Source: Nicotiana tabacum (Eukaryota > Streptophyta > Magnoliopsida > Solanales > Solanaceae). Taken from it: 64,000 nucleotides of DNA. Positions 1 through 64,000 of the stretch are shown one piece after another. Both the position numbers and the translations under genes were made by a program. Location: NCBI RefSeq assembly GCF_000715075.1, contig NC_134081.1, forward strand, positions 69,494,153 through 69,558,152, written 5' to 3'. The notes under the pieces are model-generated. The model saw only the letters and a program-made list of their open reading frames with translations, ran no database searches and was not told the origin of the DNA. Numbering within the stretch: the stretch's first letter is position 1; every line of letters starts with the position of its first letter.

Positions 1-355
1 TCAAACTTTCCAATCTTCCAAACCTTCAACTTTCTAACTTTCGCCAATTCACGCCGAAACGACCTACATACCTCCAAATCAACATCGGGACACGCTCCTA
101 AGTCTAAATCACCATACGGAACTATTGGAATCGTCAAAACTCCATTTCAAAGTCGTCTACACAAAAGTCAAACTACGGTCAACTCTTTCAACTTAAACCT
201 CCAATTTAGGGACTATGTGTCCCATTTTACTCCGAAACTCTCCCGAAACCGAAACCAAACACCCGGCAAGTCACATAACCACAATATAATATAGAGGAGG
301 AAATAAATAGGGGATCAGGGCTAAAATACTCAAAACGACTGGCCAGGTCATTAAA
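1..355 (-). repeat. 3' LTR of element A (first ~355 bp only)
   Basis: This stretch aligns by eye with 7250-7610, the corresponding part of the other LTR. Both carry the same block order (gaccta-c--acctccaaatc, cggtcaactctttca, agtcacataaccacaatata). The boundary at 355 is the mutated counterpart of the ggtcattaca end at 7610, here ggtcattaaa. Several indels separate the two copies. Confidence 0.88.
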
Positions 356-366
356 TCCTTCTCATC

Positions 367-3300
367 TTAAAACAAACGTTCGTCCTCGAACGAGTATAGA
401 GACATACCTGATGTGGTGAAAAGATGAGGATAACGACTACGCATATCATGCCTGGTTTCCTAAGCCGCCTCCTCGACTGGTTGACTCCTCCACTGAACCT
501 TTACTGAAGCAATGTTCTTCGACCTCAACTTTCGGACTTGCCTGTCCAAAATGGCCACCGACTCCTCAACATAAGACAAATCTTTGTCCAACTGGACTGA
601 GCTGAAATCCAACACATGAAACGGATCGCCATGATACTTTCGGAACAAAGAAACATGGAATACTGGATGAACTGCAGCTAGACTAGGTGGCAGTGCAAGC
701 TTGTAGGCCACCTCTCCAATCCTCTCAAGAATCTCAAAAGGCCTGATATACCTAGGCTCAACTTGCCCTTCTTTCTGAACCTTATAACACCATTCATGGG
801 CGAAACCCGGAGCAAGGCCCGCTCCCTAACCATGAATGCAACGTCGCGAATCTTCCGATCCGAATAACTCTTTTGTCTAGATTAGGCTGTGCGAAGCCGA
901 TCTTGAATCAATTTAACCTTTTCTAAAGCATCCCGAACCATGTATGTACCCAATAGCGTAGCCTGGCCCGGCTCAGACCAACCCACTGGAGACCGACACC
1001 GACTCCCATATAAGGCCTCATACGGAGCCATCTGAATGCTCGACTGGTAGTTGTTGTTGTAGGAAAACTCTGCAAGCGGCAAGAACTGATCCCAAGAACC
1101 CCCAAACTCCATCACACACGCACGAAGCATATCCTCTTATATCTTAGTAGTGCGCTCGGACTGTCCGTCCTTTTGAGGGTGAAATGTTGTACTCAACTCG
1201 ACCCGTGTGCCTAACTCACACTGTACGGCCCTCCAAAATCATGAGATAAACTGCATATCCTGGTCAGAGATGATGGATACTGGCACGCCATGAAGTCTGA
1301 TGATCTCGTGAATATAGACCCGAGCCAGCTGCTCTAAAGAATAAATAGTCACCACTAGAATAAAACGAGCCGACTTGGTCAACCTATCCACAATCACTCA
1401 TATTGCATCGAACTTCCTCTGAGTCAATGGGAGCCCAACAACAAAATCCATAGTAACCCGCTCCCATTTCCACTCTCCCATTTCCACTCTGCAATCTCTA
1501 GCCTCTGAAGCAATCCACCTGGCCGCTGATAATCATACTTCACCTGCTGACAATTTAGGCACCAAGCTACATACTCCACTATGTCCTTCTTCATTCTCCT
1601 CCACCAATAGTGCTGCCTCAAGTCCTGATACATCTTGGCGGCACCCGGATGAATGGAGTACCATGAACTGTGAGCCTTCTGAAGAATCAACTCACGTAAT
1701 CCATCTACATTGGGCACATATAGCCTGTCTTGCATCTATAACACAACGTCATCCCCAATAGTGACCTCCTTCGCATCGCCGGGCTGAACCGTGTCCTTGA
1801 GGATAAGCAAATAGAGGTCTTCATACTGACGCTCTCTGATATGATCATAAAGAAATGACCAAGAAACCACATAAGCCAAAACTCGACTCAGCTCCGAAAT
1901 ATCGAATTTAACAAATTAGTTGGCCAAGGCCTGAACATCCAAGGATAATGGCCTCTCCATTGCCGGCAGATATGATAAACTGCCCAAGTTCTCCGCCTTA
2001 CGACTCAAGGCATTGGCCACCACATTGGCCTTCCCGGGATGATACAGAATGGTGATATCATAGTCCGTAAGCAACTCTAACCACCTCTGCTGACGCAAGT
2101 TAAGATCCTTCTATTTGAACTAATGTTGTAGACTCTAGCGGTCGGTATAGACCTCACAAGGGACACCGTACAAATAGTGCCGCCAAATCTTCAAGGCATG
2201 AACAATAGCTGCTAACTCAAGGTCGTGGACAAGATAGTTCTTTTCATGCACCTTCAGTTGTCTAGACATCTAGGCAATCACCCTACTGTCTTGCATCAAC
2301 ATCGCGCCGAGGACCAATACGCGATGCATCACAATACACAGTGTAAGACCCCGAACCCATAGGCAACACCAACATTGGGGTTGTAGTCAAAACAGTCTAG
2401 AGCTTTTGAAAGCTCTCCTCACACTCCTCGATCCACCTGAACGGAGCACCCTTCTGGGTTAACCTGGTCATAGGTGCAGTAATAGATGAGAAACCCTCTA
2501 TGAATCGATAGTAATACCCTGCCAAACCAAGAAAACTACGGATCTTAGTAGTTGAAGACGGTCTGGGCCAACTCTGCCCTGCTTCAATATTCTTCGGATC
2601 CACCTTGATTCCCTCACTCGACACTACATGATCCAAAAATGCCACCGAATCAAGTTAGAATTCACACTTCAAAAATTTTGCATACAACTTCTTTTCTCTC
2701 AAGGTCTGGAGCACGATCCTCAGGTGGTGCTCATGATCCTCCCGACTCCAGGAGTACACCAAGATGTCGTCAATAAACACAATCGCGAATGAGTCAAGAT
2801 AGGGCTAGAATATAATGTTCATCAAGTGCATAAATGTTGTTAGGGCGTTGGTCAGCCCAAATGACATCACAAGGAACTTGTAATGATCATACCGAGTCGT
2901 GAAGGCAGTCTTCGAGATATCTGGCTCCCGAATCTTCAACTGATGATAGCCTGACCGCAAATCAATCTTTGAGAACAATCTGGCACCATGTAGCTGATCA
3001 AATAGGTCATCAATGCATGGCAATTGATACTTGTTCTTCACTGTTACCTTGTTCAACTGTCGATAATCAATACACATGCATATAGAACCATTCTTCTTCT
3101 TTACAAACAAGACCGGAGCACCCCCAAGGTGATACACTAGGCCGAATGAAGCCATTATCAAGAAACTCTAACAACTGCTCATTTAACTCCTTCAACTCTA
3201 CTGGAGCCATACGATATGGTGGAATAGAAATGGGCTGGGTGCCCGGCAATAAATCAATACCAAAATCGATATCCCTATCAGGTGACATGCCCGAAAAAGC

Positions 3301-3529
3301 CGCCACAAATACATCTGGATAATCCCTCACTATCGGATCTGACTCAACAGTAGGAGTATCAACACTGACAATAGTAGAAGTATCAACACGGGCACCACTA
3401 TCTATGCCATAATCTCGAGGCATCTTGGCCTCCATCTCCCCTCTCTCCCGGGACCACATGCCCTCCAATCTCCTAGCTATCTCCACAGCCTGCTGGTACG
3501 GGATGTCAGTCTCTAACTCTCGAGCCATG
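367..3529 (-). pseudogene. Element A pol remnant: RT, RNase H, integrase, chromodomain-like tail
   Basis: Reading on the minus strand, the following can be seen. A conserved linker (PDVFVAAFSGM...DRDIDFGIDLLPGTQP) lies around 3290. RT carries [10 protein letters not shown] and CIDYRQLNK (~3060-3110) and the catalytic FIDD of the YxDD box at about 2766-2777. RNase H runs around 2645-1916 and ends in [16 protein letters not shown]. Integrase follows with the HHCC finger end CLNCQQVKYDYQRPGG, D (ATGGAT near 1451), D (SD near 1270) and E in GQSER. The C-terminus has ILDRQVRKLRSKNIASVKVQW, the chromodomain-like signature. The reading frame ends FEDERLF then TAA at 367-369. It is inactive: many stops and frameshifts, plus a 14 bp tandem duplication at 1462-1489 that shifts the integrase frame. 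The protease is absent. Confidence 0.9.
377..392 (-). other. Hairpin upstream of polypurine tract, element A
   Basis: A perfect palindromic stem CGTTCG/CGAACG with a four-base loop, sitting just before the degenerate polypurine tract (agatgagaagga) and the 3' LTR. The same hairpin recurs in elements B, C and D. Here it also encodes the last residues of pol (FEDER). Confidence 0.85.
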
Positions 3530-4377
3530 CTGAATCTAATACCAGGGGTGAGCCCCTCAAAAAATTAGATGAACTCACTCTCTGACAGTGGAGACTAAGG
3601 TTGGTGCATGTCGGGATAACTCACTGAACCTGACAGCATACTCTGATACGGTCATAGCACCCTAGCACAACTACTGAAACTCTGTGCGCCATGCATCCCT
3701 AAGATTTTGGGGAACAAACTCCCTCATGAACATCTCTGAGAACTGAGCTCAGGTAAGTGAAGCTGCCTAGGCCGGGCTACCCAACTCATACGCTCGCCAC
3801 CACTGATAAGCTGATCCCTTAAGCTGGAACATAGTGAAAGCAACCCCACTCGACTCCACAATACCCATAGTACGGAGGACACAATGGCACTCCTCAAGAA
3901 AATCTAGTGTATCCTCTGAAGCTAAACCGCTGGAAGTAGGAGGGTGGTACTTCTTGTACCTCTCGATCTTGAGCTGCTCCCCCTCTGAAGTTACTGCCCT
4001 AACCTTAGGCTGAACTAGGACAACCGGTTGCATTGGTATGACCTTTAGAACCTGGTCAACTTGGACCCTCTGCTCTGGGTACGGGAAGCAGGAGTCTGTG
4101 CTCCTCCCCGACCTGAGATGTGGCAGGAGCAAGTGGAATCAACTCCGCCTGAGATAGAGTGCCAAACATGCTCAAAAATAGGGAGAGAGTCTCCTAAAGT
4201 TTATGGGTAGTAACAGGCGTCTCAAGTGCCTGCTCTCCAACTGGAGCTACTAGTGGCACCTCTGTAGTAGCTCGGGTAGGTGCTCTGGCTGCACCACGTG
4301 GCCGTCCTCGGTCTCTTGCGGCTTTGGCAGGGAGCGGGTGTCTGATCATCAGATCCAGTTGTACGTGTCCTCACCGT
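3530..4377 (-). pseudogene. Element A gag remnant, zinc knuckle missing
   Basis: The start codon is ACG instead of ATG at 4377-4375, followed by VRTRTTGSDDQTPAP, the usual N-terminus of this gag family. The retrotransposon gag (capsid) core is at 4132-3767, with SEDTLDFLEECHCVLRTMG and the hallmark AYQWWRAYE. Further stops occur, including a CGA-to-TGA type change in the conserved R-E-R region around 3566. After the capsid core, sequence passes through ARELETDIPYQQAVEIARRLE and then almost directly into the pre-RT linker, so the CCHC knuckle and the protease were lost together. Non-functional. Confidence 0.85.
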
Positions 4378-4564
4378 CTTTGAGAGAATAGAAAGACAGA
4401 GATTTAGAATTCCAAAGTCAACAAATTCGCATGATAAGGAATCAAAGAGGTGAAACTTTTCCTAATAGTTCCATAGCCTCCCAAAGATAAGTACAGACGT
4501 CTCTGTACCGATCCGCGAGACTCTACTAAACCTGCTTGTGACTCATAAAACCTATGAACCTAGA

Positions 4565-4576
4565 GCTCTGATACCA
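4565..4576 (-). other. Primer binding site of element A (initiator tRNA-Met)
   Basis: On the minus strand the sequence reads TGGTATCAGAGC. This is complementary to the 3' end of plant initiator methionine tRNA and lies 3 nt inside the 5' LTR end at 4580. It marks where minus-strand DNA synthesis is primed. Confidence 0.93.
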
Positions 4577-4579
4577 ACT

Positions 4580-7500
4580 TGTCACGACCCCAATTCACCC
4601 TCTGTAGGATGTCGTGATGTCACCTAGTCTCTAAGACTAGGTAAGCCTAACAAACGTGCGGACTATAACTAAAATAACAAATAAACTCCCAAACACTCAA
4701 TGATTTATAATAAAGAAAAAAAAATCCATAACTCAACAAATACGATTTCCCCAAAACCTGATGATATCGAGTCACAAGCTCTACAACGGTATCATAGTCA
4801 TCCCTATACAACTGTAACTAGTAAAAGAAGGAAAATATATAAGTAGATAGAGGGCGACTCCGAGAGCTGTGGACGCTGAGAGGTGTACCTTGAAGTCTCC
4901 ACATACGAACTAACTCACTAATTCCTGGACTGGTAGGAGGTACCTGGACCTGCACAAAATGATATGCAGAAGCATAGCATGAGTACACCATAACGGTACC
5001 TAGTAAGTGCCAAGTCTATCATCGGTAGAGTAGTGACGAGGTCAGGTCAAGTCCCTACTGGAATAAATAAGAAAAGAAATTGTGACAGTCTAGTAATGAA
5101 AGCAATGAAATTGAAATAGCAATTAACATATCAAGGTTAGCTACACGGAACTAAAGCAAATAATGCAGCACGGAGAATACAAAGAATGGCATGCTAAGGA
5201 AACAAAACAACCAAAAGACAAGTGTAACGATAGAGAAATACCAACAATAGTCACTACCGAGTACCACCTCGTAGTCTCAAATCACAAGAATAATTCACGA
5301 TCTTTTCTTATATCACCACGGGAGCCTTGCATTTAGTTTTGAAAAATTATTTTCCCGAAATGGCATCCCGCGTTTTATCCCACCTTATCACACCGCATGG
5401 TTTCTAGTAGTTTCCCTACTAGCCACGTGTATCAAGCCCACCTTATCTCACCGCATGCACTTCAACCCCAAAATCTTATACCACCGCATGCGTATCATAA
5501 TCATAACGTATCATAAATCGCACCTCAAGTGCCCAATATCATAACTTGCCAAAGAAATCAACAACAACGGTGTTTTCATAATAAATAGTCCATGGCTCAA
5601 CCATAATGTACACAGGAGTTTCAACAATAATAACCGGGGGTGAATAACTCAACAAGAATAGTACTTCACAACTTAACTCTTTGCCTCAATGTGAATCACG
5701 GCCTTTATAACTCAATACCAATTTTAACAACAAGATATTCCAAGAACAACAACTTCAAGTAAGAACTCAACGGTTAAACAATGAATATGGAATAAAGAAA
5801 ACAAGAACTTCAACTAAACATGTAGTGCAATTAACAAAAGAGCTAAGACAAATAGAGCATGTGAAATAGACTAATGACGATGAAGATAACATGTTAAGAT
5901 AACTCAATTAAGGCATGAAAGGAATCTACATAGCTAAAATCGGTAAATTTCCACATTAAGCCCGTGTACACACTTGTCACCTTGCGTACACGGCTTTCAC
6001 ACATCACAATTATCACAAAACAACACCAATCCTAAGGGGTAATTCCCCACAAAAGGTTAGGCAAGACATTTACCTCAAAAAATGCTAACTCAATCCACTA
6101 GTAAGGCCTTTCCCTCGATTATCCAACTCCGAACAACTCGAATCTAGCCAAAACAACTTCATACTATAAGTATAAACTTAGGAAACTATTTCGAATAATA
6201 AAATTAAGATCTTTGCAAAGAAATAAAAAGTCAACTCCGAAAGTCAACTCGGGCCCGCGTCTCGGAACCCGACCAAAATTACAAAATCTGAACACCCATT
6301 CGATAATGAGTCTAACCATACAAGAATTACTCAAATCCGACCTCAAATTTTCTTTCAAATCCCCAAATTTTAGACTAAGAAGTTTTCACAATTTTCCCTA
6401 AATTTTCAACTCAAAACACTATTAAATAATGAGATTAACAATAGATTTATGTAATTTAACCAAAATCGAGTTAGGATTTCTTACCCCCAATGTTTTCCTT
6501 GCAAAACCTTCGAAACATCGCCTCACACCGAGCTCTCTAGGTCCAAAAACCCTAGTTTTGAAACTTAAATTCTGCTGTCCAGTCGCCCTCGATTGCAATC
6601 GCATAACATAAATTCTGCCCAGCTCAAAAACTACACTTTGTGATCGCGTGAAACCAATTGCGAAAGCGATGCACAAGCTGTCTTCCTACGCGACTGCATC
6701 CCAGGTCACGCGAATATGTAGCACAACCTGCCTCAGCCCCCAGCCTCGCCATTCCTTCTACGCGAACGCGATCTACCCTATACGTTTGCGGTGAACAAAC
6801 TTAGCACACTTTGCGATCGCAGCCTTAACCACGCGATCGCATAGAACAAAAATCCACCAGTGCCAAACAACTCTTCGCGATCGTGATAACCCACCCGTGA
6901 TCGCATATAGGGAAACCGGTAACAGCAGATGAACAGTTCTTCAAGGTTCCAAAATGCGCCGAACATGGTTCGAATTACACCCGAGGCCACCGGGACCTCA
7001 ACCAAACATACCAACAAGTCCCAAAATACCATACAAACATGCTCGAAGCATCAAATCACATCAAACAATACTAGAACCATGAATCATGCATCGATTCAAG
7101 CCTAAAGAACTTATGAACTTTCGAATTTCAAAACTAATGCCAATTCATACCGAAACAACTCTGATTGACTTCAAATTTTATACATAAGTCATAAATGACA
7201 TGACAGACCTATTTCAACTTCTGAAATCAGAATCTGACCCGGATATCAATAAGTCAACCCCCGATCAAACCTTCCAACCTTCCATACCTTCAACTTTCTA
7301 ATTCACGTCGAAATGACCTACAGACCTCCAAATCAATATCAGGACACGCTCCTAAGTCTAAACCACCATACGAAGGTATTAGAATCGTCAAAACTCCATT
7401 TTGGAGTCGTCTACATAAAAATCAAACTACGGTCAACTCTTTCAAGTTAAACCTCTAACTTAGGGATTATGTATCTCATTTCACTCCGAAACAATTCCGA

Positions 7501-7610
7501 AACCAAAACCAAATACCCCGGTAAGTCACATAACCACAATATAACATAGAGGAGAAAATAAATAGGGAATCAGGGATAAAATACTCAAAATAACCGGTCG
7601 GGTCATTACA
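4580..7610 (-). repeat. 5' LTR of element A, 3031 bp
   Basis: Bounded by TG at 7610 and CA at 4580 (GGGTCGTGACA type end). It contains two internal arrays typical of LTRs in this window. The first is a CpG-rich word block at about 6640-6910 (GCGATCGC and decayed forms). The second is a set of short repeats at about 5375-5490, with three copies of ttatcncaccgcatg. The region around 6213-6400 matches the conserved LTR segment seen also at 14830-15030. No protein-coding content is credible. Confidence 0.92.
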
Positions 7611-8462
7611 CATAGTGTGTAGTGTGTTGAGATATATGTGTTCTTGTTAGTTAATTGTTATTAACTCTGTTGATACTTATGTATTATATTATTATATAAT
7701 TATTGTGTTTAATATATTGTTCTTGTGTGTTGTGTTTGTACTTTAACACTTGTTCCAAAGGTATTTAAAGTGGCGGATTGAGGATCTTACTGGGTTATAT
7801 TTACGTATAACTCACTCTTTACTTGTATCTCTATGATGATACTATTGCGGGAGATAGAGTTAGTGGCTGACGAGTTCGTTCAAGTGGATCCTGTTTCTGA
7901 GGTGAGCCACTACATTATTCGTGAAGGCTTTCATTTCAGCTTTATCTAGTTTGTGTTAGTTATTTCCTTCTCTTGGGGGTATGCATACCCGCCAGTTAAA
8001 TTCATATTGCTCTGTTAGATGCTTCGTGGTCTTTGTGTAGGATTTAGGCTAGAGTTTTATTATTTAAGTGATCATTGGTTTTTCTATCAATTGACTAAGG
8101 TATTGGTTGATAATCATTTCGCCTTTAATTTTTAATAATACTTTGAGATCTGCACTTATTTTTCTCTTAGTATTTATGTAAATGGTTAAACGTATGAGAA
8201 AGGGTTTGCTTGGCAGGTGGTGATAACTGGGTGCCAATCATGTCTAGGGGCAGTTCGGGATGTGAAAAAAAGGGGGCCAAAAGAAGAAACTACAAGTACA
8301 ATAAAGATGATTACCTTCTACGACACTTCATATTCGAAAGTTGGGCTCCATAAAAATTTGTCCTAGACCAATTAAGCTACAATCGTGCCAAGAGTATTAG
8401 TGAGAACGAAGGTCTTAGAGCCTACTTTCAAACAATCAAAACAGTTCTTCATTTAAAGCTTC
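7611..8462. other. Non-coding region, possibly an old LTR fragment
   Basis: AT-rich sequence without a coding frame. The stretch around 7780-8060 (agtggctgacgagttcg, aggtgagccac, gggggtatgcatacccg) has the look of LTR sequence from another gypsy subfamily, but I found no partner copy in the window. A purine run (aaaaaaaggggg) at about 8265-8276 could be a polypurine tract. Treat as unresolved. Confidence 0.35.
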
Positions 8463-8945
8463 GATGCTAAGATATAATATTTTTGGTAAAGTTGCTCAAT
8501 CTGAAACTGTCAAACGTGTCGGAATCTAAGGTAGAGTTAAAAACATTATCCGAAACGATCCTTAACATGTTAAATTCTGCATTTTAGATATGTTTTAGTT
8601 ATTGAAATCTATTTTTTGAAAAATTAAACGGCTTGTAATTCTGACATTCCTACACCAAGATATGAATTTTTTGGTGAAGTTACACAAATATGAAATTTTC
8701 GGTGTGTCACAATCTATGGTTGAGTTCAAAATAGTATCTGAAACAATCTTCAAGGTTTTAAATTCTGAACTTTTGATATGTTTTAGATTTTGGAGTTTGC
8801 TTTTCGAGAAATTAAACGATTTATAATTCCGAAGGTGTCTAATTCTACGCTTTGGATATATTTTAGATATTGAAGTCTAATTTTTGAAAAATCAAACAGT
8901 TCATTATTTTGACTTTCTTGCATCAAGATATAATTTTTTGTTATA
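8463..8945. repeat. Degenerate tandem repeat, unit about 185 bp, ~2.6 copies
   Basis: Two diverged units and a partial third repeat the same ordered words: ccaagatat-a-tttttggt, then aagtt--nca-atctgaaa, ggagtt-aaaa-atnatc-gaaac, ttctg-a-ttt-gatatgttttaga, and gaaa-attaaacg-tt-taattc. Units start near 8463 and 8651, with the partial one near 8832. Divergence is high, so this is an old satellite-like fragment. Confidence 0.6.
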
Positions 8946-9015
8946 TGTGCATAGGATTTATAAATGTAAATGCCACTGAGATAAAAGTGAGGCAATGTAA
9001 AGAAAAAAAGAAGCA

Positions 9016-12000
9016 TTCTTATATTTGATGAAATAAATGTCCACTAGGTCAATATAACATAAAAAATAAAATAAGAGATAATTCTAATAGTCTAATCAAA
9101 ATAGAACTTGTAAGTTGATATTCTTTACAGCTATCCTTCAAATTCTTCTTCTTCTTTTTCTTCTCCAGATTAGCCGAATCATCAACAGTCAACAAATTTA
9201 TGTTGTCATATGAAGAGGCCTCAGTCTTAGCTAAAACTTTTATTTTAATCTCTTCAACCTCCTTTAGAGTCGCATGTATAACACCTTCGAGATTCTCCTT
9301 CTCTTTGTGTAGTGTCTGCAGCCTCTTCACACTCTCCTTAGATTTTTTTTTACTAGAGAAAACTTCTTTGATTTTCTCATTTGCTTCGAGTTTGAACGAT
9401 TCAAGACGCTCCTTAGCTTTGAAAATCAGCTCTAGCTTCTTATCTTCACACGTCTTATCAACCAAATTGGATCGCTCTTAGTCATATGAATCAGTAAGCT
9501 CAAAAAGGGAATTCAGTAAACTCTCCAATCGAGAAAGATCCAAAATATTTGCCTTCTTTATATCCTCAAAAATATTAATTATTTGCTCTTTATAAGACGA
9601 GAGAAATTCTACATGAGTTTTGGAGAGTCTGCCGCAACTATCCTCCCAAAGGCCCAAGATGAAGGTCTTTTTGCGATTAAAGACAATGCTCTTTCCTTCA
9701 AAAACAGATACTATTGTATTTGTTATTGGTAGGATGCGAGTTATTTCATTGAGAGTTGGCCTTTTTAGGGCTTCTTCATGAGGAGTACATGATACCTTTT
9801 GTCCCTACTGAACAGTTGAAGATGACTTCGCTTTAGACATAGGTCATGCAATATATTCATACTAACATACGGCTTATCATGTCGGGATGCCACCGGATGC
9901 CAAATGGCATTTAGCTGCACAAAAAAAAGGTAAAGAAAGAAAATAATTTTAGTAAAGCTATCCACTCATAGGTAAAAAAAAAAAAGAGGAAAGGTTATTT
10001 TATTTTTACCTCTTAGTTACAAGTTGTGTGTATTCTCGAGGGACTATCAATACTTGGAAACTCTACAACCTCTATTAGGTTAGGCCTTCTTTTCTACCAT
10101 TGATCTTCATTGGTACTTTGGCTTGTATCTTGAGGAACTCGCTTGCGAAATAGAAGAACTTGAGGGTGTTTCTCTACATTTATTGAAGTGCACACCACCT
10201 CTTTCATAGCTGCATTTGAGGATTTAAGCTTCCTCTTTTTATGTTGTGTAACTACTTTTGGGATTGGAGCAAATGATTCATTGACTTTTTGGAGCGTCTT
10301 TCCAGCACCTTCATCTTCATCCCCGAAAGGAGTAGTAAAGTTTGGCATAACATTGTCTGCCAGAGCTTGTGGATTATCCTCAAGAAACTTCTCATGCGCT
10401 TCTCCCACCAAGACATATAATTAGTTGAGAAAAACTTCTCCACAGGATCTCCCATTGGGATAAAGTCGCACGTGACATAAAACGATACAGTGTAAAAGTC
10501 CTCCAAAATTTGAGTCCTTCATCTAAAAAAGCACTACGGATATCATTCTCTAAAAATCAGGGACGTTTTAATAAAATCCAAATTGATGACCAAACTAATG
10601 CGGACTATATGGCTTGATAATAAATGAGTTATCATACCTCAAAGGGAGGTAGTTATGATGTAAGCTCTGAAGTAATTTGACTCCAATTCTTGAGCGGTCT
10701 AGTTATCCGCATAATAATAAAGACGAGAATTAGTCAATATCGTTTGTGTCAAAACTATATTCTCTTCATCGTGGATACGTTTTCTTACATCATTCTTGTC
10801 AAAGTACCTCGTGACTCCCTTTCTGAAGTATGCCACCATCAAAGGGACAGATGGACCCTTAGCAAGTGCGTAATGGGTTTTGAGGTAATGGGTAGGCCAA
10901 CCGTAAATATAATGAATGGAAAAATAAACTTTGTCCTGATCAAGTTGTAAAAAACATGAAATCTTTTTCAAACCATGATAGATACTTGCCAAAATTGGAA
11001 CCGCAAGGCTAATCTTCCGTCTGCTTGTCATCATGCTTGTCATCTTAAAAGTCTCAGGACGAATGAAATTTTTTATCTTATAGAAAAATACAAAAGTACA
11101 TAGCTAACATGATAAGAAAGTTGTTAGATATGTTTTATCTTTTTTATCAGACCTCACCCTAAGTTTGAAAAATACAACTTCTTCACCACTTGACCATCTA
11201 GTTGTCTCAAGAATAGCTCTGTTAGGATTATGTGTCAACTTTAGGCGCGCATAATGTTTTTCCTTTCGTAGTGGGGAAGGTTTATATATTAAAGCTTTCT
11301 TGCACCAAAATTTTGTCCACTTGCTCAAGGATACCTTTTGGCTAACGCCCGTACCTTCCTTAAGATGATGGAAGACAACAAATAAGTACTCGCAAGATCG
11401 AAGAACAAATCTCATAGTTTTCATCTAAACATGTGAGTTCCCTAATCTCAGGTACCACTTCTTCATACAGAGATCCCGCCATAGGTAAACCTATGAGAAT
11501 ATGTAAGTTTTATAGGGAGATAGATAGCTCCCCAGCTGATGTAAGAAGTGTGTTCGCCTTGGAGCATCAAGCCTCACAAAATGCTTGCAAAATATTCGAG
11601 TTTTGATCATAAGTGAAAAGCGAGGTGTAGACAGCATCATAAATCTTCATTGTACTCAGGATTTGTTGGCTTCTACCAAGTTCATCTTCAGCTCATTCCC
11701 AATACCTTGTTGTGATGATACTCGCTCTCGATTGTTACCGTATTTTTTTAACGTATTTCTCCTTGAATTATGCGATGTCTTAAGTTAGGAATGGTGCTAG
11801 AAATATTTATATGGTGATGGATTGGCGCATGAAGAGACCACTTCTTAGATAAGGATTAGAAGTAGGCTTGTGCTCTAAAGTCCAGTTTTCTACATGAAGT
11901 GAGTTCCTCAAGGAAGGACACGAGCCTGTATACCGGCCAACTTGTAGGGTGTGAATCAAAAGTTTGGTTTGTACTATGCCATATTCAGTTTCAATTATGA

Positions 12001-12070
12001 GATATTTAAGTTTAGAGGAAGGTGAGATGTACTCTCTAAAATTACCATCTCTTAGAGCTGGAAAGGACAA
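9016..12070 (-). pseudogene. Plant mobile domain (aminotransferase-like, MAIL/MAIN family) protein remnant
   Basis: A series of minus-strand fragments in consistent order forms one broken protein. N-terminal fragments lie at 12070-11807. A segment near 11540-11330 has YIFSGLPMAG, EEVVPEIREL and VSLSKWTKFWCKKAL. A conserved core at 11043-10699 has SLAVPILASIYHGL and FSIHYIYGWPTHYLKTHYA. A segment at 10506-10252 has a YMSWWEKRM motif. A lysine/glutamate-rich coiled coil at 9465-9049 forms the C-terminus. These motifs match my recollection of the plant mobile domain family, whose members are nuclear proteins in plants and also occur as cargo of transposons. Stops and frameshifts between blocks, and no single long frame, mean it is dead; introns may account for some gaps. 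Confidence 0.6.
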
Positions 12071-12984
12071 AAGAAGTCATCAGCGTCCAAATCAAGAATA
12101 TTGGAATGGGTATAAATATTATAATAGATGAAATAGCCCCCGGCTTGTGGGCAGGTGTCACGGCCCAAAATCCCAACCTGTCATGATGACGCCTAACACA
12201 CTTACAAGGCAAGCCGATAATCACATAACATCTAAACATTTGAATAAAAAACAGTTTAATAAACTTAACAATGAAAAATTTCATAAATATCCGATAAAAA
12301 AACTGAAACTATACTACAGCCATCGCAGAACCTGGTATCAACGAGTACATGAGCACTATAACATCTCAACATAAAATAAACTCTAGTACAACTGTATCAA
12401 TAGTAGAACAGTACTGAAGAAAATAAAAGAAAGGAGAATTAAGGTATGTCGGTGTCATAGCAGCTACCTTAAAGTCTCCGAGCAGGTACTAGCACCAATC
12501 TACCAATCACCGATTCTGGATGTACCTGGAACTACATACGAAGTGTAGTATGAGTAAAACCGACCCCATGTACTCAATAAGTATCATAGCTAACCTCGAC
12601 GAGGTAAATGAAACATGAATTATAAGAGATGCTACCTATAACCTGTATAGTTTTATCATTTTAACAAGTACAGAACAATAATGAAATCAAGTCATAAAGC
12701 ACAGGAAGAAGCATCTGTATGTGTATGTGTACAGTTTCTCAAATACTCTGCTCAGTCAATGTTTAGCATATAGAGATGATATGCAGTTAAATCAGGTAAA
12801 TAATCACGGGAACTGCAAGTAAAGATGAAATACAAGATCTAAACAAACACTGTCCAGATTTTCTCAACCTTTCCAATTCCATACCAAATCACTGATTAGA
12901 TTTCCTTAATATCCATGTGTACACCATCAAAAGAGAAACATGAGAGGGTGACCCTAGGGGGATGGATCCATATTCACACGCAAG

Positions 12985-13268
12985 CACGGACAATTCAACG
13001 TGCTACCAGCCCCACATGGTCACAAGCTCAATATCATAATTCGCCCGGCGTGGTCACAGGTATAATAGTACAATCCGCCCGGCATGGTCACATGCATAAC
13101 AACACAAACCATCCGGCGTGATCACAAGAATAACAGTACAATCCACCCGGCATGGTCACATGCATAACAACTAATCTACCTGGCGTGGTCACAGGCATAA
13201 CAACATAATCCGCCCGGCGTGGTCCCAGGCACAACAACACAAACTAGCCGGCGTGGTCACAGGCACAT
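12985..13268. repeat. Short tandem array in solo LTR S1, ~38 bp unit
   Basis: About eight imperfect units contain ccggcgtggtcacaggcataa followed by an A-rich spacer and caatccgcc. The same words appear singly in element D near 52744 in the opposite orientation (gtgaccatgccgggc). Confidence 0.85.
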
Positions 13269-13648
13269 ATTCCGATCATATCACACAGGAGAAAATAAAT
13301 AATAATACATGTATGTAATGAATGAATAACAAATCTCATGCTCTTGGACTGGTATAAATGACATGCTAAAGTGTAGACATGTGCAAAGTGTGCTATCATA
13401 GCTCAAATCAGCAATTTCATCATAGAATAGCATTTATCAAGTTCATTCACGGGATTAAACTTCTATGTAGCCTCAACATGGCTCAAATAGTTCACAATAA
13501 TGTTACAATTATGCGAGGCATCATAACTTAAAGCTTAACAGTCAATTCTAGGCTTTTCATGGCCTAAGCACAACTCGAGCATGGATAAATACCCCTAGTG
13601 TCAGCACATGGGCTCAAACCCCACACATGTGCGCACCCATAGCACATA

Positions 13649-14620
13649 TGTCACAACCCGCATTTTGGGGTTGTGACTTCGGCCAAGAACTTGTGAGAAA
13701 AGGCTCTTCTGATTGTCTGAAATAGATCCGTCTACTCAGGTAGCTTGGGCTTTTAAATTTTAAGAATATATAAGGGGGGTATAGGTGATAAAAGCTCAGA
13801 CCTGCCTCCCCCATACGTGCTTCCACCAAGCCGTATCGAACGAGCTACCTTGGGGGCAACCTCAAGGGACTGCCTGGATGACTCAAAGGAGTGTCCTAGG
13901 TATCCATATAAGTTAGGAAAACTCTATGGACGGCGCGACGCCTTCGGGCTAGCGTTGGGCACCAAAGTGGCACTAGAGGTTGATATGTGGGACGGTTATG
14001 CCCCGCGGGCTGCCGAAATATTGGAAGAGACCTCCGTGTCGATTGGATACTTGATGCACTTATCATAGGGGCATCATGTGTCGACTTGTGAGCATGGCTT
14101 GGGTTCAACCATGCGAGCAAGGGTCTGTTGGCCTAAACGTGCAGTTGTGGGGCGACACTGCACTATTCATAATGGAAGTGTGTCACGAGGGCTATGTATG
14201 GGCATGGCACGAAAGACGTGCATGAAAATGGCCAAGGACTAAAATTTGCCTTACTCGGGCGAAGCATGAGCAAGTTGCAGATGCACTAGGCGAGTGACAA
14301 GCTTGAGGATTGGGCTGTGCACGCGAGAGCAATGCTCAGTCTTGGGCGAGGGACAAGACATGTCCTAAGCCAATCCCCCAAAGAGCGCATGGATTGTGAT
14401 CCTAAGATGAAGCGCCACGACATGTCTAGGGCCAAGTGCCTAGACATCTTACAGGCGGCACAAGTTGGGGCGAGCCTCATGGGTGAGCTCCACCAACAGG
14501 CACAGTATCGTGCTTGAAAACCTAGGAAAGAATGAAGGCTGGCCTGCAGCGAGGGGAACTGCAGGTGCCGCACGGGCGAATCGGTGCCGTTGGCGAGCGT
14601 AAGGAAGTCGGCCAGTGACA
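13649..14620. mobile_element. Nested insertion in S1, probable 972 bp solo LTR
   Basis: The ends are TGTCACAACCC and GGCCAGTGACA, giving the TG...CA termini and inverted TGTCAC/GTGACA of an LTR. The flanks are acata (13644-13648) and acgta (14621-14625), a 5 bp TSD with one mismatch. S1 homology to the LTR of element A stops and resumes at about these points. Composition is much richer in G+C than the host LTR. There is no credible protein, and the family is not recognised. A short non-autonomous LTR element is the alternative. Confidence 0.62.
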
Positions 14621-15189
14621 ACGTAGCTATCACAATTAATTCAGGCAACTAGTGCCTCAACCAAGTTTAAATAAGATACTTACCTCAAGCAAGCCAAATT
14701 ACTCTTCTAACTAGCCCTTCCCGCGCGTATCAACCTCCAGAAGGCTCGAATCTAGCCAAAATAACGTAATACTATCAATAAAAGCTATAGGAATTGATTC
14801 CAAATGATAAATCTAAGATCTTTAACCAAAATTAAAAAGTCAACTTCGGGCCCACGCCTCGAAACCCGACAAAATTTACAAATTTTGAACACCCATTCAA
14901 TAACAAGTCCAACCATAAAATCATCCAATTCCGACCTCAATTCGACCTTCAAACCTCCATTTTTTTATTTTTGCAAAGTTTTCATAAAATCCCCTATTTT
15001 TCACTTTAATTCACTAATTAAATGCTAAAATAAAGATGGAATCATGATATAATAACAAATCCGAGTAAAAACACTTACCCCGATCCAAGACGTGAAAATC
15101 CCCTCCACAATTTCCCAAAACCAAGCTCTACAGCTCAAAATGTGAAATAATACTCTAACCCACGATTTGGGATTTTAAACATTCTGCCC

Positions 15190-15550
15190 AAGTGCTCATC
15201 TTCACGAACGCGGAAAATGCCTCGTGTTCGCGAAGCACAAATCTCCTAAGCTTCTAAATCCTCCTCCGTGAACGTGATTTCCTTGTCGCAAATGCAATGA
15301 CCTTTGACCCAATGCCTATGTGAACACGACCACACTCCCGCGAACGCGAAGGCTAAATGCCTGGTGCCCAAGCCAACCTCATCCTATTATGCGAACGCGA
15401 ACCCACTCTCGTGATCTCGATGCACAGACCCACTAGACCTTTGCGAACGCGTGGCCTTCTTTATGAATGAGAAGAACAAAACCTCATGCCACTGAACAAC
15501 TCTACGCGAACGTGATCCCTATGTTGCGAACGCGATGAAGACTGCACCAG
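15190..15550. repeat. CpG word array in solo LTR S1 (GCGAACGCG type)
   Basis: About a dozen copies of gcgaacgcg and decayed forms (gtgaacgtg, gcaaatgca) occur, spaced by about 20-35 bp. The position within the LTR matches similar arrays in the other LTRs of the window. Confidence 0.8.
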
Positions 15551-16251
15551 ATATCATATCAGCAGTTCTATAAGGCCAAAATAAAGCTAAACTTCGTCCG
15601 AATCACACCCGAGGCCCCCGGGACCTCATCCGAGAATACCAACAGGTCCTAAAATAGGATACGAACTTATTCGAAGCCTCAAATCACATCAAACAACATC
15701 AAAATTACGAATCACACCCCATTCAAGCCTAATGAAGTATTGAGCTTCCAACTTCTAAAACTAATCTTGAAACATACCAAACCAACTCCGATTGACCTTA
15801 AATTTTGCACACAAGTCATAAATAACACAATGGACATATTCCAACTCCCAAAACTGAAATCCAAGCCCGATATCAACAAAGTCAACAGTCGGCCAAACTT
15901 TCTAACTTTTCAAACCTTCAACTTTTCAACTTTCGTCAATTCTAGCCAAAATGACCTACGGACTTCCAAATCCAAATCCGGACATAAGCCTAAGCTCAAA
16001 ATCACTATAGGAAGCTATAGAAAGCATCAAAACTCCATTTCAGGATCATTTATACAAAAGTCAATATTTGGCCAACTCTATCCACTTAAGCTTCCAACCT
16101 TGGGACTAAATGTCCCAATTCACTCCGAAACATCACCAGAACCAAACCAACCGCCCCGGAAAGTCACGTAACCACAAGTGAACATTGAATAAGCAATAAA
16201 TAGAGGAACGAGGCTACAATACACAAGACGATCGGCTGGGTCATCATAGCA

Positions 16252-16670
16252 AGGATGAGTATACATCCCTTCACACCCTAAGTTATTCCTCCAGTTTTTG
16301 GGCGGGGATGAGTATCCATCCCTTTACACTCTAAGTTATCCATCAGGATTTCAAGCGAGGATGAATATCCATCCTTCATACCCTAAGTTATCCCTTTGTT
16401 CGGTTGGGAAAGAGTATTCGTCCCTTCATACCCTAAGTTATCCCTCCAGTTTTCGGGCGGGGGTGAGTATCCATCCCTTCACACCCTAAAGTTATCCCTC
16501 CAATTTTCGGGTGGGGATGAGTATCCATTGATTCACACCCTAAGATTATCCCTCCGACTTTTGGACGGGGATGAGTATTTATCCCTTTATACCCTAAAAT
16601 TATCCCTCCGATTTCTGGGTGGTGATGGGTATCTATCCCTTGACATCCTAAGGTCACTGTCTTCATGCAC
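16252..16670. repeat. Minisatellite, 54 bp unit, about 7.5 copies
   Basis: The repeating core is ggatgagtatccatccctt followed by cacaccctaagttatccctcc and ttttcgggcgg. The unit of about 54 bp is a multiple of three, so a frame stays open through much of it (16396-16800 on plus, 16433-16666 on minus) and gives an 18-residue repeat. There is no ribosomal or signal context, and the translated repeat is not a family I recognise. Best read as a minisatellite. Confidence 0.85.
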
Positions 16671-17080
16671 GGGTCATCTTCTTGAACAAGAACTTATCTT
16701 TCTTAATTTAACTTGTACAATATGCTCAATAAACATAAGAGTATATGGTTTATATAGATGTGCAAAGACAGCAGTTAGGGGATTCATTACGATGTGGTAA
16801 CCGCAATAGTTAGTCTTGAAAGAGGATTTGGACTTGTTAAGGAGGAGGGGTCTGAAGTTATTCCTTCTCCGGATGTATAATAGAGTGGCAAGAGGAAATT
16901 CTTGTGATCCTTCTATGTGTCATAATTCTTAGTAAAGTGGACAAAATATAATGATTATGCAATTGACCAAACACTTGAATGCAATTCTCAATACATTATC
17001 TACTTGTGTAAGGATTTAAATGCAAAGAAACTGACTTTGGCATTAATGGACGGATGCGATTGGTTATTCATAAGTTAAAG
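16671..17080. other. Spacer between minisatellite and element B
   Basis: No gene seen. AT-rich sequence that continues on the far side of element B at 33386, apart from the duplicated target site taaag. Confidence 0.5.
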
Positions 17081-20026
17081 TATAACGACCCGGCCGGTTG
17101 TTTTGAGTATTATAGCCCCGTTCCCTCATTTACTGCATATTCTATGTAAAATTGTTGTTATGTGAGTTGTCTGGGTAGTTGGTTTGATTCCGGGGATATT
17201 TTGGAATGCGATGAGACACTTAGTCTCAAGGTTGGAAACTTAAGTTGAAAAGGTTGACTGGATGTTGACTTATGTGTAAATGACTCTGTAATGGAGTTTC
17301 GACGATTTCGATAGTTCCGTAGGATAATTTTGGACTTGGGAGTATGTCCGGATAGTGATTTGGAGGCCCGTAGTTGATTTAGGCTTGAAATGGCAAAAGT
17401 TCGAAAATTAGAAGTTTTGAAAATTGAGAAATTTGACCGAGAATTGACTCTGTGGTTACCGGGCTCAGATTTTGGTTCTGGGAGTTTGAGTAGGTCCGTT
17501 GTGTTATTTATGACTTGTGTGAAATATATGAGGTCAATCAAACTTGATTTGATAGGTTTCGGCATCGATTATAGAAGTTGGAATTTATAAGTTTTCGTTA
17601 GTCTTGAATTAAGGTGCGATTTGTGTTTTTGATGTGGTTTGATGTGATTTGAGGCCTCGACTAAGTTCGTATCGCATTTTAGTACTCTTTGGTATGTTTA
17701 GTTGAGGTTCTGGGGGCCTCAGGTGGAGTTCAGATGGTTAACGGATCAAAGTTTAGAACTGAAAGACTACTGAAGTACACGAGGTCTGGTACGATCGCAC
17801 CTGCTGAGTTTTGGTCGCAGGTGCATGGCCGCAGAAGCGAAGGATTGGTCGCAGATGTGGTTTGGGAAAAGCTAAGAAGTGGTTGTAGGTGTGAGGGTTT
17901 GTCTGCACTTGCGTGGTCGCAGATGCAGGGATGGCGTCGTAGAAGCGAGGTTGACTGGGCTACTGATGGGTCGCTGGTGTGAAGGAAATGCCGCATTTGC
18001 GAGCCCGCAAATGCTTGTGTGACTCCGCAGAAGCGGAGCGTGAACTGGAAAGGGTATTTCGCAGAAGCAAACCTCATTGCGCAGGAGCGAGCACGCAGAT
18101 GCGAGATTGGGGGCCGCATAAGTGATGGAGCAGAATTTAAGTGAGTTCCGCAGATATGGAGATTTGACAACAGAAGCGGTATCACAGAAGCAAAGAAAAG
18201 GGTCGCAGGTGCGGAAAGCACTAGAAGAATATAGGTCGAAGGGTTTTTTGTGATTTTTATCATTTTGGACTTTGCAAACTCGGACTAAGGCAATTTTTGA
18301 GAGGGATTTCGAGGGGTTTCTTGAGGTAAGTCACTTGTGATCATTTTTATTCAATAATATTGTTTTCCCACTGAATTTCCCACCTAGTTACTGTGTTTTT
18401 GAGGTGGAATTTTGGGAGTTTGAGGCTAGGGATTTGGAGAGTTAAATTTGGGGATTTGAGTGACGATTTGGTGTCGGAATTTGGTAAATTTGGTATGGTT
18501 GGACTTGCGGTTGAATGGGCTTCTGGATTTTATAAATTATATTGAATTCCGAGACGTGGGCCCGTGGATTGACTTTTGAGTTGACTTTTTGACTTTTGAT
18601 TAAGAACTTAGTATTTTCATATGGAATTGAGTCCTTTAGCTCGTGTTAATTGTATCGAATTGTTTGTGGCTAGATTCGAGGCATTTAGATGCCGATTCAT
18701 GAGGCAAGGGCTTGTTAGAGTAGAGATTTACACGGTTTGAAGTAAGTAACACTTCTAAATTTGGTTCTGAGGGTATGAAACCACGAATTACGTGTTATGT
18801 GATTGGTGTTGAGGTGACGCACATGCTAGGTGACGGGCGTGTGGGTGTGTACCGTAGGAATTGAGACTTGGTCGATTCCGTGGAACCGTATAGTTCAATA
18901 ATCTTGTCGTTATCCATATATTCTCCATGTGTTAGAGAAATTGAGCTGCAAATCTTGTTAGAAATCATGATTAGGCTACATGCTGGTACTGTTGGGACCA
19001 ACAGAGGTCGAGTTGCATGTTGAAATATTTGCTTAATTTGCAATTATGTACTCAGTCACAACTATCATTTGCATATTATATCTCAGTCTCTGTTGCCATT
19101 TATTGATATATCATATCATCATTATTTAGGTTGATTATTATGATTCTTGTGAGCTTGAGAGACTGGAGAGATTGATGACTGAGTGAGGCCGAGGTCCTGA
19201 TTGTGAGGATATTTATTGGATCGGGTTGCACGCCGCAATAGGTTTTATTAATTCATGCCATGATTGGCTTATTATAGCGCTTGGGCTAGATCTGCCCCTC
19301 CGGAGTATGCACACCCACAGTGAGCGCATGTACCTACTGAGTGCGAGTGCGAGTGCGAGTACGAGTGCCAAGCGATTGGCAGGATTTACTCACTATGAGG
19401 ATGAAGTGACTGTGATGAATAAGTGAATGTGGGGATGGAGTAAATAGGAGGATTGAGTGATTGTTACTCTGAGAGTATGCATATGATTTCATTGCTATTT
19501 TTGTACTTCAATTGGCATACGTAACTGACATGTAGATATCGAGATGTAGCCTTTCTTATCTCAGTTGTACTTGACATATCCTACATGTTTGGGCTTTATC
19601 TGTTACATTTGGAAGCATGTCTACCTTTCTGTTCTGTATTTATGTAATTGAACTGTACATGTGAAGCCCGTCACTGCTTTCAGCCCAATAGTTATACTTG
19701 TTGCTTACTGAGTTGGTTGTACTCATGTTACACCCTGCACTTCGTGTGCAATTCCATGTGTTTCCAGACACTGTGGTTGCTGATTATTAGAGTTTTCAAT
19801 CATTCGGAGATTATCGAGGTAGCTGCCCTAGCGTCCGCAGACCTTGACTCTCCTCCCATATCCCTCAGTTTTACTTATTCAGTTTTTGCTTTTCTTAGAT
19901 AGTGTATCAAACTTTGTATTTGTATAGATGCTCATGTACTCAGTGACACCCGGGTATGTATGAGTGTCAGCTCCCCTAGTATCATGATAGGCACCATCAT
20001 GACATGTTGAGTTTTGGGTCGTGACA
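17081..20026 (+). repeat. 5' LTR of element B, 2946 bp
   Basis: It begins TATAACGACCCGG, where the usual TG has become TA, and ends GGGTCGTGACA at 20026. It contains a CpG word array of the gcagaagcg/gcagatgcg type at 17795-18220 and a short gagtgc-gagtgc run at about 19338-19370. Confidence 0.92.
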
Positions 20027-20029
20027 AGT

Positions 20030-20041
20030 TGGTATAAGAGC
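20030..20041 (+). other. Primer binding site of element B (one mismatch)
   Basis: TGGTATAAGAGC differs at one position from the initiator tRNA-Met complement TGGTATCAGAGC and lies 3 nt past the 5' LTR. Confidence 0.88.
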
Positions 20042-20226
20042 CTAGGTTACATAGATCTCACGAGTCATGAGCAGGTTTAGTATAGTCTTATGGATCGGTA
20101 CGGAAACACATGTACTTATCTTCGAGAGGCTGTCGAACCCTTTGGGAAACTTCACTTTCTTGCATTATTGTCGTGCGAATTTGTTAATTCCGGGAATTAA
20201 ACTTCTATTATTCTATTCTCTCACAG

Positions 20227-21048
20227 ATGATGAGGACACATGCTACCGGATCAGGTGGACAGCTACCAGTACCACCAGCCAGGGCCACAAGAGGCCGAAG
20301 CCGCAGTTGAGGCCTAGGCGCAACTAAAGTAGCACTTGTAGACCCACCAGTTGCTCCATCTCAAAAGTAGGTTCAAGATGTGGTTGAGCCAGTGGGGCTA
20401 TCTCAGGCACCAGTTATGCCCATGGTGATTCCAGACCTTGAGGAGGTTTTGGCTTAGATATTGATCGTTTGCACTAGTCTTCCTCAGGCGGTTTCTGTTC
20501 AGACTGCGCCAGCCACTTCTTATACCGGGGGAGGTACTCAGACTCCCGCCGCCCGTACTCCAAAGCAGGTGGTGCAGGGACTTCAGACACATGGGGTACT
20601 ACCAGCCCAGCCGGTTGCAGTTCCTCAGGCCCAGGTGGGTCCCATTATGACTGCTGAGGAGCAGAAGAGGCTAGAAAGATTTGGGAGGCTCAGGCCTCCA
20701 TCATTCAGTGGGGTTGAGACAGAGAATGCTCATGACTTCTTGGATAGGTGCCAGCGGATTCTTCGCACGACGAGTATTCTGGATACTAGTGGAGTCTCCT
20801 TTACTACTTTTCAGCTATCAGGGGATGCCTTCAGATGGTGGGAGGCCTATGAGAGGAGCAGGCCAGTCGGTGCTGCACCACTTTTATGGCATGAGTTCTC
20901 CGTTCTCTTTTTGGAGAAGTTTGTTCCACATACCCGTAGGGAGGAGCTGCGCAGACAGTTTGAGCAGCTACGTTAGGAGGGCATGTCTGTGACCCAGTAT
21001 AGGATGAGATTTTCAAAGTTGGCTCGTCATGCAGTTTGGTTGGTTCCC

Positions 21049-21097
<49 letters not shown>

Positions 21098-21603
21098 TAG
21101 GAGGTTCATTGATGGCCTCCACTATTAGTTGCGTTTTATTATGACTCAGGAGAGTGTATCGGGTACTAGGTTCGACGAGGTGGTTGATATTGCTCGGCGA
21201 CTAGAGATGGTCCGTAGTCAGGAGCGTAAGGAGAGGGAGGCCAAGAGGCCTCGTGGTTCGGGTGGTTTCAGTGGTGCTCCTTCTAGGGGCAATCCTACCA
21301 CAGCAGGGGTCGTCCTTATAAGCCCACTCAGATGGCTCGTCCAGTTCATCGTGGTGCATCAGCTAGCCATGGTTCGTATAGTGCTCGTCCGGGTCAGTCA
21401 TCTCTCAATGCGCTCCCAGCTCAGAGTTCATCCCATGCTCCATCGGTTTAGGGTTCATCTGTGCCAGGTCCTTCTAGCAGTTACTCTGGTACTCGGGGCT
21501 CGATTCAGTCCCCACCACAACCAGCGGGGAGTTGCTTCGAGTGCGGGGAGTTTGGACATATGTGGAGACAGTGTCCTCGTCGCCTGGGAGGTCCAACTTA
21601 GTA
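20227..21603 (+). pseudogene. Element B gag remnant with expanded GA repeat
   Basis: It starts ATGATGAGGACACATGC, the usual N-terminus. The capsid core is at about 20650-20976, with PPSFSGVETENAHDFLDRCQ and DAFRWWEAYE. A CCHC zinc knuckle (C-F-E-C-G...H...C, spacing C2C4H4C) is at 21533-21574. The frame is broken by early stops, by TAG at 20974, by a GA microsatellite at 21052-21094 that shifts the frame inside the conserved E-R-E-R codons, and by another shift near 21290. Normally Gag packages the RNA genome; this copy cannot be translated through. Confidence 0.9.
21052..21094 (+). repeat. (GA)n microsatellite inside gag of element B
   Basis: A 43 bp run of GA grew from the GAG-AGA codons of the conserved gag motif. 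Compared with a basic 12 nt run before the following V-R-R-F codons it carries 32 extra nt, which leaves the downstream frame shifted. Confidence 0.95.
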
Positions 21604-21756
21604 GAGAGGTCAGGCTATGACTTCCGTACCAGTTACTTCACCACCCGCCCAGCTAGCTCGAGGTGGGGCCCAGGCAGCTAGAGGTCGCCCTAGAGGGAGA
21701 GGCCATCAGGTGGTGGTCAGGCCAGATTCTATGCCATTCCTGCAAGGCCAAATGTT

Positions 21757-23318
21757 GCTTCAGATGCAGTGATCACATGTATTGTCTCAGTGTGCCACAG
21801 AGATGCTTCCACATTATTTGACCCTGGTTCTACTTATTCCTATGTGTCATCCTATTTTACTCGTTATTTGGATATGCCCCGTAAGTCCTTAGATTCACTT
21901 GTTCATGTATCTACGCCGGTGGGTGATACTATTATTGTGGACCGTGTATATTGGTCGTGTGTAGTGACTATTGGGGGATTGGAGTCTAGAATTGATCTCT
22001 TATTGCTTAGTATGGTTGATTTCGACGTGATCTTGGGTATGAATTAGTTGTCTCCATGTCATGCTATTCTGGATTGTCACACTAAGAGTGTGATGTTGGC
22101 GATGCCGGGGTTGCCAAGGATTGAGTGGAGAGGTTCTCTACATTATGTTCTCAGCAGGGTGATTTCTTATTTAAAGGCCCGATAGATGGTTGGGAAGGGG
22201 TGTCTGTCATATTTGGCCTTTGTGAGAGATGTTAGTACTGATACCCCTACTATTGACTCTGTTCCAGTGGTGCGAGACTTTCCAGATGTGTTTCTTGCAG
22301 ACCTGCCAGGTATGCCACTCGACAGGGATATTGACTTGGTGTCGGGTACTCAGCCCATTTCTATTCCTCTGTATCATATGGCACCAGCTGAGTTGAAGGA
22401 ATTGAAAGAGAAGCTTTAGGAGCTTCTTGATAATGGGTTTATTAGGCCTAGTGTGTCTCCTTGGGGTGCACCAGTTCTATTTGTGAAGAAGAAGGATGGT
22501 ACTATACGGATGTGCATCGACTATAGGCAGTTGAACAAAGTTACAATCAAGAACAAGTATCCTTTGCCGCATATTGATGATCTATTTGACCAACTTCAGG
22601 GAGCGAGAGTGTTCTCTAAGATTGATTTGAGGTTTAGGTATCACCAGTTGAAGATTCAGGATTCGGATATTCTAAAGACGGCATTCAGGACTCGTTATGG
22701 TCACTATGAGTTCCTTGTGATGTCTTTCAGGCTGACCAATGCCTCAACAATATTCATGCATCTAATGAACAGTGTATTTTAGCCATATTTCGACTCGTTT
22801 GTTATAGTATTCATTGATGATATCCTGGTGTACTCACGTAGCCAGGAGAATCATGCCCAACATTTGAGGATTGTATTACAGCAGCTGAGGGAGGAGAAGC
22901 TTTATGCCAAGTTCTTCAAGTGTGAGTTTTGACTTAGTTCGGTGGCATTCTTAGGGCACGTGGTGTCCAGTGAGGGGATTAAGGTGGATCCAAAGAAGAT
23001 AGAGGCGGTTCAGAGTTGGCCCAGACCATCCTCAACAATTGAGATTTGAAGCTTTCTCGGCTTGGCCGGTTATTATCATCGTTTCGTGGAGGTTTTCTCG
23101 TCTATTGCAGCGCCTTTGACCAAATTGACCCAGAAATGTGCTCCATTCAGGTGGTCGGATGAGTGTGAGGAGAGCTTTCAGAAGCTCATGACTGCCATTG
23201 CTCTTATACAGTGTATTGTGATATTTTTCGGTTTGGTATTGGGTGTGTCTTGATGCAGGAGGGTAGAGTGATTGCTTATGCTTCGCCCTAGTTGAAGCCC
23301 CATGACAAGAACTACCAT
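21757..23318 (+). pseudogene. Element B protease, RT and first half of RNase H
   Basis: The aspartic protease is at 21769-22047 with the active-site region TLFDPGSTYSYVS and the family flap/core FDVILGMN. A linker follows (PDVFLADLPGMPLDRDIDL). RT at about 22440-22930 has [19 protein letters not shown] and FIDD at 22810-22821. The RNase H/linker part runs to 23318, where the CACTA element interrupts it. Stops are frequent (for example after GMN, KEKL, NSVF, KCEF and TIEI) and a frameshift lies near 23205, so the protein is not made. The other half of RNase H resumes at 25551. Confidence 0.9.
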
Positions 23319-25550
23319 CACTACAAGAAAGTATACAATTAGCAATATTTTTTTTGCAACAACAATAATATTGTTGCAAAATACAATAAATGGCAACAAC
23401 TTTATTTAGTTGTTGCTATATCATAGAATTTTTACCCACAAAAAATTTTCTGTTAGCAAAAGTTTTAATATTGTTGCCGTATTTAAAAATAATATAATAA
23501 ATTTTAAATATATATAAGTTAGCAACAACTTTTTAACAACAATACTATGGTTGTTGGCTAAGTATAATAAATGGCAACAACGTAATTAAATTGTTGTTGT
23601 ATCATAGAATTTTTAACCACTAGATTTTTCTTGTTACCAAATATTTTAGATTCTCCTACAAGTCTTATGGATGATACCATGGTAAGTAAACTTATTCTAG
23701 TTCATGTGAAAGGAAATTTCTTGGCTATATATGAAAATGAATCTATTTGAATAAATTAATCTTTGTCTAGTATTTTGTTTCGACTATAGTATTGTATCTC
23801 TGGGAGTATTTAGTAGGTTCTGATGCAATTTTATTTTGGGGAGTACTTTAATCAAGCTTGCACTGCTTACATATCTATTTTTCTTAAGTTGTTGTTGTTA
23901 TTTCTCATTAAAATATGTTATTGGTTTTCCTTAAGTCTTTGGTTTCAAGAAGACTTTGAGAACTTTTGGTCTGAATGCCCATGGGAGGATGACTTGAAAT
24001 ATGCAAAGATTGTTTGTGACCAGGATTATATAACTTCCTCTCTGGCTGTGGAAAATGAAAAAAGGAAAACAAGATAACCATACCAAATACCAAATAGTTT
24101 GAAATAAGCATTAAATTAAGAGTGCTTTCAGTCATGATGCACTTTACCTTTGCACATAATCCAGATTGTGGGTGATTGTTTCTTTCTTAAACAATAGATG
24201 ATCTTCTGGTGCACTTTTTAAAGCTCTAACTTCTGTGTCTCCATAGTCATTGTGGACAATACTTTTCCTCCTTCTCGTTCAGAATTAACTTGCCTCCATC
24301 CCATTTTGACAAAACTTTTCCCTTGTCTAGTAAGACGGTATCCCTAGAAAGATAAATCTTTTGAGGAAATGATTAAGGATGGCATTAGTAATCTGATATT
24401 CCCAACCATGTTTCTGCGTGTGCTTTTAAGGTTGATGTTGTGTTTCCACAAGCTCTTTTCAAGTTGATGTTCCTGTTACAGAGTCATTTTGGTCATCTTA
24501 GTATCTTAATATTTTTTGTGTTGCCTTTACATGATTTCTCGGTGTTATCCCTTCTTGTCTTTCTTTTCATTAATGTGGTGCTTATGCTGTCCTGAGCCGA
24601 GGGATTACTGGAAATAGCCTCTCTATCTTCACAAGATAGGGGTAAGATCTGCGTACACACTACCCTCCCCAGACCCCACTATTTGAGGTTATACTGGAAA
24701 TGTTATTGTTGTTGTTGTAAGTTGTTGCAGTTAAATAAGCTTCCGCTACTTTCATTTTGCACTTTTGTACTTTATTGCTTCTTTTTATCAAAATCTAATT
24801 ATATTTTTTTTTTTTTTAGAATGAGCATGCGTAAACCAACATTCCTGACATCCGATTCACGTAGTGCACAAGTTGGTGGAAGAAGATTTATTTTTTGGGT
24901 TACTATTATAATAGAATTTAAGGACCTTAGATATATGATGCTTTTGTTCGTTTTGTAAGAAAAGATATACTTTTTAGGACTATTTAGTTTTTGAAAGTTA
25001 GTATATCTACTGCATCAATTTTATGTATAAACGCTTTATTTATATATATAAATATAAAATACAATTTATTATTTATACATGTATTTGTAAAAATTTGAAG
25101 AATATATGAATTGTGTATTTAGTAACTACACATAAATTGTTGCCAAAGTAGTACTAGAGAATCTGTTGGAAAAAATAATTATTGCCACAATAATAGTTAT
25201 TGCTAAAAGTATTGATAACAGATTATTAACTTTACCGTCAATTTCTTTAGCAATAACTGACATTGTTGGCAAAAAAGCTAATTTTATCGCAACAATAATT
25301 TTTGTTGGTACATGTCTTCATAATCCACGACCTTTTACTAACAACAAATAACTTATGACAACGATATATATTGTTGCGCTAAGTTACCTTTTGGCAACAA
25401 TATTTTCTGTTGTTGCATATACTTTTCTATCGGTGTTTACTGCAACGGAGTGCAACGACTTCTTTGTCATTGTCAAAAATAATTTTGGCAACAATATTGA
25501 ATATATGTCAACAAAAATTATTGTTGCGAAATGCCTTCTTTCTTGTAGTG
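23319..25550. mobile_element. CACTA (En/Spm-type) DNA transposon, non-autonomous, in element B pol
   Basis: Perfect terminal inverted repeats begin CACTACAAGAAA at 23319 and end TTTCTTGTAGTG at 25550. The 3 bp target site cat is duplicated (23316-23318 and 25551-25553), as expected for the CACTA superfamily. Both subterminal regions (about 23340-23640 and 25130-25550) are packed with gcaaca/ttgttgc words, the usual transposase-binding subterminal repeats. At 2.2 kb it is far too short for an autonomous copy and has no transposase frame. Excision would restore the RNase H reading context across the junction apart from the extra cat. The interior holds a SINE tail and sequence that may be captured. 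Confidence 0.95.
24592..24718 (+). mobile_element. SINE 3' region of the Solanaceae TS type inside the CACTA element
   Basis: The run from gagccgagg through cctctctatcttcacaag, gtaagatctgcgtacacac and taccctccccagacccc to a terminal TTG repeat matches the 3' part of TS-type SINEs as I remember them. I see no clear 5' tRNA-like head (A and B boxes), so it is 5'-truncated or a related short form. Confidence 0.8.
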
Positions 25551-27352
25551 CATGTTCATGATTTGGAGTTTGCAGCCATCGTTCATGCATTGAAGATTTG
25601 GCGGCATTATCTCTATGGTGTATCTTGTGAGGTATTTACGGATCATTGGAGTCTCCAACACTTGTTCAAACAAAAGGATCTAAATTTGAGATAGCGGAGA
25701 TGGTTGGATCTGCTAAAGGACTATGATATCACCATTCTGTATCTCCTCGGGAAGGCCAATGTGGTGGCCGATGCCTTGAGTAGAAAGGCGGTGAGTATGG
25801 GTACCCTTGCATTTATTCATGTTGGTGAGAGACCGCTTGCAGTTGATGTTCAGGCCTTGGCCAACCCGTTTGTGAGATTAGATGTTTCGGAGCCCAGCCG
25901 GGTTCTAGCTTGTGTGGTTTCTCGGTCTTCCTCATATGATCGCATCAGAGAGCGCCAGTATGATGATCCCCATTTGCTTATCCTTAAGGACATTGTTCAG
26001 CACGGTGATGTCAAGGATGTTACTATTTGGGATGATGGGGGTTGAGGATGCAGGGTCGTATTTGTGTGCCTAATGTAGATGGGCTACGTGATTTGATTCT
26101 TAAGGAGGCCCACAGTTTGTGGTATTCCATTCATCTGGGTGCCACGAAGATGTACTAGGAATTGAGGCAACACTATTGGTAGAGGAGGATGAAAAAGGAT
26201 ATAGTGGGGTTTATAGCTCGGTGCCTAAATTGTCAGCAAGTGAAGTATGAGCATCAGAGATCGGGCGAATTGCTTTAGAGGCTTGAGATTCCGGAGTGGA
26301 AATAGGCGCGTATCACCATGGATTTTGTAGTTAGGCTCCTACGGACTTCGAGAAAGTTTGATGCTATTTGGGTGATTGTGGATCGGTTGACCAAGTCCGC
26401 GCATTTCATTCCGGTTGGGACTACTTATTCTTCAAAGCAGTTAGCTGAGATCTACATCTGCGAGAGTTTTTGCCTTCACAGTGTGCTGGTACCCATCATT
26501 TTAGATTGGGGCACGCAGTATACGTCGCAGTTTTGGAGATCAGTGCAGTGAGAGTTGGGCATACAGGTTGAGTTGAGTATAGAATTTCACCCTCATACGG
26601 ATGGACAGTCCGAGCGCACTATTCAGATATTGAAGGATATGCTAGACACTTGTGTCAAAGATCTCAGGGATTCAAGGGATCAGTTTCTACCGCTCGTAAA
26701 GTTTGCCTACAACAACAGCTACAAATCAAGCATTCAGATGGCTCCGTATGAGACTTTGTCTGGGAGACGGTGTCGGTCTCCGGTAGGGTATTTGAGTCGG
26801 GCGAGGCTAGGCTATTGGGTACTGACTTGGTTCAAGATGCTTTGGACAAGGTTAAATTGATTCAGGATCGACTTTGCACGACGTATTCTAGACAGAAGAG
26901 TTACGCAGATCAGAAGGTTCGTAATGTTGCTTTTATGGTATGGGATAAGGTACTATTTAAGGTTTCACCCATGAAGGGTGTTATGAGGTTCGGGAAGAAG
27001 GGCAAGTTGAGCCCTCGGTACATTGGGCCATTTGAGGTGCTTTAGAGGATTTGAGATGTGGCTTGCAAGCTTTCCTTGCCGCCTAGTCTGTCGAGTGTTC
27101 ATCCAGTGCTTCATGTTTCTATGCTCTGAAAGTATATAGGTGATCCGTATCATGTTTTGGACTTCAGCACGGTTCAGTTGGATGGTGATTTAACTTATGA
27201 TATAGAGCCAGTGGCCATTTTGGATCGGCAGGTTCGAAAGTTGAGATCAAAGAACATAGCTTCAGTGAAGGTGCAGTGGAGAGGTCAGCTAGTGGAGGAG
27301 ACTACTTGGCAGATATCCACGCCTATTTGAGACTCCAAGTATGTTTCTAAAC

Positions 27353-27370
27353 ACGTTTGAGGACAAACGT
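27353..27370 (+). other. Hairpin upstream of polypurine tract, element B
   Basis: ACGTTTG, AGGA loop, CAAACGT. Compared with the CGTTCG/CGAACG form in A, C and D, one base has changed on each arm and pairing is kept. Two CpG deaminations on opposite strands could give the same result. Confidence 0.85.
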
Positions 27371-27376
27371 TTGTTT

Positions 27377-27389
27377 AAAAGGGGGAGGA
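27377..27389 (+). other. Polypurine tract of element B
   Basis: AAAAGGGGGAGGA immediately precedes the 3' LTR TG at 27390 and would prime plus-strand DNA synthesis. Confidence 0.9.
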
Positions 27390-30300
27390 TGTAACGACCC
27401 GGTCGGTCATTTTGAGTTTTGTAGCCCCGTTCCCCCATTTACTGCTTACTCTATGCTAAATTGTTGTTATGTGACTTGTCGGGGTAGTTGGTTCGGTTCC
27501 GGGGATGTTTCAGAATGAGATGAGACACATAGTCTCAAGGTTGGAAGCTTAAGTTGAAATAGTTGACCGGATATTGACTTATATGTAAATGACTCCAAAA
27601 TAGAGTTTTGACGGTTACGATAGCTCCGTAGGGTGATTTTGGATATAGGAGTGTGTCTGAATAGTGATTTGGAGGTCCGTAGTTGATTTAAGCTTGAAAT
27701 GACAAAGTTGGAAATATAGAAGTTTTGGAAATTGAGAGTTGACTTTATGGTTACCGGGCTAGGATTTTGGTTCCAGGAGTTGGAGTAGGTTCGTTGTGTC
27801 ATTTATGACATGTGTGCAAAATTTGAGGTCAATCAGACTTGATTTGATAGGTTTCGGCATCGATTGTAGAAGTTAAAATTTATTAGTTTTCGTTAGGCTT
27901 GAATTGGGGTGCGACTCGTGTTTTTGATGTGATTTGAGGCCTCGACTAAGTTCGTATCATGTTTTAGGACTTGTTGGTATGTTTGGTTGAGGTCCTAGGG
28001 GCCTCGGGTGGAGTTCGTTTGGTTAACGGATCAAAGTTTGGAATTGAAGGACTGCTGAAGTGCACCAGGTCTGGTGCGATCGCACCTGCGGAGATTTGGT
28101 CGTAGGTGCATGGCCGCAGAAGCGAAGGATTGGTCACATATGCAGTTTGGGCGAAGCTGGGCAGTGGCCGCAGGTGCGAGGGTTTGTCTGCACCTGCGTG
28201 GTCACAGATGCGGGGATGGCGTCATAGAAGCGAGGTTGATTTGGCTGCCGATGGGTCGCAAGTGCGAGGGAAATGCCGCATCTGCGAGCCTGCAGATACG
28301 TGTGTGACTCCGCATAAGCGGAGGATGAACTAGAAAGGGTAGTTCGCCGAAGCAAACCTCATTGCGCAGGAGCGAGCCCGCAGATACGGGATTGGGGGCC
28401 GCAGAAGTGATGGAGCGGAGTTCCGCAGATGTGAAGATTTGACCGCAGAAGTGAAGAAAAGGGTCGCAGGCGCAGAAAGCACTGGGCAGAATATAGGTTA
28501 AAGGATATTTTGTGATTTTTATCATTTTGGACTTTGCAAACTCGGACTAAGGCGATTTTTGAGAGGGATTTCGAGGGATTTCTTGAGGTAAGTCACTTGT
28601 CATCATTTTTATTCAATAATATTGTTTCCCCACTGAATTTCCCACCTAGTTTGTGTATTTTTTAGGTGGAATTTTAGGAGTTTAAGGCTAGGGATTTGGA
28701 GAGTTAAATTTGGGGATTTGAGTGACGATTTGGTGTCGGAATTTGGTAAATTTGGTATGGTTGGACTCGTGGTTGAACGGGCTTCCGAATTTTATAACTT
28801 TTATCGGATTCCGAGACGTGGGCCTGGGGGTCGACTTTTGAGTTGACTTTTTGACTTTTGATTAAGAACTTAGATTTTTATAGGGAATTGATTCCTTTAG
28901 CTCGTGTTGAATGTATCGAATTATTTGTGGCTAGATTCGAGGCATTCGAAGGCCGATTCGCGAGGCAAGGGCTTGTTGGAGTAGAGATTTGCATGGTTTG
29001 AGGTAAGTAATACTTCTAAACTTGGTTCTGAGGGTATAAAATCCCGAATTATGTGTTATGTGATTGGTATTGAGGTGACGCACATGCTAGGTGACGGGCG
29101 TATAGGCGTGTACCATAGGAATTGTGACTTGGTCAATTCCGTGGAACTGTATAGTTGAATAATCTTATCATTATCCGTATATTCTCTATGTGTTAGAGAA
29201 ATTGAGCTGCAAGTCATATTAAAAATCATGCTTAGGCTACATGCTGGTACTGTTGGGACCCACATAGGTCGAGTTGTATGTTGAATTATTTGCTTAATTT
29301 GCAATTATGTACTGAGTCACAACTATTATTTGCATATCATATCTCAGTCTCTATTGCCATTTATTGATACATCATATCATCATTGTTTGGGCTGATTATC
29401 ATGATTCTTGTGAGCCCGAGAGACTGGAGAGATTGATGACTAAGTGAGGCCGAGGGCCTGATTGTGAGGATATTTATGGGATCGGGCTGCATGCCGCAAC
29501 AGACTTTATTTATTCATGTCATGATTGGCTTATTATAGCGCTTGGGTTGGATCTGCCCCTCGGGAGTCTGCATACCCACAGTGAGCGCAGGTACTTACTG
29601 AGTGCGAGTGCCAAGCGCGAGTGCCGAGCGATTGGGAGGATTGAGTGACTGTGATGATGGAGTGAATGTGAGGAATGAGTGACTATGAGGATGGAGTGAA
29701 TGTGAGGATTGAGTGATTGTTACTCTAAGAGTATGCATATGATTTCATCACTGTTTTTGTACTTCATTTGGCATACGTAATTGACATGTAGATATCGAGA
29801 TATATCATTTCTTATCTCATCTGTACTTGACATATCCTACCTGTTTGGGCTTTATCTGTTAAATTTGGAAGCATGTCTACTTTTCTGTTCTTTATTTATG
29901 TAATTGAACTGTACCTGTGAAGCCCGTCATTGCTTTCAGCCCAATAGTTAGACTTGTTGCTTACTGAGTTGGTTGTACTCACGCTACACCCTGCACTTCA
30001 TGTGCAATTCCAGGTGTTTCCAGACATTGTGGTTGCTGATTATCAGAGTTTTCAATCATTCAGAGATTATCGAGGTAGCTGCCCTAGCGTCCGCAGACCT
30101 TGACTCTCCTCCCATATCCCTGAGCTTTGCTTATTCAGTTTATACTTTTCTTAGGCAGTGTATCAGACTTTGTATTTGTATAAATGCTCATGTACTCAGT
30201 GACACCCGCATTTTGGGGAACTTCTCTATTGAGTTGTGACGTTTTCATCCGATTTTTATGAGATTTTCACCTATTTAAATTTGTTTTAGTATATTCTGAA

Positions 30301-33300
30301 TTTGAAAGTGTTGGTAATTATGAGTGTCGGCTTGCCTAGTATCATGATATCATGACCCAAAATCGACTATAGGTCGTGATGGCGCCTAACGCCACCGTCA
30401 AGCAAGCCAACGCTGACTAATCAACTTAGTTACTCATTTTATTAGTTTCGAAATCATTAATCCCATTGAATAAGTAGTGTAAAATCTAGTAGTTTTAGAA
30501 AACCTGTGATTTTATATTTTTTCAATTTCCGTATAAGGTATAAATTATAAGGTGAAATGATAATAATTACGCGAGCTACAATAATGAACACCTAGTAGGT
30601 ACCCCCAAAATCCGGTGTCACAAGTACATGAGCATTTACTAAGGAGTACAATAATAATACAACATCTGACTAAAATATAAATAAGACATGATAAAATAAA
30701 TAGTACGATGGAGACTCTGTGGACTGCGATGTGTAGCCTGGAATGCAGCTTACATGAAGTCTCCTCAATAGCTGCACCTACGCGCCAAGATGATCATCAA
30801 ATGAACCTGTCAGATCCTGCACATTTAGTGCAGAAGTACAACATGGGTACGTAAATCAACGCGTACCCAGTAAGTATCTAGCCTAACCCCGGAGAAGTAG
30901 TGACTAGGGGTAGACATCGACACTTACTAGTGGTCCAATAAATCAATATGGTAAATCATAAATAGATAAGAGTACAACAATAGTAGTGAGGTAAATCTGT
31001 AATTAACACAATCTTCCAAAATTCCTTTTAACAATATCAATTTCCCAATCTCGTATTCTATCTCGACTGCTCGGAAATATCAAGTGACAATAACAAATGG
31101 ATAAGAACTCCCATATAAAATGCAAGGCATCAGTGGAAGGAAAATCTCGCGAATATTCGGATTGCTAGCGATATAACGCATGATTATGCGGAGGTCGTAC
31201 AACCAGATCTCAGAAAGAATATGATATTGCCGAGGTGATCGATCTGATCCCATCATAACGTGTACACTGTCGAGGGTCGAGCAGCACGAACCATGGATGC
31301 ATCTATTATACTGGCGAGGCGAACGGCCCGCTCACATGAGAGTGTGGTACGTAATCCTGTCGAGGCATTCGGTCCGCTCCACAAGAAAGGAAAGGAATTA
31401 TCGAATTACGAGACACGAGCTTACAATACAGTATATGAACACAAGGTGAGTATAACCTTTACCGTTTCTCAAATTACTTGCCAACAACTCAAGGTAATAA
31501 GGATTGGCCTAACATATATGCATACATTTCTAAATCAAGTTCAATTATAATTTCAATTAATTAAGCGAGCATAATGAATTCAAATATTTCAAGTATTACA
31601 TAGTTAAGTCCAAAGTCTACCCAGACATAACAAGCTTTAGCTACGAATGGACTATCGTCACCTCGTGCGTACTTTCATCACCTCGTGCATACGTAGCACC
31701 CACAACTAATAGCACATAACAATTACATTACCTAGGGGTAGTTTCCCCTCACTAGGTTAGACATGAAACTTACCTCCCTCCGAAGTTCCATAACCGGCTC
31801 CAATGCCTCTCAAATTCTTCAACTCAAAGCCAAACGACCCGAAACTAGTCAAACAAGGTTTAGATCAATCAAAATATACTCCAATGCGAATAATTTATCA
31901 ATTTATAATAATTTTTAACTCCGCTCGAAAAGTCAACAAAATCAACCCTCGTGCCCACGTGCCCGGATTTCGAAAATATTCGAAGATAAACTTTACCTTT
32001 AACATTACGAACTTAAATATATGATTTATTCCCAATTCTATGTCCAATTTCGTGGTCAAAATCTAAAAATACTAATTTCTAGGTTTATTTCAAAATCCCA
32101 CAATTTCTACTAATTTTCATATTTAAATCCTTGTACAGTCCATGTAGTTAGCTAACAATATGCGGGAATTACTAACCTTATAATAGATGATGTAAATCTC
32201 CCCTTGAAGCTCTCCAAAAATCGCCCCAACCAAGTGAAAATAAAAGAAAATGGGCCAAATCCTGTATAAAACCAATTCTGCCGAGGCCCGTTCTTTTCCG
32301 CGATCGCGGGAGCATCTTCGCGAAAGCTTAAAGCACTACCTCCAAAATTTCTCTCTGCGCTCGCGTAACCTACACCATGTTCGCGATGCCTCCAGGTCCT
32401 GATGCTTCGCGTTCGCGGTCACACAGTCGTGTTCGCGAAGGCTTAACACCTCCAGGCCCCCAGCTCCCCTTCTTTCTTCGCGTTCGCGACCTCCACGCCA
32501 CGTTCGCGTAGGCTACCTTAGGTTCTCTTCTGCATTCGTGACCCCTGTGTCGCATTCGCAAAGAACAAAATCTAGTAGCCCAAAATCCTTCTTCGCGAAC
32601 GCGTGAAACCCTTCACGTTCGCGAAAAACAAAATCAGACACTAGCACCAGTAGCTGCAAATCACCCAAACTTGGTCCGAAACGATCCTGAAATGCACCTG
32701 AGGCCATCGAGACCCCGTCCAATCATACCAACCAGTCCCAAAATATGACACAAACCTGTTCATGGTCTCAAATCACACCAAACAATATCAAATCTATGAA
32801 TCGACGATCGAAACCTTCTTTAAACTTTCAAATATTCAAACTTCGCCGAACACGTCCGAATTATGCTTAAACATCCTGGAATGATGCCAAATATTTTACG
32901 CACAAGTCATAAATTACAATACGAACCTATTTCAAGTCTTGGAATCCTAAACGGACATTGGTAACATCAAAATCCACTTCAAGTCAAACTTAAGAAATTC
33001 TTAAAGTTTCAAAATGCCAAGTTTCCATAATAAGCGCTGAAATACTCCCGGATGACCCGATACTCAATTCGAACATACGCCCAAAAATTAAAATCATCAT
33101 ACAAACCTATTGGAACCTTCAAATTCCGATTCTGAGGTCATTTACTCAAAAGCCAAACCTTACTCAATTCTTCCAACTTAAAACTTCCGAAATTAGAATT
33201 TTCTTTCCAAATCAACTCCGAATTTTCCGAAATTCAATTCCGACCAGACGTACAAGTCATAATACCTGAAGTGAAGCTACTCAAGGCCTCAAACTGCCTA

Positions 33301-33385
33301 ACGATGTGCTAGACCTCAAAACGACCGGTCGGGTCATTATACATGATAGGCGCCATCACGACATGTTGAGTTTTGGGTCGTGACA
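27390..33385 (+). repeat. 3' LTR of element B, interrupted by solo LTR S2
   Basis: It begins TGTAACGACCCGG at 27390 and ends GGGTCGTGACA at 33385. The LTR sequence is continuous up to 30347, resumes at 33342 (catgataggcgcc) and totals about 3.0 kb without S2. The CpG word array of the gcagaag/gcagatg type is at 28075-28480. It carries a stretch of roughly 110 bp at about 30209-30320 that the 5' LTR lacks. Confidence 0.92.
30348..33341 (-). mobile_element. Solo LTR S2 (2994 bp) inside the 3' LTR of element B
   Basis: It starts tatcatgaccc and ends ggtcgggtcattata, the decayed forms of TGTCACGACCC and GGTCATTACA, so it lies in minus orientation. A perfect 5 bp TSD catga flanks it (30343-30347 and 33342-33346). 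Both tips show TG/CA to TA changes. It contains a CpG word block of the cgcgttcgcg type at 32285-32640 and short repeats at about 31215-31385 with g-cgagg...tc-gatccgctc-type words. No PBS, polypurine tract or coding region is present. Confidence 0.92.
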
Positions 33386-34358
33386 TAAATTGTGCTTCAT
33401 GGGCAATAATTCAATGAATTGCCATATACTTTGAGATGATTAAAATTGATGAGAATATGATTCTTAATCCGACCATTTGGAGGAAGTATGCAATTTAATA
33501 AATCCTTACTTCAAGTGCAGTCTTGTGTAAATACCTCGATAAGTCTTGAAGAAGAGAGCATTTGTAGGCATATAAAATTTATTGAATTTAAATTCATAAA
33601 TTAATTTGGAGTATATTTTAAATCAAGATACATTAGTCCGGATAAATTTATTGGACTAGTATATTATATATGAACTTAATAAATAAGTCCAAGTCCATTG
33701 GACTAGCCCATTTAATTGGGCTACAACTGATGAGCTCACTTCATTAAGCCGAAGATATCATCTTTCTAGAGGCTTATTTTGATACCACGTGTCAAATGAC
33801 GTGGCACGCCAAGCCAAACGGAAGAGACAATAGGATCACACCATGTCTCAAAATAACAAAGCATGCCAAGTCAAATTAGAAGGCCAGTGAAATTGCGCCA
33901 TTGCAAGTGACATATTTTGGCTAATCCAATGTGGTCTTGTCACGCTTCAATCTAATTGGTCAGAAAAAGATTGTTCTCTTCGCAATTCATCTCTTCCACA
34001 ACTATATATAGGGGTCTTCATAACTCAGAAAAGACACCAAAAATCATAACAAGAAGCCAGAGAGAGCTTGTGGATCAAATGACGTAAATTTCTGTATAAG
34101 CTTCAAATTTCAAGCAATCAAGTTCAAGAAATCAAGTTCAAACTCAAGAACGAAGAACAGTCAAGGTTCAAGGAGTACAAGTTTGAATCATACGTTCGTG
34201 CTAGTTGAACTCAAAATCATCGTTCGTGGCAACAAATATAGATTCAAGATTAAGCTCCAAGGCCCTTGAACTTATCTTAGAAAGAAGAATTAGAGAATTC
34301 ATAAAGATTGTACACCCATATTATTTGAAATAAAATATTATAATTATTGTAATATTTT
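33386..34358 (+). promoter_or_regulatory. LTR-like, promoter-bearing segment (family not identified)
   Basis: No protein frame. There are ccacgtgtcaaatgacgtgg boxes near 33785, several ccaat/attgg elements near 33930-33960, a TATA box ctatatatagg at about 34002-34012, and then a leader rich in caagttcaag words ending in a poly(A)-signal-like AT tract (34320-34358). This layout fits the U3-R-U5 of a copia- or gypsy-type LTR. I cannot place both ends or find a second copy. Confidence 0.4.
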
Positions 34359-34366
34359 TCGGTCTC

Positions 34367-35253
34367 CAAGGACGGACCCACGTGGAGAGGTGAGGGGTCA
34401 CTGGCACCCTATAGGCTCGGGAAAAACGATGTATATATTATTGTATATACGTCGAGGACCAATATAAGAATTTAATTGTGCACCCAAAAGAAACAAAACG
34501 CCTCTTAGTTGAACTGGTCCAGCGGGCTATTAAAGTCCATTCCCTTACTGATAGACCTTGGTTCAAGACCTAGTACCGGCATTGCTTCACCTTTTCTTTC
34601 TTTTTTCCTTTTTAGTTGAATGACAGTTTAGTACTTCATATTTGGTAGTTAACTTGGTTTATTCCTTTTTTATTCAAACATTAATTTAGGATTAGTATCT
34701 AGAAGTCACTTAGTTTAATTTTTTTCTTTTAAAATCTCTCTGTCTAACGCTCCAAAACTCAACTTCTCCTCACGATTAGTTCTTCATAGCTTCTACACAA
34801 AATAGTCAAAATCTCTATTGGAGATATATTTTTCTAGACTTTGAAAAGTTAATAAAGAGACATAAAAATAATGATTAAAGACAATAGGAAAGGGGGATAA
34901 AATATTTCATTAACTAGTCAATAATCTTTATCTCTAACCAATTTTTATTAATTCATTTGGAAAAAATAAAGATAACTAAAATCCTTCTCCCTTCAATGTT
35001 TATTTTGGCAAACTAGCAAGTATCCGTTGACTCTATGACGCCGATTGAGACTTTTTGGACGGCTTACAAACCTTTATTAGTCTTGATTTTGTTTAAATTT
35101 TTTATATTTTTGAATATTCTTTCGGCGACAAACTCGTAATCACAAAATTTTCAAAGAGTTGCACACCAAACTTTATTGCAACTAATATTATTTTTATATT
35201 TACGTTAAAGATAATGGTGCCCCCGCAGTGTTCAAATCCTGGGTCCGCCTCTG
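34367..35253. mobile_element. hAT-like non-autonomous DNA transposon, 887 bp
   Basis: The left end reads CAAGGACGGACCCACG and the right end, reverse-complemented, reads CAGAGGCGGACCCAGG, an imperfect terminal inverted repeat. The 8 bp flanks tcggtctc (34359-34366) and tcggtccc (35254-35261) differ at one base, as expected for an aged hAT target duplication. The interior is AT-rich without a transposase frame. The ggtccgcc-type ends are, from memory, common in solanaceous hAT relatives. Confidence 0.75.
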
Positions 35254-35261
35254 TCGGTCCC

Positions 35262-37369
35262 GATTATTTTTTTGATGCTAATTTATTGTCTATAATGTCC
35301 AACCATGCAACTTTTTATTTTAGCTTAAATTCTTCCGGTTGGTAATAAAAAACTTTTAATTACCAAAAAAAAGAAAGGAACAGAATATTTTAGAAGCAAA
35401 TAGTCTTCATTGTTGGGATACATATCTCATTTATGTTAAAGGTGTTCAAGATTTTATATATCTCATTAAAAAGTACAAACGTATTCAATTAACCACCTTT
35501 GATCATGAATAGCTAGGCCAATGCATGAGTGTGAATTTCATTGTAAGATTGCGCGAGGGTTTTAAAGTTTTTACTTTATATATCAAATTGATATTTATGT
35601 TACCTTATTTTCAAACGGGGTCGGCCTATTGTATATGCATACTTTAAAAAAGAAAAACATTATTGTCTACAGTTCCATATGAAAGATTCTTTTTTCAAGA
35701 AGCAGCGTGTTAAAGAATATCTTCGCCACTGGAAAAAACAGGATTCTCCTAATGTTTGTCGCCCAAGCATGGGAGTTTCTATGAAACATTCTAATGAAGT
35801 AATCAAATTGTCTTTATCATGCTGCAAAATGAAGGACGACCTGATCTCTTCCCAGTATTACAAATGAAGAGGGGTATTTGTTGACTCCCACATTGGTGGG
35901 TGTGGGAGGTCATACTTACGGGGACTTGGACAATTCTTAATTCATGAGCTAGCTTTTGTGATTGAGTTAGGTTTAAGGTTCGCCCACCCTAATTTATTAT
36001 TACCGATGTAAGGGAGTGTTGTATCGGTGGGTGTGAAAGGCCATTAATTTCCTTATATGGTCTTGAGTAATCTTCACCTCATGAACTAGTTTTTGGGATT
36101 GAGTTAGCCCAAGGTTTATCCATATTTAATTAACAGAGTGCTAATTCTCAATAACTAGATTATGTACCATAGTGAAGAAAGTAAATACTATATATGTCTT
36201 GAAAACAAAGTCAATGAAATAGAAGAATTTAATTCATTTTTGCTTTTAAATTTTCTTTTATCAGAAGCACTTTTCGAAAACCAAAATTATTGTTCTTTGG
36301 TTTTAACTTTTAAAGGTTCTCGGGAAAACAAAATTATTGGTTTAGGAAACTATAATAATTCAAGCTAATTTTTGATTTATAAAAACCAAACCCTTCTCCT
36401 CAAATCGTTTTGCTTAAAAGAGGTTCATTAATTTTACAATTAAGTAATGTCACAGTTTCCTTCAATTTTTTCTTTTTCGCTTTCTTTTGTTTGTTGGGAT
36501 GAGGGAGGAGGGAAGTCAATGAGTGCATTGGCATAACACTATCGAGCTAATTATGAGATTTTTTCCTTCCTATACAATATTTGAAACTTATTTACTAAAA
36601 TTATCTTAGTTTTGTATATTATTCGCCCTAAACAAGGATTACTTACAAATTATATACAATCAATTATTAGTGTCTTAAACTAGGGGATTTAGTCATACCT
36701 TTTTTCTTTTTTCTCTCATCTCCTCTTTCCCTATTCTCTGTCGCCTATCTCCATATATAATCCACTAGTATTTATAAACGTGCATTGCACGTTAATAATG
36801 ACACATGATTGTTTAAATATTTATTTATATGAAGGAAGAAAAAAATTTAATTAATGAGAGAAATTATATATATAATAAAACAACAATTATCTAAATGCCG
36901 AAAAATATTATTACATTAGCAAAATACGTGAATTCAAAATGAAAGGATATCATCAGAACTTACACAAATGATCAATTTAGTCATGTGTAATCTAATGTGA
37001 TGGCATCTTACCGAATACTTCTTTGCAGACGATGTTCTTTTGTGTATGTTTCCTTCTAATACTTTGGTTGTTCTGCCATAACCAGAATTCTTATTGTCGA
37101 TATTAATATCCCTATTGAAAGTGCAACATATAGTTATTTGTGCAAGAAAATATATTATTGTAATCATAGTCTAATTTTTAGGATGTTTGTCCTTGTGCTT
37201 TATTTATTATAATAATTATAAAACATAAACATACTGAAAATTATTTTTACACAAATTTAAAGAATTTTCTTTAGTTTCGGAAGACGAAAGTTGATTTCAT
37301 AGAGAAACACATACTTAAAAGCACATTGATTAGTATCATAATTTCTGCAGGAATAAGTTTTACTTCTAT
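35262..37369. other. AT-rich spacer without genes
   Basis: I see no supportable gene. Small open frames (for example at 35679 and 36162) have no recognisable motif. The region holds two diverged copies of a dispersed repeat (see 35880-36127), a palindrome cgtgcattgcacg at 36779-36791, and a segment near 36655-36770 that resembles 57140-57260 (tagtg-cttaaa-taggggatt followed by a pyrimidine-rich run). Confidence 0.5.
35880..36127 (+). repeat. Two tandem diverged copies of a ~120 bp dispersed repeat
   Basis: Both copies carry ggtgggtgtg-ga-gg, then ttgga/gag-aatctt, tcatga-ctag-ttt-tg-gattgagtta and an aaggtt end. They start near 35882 and 36010. Sequences of this kind are common in plant LTRs and short interspersed repeats; the family here is uncertain. 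Confidence 0.55.
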
Positions 37370-37436
37370 TCTTCTTTGTCGTTCGATTTTGCTTTCTCAA
37401 TACTGATTGAACTCTTCTACTCTTATTCTCTCGCAG

Positions 37437-38830
37437 ATGGCGAGAACACGTACCGCTTCCTCAGCTGAGCAGCAGCCATAGCCTCCAGTGATAGCTCCTA
37501 CGCGTGGCAGAGGTCGAGGCCGAGGCCGTGCCAGAGGCCGAGGCAGGGGCAGGGCTCAGCCTAAGGCCCGAGCAGCAGCCCCAGCAGTGGAGCCTCAGAT
37601 AGAGATTGACGAGGAGGTTCCAGCCCAGACTATTCCTGTCGGACCAGCTCAGGTTCCGGAGGGGTTCATTGCTACCCCAGTACTTCAGGACGCTTCGGTC
37701 CGTTTGGTGGGCCTTATGGAGAGTGTGGCCCAGACTGGCGCATTTCCCATAGCACCAGCAGTCTCTCAGGCTGGAGGAGGAGCCCAGACTGCTATCACTC
37801 CTGCTCCGGAGCAGATAGCTCCCCAGTATCAGGCTCCAGCAGCTCAGCCGGTCGGATTGGTTCAGCTGATTATTGCGGCACTGGTCGGAAATGGTCCATC
37901 CATGTCTTCTGAGGCTTTATGAAGATTGGACAGGTTTACCAAGCTCTTTCCTATTCACTTCAGTGGTTTTCTTTCAGAGGACCCCAAGGAGTATCTTGAC
38001 AACTGTCACGAGGTTCTTCGGAACATGGGTTTAGTGGAGACCAATGGGGTCGATTTTTCTGCATATCAGATGACTGGTTCCGCCAAGAAATGGTGGAGGG
38101 ATTACTTGTTGACCAGACCAGCTGGGTCGCCCGCTCTTACTTGGGACCAATTCTCTCAGCTCTTCATAGAGAAGTTTTTGCCTATCACATTGAGATATGA
38201 GTGTCGCCGTCATTTTGAGCGTCTCCAGTAGGGCAGTATGATTGTTACTCAGTATGAGACCTGTTTTGCGGATTTGGCCCGTCATGCCATTCTTCTGCTT
38301 CCCACCGAGAGAGAGAGAGGGTGAGGAGGTTTATTGATGGACTTGCTCAGCCTATCAGATTGCAGATGGCTAAGGAGATTGGGAGTGAGATTTCTTTTTA
38401 GGCGGCTGCTAATGTCGCCAGACGAGTCGAGATGGTTCTTACTCAGGGAGTTCAGGGATCTGATAAGAGACCTCGTCATTCCGGTGAGTTCAGCGGTGCC
38501 TCACCTAGAGGCAGGAGTACTTTTGGTAGAGGCCATCCTCCCAGGCCATTTCATTCAGCTCTCCAGGCATCCCACGGTGCCTCAGGTGGTCATGGTCCTC
38601 AGATGCATTATTCCGACCAGCTAGCCTACATCGCACCACCAGCTCCTATTAGTGCACCTCCACTCCAGAGTTATCAAGGTGGTTATTCAGGTCGACAGGG
38701 TTAGTTTCAGGGTCAGCAGTCACAGCAACTGAGGTTATGTTATACTTGTGGTGATCCGAGGCACATTGCTAGATTTTGCCCTCGGGCAACAGGCAGCTCA
38801 CAGCATCAGAGTTTTCGTACCATGGTTCCG
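37437..38830 (+). pseudogene. Element C gag, near complete
   Basis: ATG at 37437 follows tctctcgcag. The N-terminal tail is rich in RGRGRGRARGRG (basic, about residues 20-40) and then Pro/Ala/Gln. The capsid core is at 37926-38231 with PKEYLDNCHEVLRNMG and SAKKWWRDYL. The zinc knuckle CYTCGDPRHIARFC (38738-38779) keeps C2C4H4C. Lesions are a TAG in the N-terminus (37479), TGA at 37920, TAG at 38229, one extra GA dinucleotide in the E-R-E-R run at 38307-38320 that shifts the frame, and further TAGs near 38399, 38702 and 38855. Gag would form the particle; this copy cannot be read through. Confidence 0.92.
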
Positions 38831-39029
38831 GCACCAGTTGCTGCACCACCTACTTAGCCAGCAAGAGGCAGGGGTCAAGCAGCCAGAGGTAGGGGCTAGA
38901 CAGTTAGAGGTGGAGGTTAGGCCGTTAGAGGTGGAGACCAGCCAGCTAGAGGTCGTCCCAGGAACGTAGTTCAGGGTGGTGGGGCCCAGCCCCGGTGTTA
39001 TGCTTTTCCAGCCAGGCCTGAGGTTAAGT

Positions 39030-42000
39030 CATCTGACGCTGTTATCACAGGTACTGTTTCAATTTGCAATAGAGATGCTTCAGTTCTATTTGATCCGAGA
39101 TCCACTTACTCCTATGTGTCTTCCTATTTTGCTTCCTATTTGGTTATGCCCCGTGATTCTTTGAGTGCTCCTGTGTATGTGCCCATACTAGTGGGAGATG
39201 CTATTATTGTAAATCGTGTTTATCGTTCGTGTGTGGTCACCATTGGGAATCTTGAGATTCGTGTAGGTCTTTTATATCTCGACATGGTTGATTTTGATGT
39301 CATACTGGGCATGGATTAACTGTCACCTTATCATGCTATATTAGATTGTCACGCCAAGACGGTGACCTTAGCCTTGCAGGGGTTGCCTCGATTAGAATAG
39401 AGAGGGAATCTTGTCCATTCTGCCAGCAGGGTTATCTCTTATGTGAAGGCTCGGCATATGGTCGAGAAAGGGTATCTAGCTTATTTGGCTTATGTCCGCG
39501 ATTCTAGTGCGGAGGTTCCTTCCATAGATTCAGTGCCGGTTGTTCATGAGTTTCCAGAGGTGTTTCCTGCAGACCTGCCAGGGATGCCACCCGACAGGGA
39601 TATTGATTTCTACATTGATTTGGCTCGGGGCACTCAGCCTATTTCCATTCTGCCATATCGCATGGCCCCGTCAGAGTTGAAAGAATTGAAGGAGTAGTTA
39701 CAAGATATGTTGGATAAGGGCTTCATTAGACCTGGTGTCTCGCCCTGGGGTGCACCTGTATATTTTGTGAAGAAGAAAAATAGATCGATGAGGATGTGTA
39801 TAGATTATCGGCAGTTGAACAAATCACCACTAAAAACAAATATCCATTGCCGAGGATTGATGATTTATTTGATCAGCTTTAAGGTGCCAAGGTGTTTTCA
39901 AAGATTGATTTGAGATCTGGCTGCCATCAGTTGAGGATTAGGGCATCCGATGTTCCTAAGACAGATTTTCGGACTCGGTATGGGCATTATGAGTTTTTAG
40001 TGATGTTATTTGGGCTGACAAATGCCCCATCAGCTTTCATGGATTTGATGAATCGAGTGTTCAAACCCTACTTGGATTCCTTTGTGGTTGTGTTTATTGA
40101 TGATATGTTGATCTACTCCCACAGTCGAGAGGAGCATGAGCAGTATCTTCGGATCATTCTTCAGGCTCTGAAAGACAGCTAGTTATATGCTAAGTTCTCA
40201 AAATGCGAGTTTTGGTTGAGTTCAGTCATATTCTTGGGTCACGTCGTATCAGCAGAGGGTATTCAGGTAGATCCTAAGAAGATTGAAGCAGTCCAGAACT
40301 GGCCAAGACCCACATCAGCTACAGAGATCCGTAGTTTCCTGGGTTTGGCGGGCTATTACCATCGATTTGTGGAGGGGTTTTCATCTATAGCAGCCCCGTT
40401 AACCAGATTGACCCAGAAGGGTGCCCCGTTCAGGTGGTCAGACGAGTGTGAAGCGAGCTTTCAGAAGCTCAAGACAGCTTTGACTACGGCACCGGTATTG
40501 GTATTGCCCACATGTTCAGGATCTTATACAGTATATTGTGACGCATCTCATATTGGTCTGGGTGCGGTATTGATGTAGGGTTGCAATTTTATTACATATG
40601 CTTCACGGCAGCTGAAGGTTCACGAGAAAAATTACCCTGTTCATGATCTAGAGCTGGCAGCTATTGTTCACACGCTGAAGATTTGGAGGCACTATCTTTA
40701 CGGCGTGCCATGTGAGGTATTCACTGATCATCGGAGCTTGCAGTATTTGTTCAAGCAGAAGGAACTCAATTTGAGGCAGAGGAGGTGGCTGGAGCTATTG
40801 AAAGACTATGATATCACCATATTGTATCATCCCGGGAAGGCCAATGTGATGGCTGATGCTTTGAGTATAAAGTTATCAGTATGGGTAGCCTTGCATATAT
40901 TCCAGTTGGTGAGAGACAACTTGCATTGGATGTTCAGGCCTTGGCCAACCAGTTCATAAGGTTAGATGTTACTGAGCCCAGCTGTGTTCTAGCTTGTACA
41001 GTTGCTCGGTCTTCTTTATTTGAGCGCATCAGAGATCGGCAGGATAATGATCCTCATTTACTTGTCCTTAGAGACACAGTGCGGCACGGTGGTGCCAAGC
41101 AGGTTACGATTGGAGATAACGTAGTTTTGAGGATGCAGGGCCATATTTGTGTGCCTAATGTTGATGGACTTCGTGAGTGGATCCTTGAGGAGTCCCACAG
41201 TTCCTGGTATTCTATTCATCCGGGCGCCACCAAGATGTATCAGGACTTGAGACAACATTATTGGTGGAGGCGAATGAAGAAGGACATAATTGCCTATGTA
41301 GCTCGGTGCCTAAATTGCCAGCAGGTAAAGTGTGAGCATCAGAGACCTGGTGGTTTACTTTAGAGGTTAGATATTCCTGAGTGGAAGTGGGAGCGTATCA
41401 CTATGGATTTTGTTGTTGGACTCCCACGGACTCAGAGGAAGTTCGATGCAGTTTGGGTCATTATGGACAGGCTGACTAAGTCAGCGCATTTCATTCCTGT
41501 GGCAGTCACCTATTCCTCAGAGCGTTTGGCAGAGATTTATATTCGTGAGATCATCCGTCTTCACGGTGTGCCCGTGTCTATCATTTCTGATCGAGGTACG
41601 CAGTTTACCTCACACTTTTGGAGGGCATTTCAGCGTGAGTTGGGTACGCGGGTGGAGTTGAGCACAGCATTTCATCCTCAGACGGACGGGCAGTCTGAGC
41701 GTACTATTCAGATCTTGGAGGATATGCTCCGCGCCTGTGTTATTGACTTTGGAGGTTCTTGGGATCAATTTTTGTCGTTAGCGGAGTTTGCCTACAATAA
41801 CAGCTACCAGTCAAGCATTCAGATGGCTCCCTATGAGGCATTATATGGTAGACGGTGTAGGTCACCAGTTGAGTGGTTCGAGCCGGGGGAGGCTCGTTTA
41901 TTGGGTACAGATTTAGTTCAGGAGGCCTTGGATAAGGTCAAGATTATTCAGGATCGACTTTGCACAGCTCAGTCCAGGCAGAAGAGTTATGCTGACCATA

Positions 42001-42488
42001 GAGTTCGTGATGTTGCATTCATGGTTTGAGAGAGAGTGTTACTTCGGGTATCACCCATGAAGGGTGTAATGAGGTTCGGAAAGAACGGCAAGTTGAGCCC
42101 TAGGTATATCGGACCTTTTGAGATTCTGGAGAGAGTGGGAGATGTGGCTTACATGCTTGTGTTGCCACCCAGTTTAGCAGATGTTCATACGGTATTCCAT
42201 GTGTCCATGCTTCAAAAGTATCATGGTGATCCGTCCCATGTATTAGATTTCAGCTATGTCTAATTGGACAAGGATTTGACTTACGAGGAGGAGCCGGTGT
42301 CAATTCTAGCCCGACAAGTCCGCCAGTTGAGATCAAAGAGTTACCCTTCAGTTTGAGTGTAGTGGAGCGGTCAGCCTATTGAGGCAGCTACTTGGGAGTC
42401 TGAGCCCGATATGCGGAGTAGATATCCCCACCTTTTCACCAGCCCAGGTACTTTTCTATGTCCGTTCGAGGACGAACGGTTGTTTTAG
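39030..42488 (+). pseudogene. Element C pol: protease, RT, RNase H, integrase, chromodomain-like tail
   Basis: The protease at ~39040-39318 has LFDPRSTYSYVS, where the catalytic-loop Gly is Arg, a likely killing change. RT has [17 protein letters not shown] and FIDD at 40093-40104. RNase H at 40500-40860 has [17 protein letters not shown] and [10 protein letters not shown]. Integrase has the HHCC region (41140-41330), D in TMDFVVGL (41403), D in IISDRGTQF and E in GQSERT, all intact. The GKLSPRYIGPFEIL domain is at 42090 and the chromodomain-like tail follows. It ends FEDERLF-TAG at 42486-42488. Besides stops, frameshifts lie near 39822 and 40865. Confidence 0.93.
42463..42478 (+). other. Hairpin upstream of polypurine tract, element C
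   Basis: CGTTCG-AGGA-CGAACG, extended by one G:C pair on each side. It overlaps the last codons of pol. Confidence 0.9.
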
Positions 42489-42498
42489 AGGTAGAGAA

Positions 42499-45135
42499 TG
42501 TGATGACCCAAAAGGTCATCTTATATTTTAGAACTCGAATCTACGCTCTTAAGCCTTAAAAATCTCATTTTTACCCTCCTCGATTTGCGTGCGCACGCCG
42601 GGCAAGTTTCCGGAAAGATTTTATGTTGAAAACTGATGAAAATAAGAATTTTTGCCTTAAAGAGTTTATTTTAGTTTACTTCAGTCAACATTTTTAGTAA
42701 ACGGGCCTGGATCCATGCTTTGATGGTCCCGGTAGGTCCGTATCGAATTATGGGACCTGGGCGAATGCTCGGAATCGAATTTGGAGGTCCCTAGCTTGAG
42801 TTATGAATTTTTGATGAAAATTAAAAGTTTGGAAATTATTTGTTTTTAAGAATTGATTGATATTTGGCATTTTAGTATCGGGTCCGTATTTTGGTTTCAG
42901 TGCCCGGTACAGGTTCATTATAATATTTAAGATATGCCTGTGAAATTTGGTGAGAAATAGAGTTGATTTGACGTGATTCGGACATCCAGTTGAGAAATTA
43001 GAAGTTTTAAAGTGTTCTTGAGAATTTCATTTGAATTGGTGCTAAATTTAGAGTTTTAGGTATTATTTTGGCGATTTGATCGCGCGAGAAAGTTCGTATG
43101 ATATTTTTAGACTTGTGTGCATGTTTGGTTTGGAGCCCCGAGGGCTCGAGTGAGTTTCGGATAGGCCACGGGATGTTTTGGACTTTACAAATCTAGTTTT
43201 TCTGCAGAATCTGTGTTCTGGCATGTTCTTCTTCGCGTTCGCGAAGGTACTCTCACGAACGCAAAGAGTAAACTGGGCAGCTGAGGATTTCTTCGCGAAT
43301 ACGACAGTGCTCTCGCGAACGCGATGAACACTGTCGCCCAGCACTTAACACAATCCAAAACGGGATTTTTACGAAAAAACTCATTTTTCTCAAAAACCAA
43401 ACGGCGAGTGACGATTTTCTAAGAGTCATTCCTTCCCCAAATTATTGGTAAGTGATTCTTAACCATTTTTTTTCAATTACCCATTACATTTCATGAATTT
43501 TTAACCTTAAATCTAGAGTTTTTATGGTAGAATTAGGGGTTAGGGTAGAAAATAGGAATTTCGAGAATTTGGGGATTTAGATCTCAATTTGAGGTAGAAT
43601 TCCAAAACTAATTATATATTCGAGCTCGGGGGTGAATGAGTAAAGGGTCCGAACCTCGAGTTTTGACCAAGCGGGTCCTGGGTCGATCTTTCGACTTTTT
43701 GGAGGAAAAATTAGAAAATTTAATTTATGCAATATAATTGATTCCTTTAGCAATATTTGATATTATTGAGTCATTTTTGAATAGATACGGGTGGTTTGGA
43801 GGTGAATTCCAAAGGAAAAGCTGTGATTGAGAATTAAGTGGCCTTCGGAGCGAGGTAAGTGTTGTGTCTAATCTTGACTTGAGGGAATTAGGAACCTTAG
43901 ATTATTTTCTAAGTGAAATTCATGTGAGCGGCGTATATGTGAGGTGATGAGTACCTATGCGCCGCCAATTTACCTGTTTTTCCATGTTTCTCTGTTTTTC
44001 TTATATTGACTCATTCTTATGCCAAATTGCTATGTGTTATACTAGAGTTGTTCAAATTATCGTTCTTATCATGTTTACGGAATTTTCTAGTGATAATTGA
44101 GTTTTTATTTCAAAGTTGAGATTGATATTATGGAATCAAATGTTGAAGTAAGGTTTGTACTTGTTATTCTATCTCCCTGTTGTTATGTATGTATTGCATT
44201 ATGGTAAGGAAGAGTGTTAATGCACGAAGGGTGATGCCGTGCCATATTGTGAGTTTTAATGCACGAAGGGTGATGCCGTGCCATATTATGAATGTTAATG
44301 CACGAAGGGTGATGCCGTGCCATATTGTGAGTGTTAATGCACGAAGGGTGATGTCGTGCCATGATATAAGAGTAAAAGCAGGAAGGGTGATGCCGTGCCA
44401 TTTATATTAATTTTATGGTGAGATTGAGAGTAAAAGCACGAAAGGTGATGCCGTGCATTTTTCTTTACTGTATTCACTATTCCTGTTGATTCATGGTATA
44501 TTGACTGCTCCGGTGATCATTCTGTTGTAGTTCTTTATCTTTTATTCCCCTCAGTATCTCTCCCCTCCTGACATTTCCTATTTAGTACTTCATTCCTATT
44601 ATTTGCGTATGACTGTTAAATTGTACAGGTTGATTGTAGGTTTGCCTTAGCCTCGTCACTACTTCGTCGAGGTTAGGCTTGACACTTACCAGTACATGGG
44701 TTCGGTTGTACTGATGATGCACTTTGTACTTTCTGTGCAAATTTTGATACCGGCTCAGGTTGATCGGGATTTGCTATTGGTTCGCTGTCTGGAGACTCAA
44801 GGTAGATCTGTCGGCGTTTACAGACCTTGAAGTCCCCCGTCTATCTTTTTTTATGTCCTACTGTTTTCTTTCATTCAGACAGTTGTATTTCTTTCAGACT
44901 ATTACTTGTAGTAAATTCTAGAATGCTCGTGAATTATGACTCCAGATCCGGGTAATAGTAATTAATACCGTTTTATAATATTCCGCACTTATTATATTCC
45001 AATTGAGTTAATTATTGATATTTACTGAATTGAAATAAGGAAATGGTTTAATGATTCTCTAACGTTGGCTTGCCTGGCAAGTGAAATGTTAGGCGCCATC
45101 ACGATCCCGTCAGTGAGAAATTTCGGGTTGTGACA
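42499..45135 (+). repeat. 3' LTR of element C, 2637 bp
   Basis: It begins TGTGATGACCC and ends GGGTTGTGACA. It contains a CpG word block (cgcgttcgcgaagg, cgcgaacgcg) at 43215-43335 and a 39 bp tandem array at 44222-44456. No other copy lies in the window. Confidence 0.9.
44222..44456 (+). repeat. 39 bp tandem array of hairpin units in the LTR of element C
   Basis: Five units start at 44222, 44261, 44300, 44339 and 44378, exactly 39 bp apart, and a sixth starts at 44436. Each holds GCACG...CGTGC (or near) arms around aagggtgatgc, a potential 5 bp stem. Because 39 is a multiple of three, both strands stay open and look like repeat peptides, but the context is an LTR. Confidence 0.92.
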
Positions 45136-46778
45136 ATTTCGATTAGAAGCAAGAAGTCACTGAATGTTGGATATGTTCTTACTTTTATACTTCTTGTCAT
45201 TTGAATCATTTTCATTTGAGGCCATAAGTATAATTTTGGCAAGCTAGCTTTTACAGTCTCTGATTTCGTGGATTATGGAACTACTGGTAGTACTTGATAG
45301 AAATCACCTTCTAAACTATTACTTTTTCACTAAACAGTTCATTGATATCCAATATATTTCTAAAACTCTAGGCAATTGTTTCGATCCTTTGACGCTTATC
45401 CATGAGCACTTCATCCCATATTATCAATATGACTTTCCTTATAAACTTAGCACTATTGCTCTGCTTTGATATATTTGTGATGGTTATTTCAGTTGTTTGA
45501 AGAGGTATATCAAATATAAAGTGAGTTGTACGACCTCATAATAAAATCGTTGATGGTACACCATTTGTTATTATTGCTAACAGTATCATGCCTCTTGATC
45601 TCACATTTGCAAGTACTGTATAACAGAGGAATATTATTTTGATTCTACAAAGGATGATTCTGCTATACCAGAGTCGACTCTTTATAATATAATATTGAAA
45701 GCTTGTCTTATTCATGATTTAGCTTTGAGTGTGCTTCCTCGGGCACTTGTATGGCCTTCTTAATACTATATTAATCTTTTTTACTTTGTGATCTATTTCT
45801 TTTAATCTCTAACGCTCTTTTATAGAATAAATTTATGTACCCTAAGATTTTTATTTTTAACTTGAAAAATAATTTTACTCATATGATGAATTTAAAGAAT
45901 AATTGAATTGAATTCTCTTAATAAATAATTCTTGAAAGATTTGATTATTTGGTCTTAACATAAAAAATATTTATATTCTATTGATTCAGATTCTTAATAT
46001 TAGTTCATCTATTATTTTGAATATTTAATCATAATTATAATTTATCCACTATAAATTTTATTTTCAAAGAGTTAAAAGATCGATCTGACATTCCATTTTT
46101 AGATCTTTATGTTTGCAAAATTATTTGTGGTATTAACTCTCACTTACAGTTTTCTTTCTCTTTATCACACATTTATATTCTTAAAATATTTCTTAGTTTT
46201 TCTTTAGTAATTGGGTATATTTTTCAATATTACATGAAAAATTAATAATAATAAAATATTATTTGAGTAGGAAAGCAGTTCAAATATAATAGAAAAAATA
46301 TATTATCGTGGGGATTTTTTCTTCTTAATTTTAACATTTTATGCAGTCCATTTAACATTACTTTCATTTTTTCTTTGAAATTGATTTTATTAAACCTTCC
46401 AACATATTTTTAATAAGAATTCAGTAGACAAAATTTTATTAATTTTAAAATATTAAATATTAAAAGAATTAACATAGAAGTTATTGTAGTCCAAAAAATA
46501 AGTTATTACAATTATGTCCTTTCACTATGAGTTCTTCTGTTTAATATATTAGAGCTATTTTGGTCTATCAATATTGTATTCGGGCTTTTTATAATAATAT
46601 AGGCTCTCCTTTTTTCTAAATGGATTTGAACAATATAATACATTCTCAAATTAAATTAGTAGTAGAAAAATTAATAAATTTCAAATTAAATTAGTAATAG
46701 GAATTTATTAAGAAGTGTATCCTAAAAGTAATAGGATTACATGGCAAAAAATATGTCTCTATCCCGAAAGTAATTATT
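45136..46778. other. AT-rich spacer between elements C and D
   Basis: No gene supported. Very AT-rich, with short poly(T)/poly(A) runs. The last ~270 bp, with ctaaaagtaataggattacatg and cccgaaagtaattat, belong to a repeated sequence that continues at 56857-57050 beyond element D. Confidence 0.5.
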
Positions 46779-49700
46779 TGTAACGACACATCCGGTCATT
46801 TTGAGTATTACAGTCCCGTTCCCCCATTTACTGCTCAATTTATGCCTTACAGTTGATTTATGACTTATCAGATTAGTTGGTTCGGGTCCGGAAGATTTCG
46901 GAGTGAAATGAGACACTTAGTCTCATTATTGAAAACTTAAGTTGAAAGAGTTGACCGGATATTCACTTATGTGTAAACGACCTCGGAATTGAATTCTAAT
47001 GATCAGAATAGCTCCGTATGGTGATTTTGGACTTAGGAGCGTATCCGAAAAATTATTTGGAGGTCCGTAGTAGAATTAGACTTGAAATGGCAAAAGCTGA
47101 ATTTTTAAAAAGTTTGATCGGGGAGTTGACTTTTTGATATCGGGGTCGAAATCCGATTCTGAAAAATTTAATAGGTCTGTTATGTCATTTATGACTTCTG
47201 TGCAAAATTTAAGGTTAATCGGACGTGATTTAACTTTTTGGCGTTGTTTGTAGAAATTAAAAGTTTCAAAGTTCATTAGGCTTGAATTGGGGTATGATTT
47301 GTGGTTTTAGTGTTGTTTGAGGTGATTTGAGGGTTTGACTAAGTTCGTATAATGTTTTAGGACTTGTTGGTATATTTGGTTGAGGTCTCGAGGGGCTCGG
47401 GTGAGTTTCGGATAGTTAACGGATCAAAAATTTGGACTTGAACAGCTGTTGAAATTTTCTAATATCTCAGTTTGTTTTTCTTCAACGCGATCACGTGAAT
47501 GTGTCTGTGATCGCGTAGGCTTAGTGGGGCAATAAGGTTTTATTCTATGCGATCGCGTGGGGATATCCGCTATCGCGTAGGGTTAACTCGGGGGCTGCTA
47601 AGTTTTGTTCTATGTAATCGCGTGAAGAGAGATGCGATCGCGTAGCTCTAGAATTTTGTGACTCGCGAACACGTGAAGAAGGTCGCGCTCGCGTAGAGTA
47701 AGTGGAGCGGAAATATAAGTCACGCGTTTTGTGCTTCGCGATCGCGTGGACGAGTCCGCGATCGCGTAGGTCTGTGATGTTGTGTATCGCGATCGCGTGG
47801 GAAGGTCCGCCATCGCGTAGAGGTAATTTGGGCAGTAGAAATATTGTTCTTAGCGATCGCGTGGGAATGATCGCGATCGCGTAGAGCAAATGGCTGGGCA
47901 GAGAGTTTAAGTTCTAAAAATGGGATTTCATCCCATTTTTCATTTATGGCGGATTGGAGCTCGGGAAGAGGCGATTTTTGGGAGATTTTCAGAGGAAACA
48001 ACGGGGTAAGTGTTTTTAACTCAATATTGGTTAAATTACCCGAATCCATGGTTGTTTTTAACATTTAATTGGTGAATTAAGTTAGAAAATTGTGAAAAAC
48101 CCTCTTGGTTTAATTTGGAGATTTGAGGGTCGAGTTGACGTCGGATTTGAGTAAAATTAGTATGGTTGGACCCGTGGTTGAAAGGACATTCATATTTTAT
48201 AACTTTTTTCGGGTTCCGAGACGTGGGCCCCACAAGTGATTTTTGAGTGTAATTTCGGATTTTGTGGAAAAAGTAGTATTTTGATATGGAATAAATTCTT
48301 ATAATTTGGGTTGACTGAATCAAATTAATTGTCACTATATTTGAGCCGTTCGAAAGTTGTTACGCGCATAATGGAATTTCTCGAGCATTGGTTAGCTTGC
48401 TCGACATTGGATTCGGCTTGTTTGAGGTACGTAACTCTTTTAATCTTTGAGCTAAGGGTACGAACCCTGAATATACGTATTATGTGAATTGTTTGGCGGT
48501 GACGCACATGCTAGGTGATGGGCGTGTAGGCGTGCACCATAGAAATTGTGACGTAATTGTTTCGTGAAATTTTATAGTCAAATAATCTTGGCATTTTCCA
48601 TGCAGTTTTATGTGTTAAAGAAATTGAGCTGAGAATCATATTAAAAATTAAATTAAGGCTATGTGCCAGTATTATTGGGCCCCACAGAGGTCATATTGCT
48701 GTGAATTATTTGTTTTAAATTGAAAATTCATACTCAGTCATATTCATTTCATTGCATATCATATCTCAGTCTTTGTTGTTATTTGTTGATATACCATATC
48801 ATCATTTTCGAGCTATTTTCATGACATTGTGAGTCTGAGAGACTGGAGAGATTGACTTTATTATAGCACGTGAGTTGTCCATGCGGATACAGATATTGAT
48901 ACTATAGCGCGTGAGTTGTCTGTACAGCACGTGAGTTATCCGTGCAGATTATAGCGCTTGGGCTGAAGGAGCCCCTCCGGAGTCTGTACACACCCCCAGT
49001 GAGTGCAGGTACCTACTGAGTGCGAGTGTCGAGTGCCGAGTGCAAGTGCCAAGCGATTGGGAGGATTGAGTGACTGTGAGGATTGAGTGACTGTGAGGAC
49101 TGAGTGATGGAGAGGACTGAATGAATTGATACTCTAAGAGTATGCATATGAGTTCATCTTTGAGATACATTGCATTGACATGCACACATGACATACAAAC
49201 AAAGAGATGTTTTTTTCTCATGCTGTATGATATTACATCATTCATGATTTCTCACACATGTTGGCATATGGGCATAGTGATGCATTTGTTTTACACTGGT
49301 TATCTGGATAGAAAAATGAAACATCATATTTATTATTGAAAGGATTTTGGAAAAATTATTGTTTTCAAACTTATTCATATTTTTTGCAACTCCGGTAAAT
49401 GATTATGGTTTCCATTGATGTACTTGAAAGGCAAAACTATTTTCAGAAATCATGATTTTGCTGAGCATTTGATTGTTGAGTTACTTCTGGTATTACTTGT
49501 TTACGTTATTATGGACTGTTGTGGACTATTGGTTTTGGACCCGACCTTGATACAAGTTCGTCACTACTTTCAATCTAAGGTTAGGTTTGTTACTTATTGA
49601 GTACATGGGATCGGTTGTACTCATACTACACTTCTCCACCTTGTGTGCAGATGTTGGTTGTTTTCGTTGGGAGATGGATCTAAAGATGTACCTGTGTTCC

Positions 49701-49980
49701 GGTGGTAGCTGCCTCTTGTTCATGGTAGCCTTAGATTCATAAAACTCTGTTTATGTACTTTTCAAACTGATGATGTATTTACTTCATACCAGTTTTATAA
49801 ATTCTAATCTTAGAAGCTCATGATTTGTACTACCAGTCCTTGGGGAATGTATAAGATTTAGATATTTTATTTTACCTAATTGTCTTGCTAAATTACATTG
49901 GATTTGGATAGTGGATAGTTGGCTTACCTAACGGGTTAGGTTAGGTGCCATCACGACTAGGTGGAGTTTGGGTCGTGATA
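46779..49980 (+). repeat. 5' LTR of element D, 3202 bp
   Basis: It begins TGTAACGACACATCCGG and ends GGGTCGTGATA (CA changed to TA). It carries the GCGATCGCGT array at 47480-47885, three gcacgtgagttgtccgtgc-like hairpin words at 48866-48945, and a gtgaggattgagtgact run near 49060-49110. Confidence 0.93.
47480..47885 (+). repeat. Paired CpG palindrome array, 5' LTR of element D
   Basis: Seven pairs of gcgatcgcgtgg ... ccgcgatcgcgtag occur about 55-60 bp apart. Within a pair the two words are separated by roughly ten bases. Some copies are decayed at CpG (gtgatcgcg, gcgatcacg). The same array occurs in the 3' LTR at 54365-54770. Confidence 0.9.
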
Positions 49981-49983
49981 AGT

Positions 49984-49995
49984 TGGTATCAGAGC
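49984..49995 (+). other. Primer binding site of element D (perfect initiator tRNA-Met match)
   Basis: TGGTATCAGAGC lies three bases after the 5' LTR. Confidence 0.95.
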
Positions 49996-52900
49996 TCTAG
50001 GTTCATAGGTTCTATAAGTCATGAGCAAGTGTCTAGTAGAGTTTTTCGAATCGGTATGATGACGTCAATACTTATCTTCGAGAGGCTACAGGGCATTTAG
50101 GATAATTTCCCATCTTTCTTTCTTTATCGTACGGAATTGATTAAGCTTCAAATATAACTCTTTGAATTCCTTCCACACATTCGTATGTGCATATGAGTGC
50201 TCGGTATCAGATGTGCATCGCCGGCTTGTGATTCCATGGATGAGGTTCGAGGTGAGTATTCTGTGTTTTAGTGATGAGCCAGTCTGGAGGACTTGAGGCC
50301 ATGGTTAGACCGAACCTTAAGCTCAATAGCTTCAGTTGTAACTTGTACAATTTGACTCATATGTCCGGTAGTGACCCTACGAGTGGAATTTGTGGCTCGA
50401 TAAGCGGTGGAATGGTTGTGTGATGGGTATGATGTGACCGCGGGATGTGTTAAGACGATTTGAATATGACAGAAAGTGTTTCCTTGAAATGTAAAGGAAA
50501 AGCCATTGGGTGCTTGATTTTCAATTTGATGTGACGTACAGTCTCGAGTATGAATGTTTTGAAGGATATTTCACGTTGTTAAATTTTGGGACAAACTAAA
50601 TTCTCATGTCTTGTTAATAAGTTTGGACTTGGAAAGATTAAGTGATTGCATAATAATTGTGACTGCGAAAGGGATAACAAGATACCAATTTGAGGCTAAG
50701 CATGTGGGTTATCCCCTGCGGAGCAATCTACGTAGGTATGTTCCTTATATGTGAGTGGAGAGTTTTTTTTCTTCCAGCAGGGCGTATGTGTGTAGATTTG
50801 AATTTGAATCTGGCTGAGAAAGTTGACTTGAGTGTCAAGAGAATGATTGCGAACTTAGCGGATGATTTCAGGTATTTTTATGGTTGGTATTGCATGAGTT
50901 TGAAAAGAAGTTTCGTTGAACTGACTGTGGCATTATGGAAGTAATAAAGTATTGATATTGTGAGTTATGGAATATTTAAATCTGTGGCTTTGAGCTAAGT
51001 GGGGGAGCCTGCTATTGATAATTCAATTTCATAGTTATATGTAAGGTTTAGTTTTGGGCTGAAGCATACTGGTGGGTTAGTTATGATTTGCAGAAGTTGA
51101 GATCAAGGATGACTCGAATAAGGAAATTTCTGGATACGGGTTATATTGCACTTATGAGTATATGAAAATTGTGGGATGAGTGAGTTGTTATTTGTGAATG
51201 ATATAGTGTGCACGGAGTATGAATTTGATAGGTGGTATTAAAGTAGAATTACTTCTTTGAGTGTTGTTGTGCTAATGGGGCACGTGTCTTTTGGCCTATT
51301 TGGGCGGTGTAATGTAGATTTGAACAAAGGGGGTGACTCTCGAAAAAGTTCTAATGGATTCGAGATTAATATGTAATAATTGAGAATTTTTGGCGGATTT
51401 GTTTATGGCAAAAATCTGAGATTTAAGTTGGATGGTGTCGAGACTTGTGGCATTTTTGTATATCATTATGGATTTTATATTTCGGTATCAGGAAGGTGAA
51501 TGAAACGATCTTAGACTTAAATAAGGTATTTTCATAGTGGGTGTTTCGGTTGTGGTATTTATAGGGTAATCATGATGCGGTGAGACTCTACAGATGTTTT
51601 GGTGGCAATATTCTTGGGTTTTGGTGACCTACGTGGTTTGGACGAGTTAGAGGAATTTATTTCTGATAGCTCGATTAGGTGTAAATGGATTTCAAAGCGT
51701 TCTTAATGGTTTCTACCATGGTTTGAACCGGATATTTTCTACTTGTGTGGGAAATGTGTTGTGTATTGTGATTTACTCCTAGAAGGAAGAAAGATGAAGG
51801 TTTCTAACTAACCAGGTATGTAATTTGCTGGTGACTCAGAGTTGATAATGAGATTCTTGTGCTTATCATATGATGGCATAATAGATGTGGTGTATTGTGC
51901 GGGATTAGGATTTACATGTACAAGGTGACAGTTCAGTCTTGAAGAGAAGGTAACGAATGTTGGACAGCATGGTCAGTTTCAAATATTTCGATGAATGTTA
52001 TAACTGCTCAGTAATTCCTGATAAGGGTGCGCATTTTCAGAAGGCGCGTTGTGTTTTGACTTACGGATGTTCATCGGTATTGCAGTACTCACCTGGTTGA
52101 TAGACTGTTGATATTCAAATTATTGCTATGTGGCACGGAAGAATTATGAAAGTATTCCTCATGGGATTATCGTGAATGGAAGATGTGTTAGTCATTTGAG
52201 TGTTGGAATTGGGATCAGTTACGGTGATTCATGTATTCGATGAATTAGGAGACTCGGAGTTCTCAGAAGTATGTTATTTCAGGTTGCAGCCTATTTGAGG
52301 TTAGTATTTTATTTTAACTCAGTGGAGGCACTAGTTGCGTTAATTATTTGTGATAGCTACACGCTATAAGTGTGCATATATGTGAGATTTGAGCCAATGT
52401 GCGGGCATTGGGGCAGGTATTTATACTCGGAAGAATGCTTAGGCTATAATATGCCTAGAGTTGACTGTTAAGCATAAAGTTATAATGTTTTTCATATTCG
52501 TACCTTTGTTGAGAACTATCTGGGCTATACTTGAGGTTACAAAGAAGATGATTCCCTAAATAAACGGGGTAGTTACTAATTCTGCATTAAAAAATGCCGA
52601 TTTGAAGTGTGATAGCAGACTTTGCACATGCTTACACTATGGCGTGCTATTTATACCAGTCCAGGAGCATGAGAATCTTATTTTATTATCATATACAAGT
52701 GTACTTGTTTAATTACACATGTATGATATGCGGGGACTGGAGCCCTGTGACCATGCCGGGCGATTCATATTATTGGCATGTGAGTTGTCCGTGCCGTGTG
52801 TGAGAATTTTATTTCTATGATAATTTATCTGATTTATTAATTTCCTCCCTCTACAATTATGCACATGAGCCTATGGTTATCCTCTTCACGAAATTTGAGG

Positions 52901-53620
52901 AGTTGGTTGTAACATTGTGGTTGTGGTGGTGCTTGTTGAACTTGCAATACGGTTCTCATCCTTGAGACATCTCCTATATTTGGGTACACTAACTGTGCAG
53001 ATGTTACTGGAGTTATATTGATGTGGCGTGTCCGTGGGATAGTTGCATTTAATAATGTAATGTCATTGGACCTAAAATGGGTACTATCATGTTTGATTAC
53101 AGTATATTCAGAAGGATAATATTGAAAGTCGGCTTAGAAAGTGAGTATGGTTCTGGTTGGGGCGAGAGAGCTCTATGGCTAGTTGATCTGATGAGTGGTT
53201 ATGAGATTTTGATTGTTTCTTTCATCATTGGCAGTGTACGAAGGTTTCAGAATGAGGTTCTGTTGAATGCAGGGTTTTATACTAGTACTTGGTTGGTTTT
53301 GAGTAGTTACTGTGATCAGAAATGGTGCTACGAGTATGCGAGTTGTGTAGTATGTTATGTGATTATATATGAGATTATGGTCATGGATGAATACAGCTTG
53401 TTCAGCTTATACAATGTATATATGTGAGATTCGGATCTTGAAAAGAATTCTGAATGTTAGAATTTGGCTCCAAGGTTTTTGTTTTGGGGCTAAGGTTAAA
53501 TTAAGGATTTTCAGTTGTATTGTGTTGTCAGGCCTATGTGGAATGGGGTGGTTAGGATCACCCCGGGTATGTGCATGTTAAGGTGAAATAGATATTTGAA
53601 GGTTAAGAACAACTCTTGGC

Positions 53621-53638
53621 ACGTTCGAGGACGAACGT
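53621..53638 (+). other. Hairpin upstream of polypurine tract, element D
   Basis: ACGTTCG-AGGA-CGAACGT is identical in core to elements A and C, although D has no pol gene to encode there. Confidence 0.92.
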
Positions 53639-53657
53639 ATGTTTAAGTAGGGGAGAA

Positions 53658-56600
53658 TATAACAACCCAGCCGGGTGTTTTGAGAATTACAGCCATGTTC
53701 CCCCATTTACTTCTCAATTTATGCCTTGAAGTTGATTTATGACTTATCGGGTTAGTTGGTTCGGGTCCGGAAGGATTTCAGAGTGAAATAAGACACTTAG
53801 TCTCATAATTGAAAACTTAAGTTGAAAAAGTTGATCGGATATTCACTTATGTGTAAACGACCTCAGAATTGAATTCTGATAATTTCAATAGCTCCGTATG
53901 GTGATTTTGGACTTAGGAACGTGTCCGAAAAATTATTTGGAGGTCCGTAGTAGAATTAGGCTTGAAATGGCAAAAGCTGAATTTTTGAAAAGTTTGACCT
54001 AGGAATTGACTTTTTGATATCGGGGTCGAAATCCGATTCTGAAAATTTTAATAGGTTCGTTATGTCATTTATGACTTGTGTGCAAAACTTAAGGTCAATC
54101 GTATGTGATTTGATAGGTTTTGGCATTGTTTGTAGAAATTAAAAGTTTCAAAGTTCATTAGGCTTGAATTGGGGTATGATTCGTGGTTTCAGTGTTGTTT
54201 GAAGTGATTTGAGGGTTCGACTAAGTTCGTATAAAATTTTAGGACTTATTGGTATATTTGGTTGAGGTTCCGAGGGGCTCGGGAGAGTTTTGGATCGTTA
54301 ACGGATCAAAAATTTGGACTTGAACAGCTGTTGGAATTTTCTGATATCTCAGTCTATTTTTCTTTTACGCGATCGCGTGAATGTGTCTGCGATCGCGTAG
54401 GCTTAGTGGGGCAGTGAAGTTTTGTTCTATGCGATCGCATAGGGATATCCGCGATCGCGTAGGGTTAACTGGGGGGGCCTACTAAGTTTTGTTCTATGCG
54501 ATCGCGTGAAGAGGGATGCGATCACGTAGCTCTAGGATTTTGTGACTCGCGAACGCGTGAAAAAGGTCACGTTCGCGTAGAGTAAGTGGAGCGGAAATAG
54601 AAGTAACGCATTTTGTGCTTCGCTATCGGGTGTATGACTCCGCGATCACGTAGGTCTGTGATGTTGTGCATTGCGATCGCGTGGGAAGGTCCGCGATCGC
54701 GTATAGGTAATTTGGGCAGTGGAAATATTGTTCTTCGCGATCGCGTGGGAATATTCGCGATCGCGTAGAGCAAATGACTGGGCAGAGAGTTTAAGTTCTA
54801 AAAATGGGACTTCGTCCCATTTTCCATTTATGACAGATTGGAGCTCGGAAAGAGGCGATATTTGGGAGATTTTCAGAGGAAACAACGGGGTAAGTGTTCT
54901 TAACTCAATATTGGTTAAATTACCCAAATCCATAGTTGTTTTTAACATTTAATTGGTGAATTAAGTTAGAAAATTCTGAAAAATCCTCTTGGTTTAATTT
55001 GGAGATTTGAGGGTCGAGTTGACGTCGGATTTGAGTAAAATTAGTATGGTTGGACCCGAGGTTGAAAGGGCGTTCATATTTTGTAACTTTTGTCGGGTTC
55101 CGAAACGTGGCCCCCACAGGCGATTTTTGAGTGTAATTTCGGATTTTGTGGAAAAGTAGTATTTTGATATGGAATAAATTCTTATAATTTGGGTTGACAG
55201 AATCAAATTAATTGTGACTAGATTCGAGCCGTTCGGAAGTTGTTACGCACAGAATGGAATTTCTGGAGCATTATTTAGCTTGTTCGACATTGGATTCGGC
55301 CTGTTCGAGGTAAGTAACTCTTCTAATCTTGGAGCTGAGGGTATGAACCCTGAATATACGTATTATATGAATTGTTTGGAGGTGATGCACATGCTAGGTG
55401 ATGGACGTATAGGCATGCACCATAGAAATTATGACGTAATTATTTTGTGGAATTTTGTAGTCAAATAATCTTGGCATTTTCCATGCAGTTTTATGTGTTA
55501 AAGAAATTGAGCTGAGAATCATATTAAAAATCATGTTGAGGCTATGTGCCAGTATTATTGAGACCCATAGAGGTCATATTGCTGTGAGTTATTTATTTTA
55601 AATTAAAAATTCATACTCAGTCATATTCATTTCATTGCATATCATATCTCAGTCTCTATTGTTATTTATTGATACATCATATCATCATATTCGGGCTATT
55701 TTCATGACATTATAAGCCCGAGAGACTGGAGAGATTGACTTTATTATAGCACGTGAATTGTCCGTGCGGATACAGATATTGATACTATAGCACATGAGTT
55801 GTCTGTGCAGCACGTGAGTTGTCCGTACAGATTATAGCGCTTGGGCTGAAGGAGCCCCTCCGGAGTCTGTACACACCCCCAGTGAGCGCAGGTACCTACT
55901 AAGTGCGAGTGTCGAGCGATTGGGAGGATTGAGTGACTGTGAGGATTGAGTGACTGTGAGGACTGAGTGATGGGGAGGACTGAATGAATTGATATTCTAA
56001 GAGTATGCAAATGAGTTCATCTCTGAGATACATTGTATTGACATGCACACATGACATACAAATAAAGAGATGTATTTTTTCTCATGTTGTACGATATTAC
56101 ATCATTCATGATTTCTCACACATGTTGGCAGATAGGCATAGTGATGCATTTGTTTTACACTGGTTATCTGGAAAGAAAAATGAAACATCTTATTTATTAT
56201 TGAAAGAATTTTGGAAAAATTATTGTTTTCAAACTTATTCATATTTTTTGCAACTCCGGTAAATGATTTGGGTTTTTATTGATGTACTTGAAAGGCAAAA
56301 CTATTTTCAGAAATCATGATTTTGCTGAGCATTTGATTGTTGAGTTACTTCTGGTATTACTTGTTTACGTTGTTATGGACTGTTGTGGACTATTAGTTTT
56401 GGACCTGACCTTGGTACAAGCTCGTCACTACTTTCAATCTAAGGTTAGGTTTGTTACTTATTGAGTACATGGGATCAGTTGTACTCATACTACACTTCTC
56501 CACCTTGTGTGCAGATGTTGGCTGCTGATGTTGCTGTGTTCGTTGGGAGCTGAATCTGAAGATGTACATGCGTTCCGGTTGTAGCTGCCTCTTATTCATG

Positions 56601-56856
56601 GTAGCCTTTGATTCATAAAACTCTGTGTATGTACTTTTCAAACAGCTGATGTATTTACTTCATACCAACTTTGTAAATTTTAATCTTAGAAACTCATGAT
56701 TTGTACTACCAGTCCTTGGGGAATGTATAAGATTTAGATATTTTATTTTACTTAATTGTCTTGTTAAATTACATTGGAATTGGATAGTGGATAGTTGGCT
56801 TACCTAACAGGTTGGGTTATGTGCCATCACGACTAGGTGAATTTTGGGTCGTGACA
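53658..56856 (+). repeat. 3' LTR of element D, 3199 bp
   Basis: It begins TATAACAACCC (TG changed to TA) and ends GGGTCGTGACA. It keeps the order and almost all sequence of the 5' LTR, including the GCGATCGCGT array (54365-54770) and the hairpin words (55746-55835). Confidence 0.93.
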
Positions 56857-57600
56857 TTATTATACTAATAAAAAATATAGCGTATTTCTAAAGGTATTAG
56901 GTTTACATGCTAACATGTAGTATAATATATCTATGCCCGAAAGTAATTATACTAATAGGATTCTTAAAGGTAATCATGTAGGATTCCTAACGTGTAGTAT
57001 GTCCTAAAACTAAAAGGATTATAAGGCTAATGTCTAGAATTCCGGTTATGTCCTTTTATTGTGAGTTATTATGCTTAATATTAATTAAAAGTTTATTTTT
57101 GTAAACCAGTATTATATTCATGCTTTTATAATAATATAGATTATTAGTGCCTTAAATTAGGGGATTCAATTACATCATTTTTTTTTCTCCTCTCCTCTTT
57201 CCCATAGTGCCTTAAATGTAGTATTTATGTAAAATGAAAAGGAGAAAAAGTATTATTTAAGAATCACTTCCTCTCTAAAGAAAAATCGGAAACATTGAAT
57301 CCCATTCTTAATGGAAAGATTTTGCCGAATGCCGAATGTCCTTATGGACAGATTTTCATGACAATCCAATTCAAAATTAGACTGACTTACACGTCCTTTA
57401 CTTTACAACTATCCAATTTCAAATTGGATTAAGTATTTACTAATATTTTATATACAACTATTATATATATATATAAATAAATATTAATTGTGAGTACTAA
57501 ATATATTAAGGATACGCAGATTAATTCAATACAAATGATAAATTGCATTAGATTAAACAGATAAAGGACGTAATAAACTGTCAAACCAATTAAGGGGAGT
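56857..57600. other. AT-rich spacer, continuation of the repeat split by element D
   Basis: No gene. Words such as cccgaaagtaattatactaataggatt (56937 on) resemble the other flank of D near 46710-46778, so D landed in an older AT-rich repeat. 57140-57260 resembles 36655-36770. Confidence 0.5.
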
Positions 57601-58308
57601 GATCCCGGACTCAGTAACAACTTTAATGAAATGACTGTCTTCGATCCCGGGCTCACGATAATGAAGAACTTTGAATAACAGAAAAAATAAGAGTATATTG
57701 CCTTGATATGTGTGTTACAATAATTCCCAATGAATAGTTACACTTCCATTTATATAGTAGGAGAGTTTTACCCTAAGTACAATTCCAAAAGAGGTAAAAA
57801 TCTTCTATTTTACTAATCATTGATTTTTTGCCGATACGTGCCAAGATTCACGTCGTAACATCCGGCTGGGCACGGATATCACGGCCCTTTATTTTGTTGT
57901 GCTCGATTATTTGGTAATGCTCTCCGAAGTTTTGGGGGTTTGAATCGGACCTGGGGAACGTGGCCCCGATTCTTTCGAGGGAAAGTGTTTTTCCCGGACC
58001 CCGACTCGAGGGACTCCTTGCCCCGATTCCGGTTCCTTACAGTCACATATCTGCTCCGTTTACTTCATCGGGAACCGAGGCGTCCAAAGGGCTCGGTTTC
58101 ACCCGTATACAGATAGTCCCATCATTTCTCAGAGAGTGAGTTTACGGAAATGACGAGAAACGACATATGCATTTCGATTCCTTCTTGAATAGGCCGTGAC
58201 AGAAATGATAAAGAATCTGAAACGTCCCGTCAGTCGTGTCATTATGACTTCAAATACGCATCATCCATCGGCAGGTCATCCCTGAATGTGAAACGGCACA
58301 AAACCTCT
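57601..58308. repeat. Probable LTR region of the Tat-type element (ends unresolved)
   Basis: Composition changes sharply from AT-rich to mixed, with words like ccccgattcc and gggctcgg that recur at 61740-61870 in the same element. For a minus-strand element this is where the 3' LTR should lie, downstream of pol and beyond the antisense ORF. I could not fix TG...CA ends or a TSD. Confidence 0.4.
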
Positions 58309-58309
58309 A

Positions 58310-58317
58310 TAAATACT
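58310..58317 (+). promoter_or_regulatory. TATA box of the antisense ORF
   Basis: tataaata in the context cctctataaatacttt lies about 215 bp before the ATG at 58533, at a spacing suited to a short leader. It supports separate transcription of the plus-strand ORF. Confidence 0.6.
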
Positions 58318-58532
58318 TTCCTCTTTCGTTCATTTTTTACCTTTTGACCAAGCTTCTACCTTTGAGTTTTCATGATATCACTACCCTTCTTAACACTCTA
58401 ATATCTTCTCCTCCGTTCTTCAAAACATCTCAGTAAGTTGCAAGTTTTTACTTATTTTCTACCCAAATCAGTGCACTTGACCTTTCATCTTTCAACCTCT
58501 TTTCATATTTTTCAAACTTTTGTCAGATAACA

Positions 58533-61296
58533 ATGGCTAAAACTTTCAAATTTGTTCCCCAAAAAGTCGCTTCTTCTTCTTCTCAACTAACCGTTGAAAT
58601 CGATGAGACTATTCCCGATGTAGTCGTCCTCGAGAGGTCCGCTCCTGACATGGCTACCGATGAATTGGCTGTCGTGCCTCCCTTGAAAATGTTAGTTCCC
58701 GGGGGTTGTTCGGTTGTCGATGACTTTAAGTTTGAGAAGCCCTCGTCGGTGCAGGGCCGGTGTGAGGGAGTATCAAGATATATATGCTCCATAACCGAAG
58801 ACGTCCTCCCCGCGGTCCGAGAGGACTGCAACTAGGCGGGTAAGGACATAGTAGTCCACGGGCATGCAGACGCCATCACTACCCGCGTGGAGGGTTATCT
58901 AAGTATTTATACTTCTCACTTCACCTTGGGCCCGGTGAACCCGGTTATCTTGGATTTCTATAAGAGGTATAAAGTATGCCTCGGTCAAATCCACCCGTCA
59001 CTGTAGAGGATCGTGATCCTCCTTCGTTATTTTGTGAACAAGATCGAGTCCCGTCGGTTCACTATCGATCACCTTCTCTATCTATACAGTCCCCGAATCT
59101 TTCGAGGGGGGACTAATAAAGCTCACACGTCGGGCCAGCAAAGCCCCATTCTTGAGCATCGATGAGGACCGGGGCTGGTAGGGACGTTTCGTTCGGGTGA
59201 AGACCGAAGACTTGGTTCCTCACAAACTTATGTCATTCCCCGAGAAGTGGAACGTATCTCGTAAGTATAGTTTCCCCTTGAACATCATTTTACCTTCATC
59301 TCCTCTTTTCTTACTGGTATTTGTGGTGATGCATCTGTCGCTCGAGTCCCAAACGTGATCCCTCGGCTCAAGGAGTGGATCGAGGGCATTTGTTCACAAA
59401 TGCTTTATTTCGAGCGCTCATGGAGCAAACTCTTGAGGGGCCGCTGGGAGGCCCGTTCTCACGGTAAGACCCTTCCTCGAATAGGTAACATCTGGCTCTC
59501 CCATTCGCATCGCACTTACCCTCTTTCCTTCATTTTTCCCTTTGCAGGTTTGCCTAAAACCATCAAGCTTAGGCCTGCAGTAGGGGATGAAGATTTGTCC
59601 GTTGACCCCTCCGCTTCGGGGCAACTCGGGGTTACAGCAGGAGAAAAGAAGAAAAGGAAGGCTCCGGGATCCCCGGGCTCATAGAAGAAGAAACCAAAGA
59701 GAAGGTTAGCCCGTAAGCCAAAGAAAAGTTCTAGCTCTCGAGCACCCGACTCGGATTCGCTTTTTCAACTCAGAGATGAGCCCGAGGAAGACAACCTTTT
59801 TGTGGCTCATAGGCCGACATCCCCTGAGGAGAGGGCAACTGTTGAAGAGGAGATCCACGAGGACGATATCTCTCAGACCAGGGAGATCGATGAGAAGACC
59901 AGGACTGAGACTTTCCGGGACATCGGCCACGCCCTGAAGGAGGCACCCGGTGTAATAGATATTTCAGGGTCGCCTTCTTATTCCGAGTCCATACTCTAGG
60001 AGGCCCGAGCGCGGAAAGATAGTTCTAACAAAGGGGCTCATGGCATGGACGATCCCCTTCATTCCTTTTTCGACGGTGTGAACTCATCTGTCTTGGAGGA
60101 ATTTTCTGGGCTGGGTAACCTGGAAGTGCCGAGTAAAGATCCGTCTTCAGAGGTCAGTGGGTTGAACTCGAGCCCAAAGTTAATCAACCAGTTCTCCGCC
60201 CCAAGTATGGATCCTGACCGTAAGAGGTCGATAATCATCACTGTCCTAGAGGATACCCATGTTCTTTCTGCTCCCATGGCAGTAGTGAGCTACCTCCGGT
60301 TCCTGGTAACAGAAGAAGACCAGGCGAAAATGAATGATATGGATGTGTCGTGCTTGTTCAACGAAGTGCAGCAGGCGCTAAATCGGGTAAGGCACCACTA
60401 CACTCTTTCATCCTTCAACTTAGTTCTTGATATTTTTCATGTCTTCTTTCCCTTATCTTTTCATAGGCTTCGGTACTCCATCATGAGAGCTTTCTTCGGT
60501 ATCGGGCTGAGGTTAACCAGCTCGAGACTGAGGCCAGGGAGCTCGCCAAGAAGAGAGACATGTATAAGCTTCTCAGCGAGCAACACGAAGGTATCGTCAA
60601 GAGTCTCTGGGCCGAGTTTGATGTGGCTCAGAAGGAGCATGCCGACTTGGTAGAACAGGTAAAAGTTTTCGAAGTTAGCAATGACGACTTAGCCATGGCG
60701 ACTAATGACCAAACCTCACAGGTTCAGCAGAAGATTGACAGGATCGACCAACTCTGGGATGAAATGAATGAGGTCCACGCCATGATCAATGTCTGGAAGG
60801 GAAAAATGGACCGACTGGCTTCGGAGAAGGAGACCGTCCGGGAGCGGAGGTTCAACTCCGAGTCGCGAAAGATAAAGCCGATGCATGGGCTCAACAAAAT
60901 GAGGACCTCCAAGCTCAACTAGGCTCGACCATTGCTGAACGGGATATCCTTGGCAAGGAGCTCGAAATCACGAGGTCCGAGTTGGAAACAACCAGGGTTG
61001 ATGCTGAAGATATGGTGGCCCAGTGTAGGGCTGATGTTGAGGCAGTCGAGGCTTACCTGAAAGTCACTGTTGAGTACGTGAAGTCGTTATCTCGAAGGGA
61101 GACCCTCGAAGAGATCCATGCTCGAGGTTTAGACCTGTCGATCGAGATCAAAGAGGCAAAAAGGCTCGAGGTTGAGGCCAAGAAGCTTGCTGAACCCGAG
61201 GTTGAATAAGGCTCTAAGGGATCTGACGAACCCGAAGATGGAGGAGACCCCGACAGCTTTGGTGACGAGGCAGGTTTTGGTGGAGATCAGGCGTAG
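58533..61296 (+). pseudogene. Tat-element additional ORF (gypsy-type transposon protein family), antisense, spliced
   Basis: ATG at 58533 (ataacaATGGCT). Exon 1 carries a conserved block (RYICSITEDVLPAVREDCN, then HFTLGPVNPVILDFYKRYK and GQIHPSL-RIVILLRYFVNKIE) like the plant family called putative gypsy-type transposon protein. GT-AG introns are seen at 59464-59547 and 60387-60466, and a donor gtaagt at 59261 opens another whose acceptor is unclear. Later exons hold KKKRKAPGS (nuclear-signal-like) and a long coiled coil (60560-61200). The tail is acidic Gly/Asp-rich (DEPEDGGDPDSFGDEAG), ending TAG at 61294. In-frame stops (after DCN, HPSL, PGS, SESIL, SKLN and EVE) make it dead. Role unknown. 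Confidence 0.72.
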
Positions 61297-62358
61297 GTGC
61301 CTTAGGGATTTTTGTCTTTGGTTTTGCATTTTGTATATTTATTTTGTTGAGGCCTTTTTCATTGGCCTTTGTAAAGACATTCTGAATGTATATATAAGGT
61401 TTTTTCCCTTTTGGCAATTTTCAAGTCTATTACCTTTAGCATTCTTTTTACAATTGCAAAGGTTTCAAATGCCTTAGCACGGAATAAAACGTAGTAATAA
61501 GTTGTTTTTCGGAGGTCCGAACAAGACTTGTTGTCGATGCAAGTTTTGTTTAAACTTGTGGGGCCTCGGAATGACTAGAAGCCTTCCCCAAAATACTTAT
61601 TCAAATGTTTTTAGACTATAATATTGCCGAGGATAACCTTTGAACCAGTTTGAAATTTTGAAGGCCTTATGTTTTGATTAGGGGCTTCGGACGTCTCCGA
61701 GCTGCTTTTAGGGTGGTCGTAGCCTTTTAGGTTTGGGCACTGCCTAATAGGTCTTGTGCCTCCGAGTTTCGATAATCCGAGCCGTCAAAACTTATCAAGG
61801 ACGGCAGTCCCCGAGTGGGGGTAGCCCTTTGGGCTCGGATAGGGGTGGCCCTTGGGCTCGATAATTCTCGGGCAGTAGTAGCCCTTAGGCTCGATACTTT
61901 TAAGAAGCAAAAAATGTTTGTTAGCAAGGTAGAGACTCTCTTTCATTTCTGTGCATAATGTACAAGATTGTATAAAAGCTCGTATTGTGACCGGTATGAC
62001 CTACGCGGGGACTGTTCATTTGACAATTTGGCCCTTACAATGAAACCTAACTACCGAGCCTAGATTGATCGAGCACAGAGTTTCCTTCCTTGCTAAAAAT
62101 CATGACCCGAGGGTGACGGCCCCCATTATTCGAGGTCGATTGTTGAGAGGGATCGAATACTATTGATGTGACCATTAACTCCGATTCAAAACCGGTCTTC
62201 GATTCTAAGTTAGCACGATCCATTGTTACCTCGTTAAAAACCTTACCGGAAAACCTATTTGGGACAAAACAGGTTCAAGGGAAAAAAGTGTAACGTACAC
62301 TTTCAGGCCTAATAACTAAATCATCCTTTGGTTGTTGCCTGTAAGTTTAGTCCAATTC

Positions 62359-62360
<2 letters not shown>
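61297..62360. other. Non-coding spacer of the Tat element with short GC-rich repeats
   Basis: Lies between the antisense ORF and pol. It contains three imperfect copies of gtagcccttnggctcg-at at about 61820-61895 and a conserved-looking block near 62220-62300 (ctcgttaaaaacctta, ttgggacaaaaca-gttcaaggg). No gene seen; small open frames are without motif. Confidence 0.5.

Positions 62361-62361
<1 letters not shown>

Positions 62362-62434
<73 letters not shown>
62362..62434. repeat. (AT)n microsatellite, about 73 bp
   Basis: An uninterrupted AT dinucleotide run directly downstream of the pol stop of the Tat element. It can fold back on itself and is likely length-variable. Confidence 0.97.
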
Positions 62435-62442
<8 letters not shown>

Positions 62443-62457
62443 GAATGGGGTCGTACC

Positions 62458-64000
62458 TTAGCAGTAGTATTGTTTTAAGTGGTTCATGTTCCAGTTGTTC
62501 GGTAGCTGCTCATCGTTCCCTGCTTTGAGTTTATACGAACCTTTACTGGTAATCTCGATAATTAGATATGGACCTTCCCAATTCGGTCTTAGCTTCCCTT
62601 CGTTCGGGTTCCAGGTGTTTAATGTCACCTTTCTTAACACCAAGTCCCCGATATTGAAGTGTCGGAGGTTAGCTCTCCAGTTGTAATACCTTTCGATCCG
62701 CTGTTTTTGGGCGGCCAACCGGACGAGGGCGGCCTCGCGCCTCCCATCCAATAGTTTTAGGCTCGTGCTTATGGCCCTACCATTCGACTCTTCGGTCACA
62801 TATCAGAACCTGAAACTCGGTTCTCCTACCTCGACCGGTATTAGTGCTTCGGCACCGTAGACCAACAAAAATGGGGTGGCCCCGGTACTAGACTTTGAGG
62901 TCGTACGGTATCCCACAGGACTTCAAGCAAAATTTCCTTCCATTTTCCTTTGGCATCGGTCAACCTTTTCTTAAGGTTTTGGAGTATGGTCTTGTTTGTA
63001 GACTCCTCCTGCCCGTTCCCACTAGTGTTATAGGGTGTTGACAAGATTCTTTTTATCTTATGGTCCTCAAAAAATTTGCTTACCTTGTTGCCGATAAACT
63101 GCTTCCTGTTGTCACATACGATCTCGGCCGGTATCTCGAACCGACATATTATGTAGTCCCAAATAAAATCAATAACTTATTTTTCTTTGGCTTTCTCAAA
63201 TGCCTAAGCTTCAATCCATTTAGAAAAATAGTCAGTCATAAATAATATAAATCGAGCCTCACCAGGTGCCCAGGGCAGGGGACCGACGATGTCCATTTCC
63301 CATTTCATGAATGGCCAAGGTGACAAGACTGAATGTAGTAGCTCCCCGAGCTGATAGATCATTGGTGCGTGCCTCTAACAACCGTCTCATTTTCACATGA
63401 ACTCCTTCGCATCTTGTTCCATGTCGATCCAGTAATAGTCGACTCTGATTATTTTATGAACTCAACGATTCGTCCCTCGAATGGTTCCCGCAGGTACCTT
63501 CACAAACTTTCCTCAAAACATATTTGGTGTCTCCCGGCCCTAGACATATGGCGAGTGGGCCATCGAATGTTTTTCTAAACATGTTGTTATCTTCGGACAT
63601 GTTGAACATGGCCGCCTTCGTGCGCAGAGCTCTCGATTCTTTAGGATCCAAGGGCAGCTTCCCGGTCTTCAGGTAATCTATATACTTGTTTCTCCAATCC
63701 TAGGTTAAGCTTGTCGAGTTTAACTCAACATGGCCTTCTTCCACTACCGATTTAATGAGTTGTACGACCGTTACCGAGCTGAATTCATCATTATTAACTA
63801 ACGACCCCAAGTTAGCCAGAACATCGGCTTTGCTATTTTGATCCGGGGGCACATGTTGTAGGGTCCATTCCTTGAATCGATGTAGCGTTACCTGTAGTTT
63901 ATCCAAGTATCTTCGCATTCATTCCTCTTTTACTTCGAATGTCCCATTGACTTAATTCACCACAATGAGGGAATTGTATTTAGCTTCGATCACTTCAGCC
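62458..64000 (-). pseudogene. Tat-type pol fragment: RNase H end and integrase
   Basis: On the minus strand, the RNase H end is at 63918-63700 (LDKLQVTLHRFKEWTLQHVP, then QNSKADVLANLGS). The integrase zinc-binding region is at 63651-63400. The catalytic-core end is at 63044-62841 (NTSGNGQEESTNKTILQNLKK, with the last catalytic E in GQEES). The C-terminal domain is at 62799-62461 (RYYNWRANLRHFNIGDLVL and NPNEGKLRPNWEGPYLI), ending at the stop 62460-62458. The NPNEGKL...NWEGPY signature separates it from the chromoviruses A-C. Frameshifts near 62900 and 63300 and several stops make it inactive. Confidence 0.85.

Follow-up and report, generated by a model that had tools for sequence, protein, structure and literature searches.

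The element at positions 46779-56856 of a 64,000-nucleotide stretch of the Nicotiana tabacum genome (hereafter the window) is, as a whole, best explained as a member of a LARD family that is present in high copy number and belongs to the Tekay/Del chromovirus lineage, an assignment that we consider very likely. LARDs are large retrotransposon derivatives of the barley Sukkula type, and it is well supported that the family belongs to this already known kind. Indeed, the element, called D below, combines long LTRs flanked by a target-site duplication (TSD), a primer binding site (PBS) and a polypurine tract (PPT) with the absence of detected gag or pol and with an interior that is conserved over independent insertions. 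Its LTR ends, leader and the region preceding the PPT are homologous to those of chromodomain-bearing Ty3/gypsy elements. There is strong support for the core of this reading: a LARD family present in many copies, which combines chromovirus signals with a conserved interior that does not code for protein. The lineage name rests on the accessible parts of PMC4029996 and PMC10817978; the chromodomain-type end was read by eye in the window elements B and E and at one further locus, L077.

The other elements of the window are A (minus strand, about 1-7610), B (17081-30209), C (a minus-strand LTR, 12156-16248), E (pol at about 38.9-42.5 kb) and F (a minus-strand LTR, about 30.2-33.3 kb). A 54-bp tandem array at 16248-16652 abuts the start of the C-type LTR, and an (AT)36 repeat forms a palindrome at 62352-62449. 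A search of the window against Rfam gave nothing at gathering scores.

D, all of whose internal features lie on the plus strand, is bordered by the perfect TSD reported in the preliminary description, TTATT at 46774-46778 and again at 56857-56861. Its 5' LTR (46779-49980, 3202 bp) and 3' LTR (53658-56856, 3199 bp) have the announced length of 3.2 kb but are not near-identical, since they share 92.7% identity, with 169 transitions and 64 transversions over 3181 aligned sites (K2P 0.078). The PBS, described earlier as perfect, is indeed exact: TGGTATCAGAGC, at 49984-49995, three bases past the 5' LTR, which we take to be of the initiator-Met tRNA type. Since 3.8 chance occurrences of this 12-mer are expected with up to two mismatches, its weight rests on its position and not on the match alone. 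The leader (49981-50219) is homologous to those of two autonomous-type elements, matching A at 74% over 49981-50171 and B at 66% over its whole length. It is followed by the LARD-specific non-coding interior (50220-53592), a block conserved genome-wide. The previously noted PPT is present as the purine-rich AGGGGAGAA (53649-53657), which abuts the start of the 3' LTR. The first bases of the 3' LTR are TA, not TG, and the 3' end of D is GGGTCGTGACA, with GGG at -9 to -11, one off the type A numbering (-8 to -10) printed in the accessible part of PMC4029996. Once joined, the flanks of D resemble by eye the repeat unit of the right flank, as expected if D inserted into a repeat.

Homology of the D interior to the other elements of the window is confined to three parts: the leader, about 65 bp at its end and a 530-bp piece related to the C-type LTR. 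The latter piece (52289-52820) corresponds to the middle of that LTR, minus-strand positions 14694-14623 and 13656-13189, with a z of 53 against shuffles. About 970 bp of the C-type LTR (13657-14622) are missing from the homologous D segment and possibly represent a nested insertion.

Among the signals said to be shared with A-C, the LTR ends, leader and PBS hold, but the presumed hairpin before the PPT is, judged from its reading frame, made of the last pol codons of the window's autonomous relatives. The motif, CGTTCGAGGACGAACG, is exact in A, E and D and has two mismatches in B (four matches against 0.24 expected). It codes for the C-terminal tail of pol, which ends in FEDERLF-stop in A and E and reads FEDKRLF in B. 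In the same frame, D carries the remnant TFEDERMFK-stop (53618-53650), which is conserved across the LARD family. When CpG sites are set aside, the pol tail is among the most conserved stretches of the LARD: over 29 copies, divergence within 53618-53648 is 2.2% against a median of 10.7%, which places it at rank 17 of 3517 overlapping 31-bp windows, and only at rank 184 when CpG sites are counted. A scan of viral contigs for the exact motif gave 13 loci, by our own estimate about the chance level for 16 bases, and a protein search with the pol-tail piece returned no relatives. One of 120 integrase relatives carries a loose tail-like motif that is not the tail, and relatives of such length mostly end earlier. 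The combined LTR-end and PBS motif had no occurrence in viral contigs or prokaryote genomes. Two plant Del-type integrases (P0058 and P0098) stand under Corynebacterium and Rhizobium records, probably through contamination.

The claim that the interior holds neither gag nor pol was borne out. Comparison of the D interior with the rest of the window by tblastx detected no pol, while element B, used as positive control, recovered both A and E, each with a printed E-value of 0.0. The interior has 22 frames of 50 aa or longer, and the proposed domain search with Pfam, run on 10 of them, gave nothing above cutoff. All stop-to-stop frames of the interior fall short of 150 aa. D thus lacks, as far as these searches detect, the gag and pol of an autonomous chromovirus. 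Could the interior nevertheless have begun as a novel gene, either captured or of the retroviral accessory type, that later decayed? In favour of this, a 123-aa frame (53056-53427) has one database relative, 80% identical over 85 aa without gaps. However, this relative sits in a 514-bp contig, and DNA-level homology accounts for the match. Moreover, one forward frame of the interior holds 81 stops, and codon-position periodicity is absent from the variable sites of 29 copies (maximum chi2 4.2 with 2 df in the 300-bp windows tested). Together with the lack of Pfam matches in the scanned frames, these observations make a decayed gene improbable. A coding interior was rejected on the tblastx, Pfam (10 of 22 frames) and codon-periodicity results. 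A one-off origin, in which the coding region of an otherwise normal chromovirus had been exchanged for, or filled with, unrelated DNA at this single locus, would agree with the uniqueness of the interior within the window, apart from the leader, the pol tail and the C-LTR piece. Yet the entire interior recurs at many places in the genome. The search covered a 3.996-Gb assembly of 700 contigs, about 24 of them chromosome-sized (C25 measures 6.8 Mb). With the 801-bp segment 50150-50950, all of the best 40 of 8,427 loose candidates were nearly full length, 39 at 89-93% identity plus the window copy. With the whole 3.4-kb interior, 14 of the 39 non-self places among the best 40 of 19,256 loose candidates aligned over its full length, to within 4 bases, at 84-91%, and the remainder in part; both totals are first-look candidates and not copy numbers. 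A search for a 30-base LARD-specific junction, allowing up to two mismatches, gave 6,699 sites, and its reversed control gave none; the figure counts 3' junctions and not intact elements. Since the interior is matched end to end elsewhere and sister copies carry TSDs of their own, the one-off filler, which had been offered as a possible refutation, was rejected and its probability is practically negligible.

The copies might also have multiplied through segmental or tandem DNA duplication instead of retrotransposition, and one of ten sister loci (L034/L035) is indeed rearranged with a repeated flank. These ten loci are ranks 2-11 of the 50150-50950 search, with end pieces fetched separately. 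Five of them have perfect and distinct TSDs (TACTC, GAAGT, GTTAT, CAACT and, from printed flanks, GTTGG), as anticipated for further insertions, and a sixth has ATACC/ACACC, a match at four of five bases. Furthermore, the copies are scattered over 13 contigs. Duplication is therefore very improbable and, given the sister loci with distinct TSDs, was rejected. For five of the six TSD loci both LTRs could be aligned, with K2P values of 0.071, 0.079, 0.081, 0.065 and 0.078; at L024/L025, the value compares a 5' LTR of 2646 bp with one of 3245 bp. The rearranged L034/L035 (computed K2P 0.076, apparent TSD AACCC) was not included when dates and TSDs were counted; it is a LARD locus in which an additional LTR borders on the flank that is also found at the 3' end. 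Three loci (L026/27, L036/37 and L038/39) were not assessable at both ends. The interiors of barley LARDs reportedly have a conserved RNA secondary structure. In D, none of 48 interior windows reached a z below -3 in alignments of up to 16 sequences, whose 9-16% divergence limits power. Conserved RNA folding was not treated as a defining LARD feature.

Comparison of LTR divergence within the window, which covers D, B and A, gave K2P values rising from D to B (0.116) and A (0.130, on 343 aligned bp only). D is thus the youngest datable LTR pair of the window, and the suggestion that it is the most recent LTR insertion holds among these dated pairs. At the rate of 1.5e-8 per site per year used in PMC10817978, as given in its accessible text, its age is about 2.6 My. 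The further idea that the parasite outlived its hosts would apply to the window only. Genome-wide, integrase copies 88-94% identical to that of E are abundant, and many of those listed lie in open frames of up to 1507 aa; as a general statement it was rejected.

Comparison of the LTRs revealed that parts 1-480 and 1300-2080, approximately, are common to the family, and that the module between them differs. In D, this exchangeable U3 module (47260-48100) is absent from nine of the ten sister loci and found at 38 scored places outside D, at 83-89% identity. The same nine loci carry a second U3 type with 85-92% mutual identity, unrelated to that of D except for matches of 34-89 bp; at L039, the U3 is partly D-like (278 bp at 82%). 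The D module contains a CpG island of CGCGATCGCG repeats, with an observed/expected ratio of 1.95 and a GC content of 0.50 in the best 400-bp window; one such island lies in the U3 of each LTR, at 47489-47938 and 54358-54817. For Del LTRs of five eudicots, the accessible part of PMC4029996 reports no CpG islands. By a simple sliding-window criterion, islands are present also in A, B and C, whereas of eight sister LTRs with the second U3 type seven have none.

Ten of the 38 loci with the D-type U3 (ranks 3-12 of 40 scored) were examined through 300-bp pieces on either side. Two adjoin the start of a B-like gag frame, which is open over 99 aa at L074 and has one stop at L082, and one adjoins a pol with a chromodomain-type end (L077 and L093; six stops in 1.6 kb). 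Two others, L079 and L090, adjoin the D interior and are further copies uniting both D parts; from its coordinates, a third such copy appears to lie on C9 near 43.59 Mb. At L072, only an E-like leader was seen, and two more loci were left unclassified. At the remaining two, L081 and L085, the sequence preceding the D-type U3 LTR ends in a D-like pol tail and either resembles A, B and E in the pol tail alone or shares nothing with them; these loci perhaps represent a second LARD family. Module identity to D is 87-89% at the loci bearing gag or pol, comparable to the 86-88% of the two other LARD copies. The LTR of the pol-bearing copy matches D over 1-2171 at 80%, its last third being unmatched, and none of the examined loci was a partner with both LTRs, gag, pol and a whole-LTR match to D.

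The simplest reading of this distribution is an exchange of U3 modules between the LARD and autonomous elements, for which grass CR elements give a precedent of LTR exchange in the accessible text of PMC4079200. Alternatively, the two types could be rapidly diverged forms of one ancestral U3. This is unlikely, since the flanking LTR parts are still about 80-89% identical between types, whereas the modules share, L039 excepted, short matches of 34-89 bp at most. In addition, each module is conserved within its own set, at 83-89% over the 38 D-type places and at 86-90% over the scored places outside the query for the other type. Going beyond exchange as such, we tentatively propose, with somewhat less than even confidence, that the LARD recombines with its autonomous relatives as a single population, in which U3 modules are swapped through template switching in shared particles, and that the last pol codons double as a cis-acting replication signal beside the PPT. 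On this recombining-population reading, the parasite would have kept these codons because of that signal.

The family is unevenly distributed over the contigs. All 39 non-self places of the 50150-50950 search (best 40 listed) are on 13 contigs, namely C2, C4, C9, C12, C13, C14, C15, C17, C19, C21, C22, C23 and C24, and so are all 58 non-self exact marker places among the 100 of 212 listed. Of the one-mismatch places in the same list, one of 41 is on C10. The first 100 exact junction sites listed fall on C2 (56), C4 (39), C3 (4) and C1 (1), so that, with five on C1 and C3, the restriction is strong but not absolute. The second U3 type has 38 of its 40 listed places on the favoured contigs, the rest being on C18 and the unplaced C26. 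On the other hand, the E-type integrase is present on all 24 large contigs, with 37 of 150 listed places on the other 11. Nine favoured contigs other than C22 measure 102-154 Mb; by comparison, C18 has 161 Mb, C1 at least 181 Mb and C3 at least 185 Mb. Since the favoured contigs are smaller and N. tomentosiformis has the smaller genome (1.74 Gb against 2.32 Gb for N. sylvestris, in the accessible text of PMC10817978), they probably constitute the N. tomentosiformis-derived (T) subgenome, a name that we give with moderate confidence. On C22 (234 Mb), all eight exact marker places among the matches listed lie below 55 Mb. This clustering fits the mixed Nt22, if contig numbers equal chromosome numbers; the accessible part of PMC10235133 lists Nt17, Nt18, Nt21 and Nt22 as mixed chromosomes.

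Collectively, the data suggest the following course of events. A LARD ancestor would have kept the LTRs, PBS, leader, last ten or so pol codons and PPT of an autonomous element, while a 3.4-kb non-coding block presumably took the place of everything else between them; some 530 bp of this block are related to an LTR from a different lineage member. Its RNA may be packaged by the Gag of autonomous chromoviruses with compatible LTR ends, and reverse transcribed and integrated by the Pol of the same elements. Template switching between co-packaged RNAs could then have swapped the U3 modules. The burst may date from some 2-3 million years ago, before hybridisation, and have occurred in a single diploid progenitor, probably of the N. 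tomentosiformis lineage. LARDs are often described without a known partner; from the U3 module and LTR ends that it shares with relatives bordering on gag or pol, we infer that D is mobilised in trans by an autonomous one. According to the accessible text of PMC4029996, LARDs may borrow the machinery of elements whose att sites are identical to theirs.

By their usual definition, barley Sukkula-type LARDs resemble the D family in their long LTRs, conserved non-coding interior of about 3.5 kb, PBS, PPT, TSDs and high copy number. The D family differs in its Tekay/Del origin, its retained last pol codons, the occurrence of its U3 module also beside gag or pol, its near-confinement to one contig set and the lack of a conserved RNA fold in the 48 windows. 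Like noaCR5-Sb and the grass CR recombinants in the accessible part of PMC4079200, it consists of chromovirus-derived non-autonomous copies beside autonomous ones, and there too 5' and 3' LTR parts were exchanged by recombination, with template switching as the proposed route. However, the grass elements belong to the centromeric CR clade, whereas the D family is of Tekay/Del type and has its thousands of junction sites in a Solanaceae genome. Autonomous Tekay/Del elements of Nicotiana (PMC10817978, accessible text), compared through the window's own elements, share LTR termini, PBS, leader, pol tail and PPT with D but, unlike it, have gag and pol. The non-autonomous LTR-retrotransposon copies of Capsicum (PMC7076952), Tekay/Del among them, are likewise Solanaceae elements without full coding capacity, and they outnumber putative autonomous ones. 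This Capsicum set is defined by lost LTRs, genes or inverted stretches, and its accessible text mentions no LARD with a conserved interior and has no occurrence of the term. Within titles and abstract openings of the mainly open literature on LARDs in Solanaceae, Nicotiana or Tekay, no description of the D family was found.

These results bear on annotation and on the history of the tobacco genome. In the accessible methods of PMC10817978, only LTR predictions with protein matches were retained, and such protein-filtered annotation would miss LARDs of the D type. Through its near-restriction to one contig set, the D family is a candidate subgenome marker, and the same near-restriction would date its burst before hybridisation. 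Furthermore, since the same U3 module is found on the LARD and beside gag or pol, partner relationships as well as packaging and recombination signals become testable.
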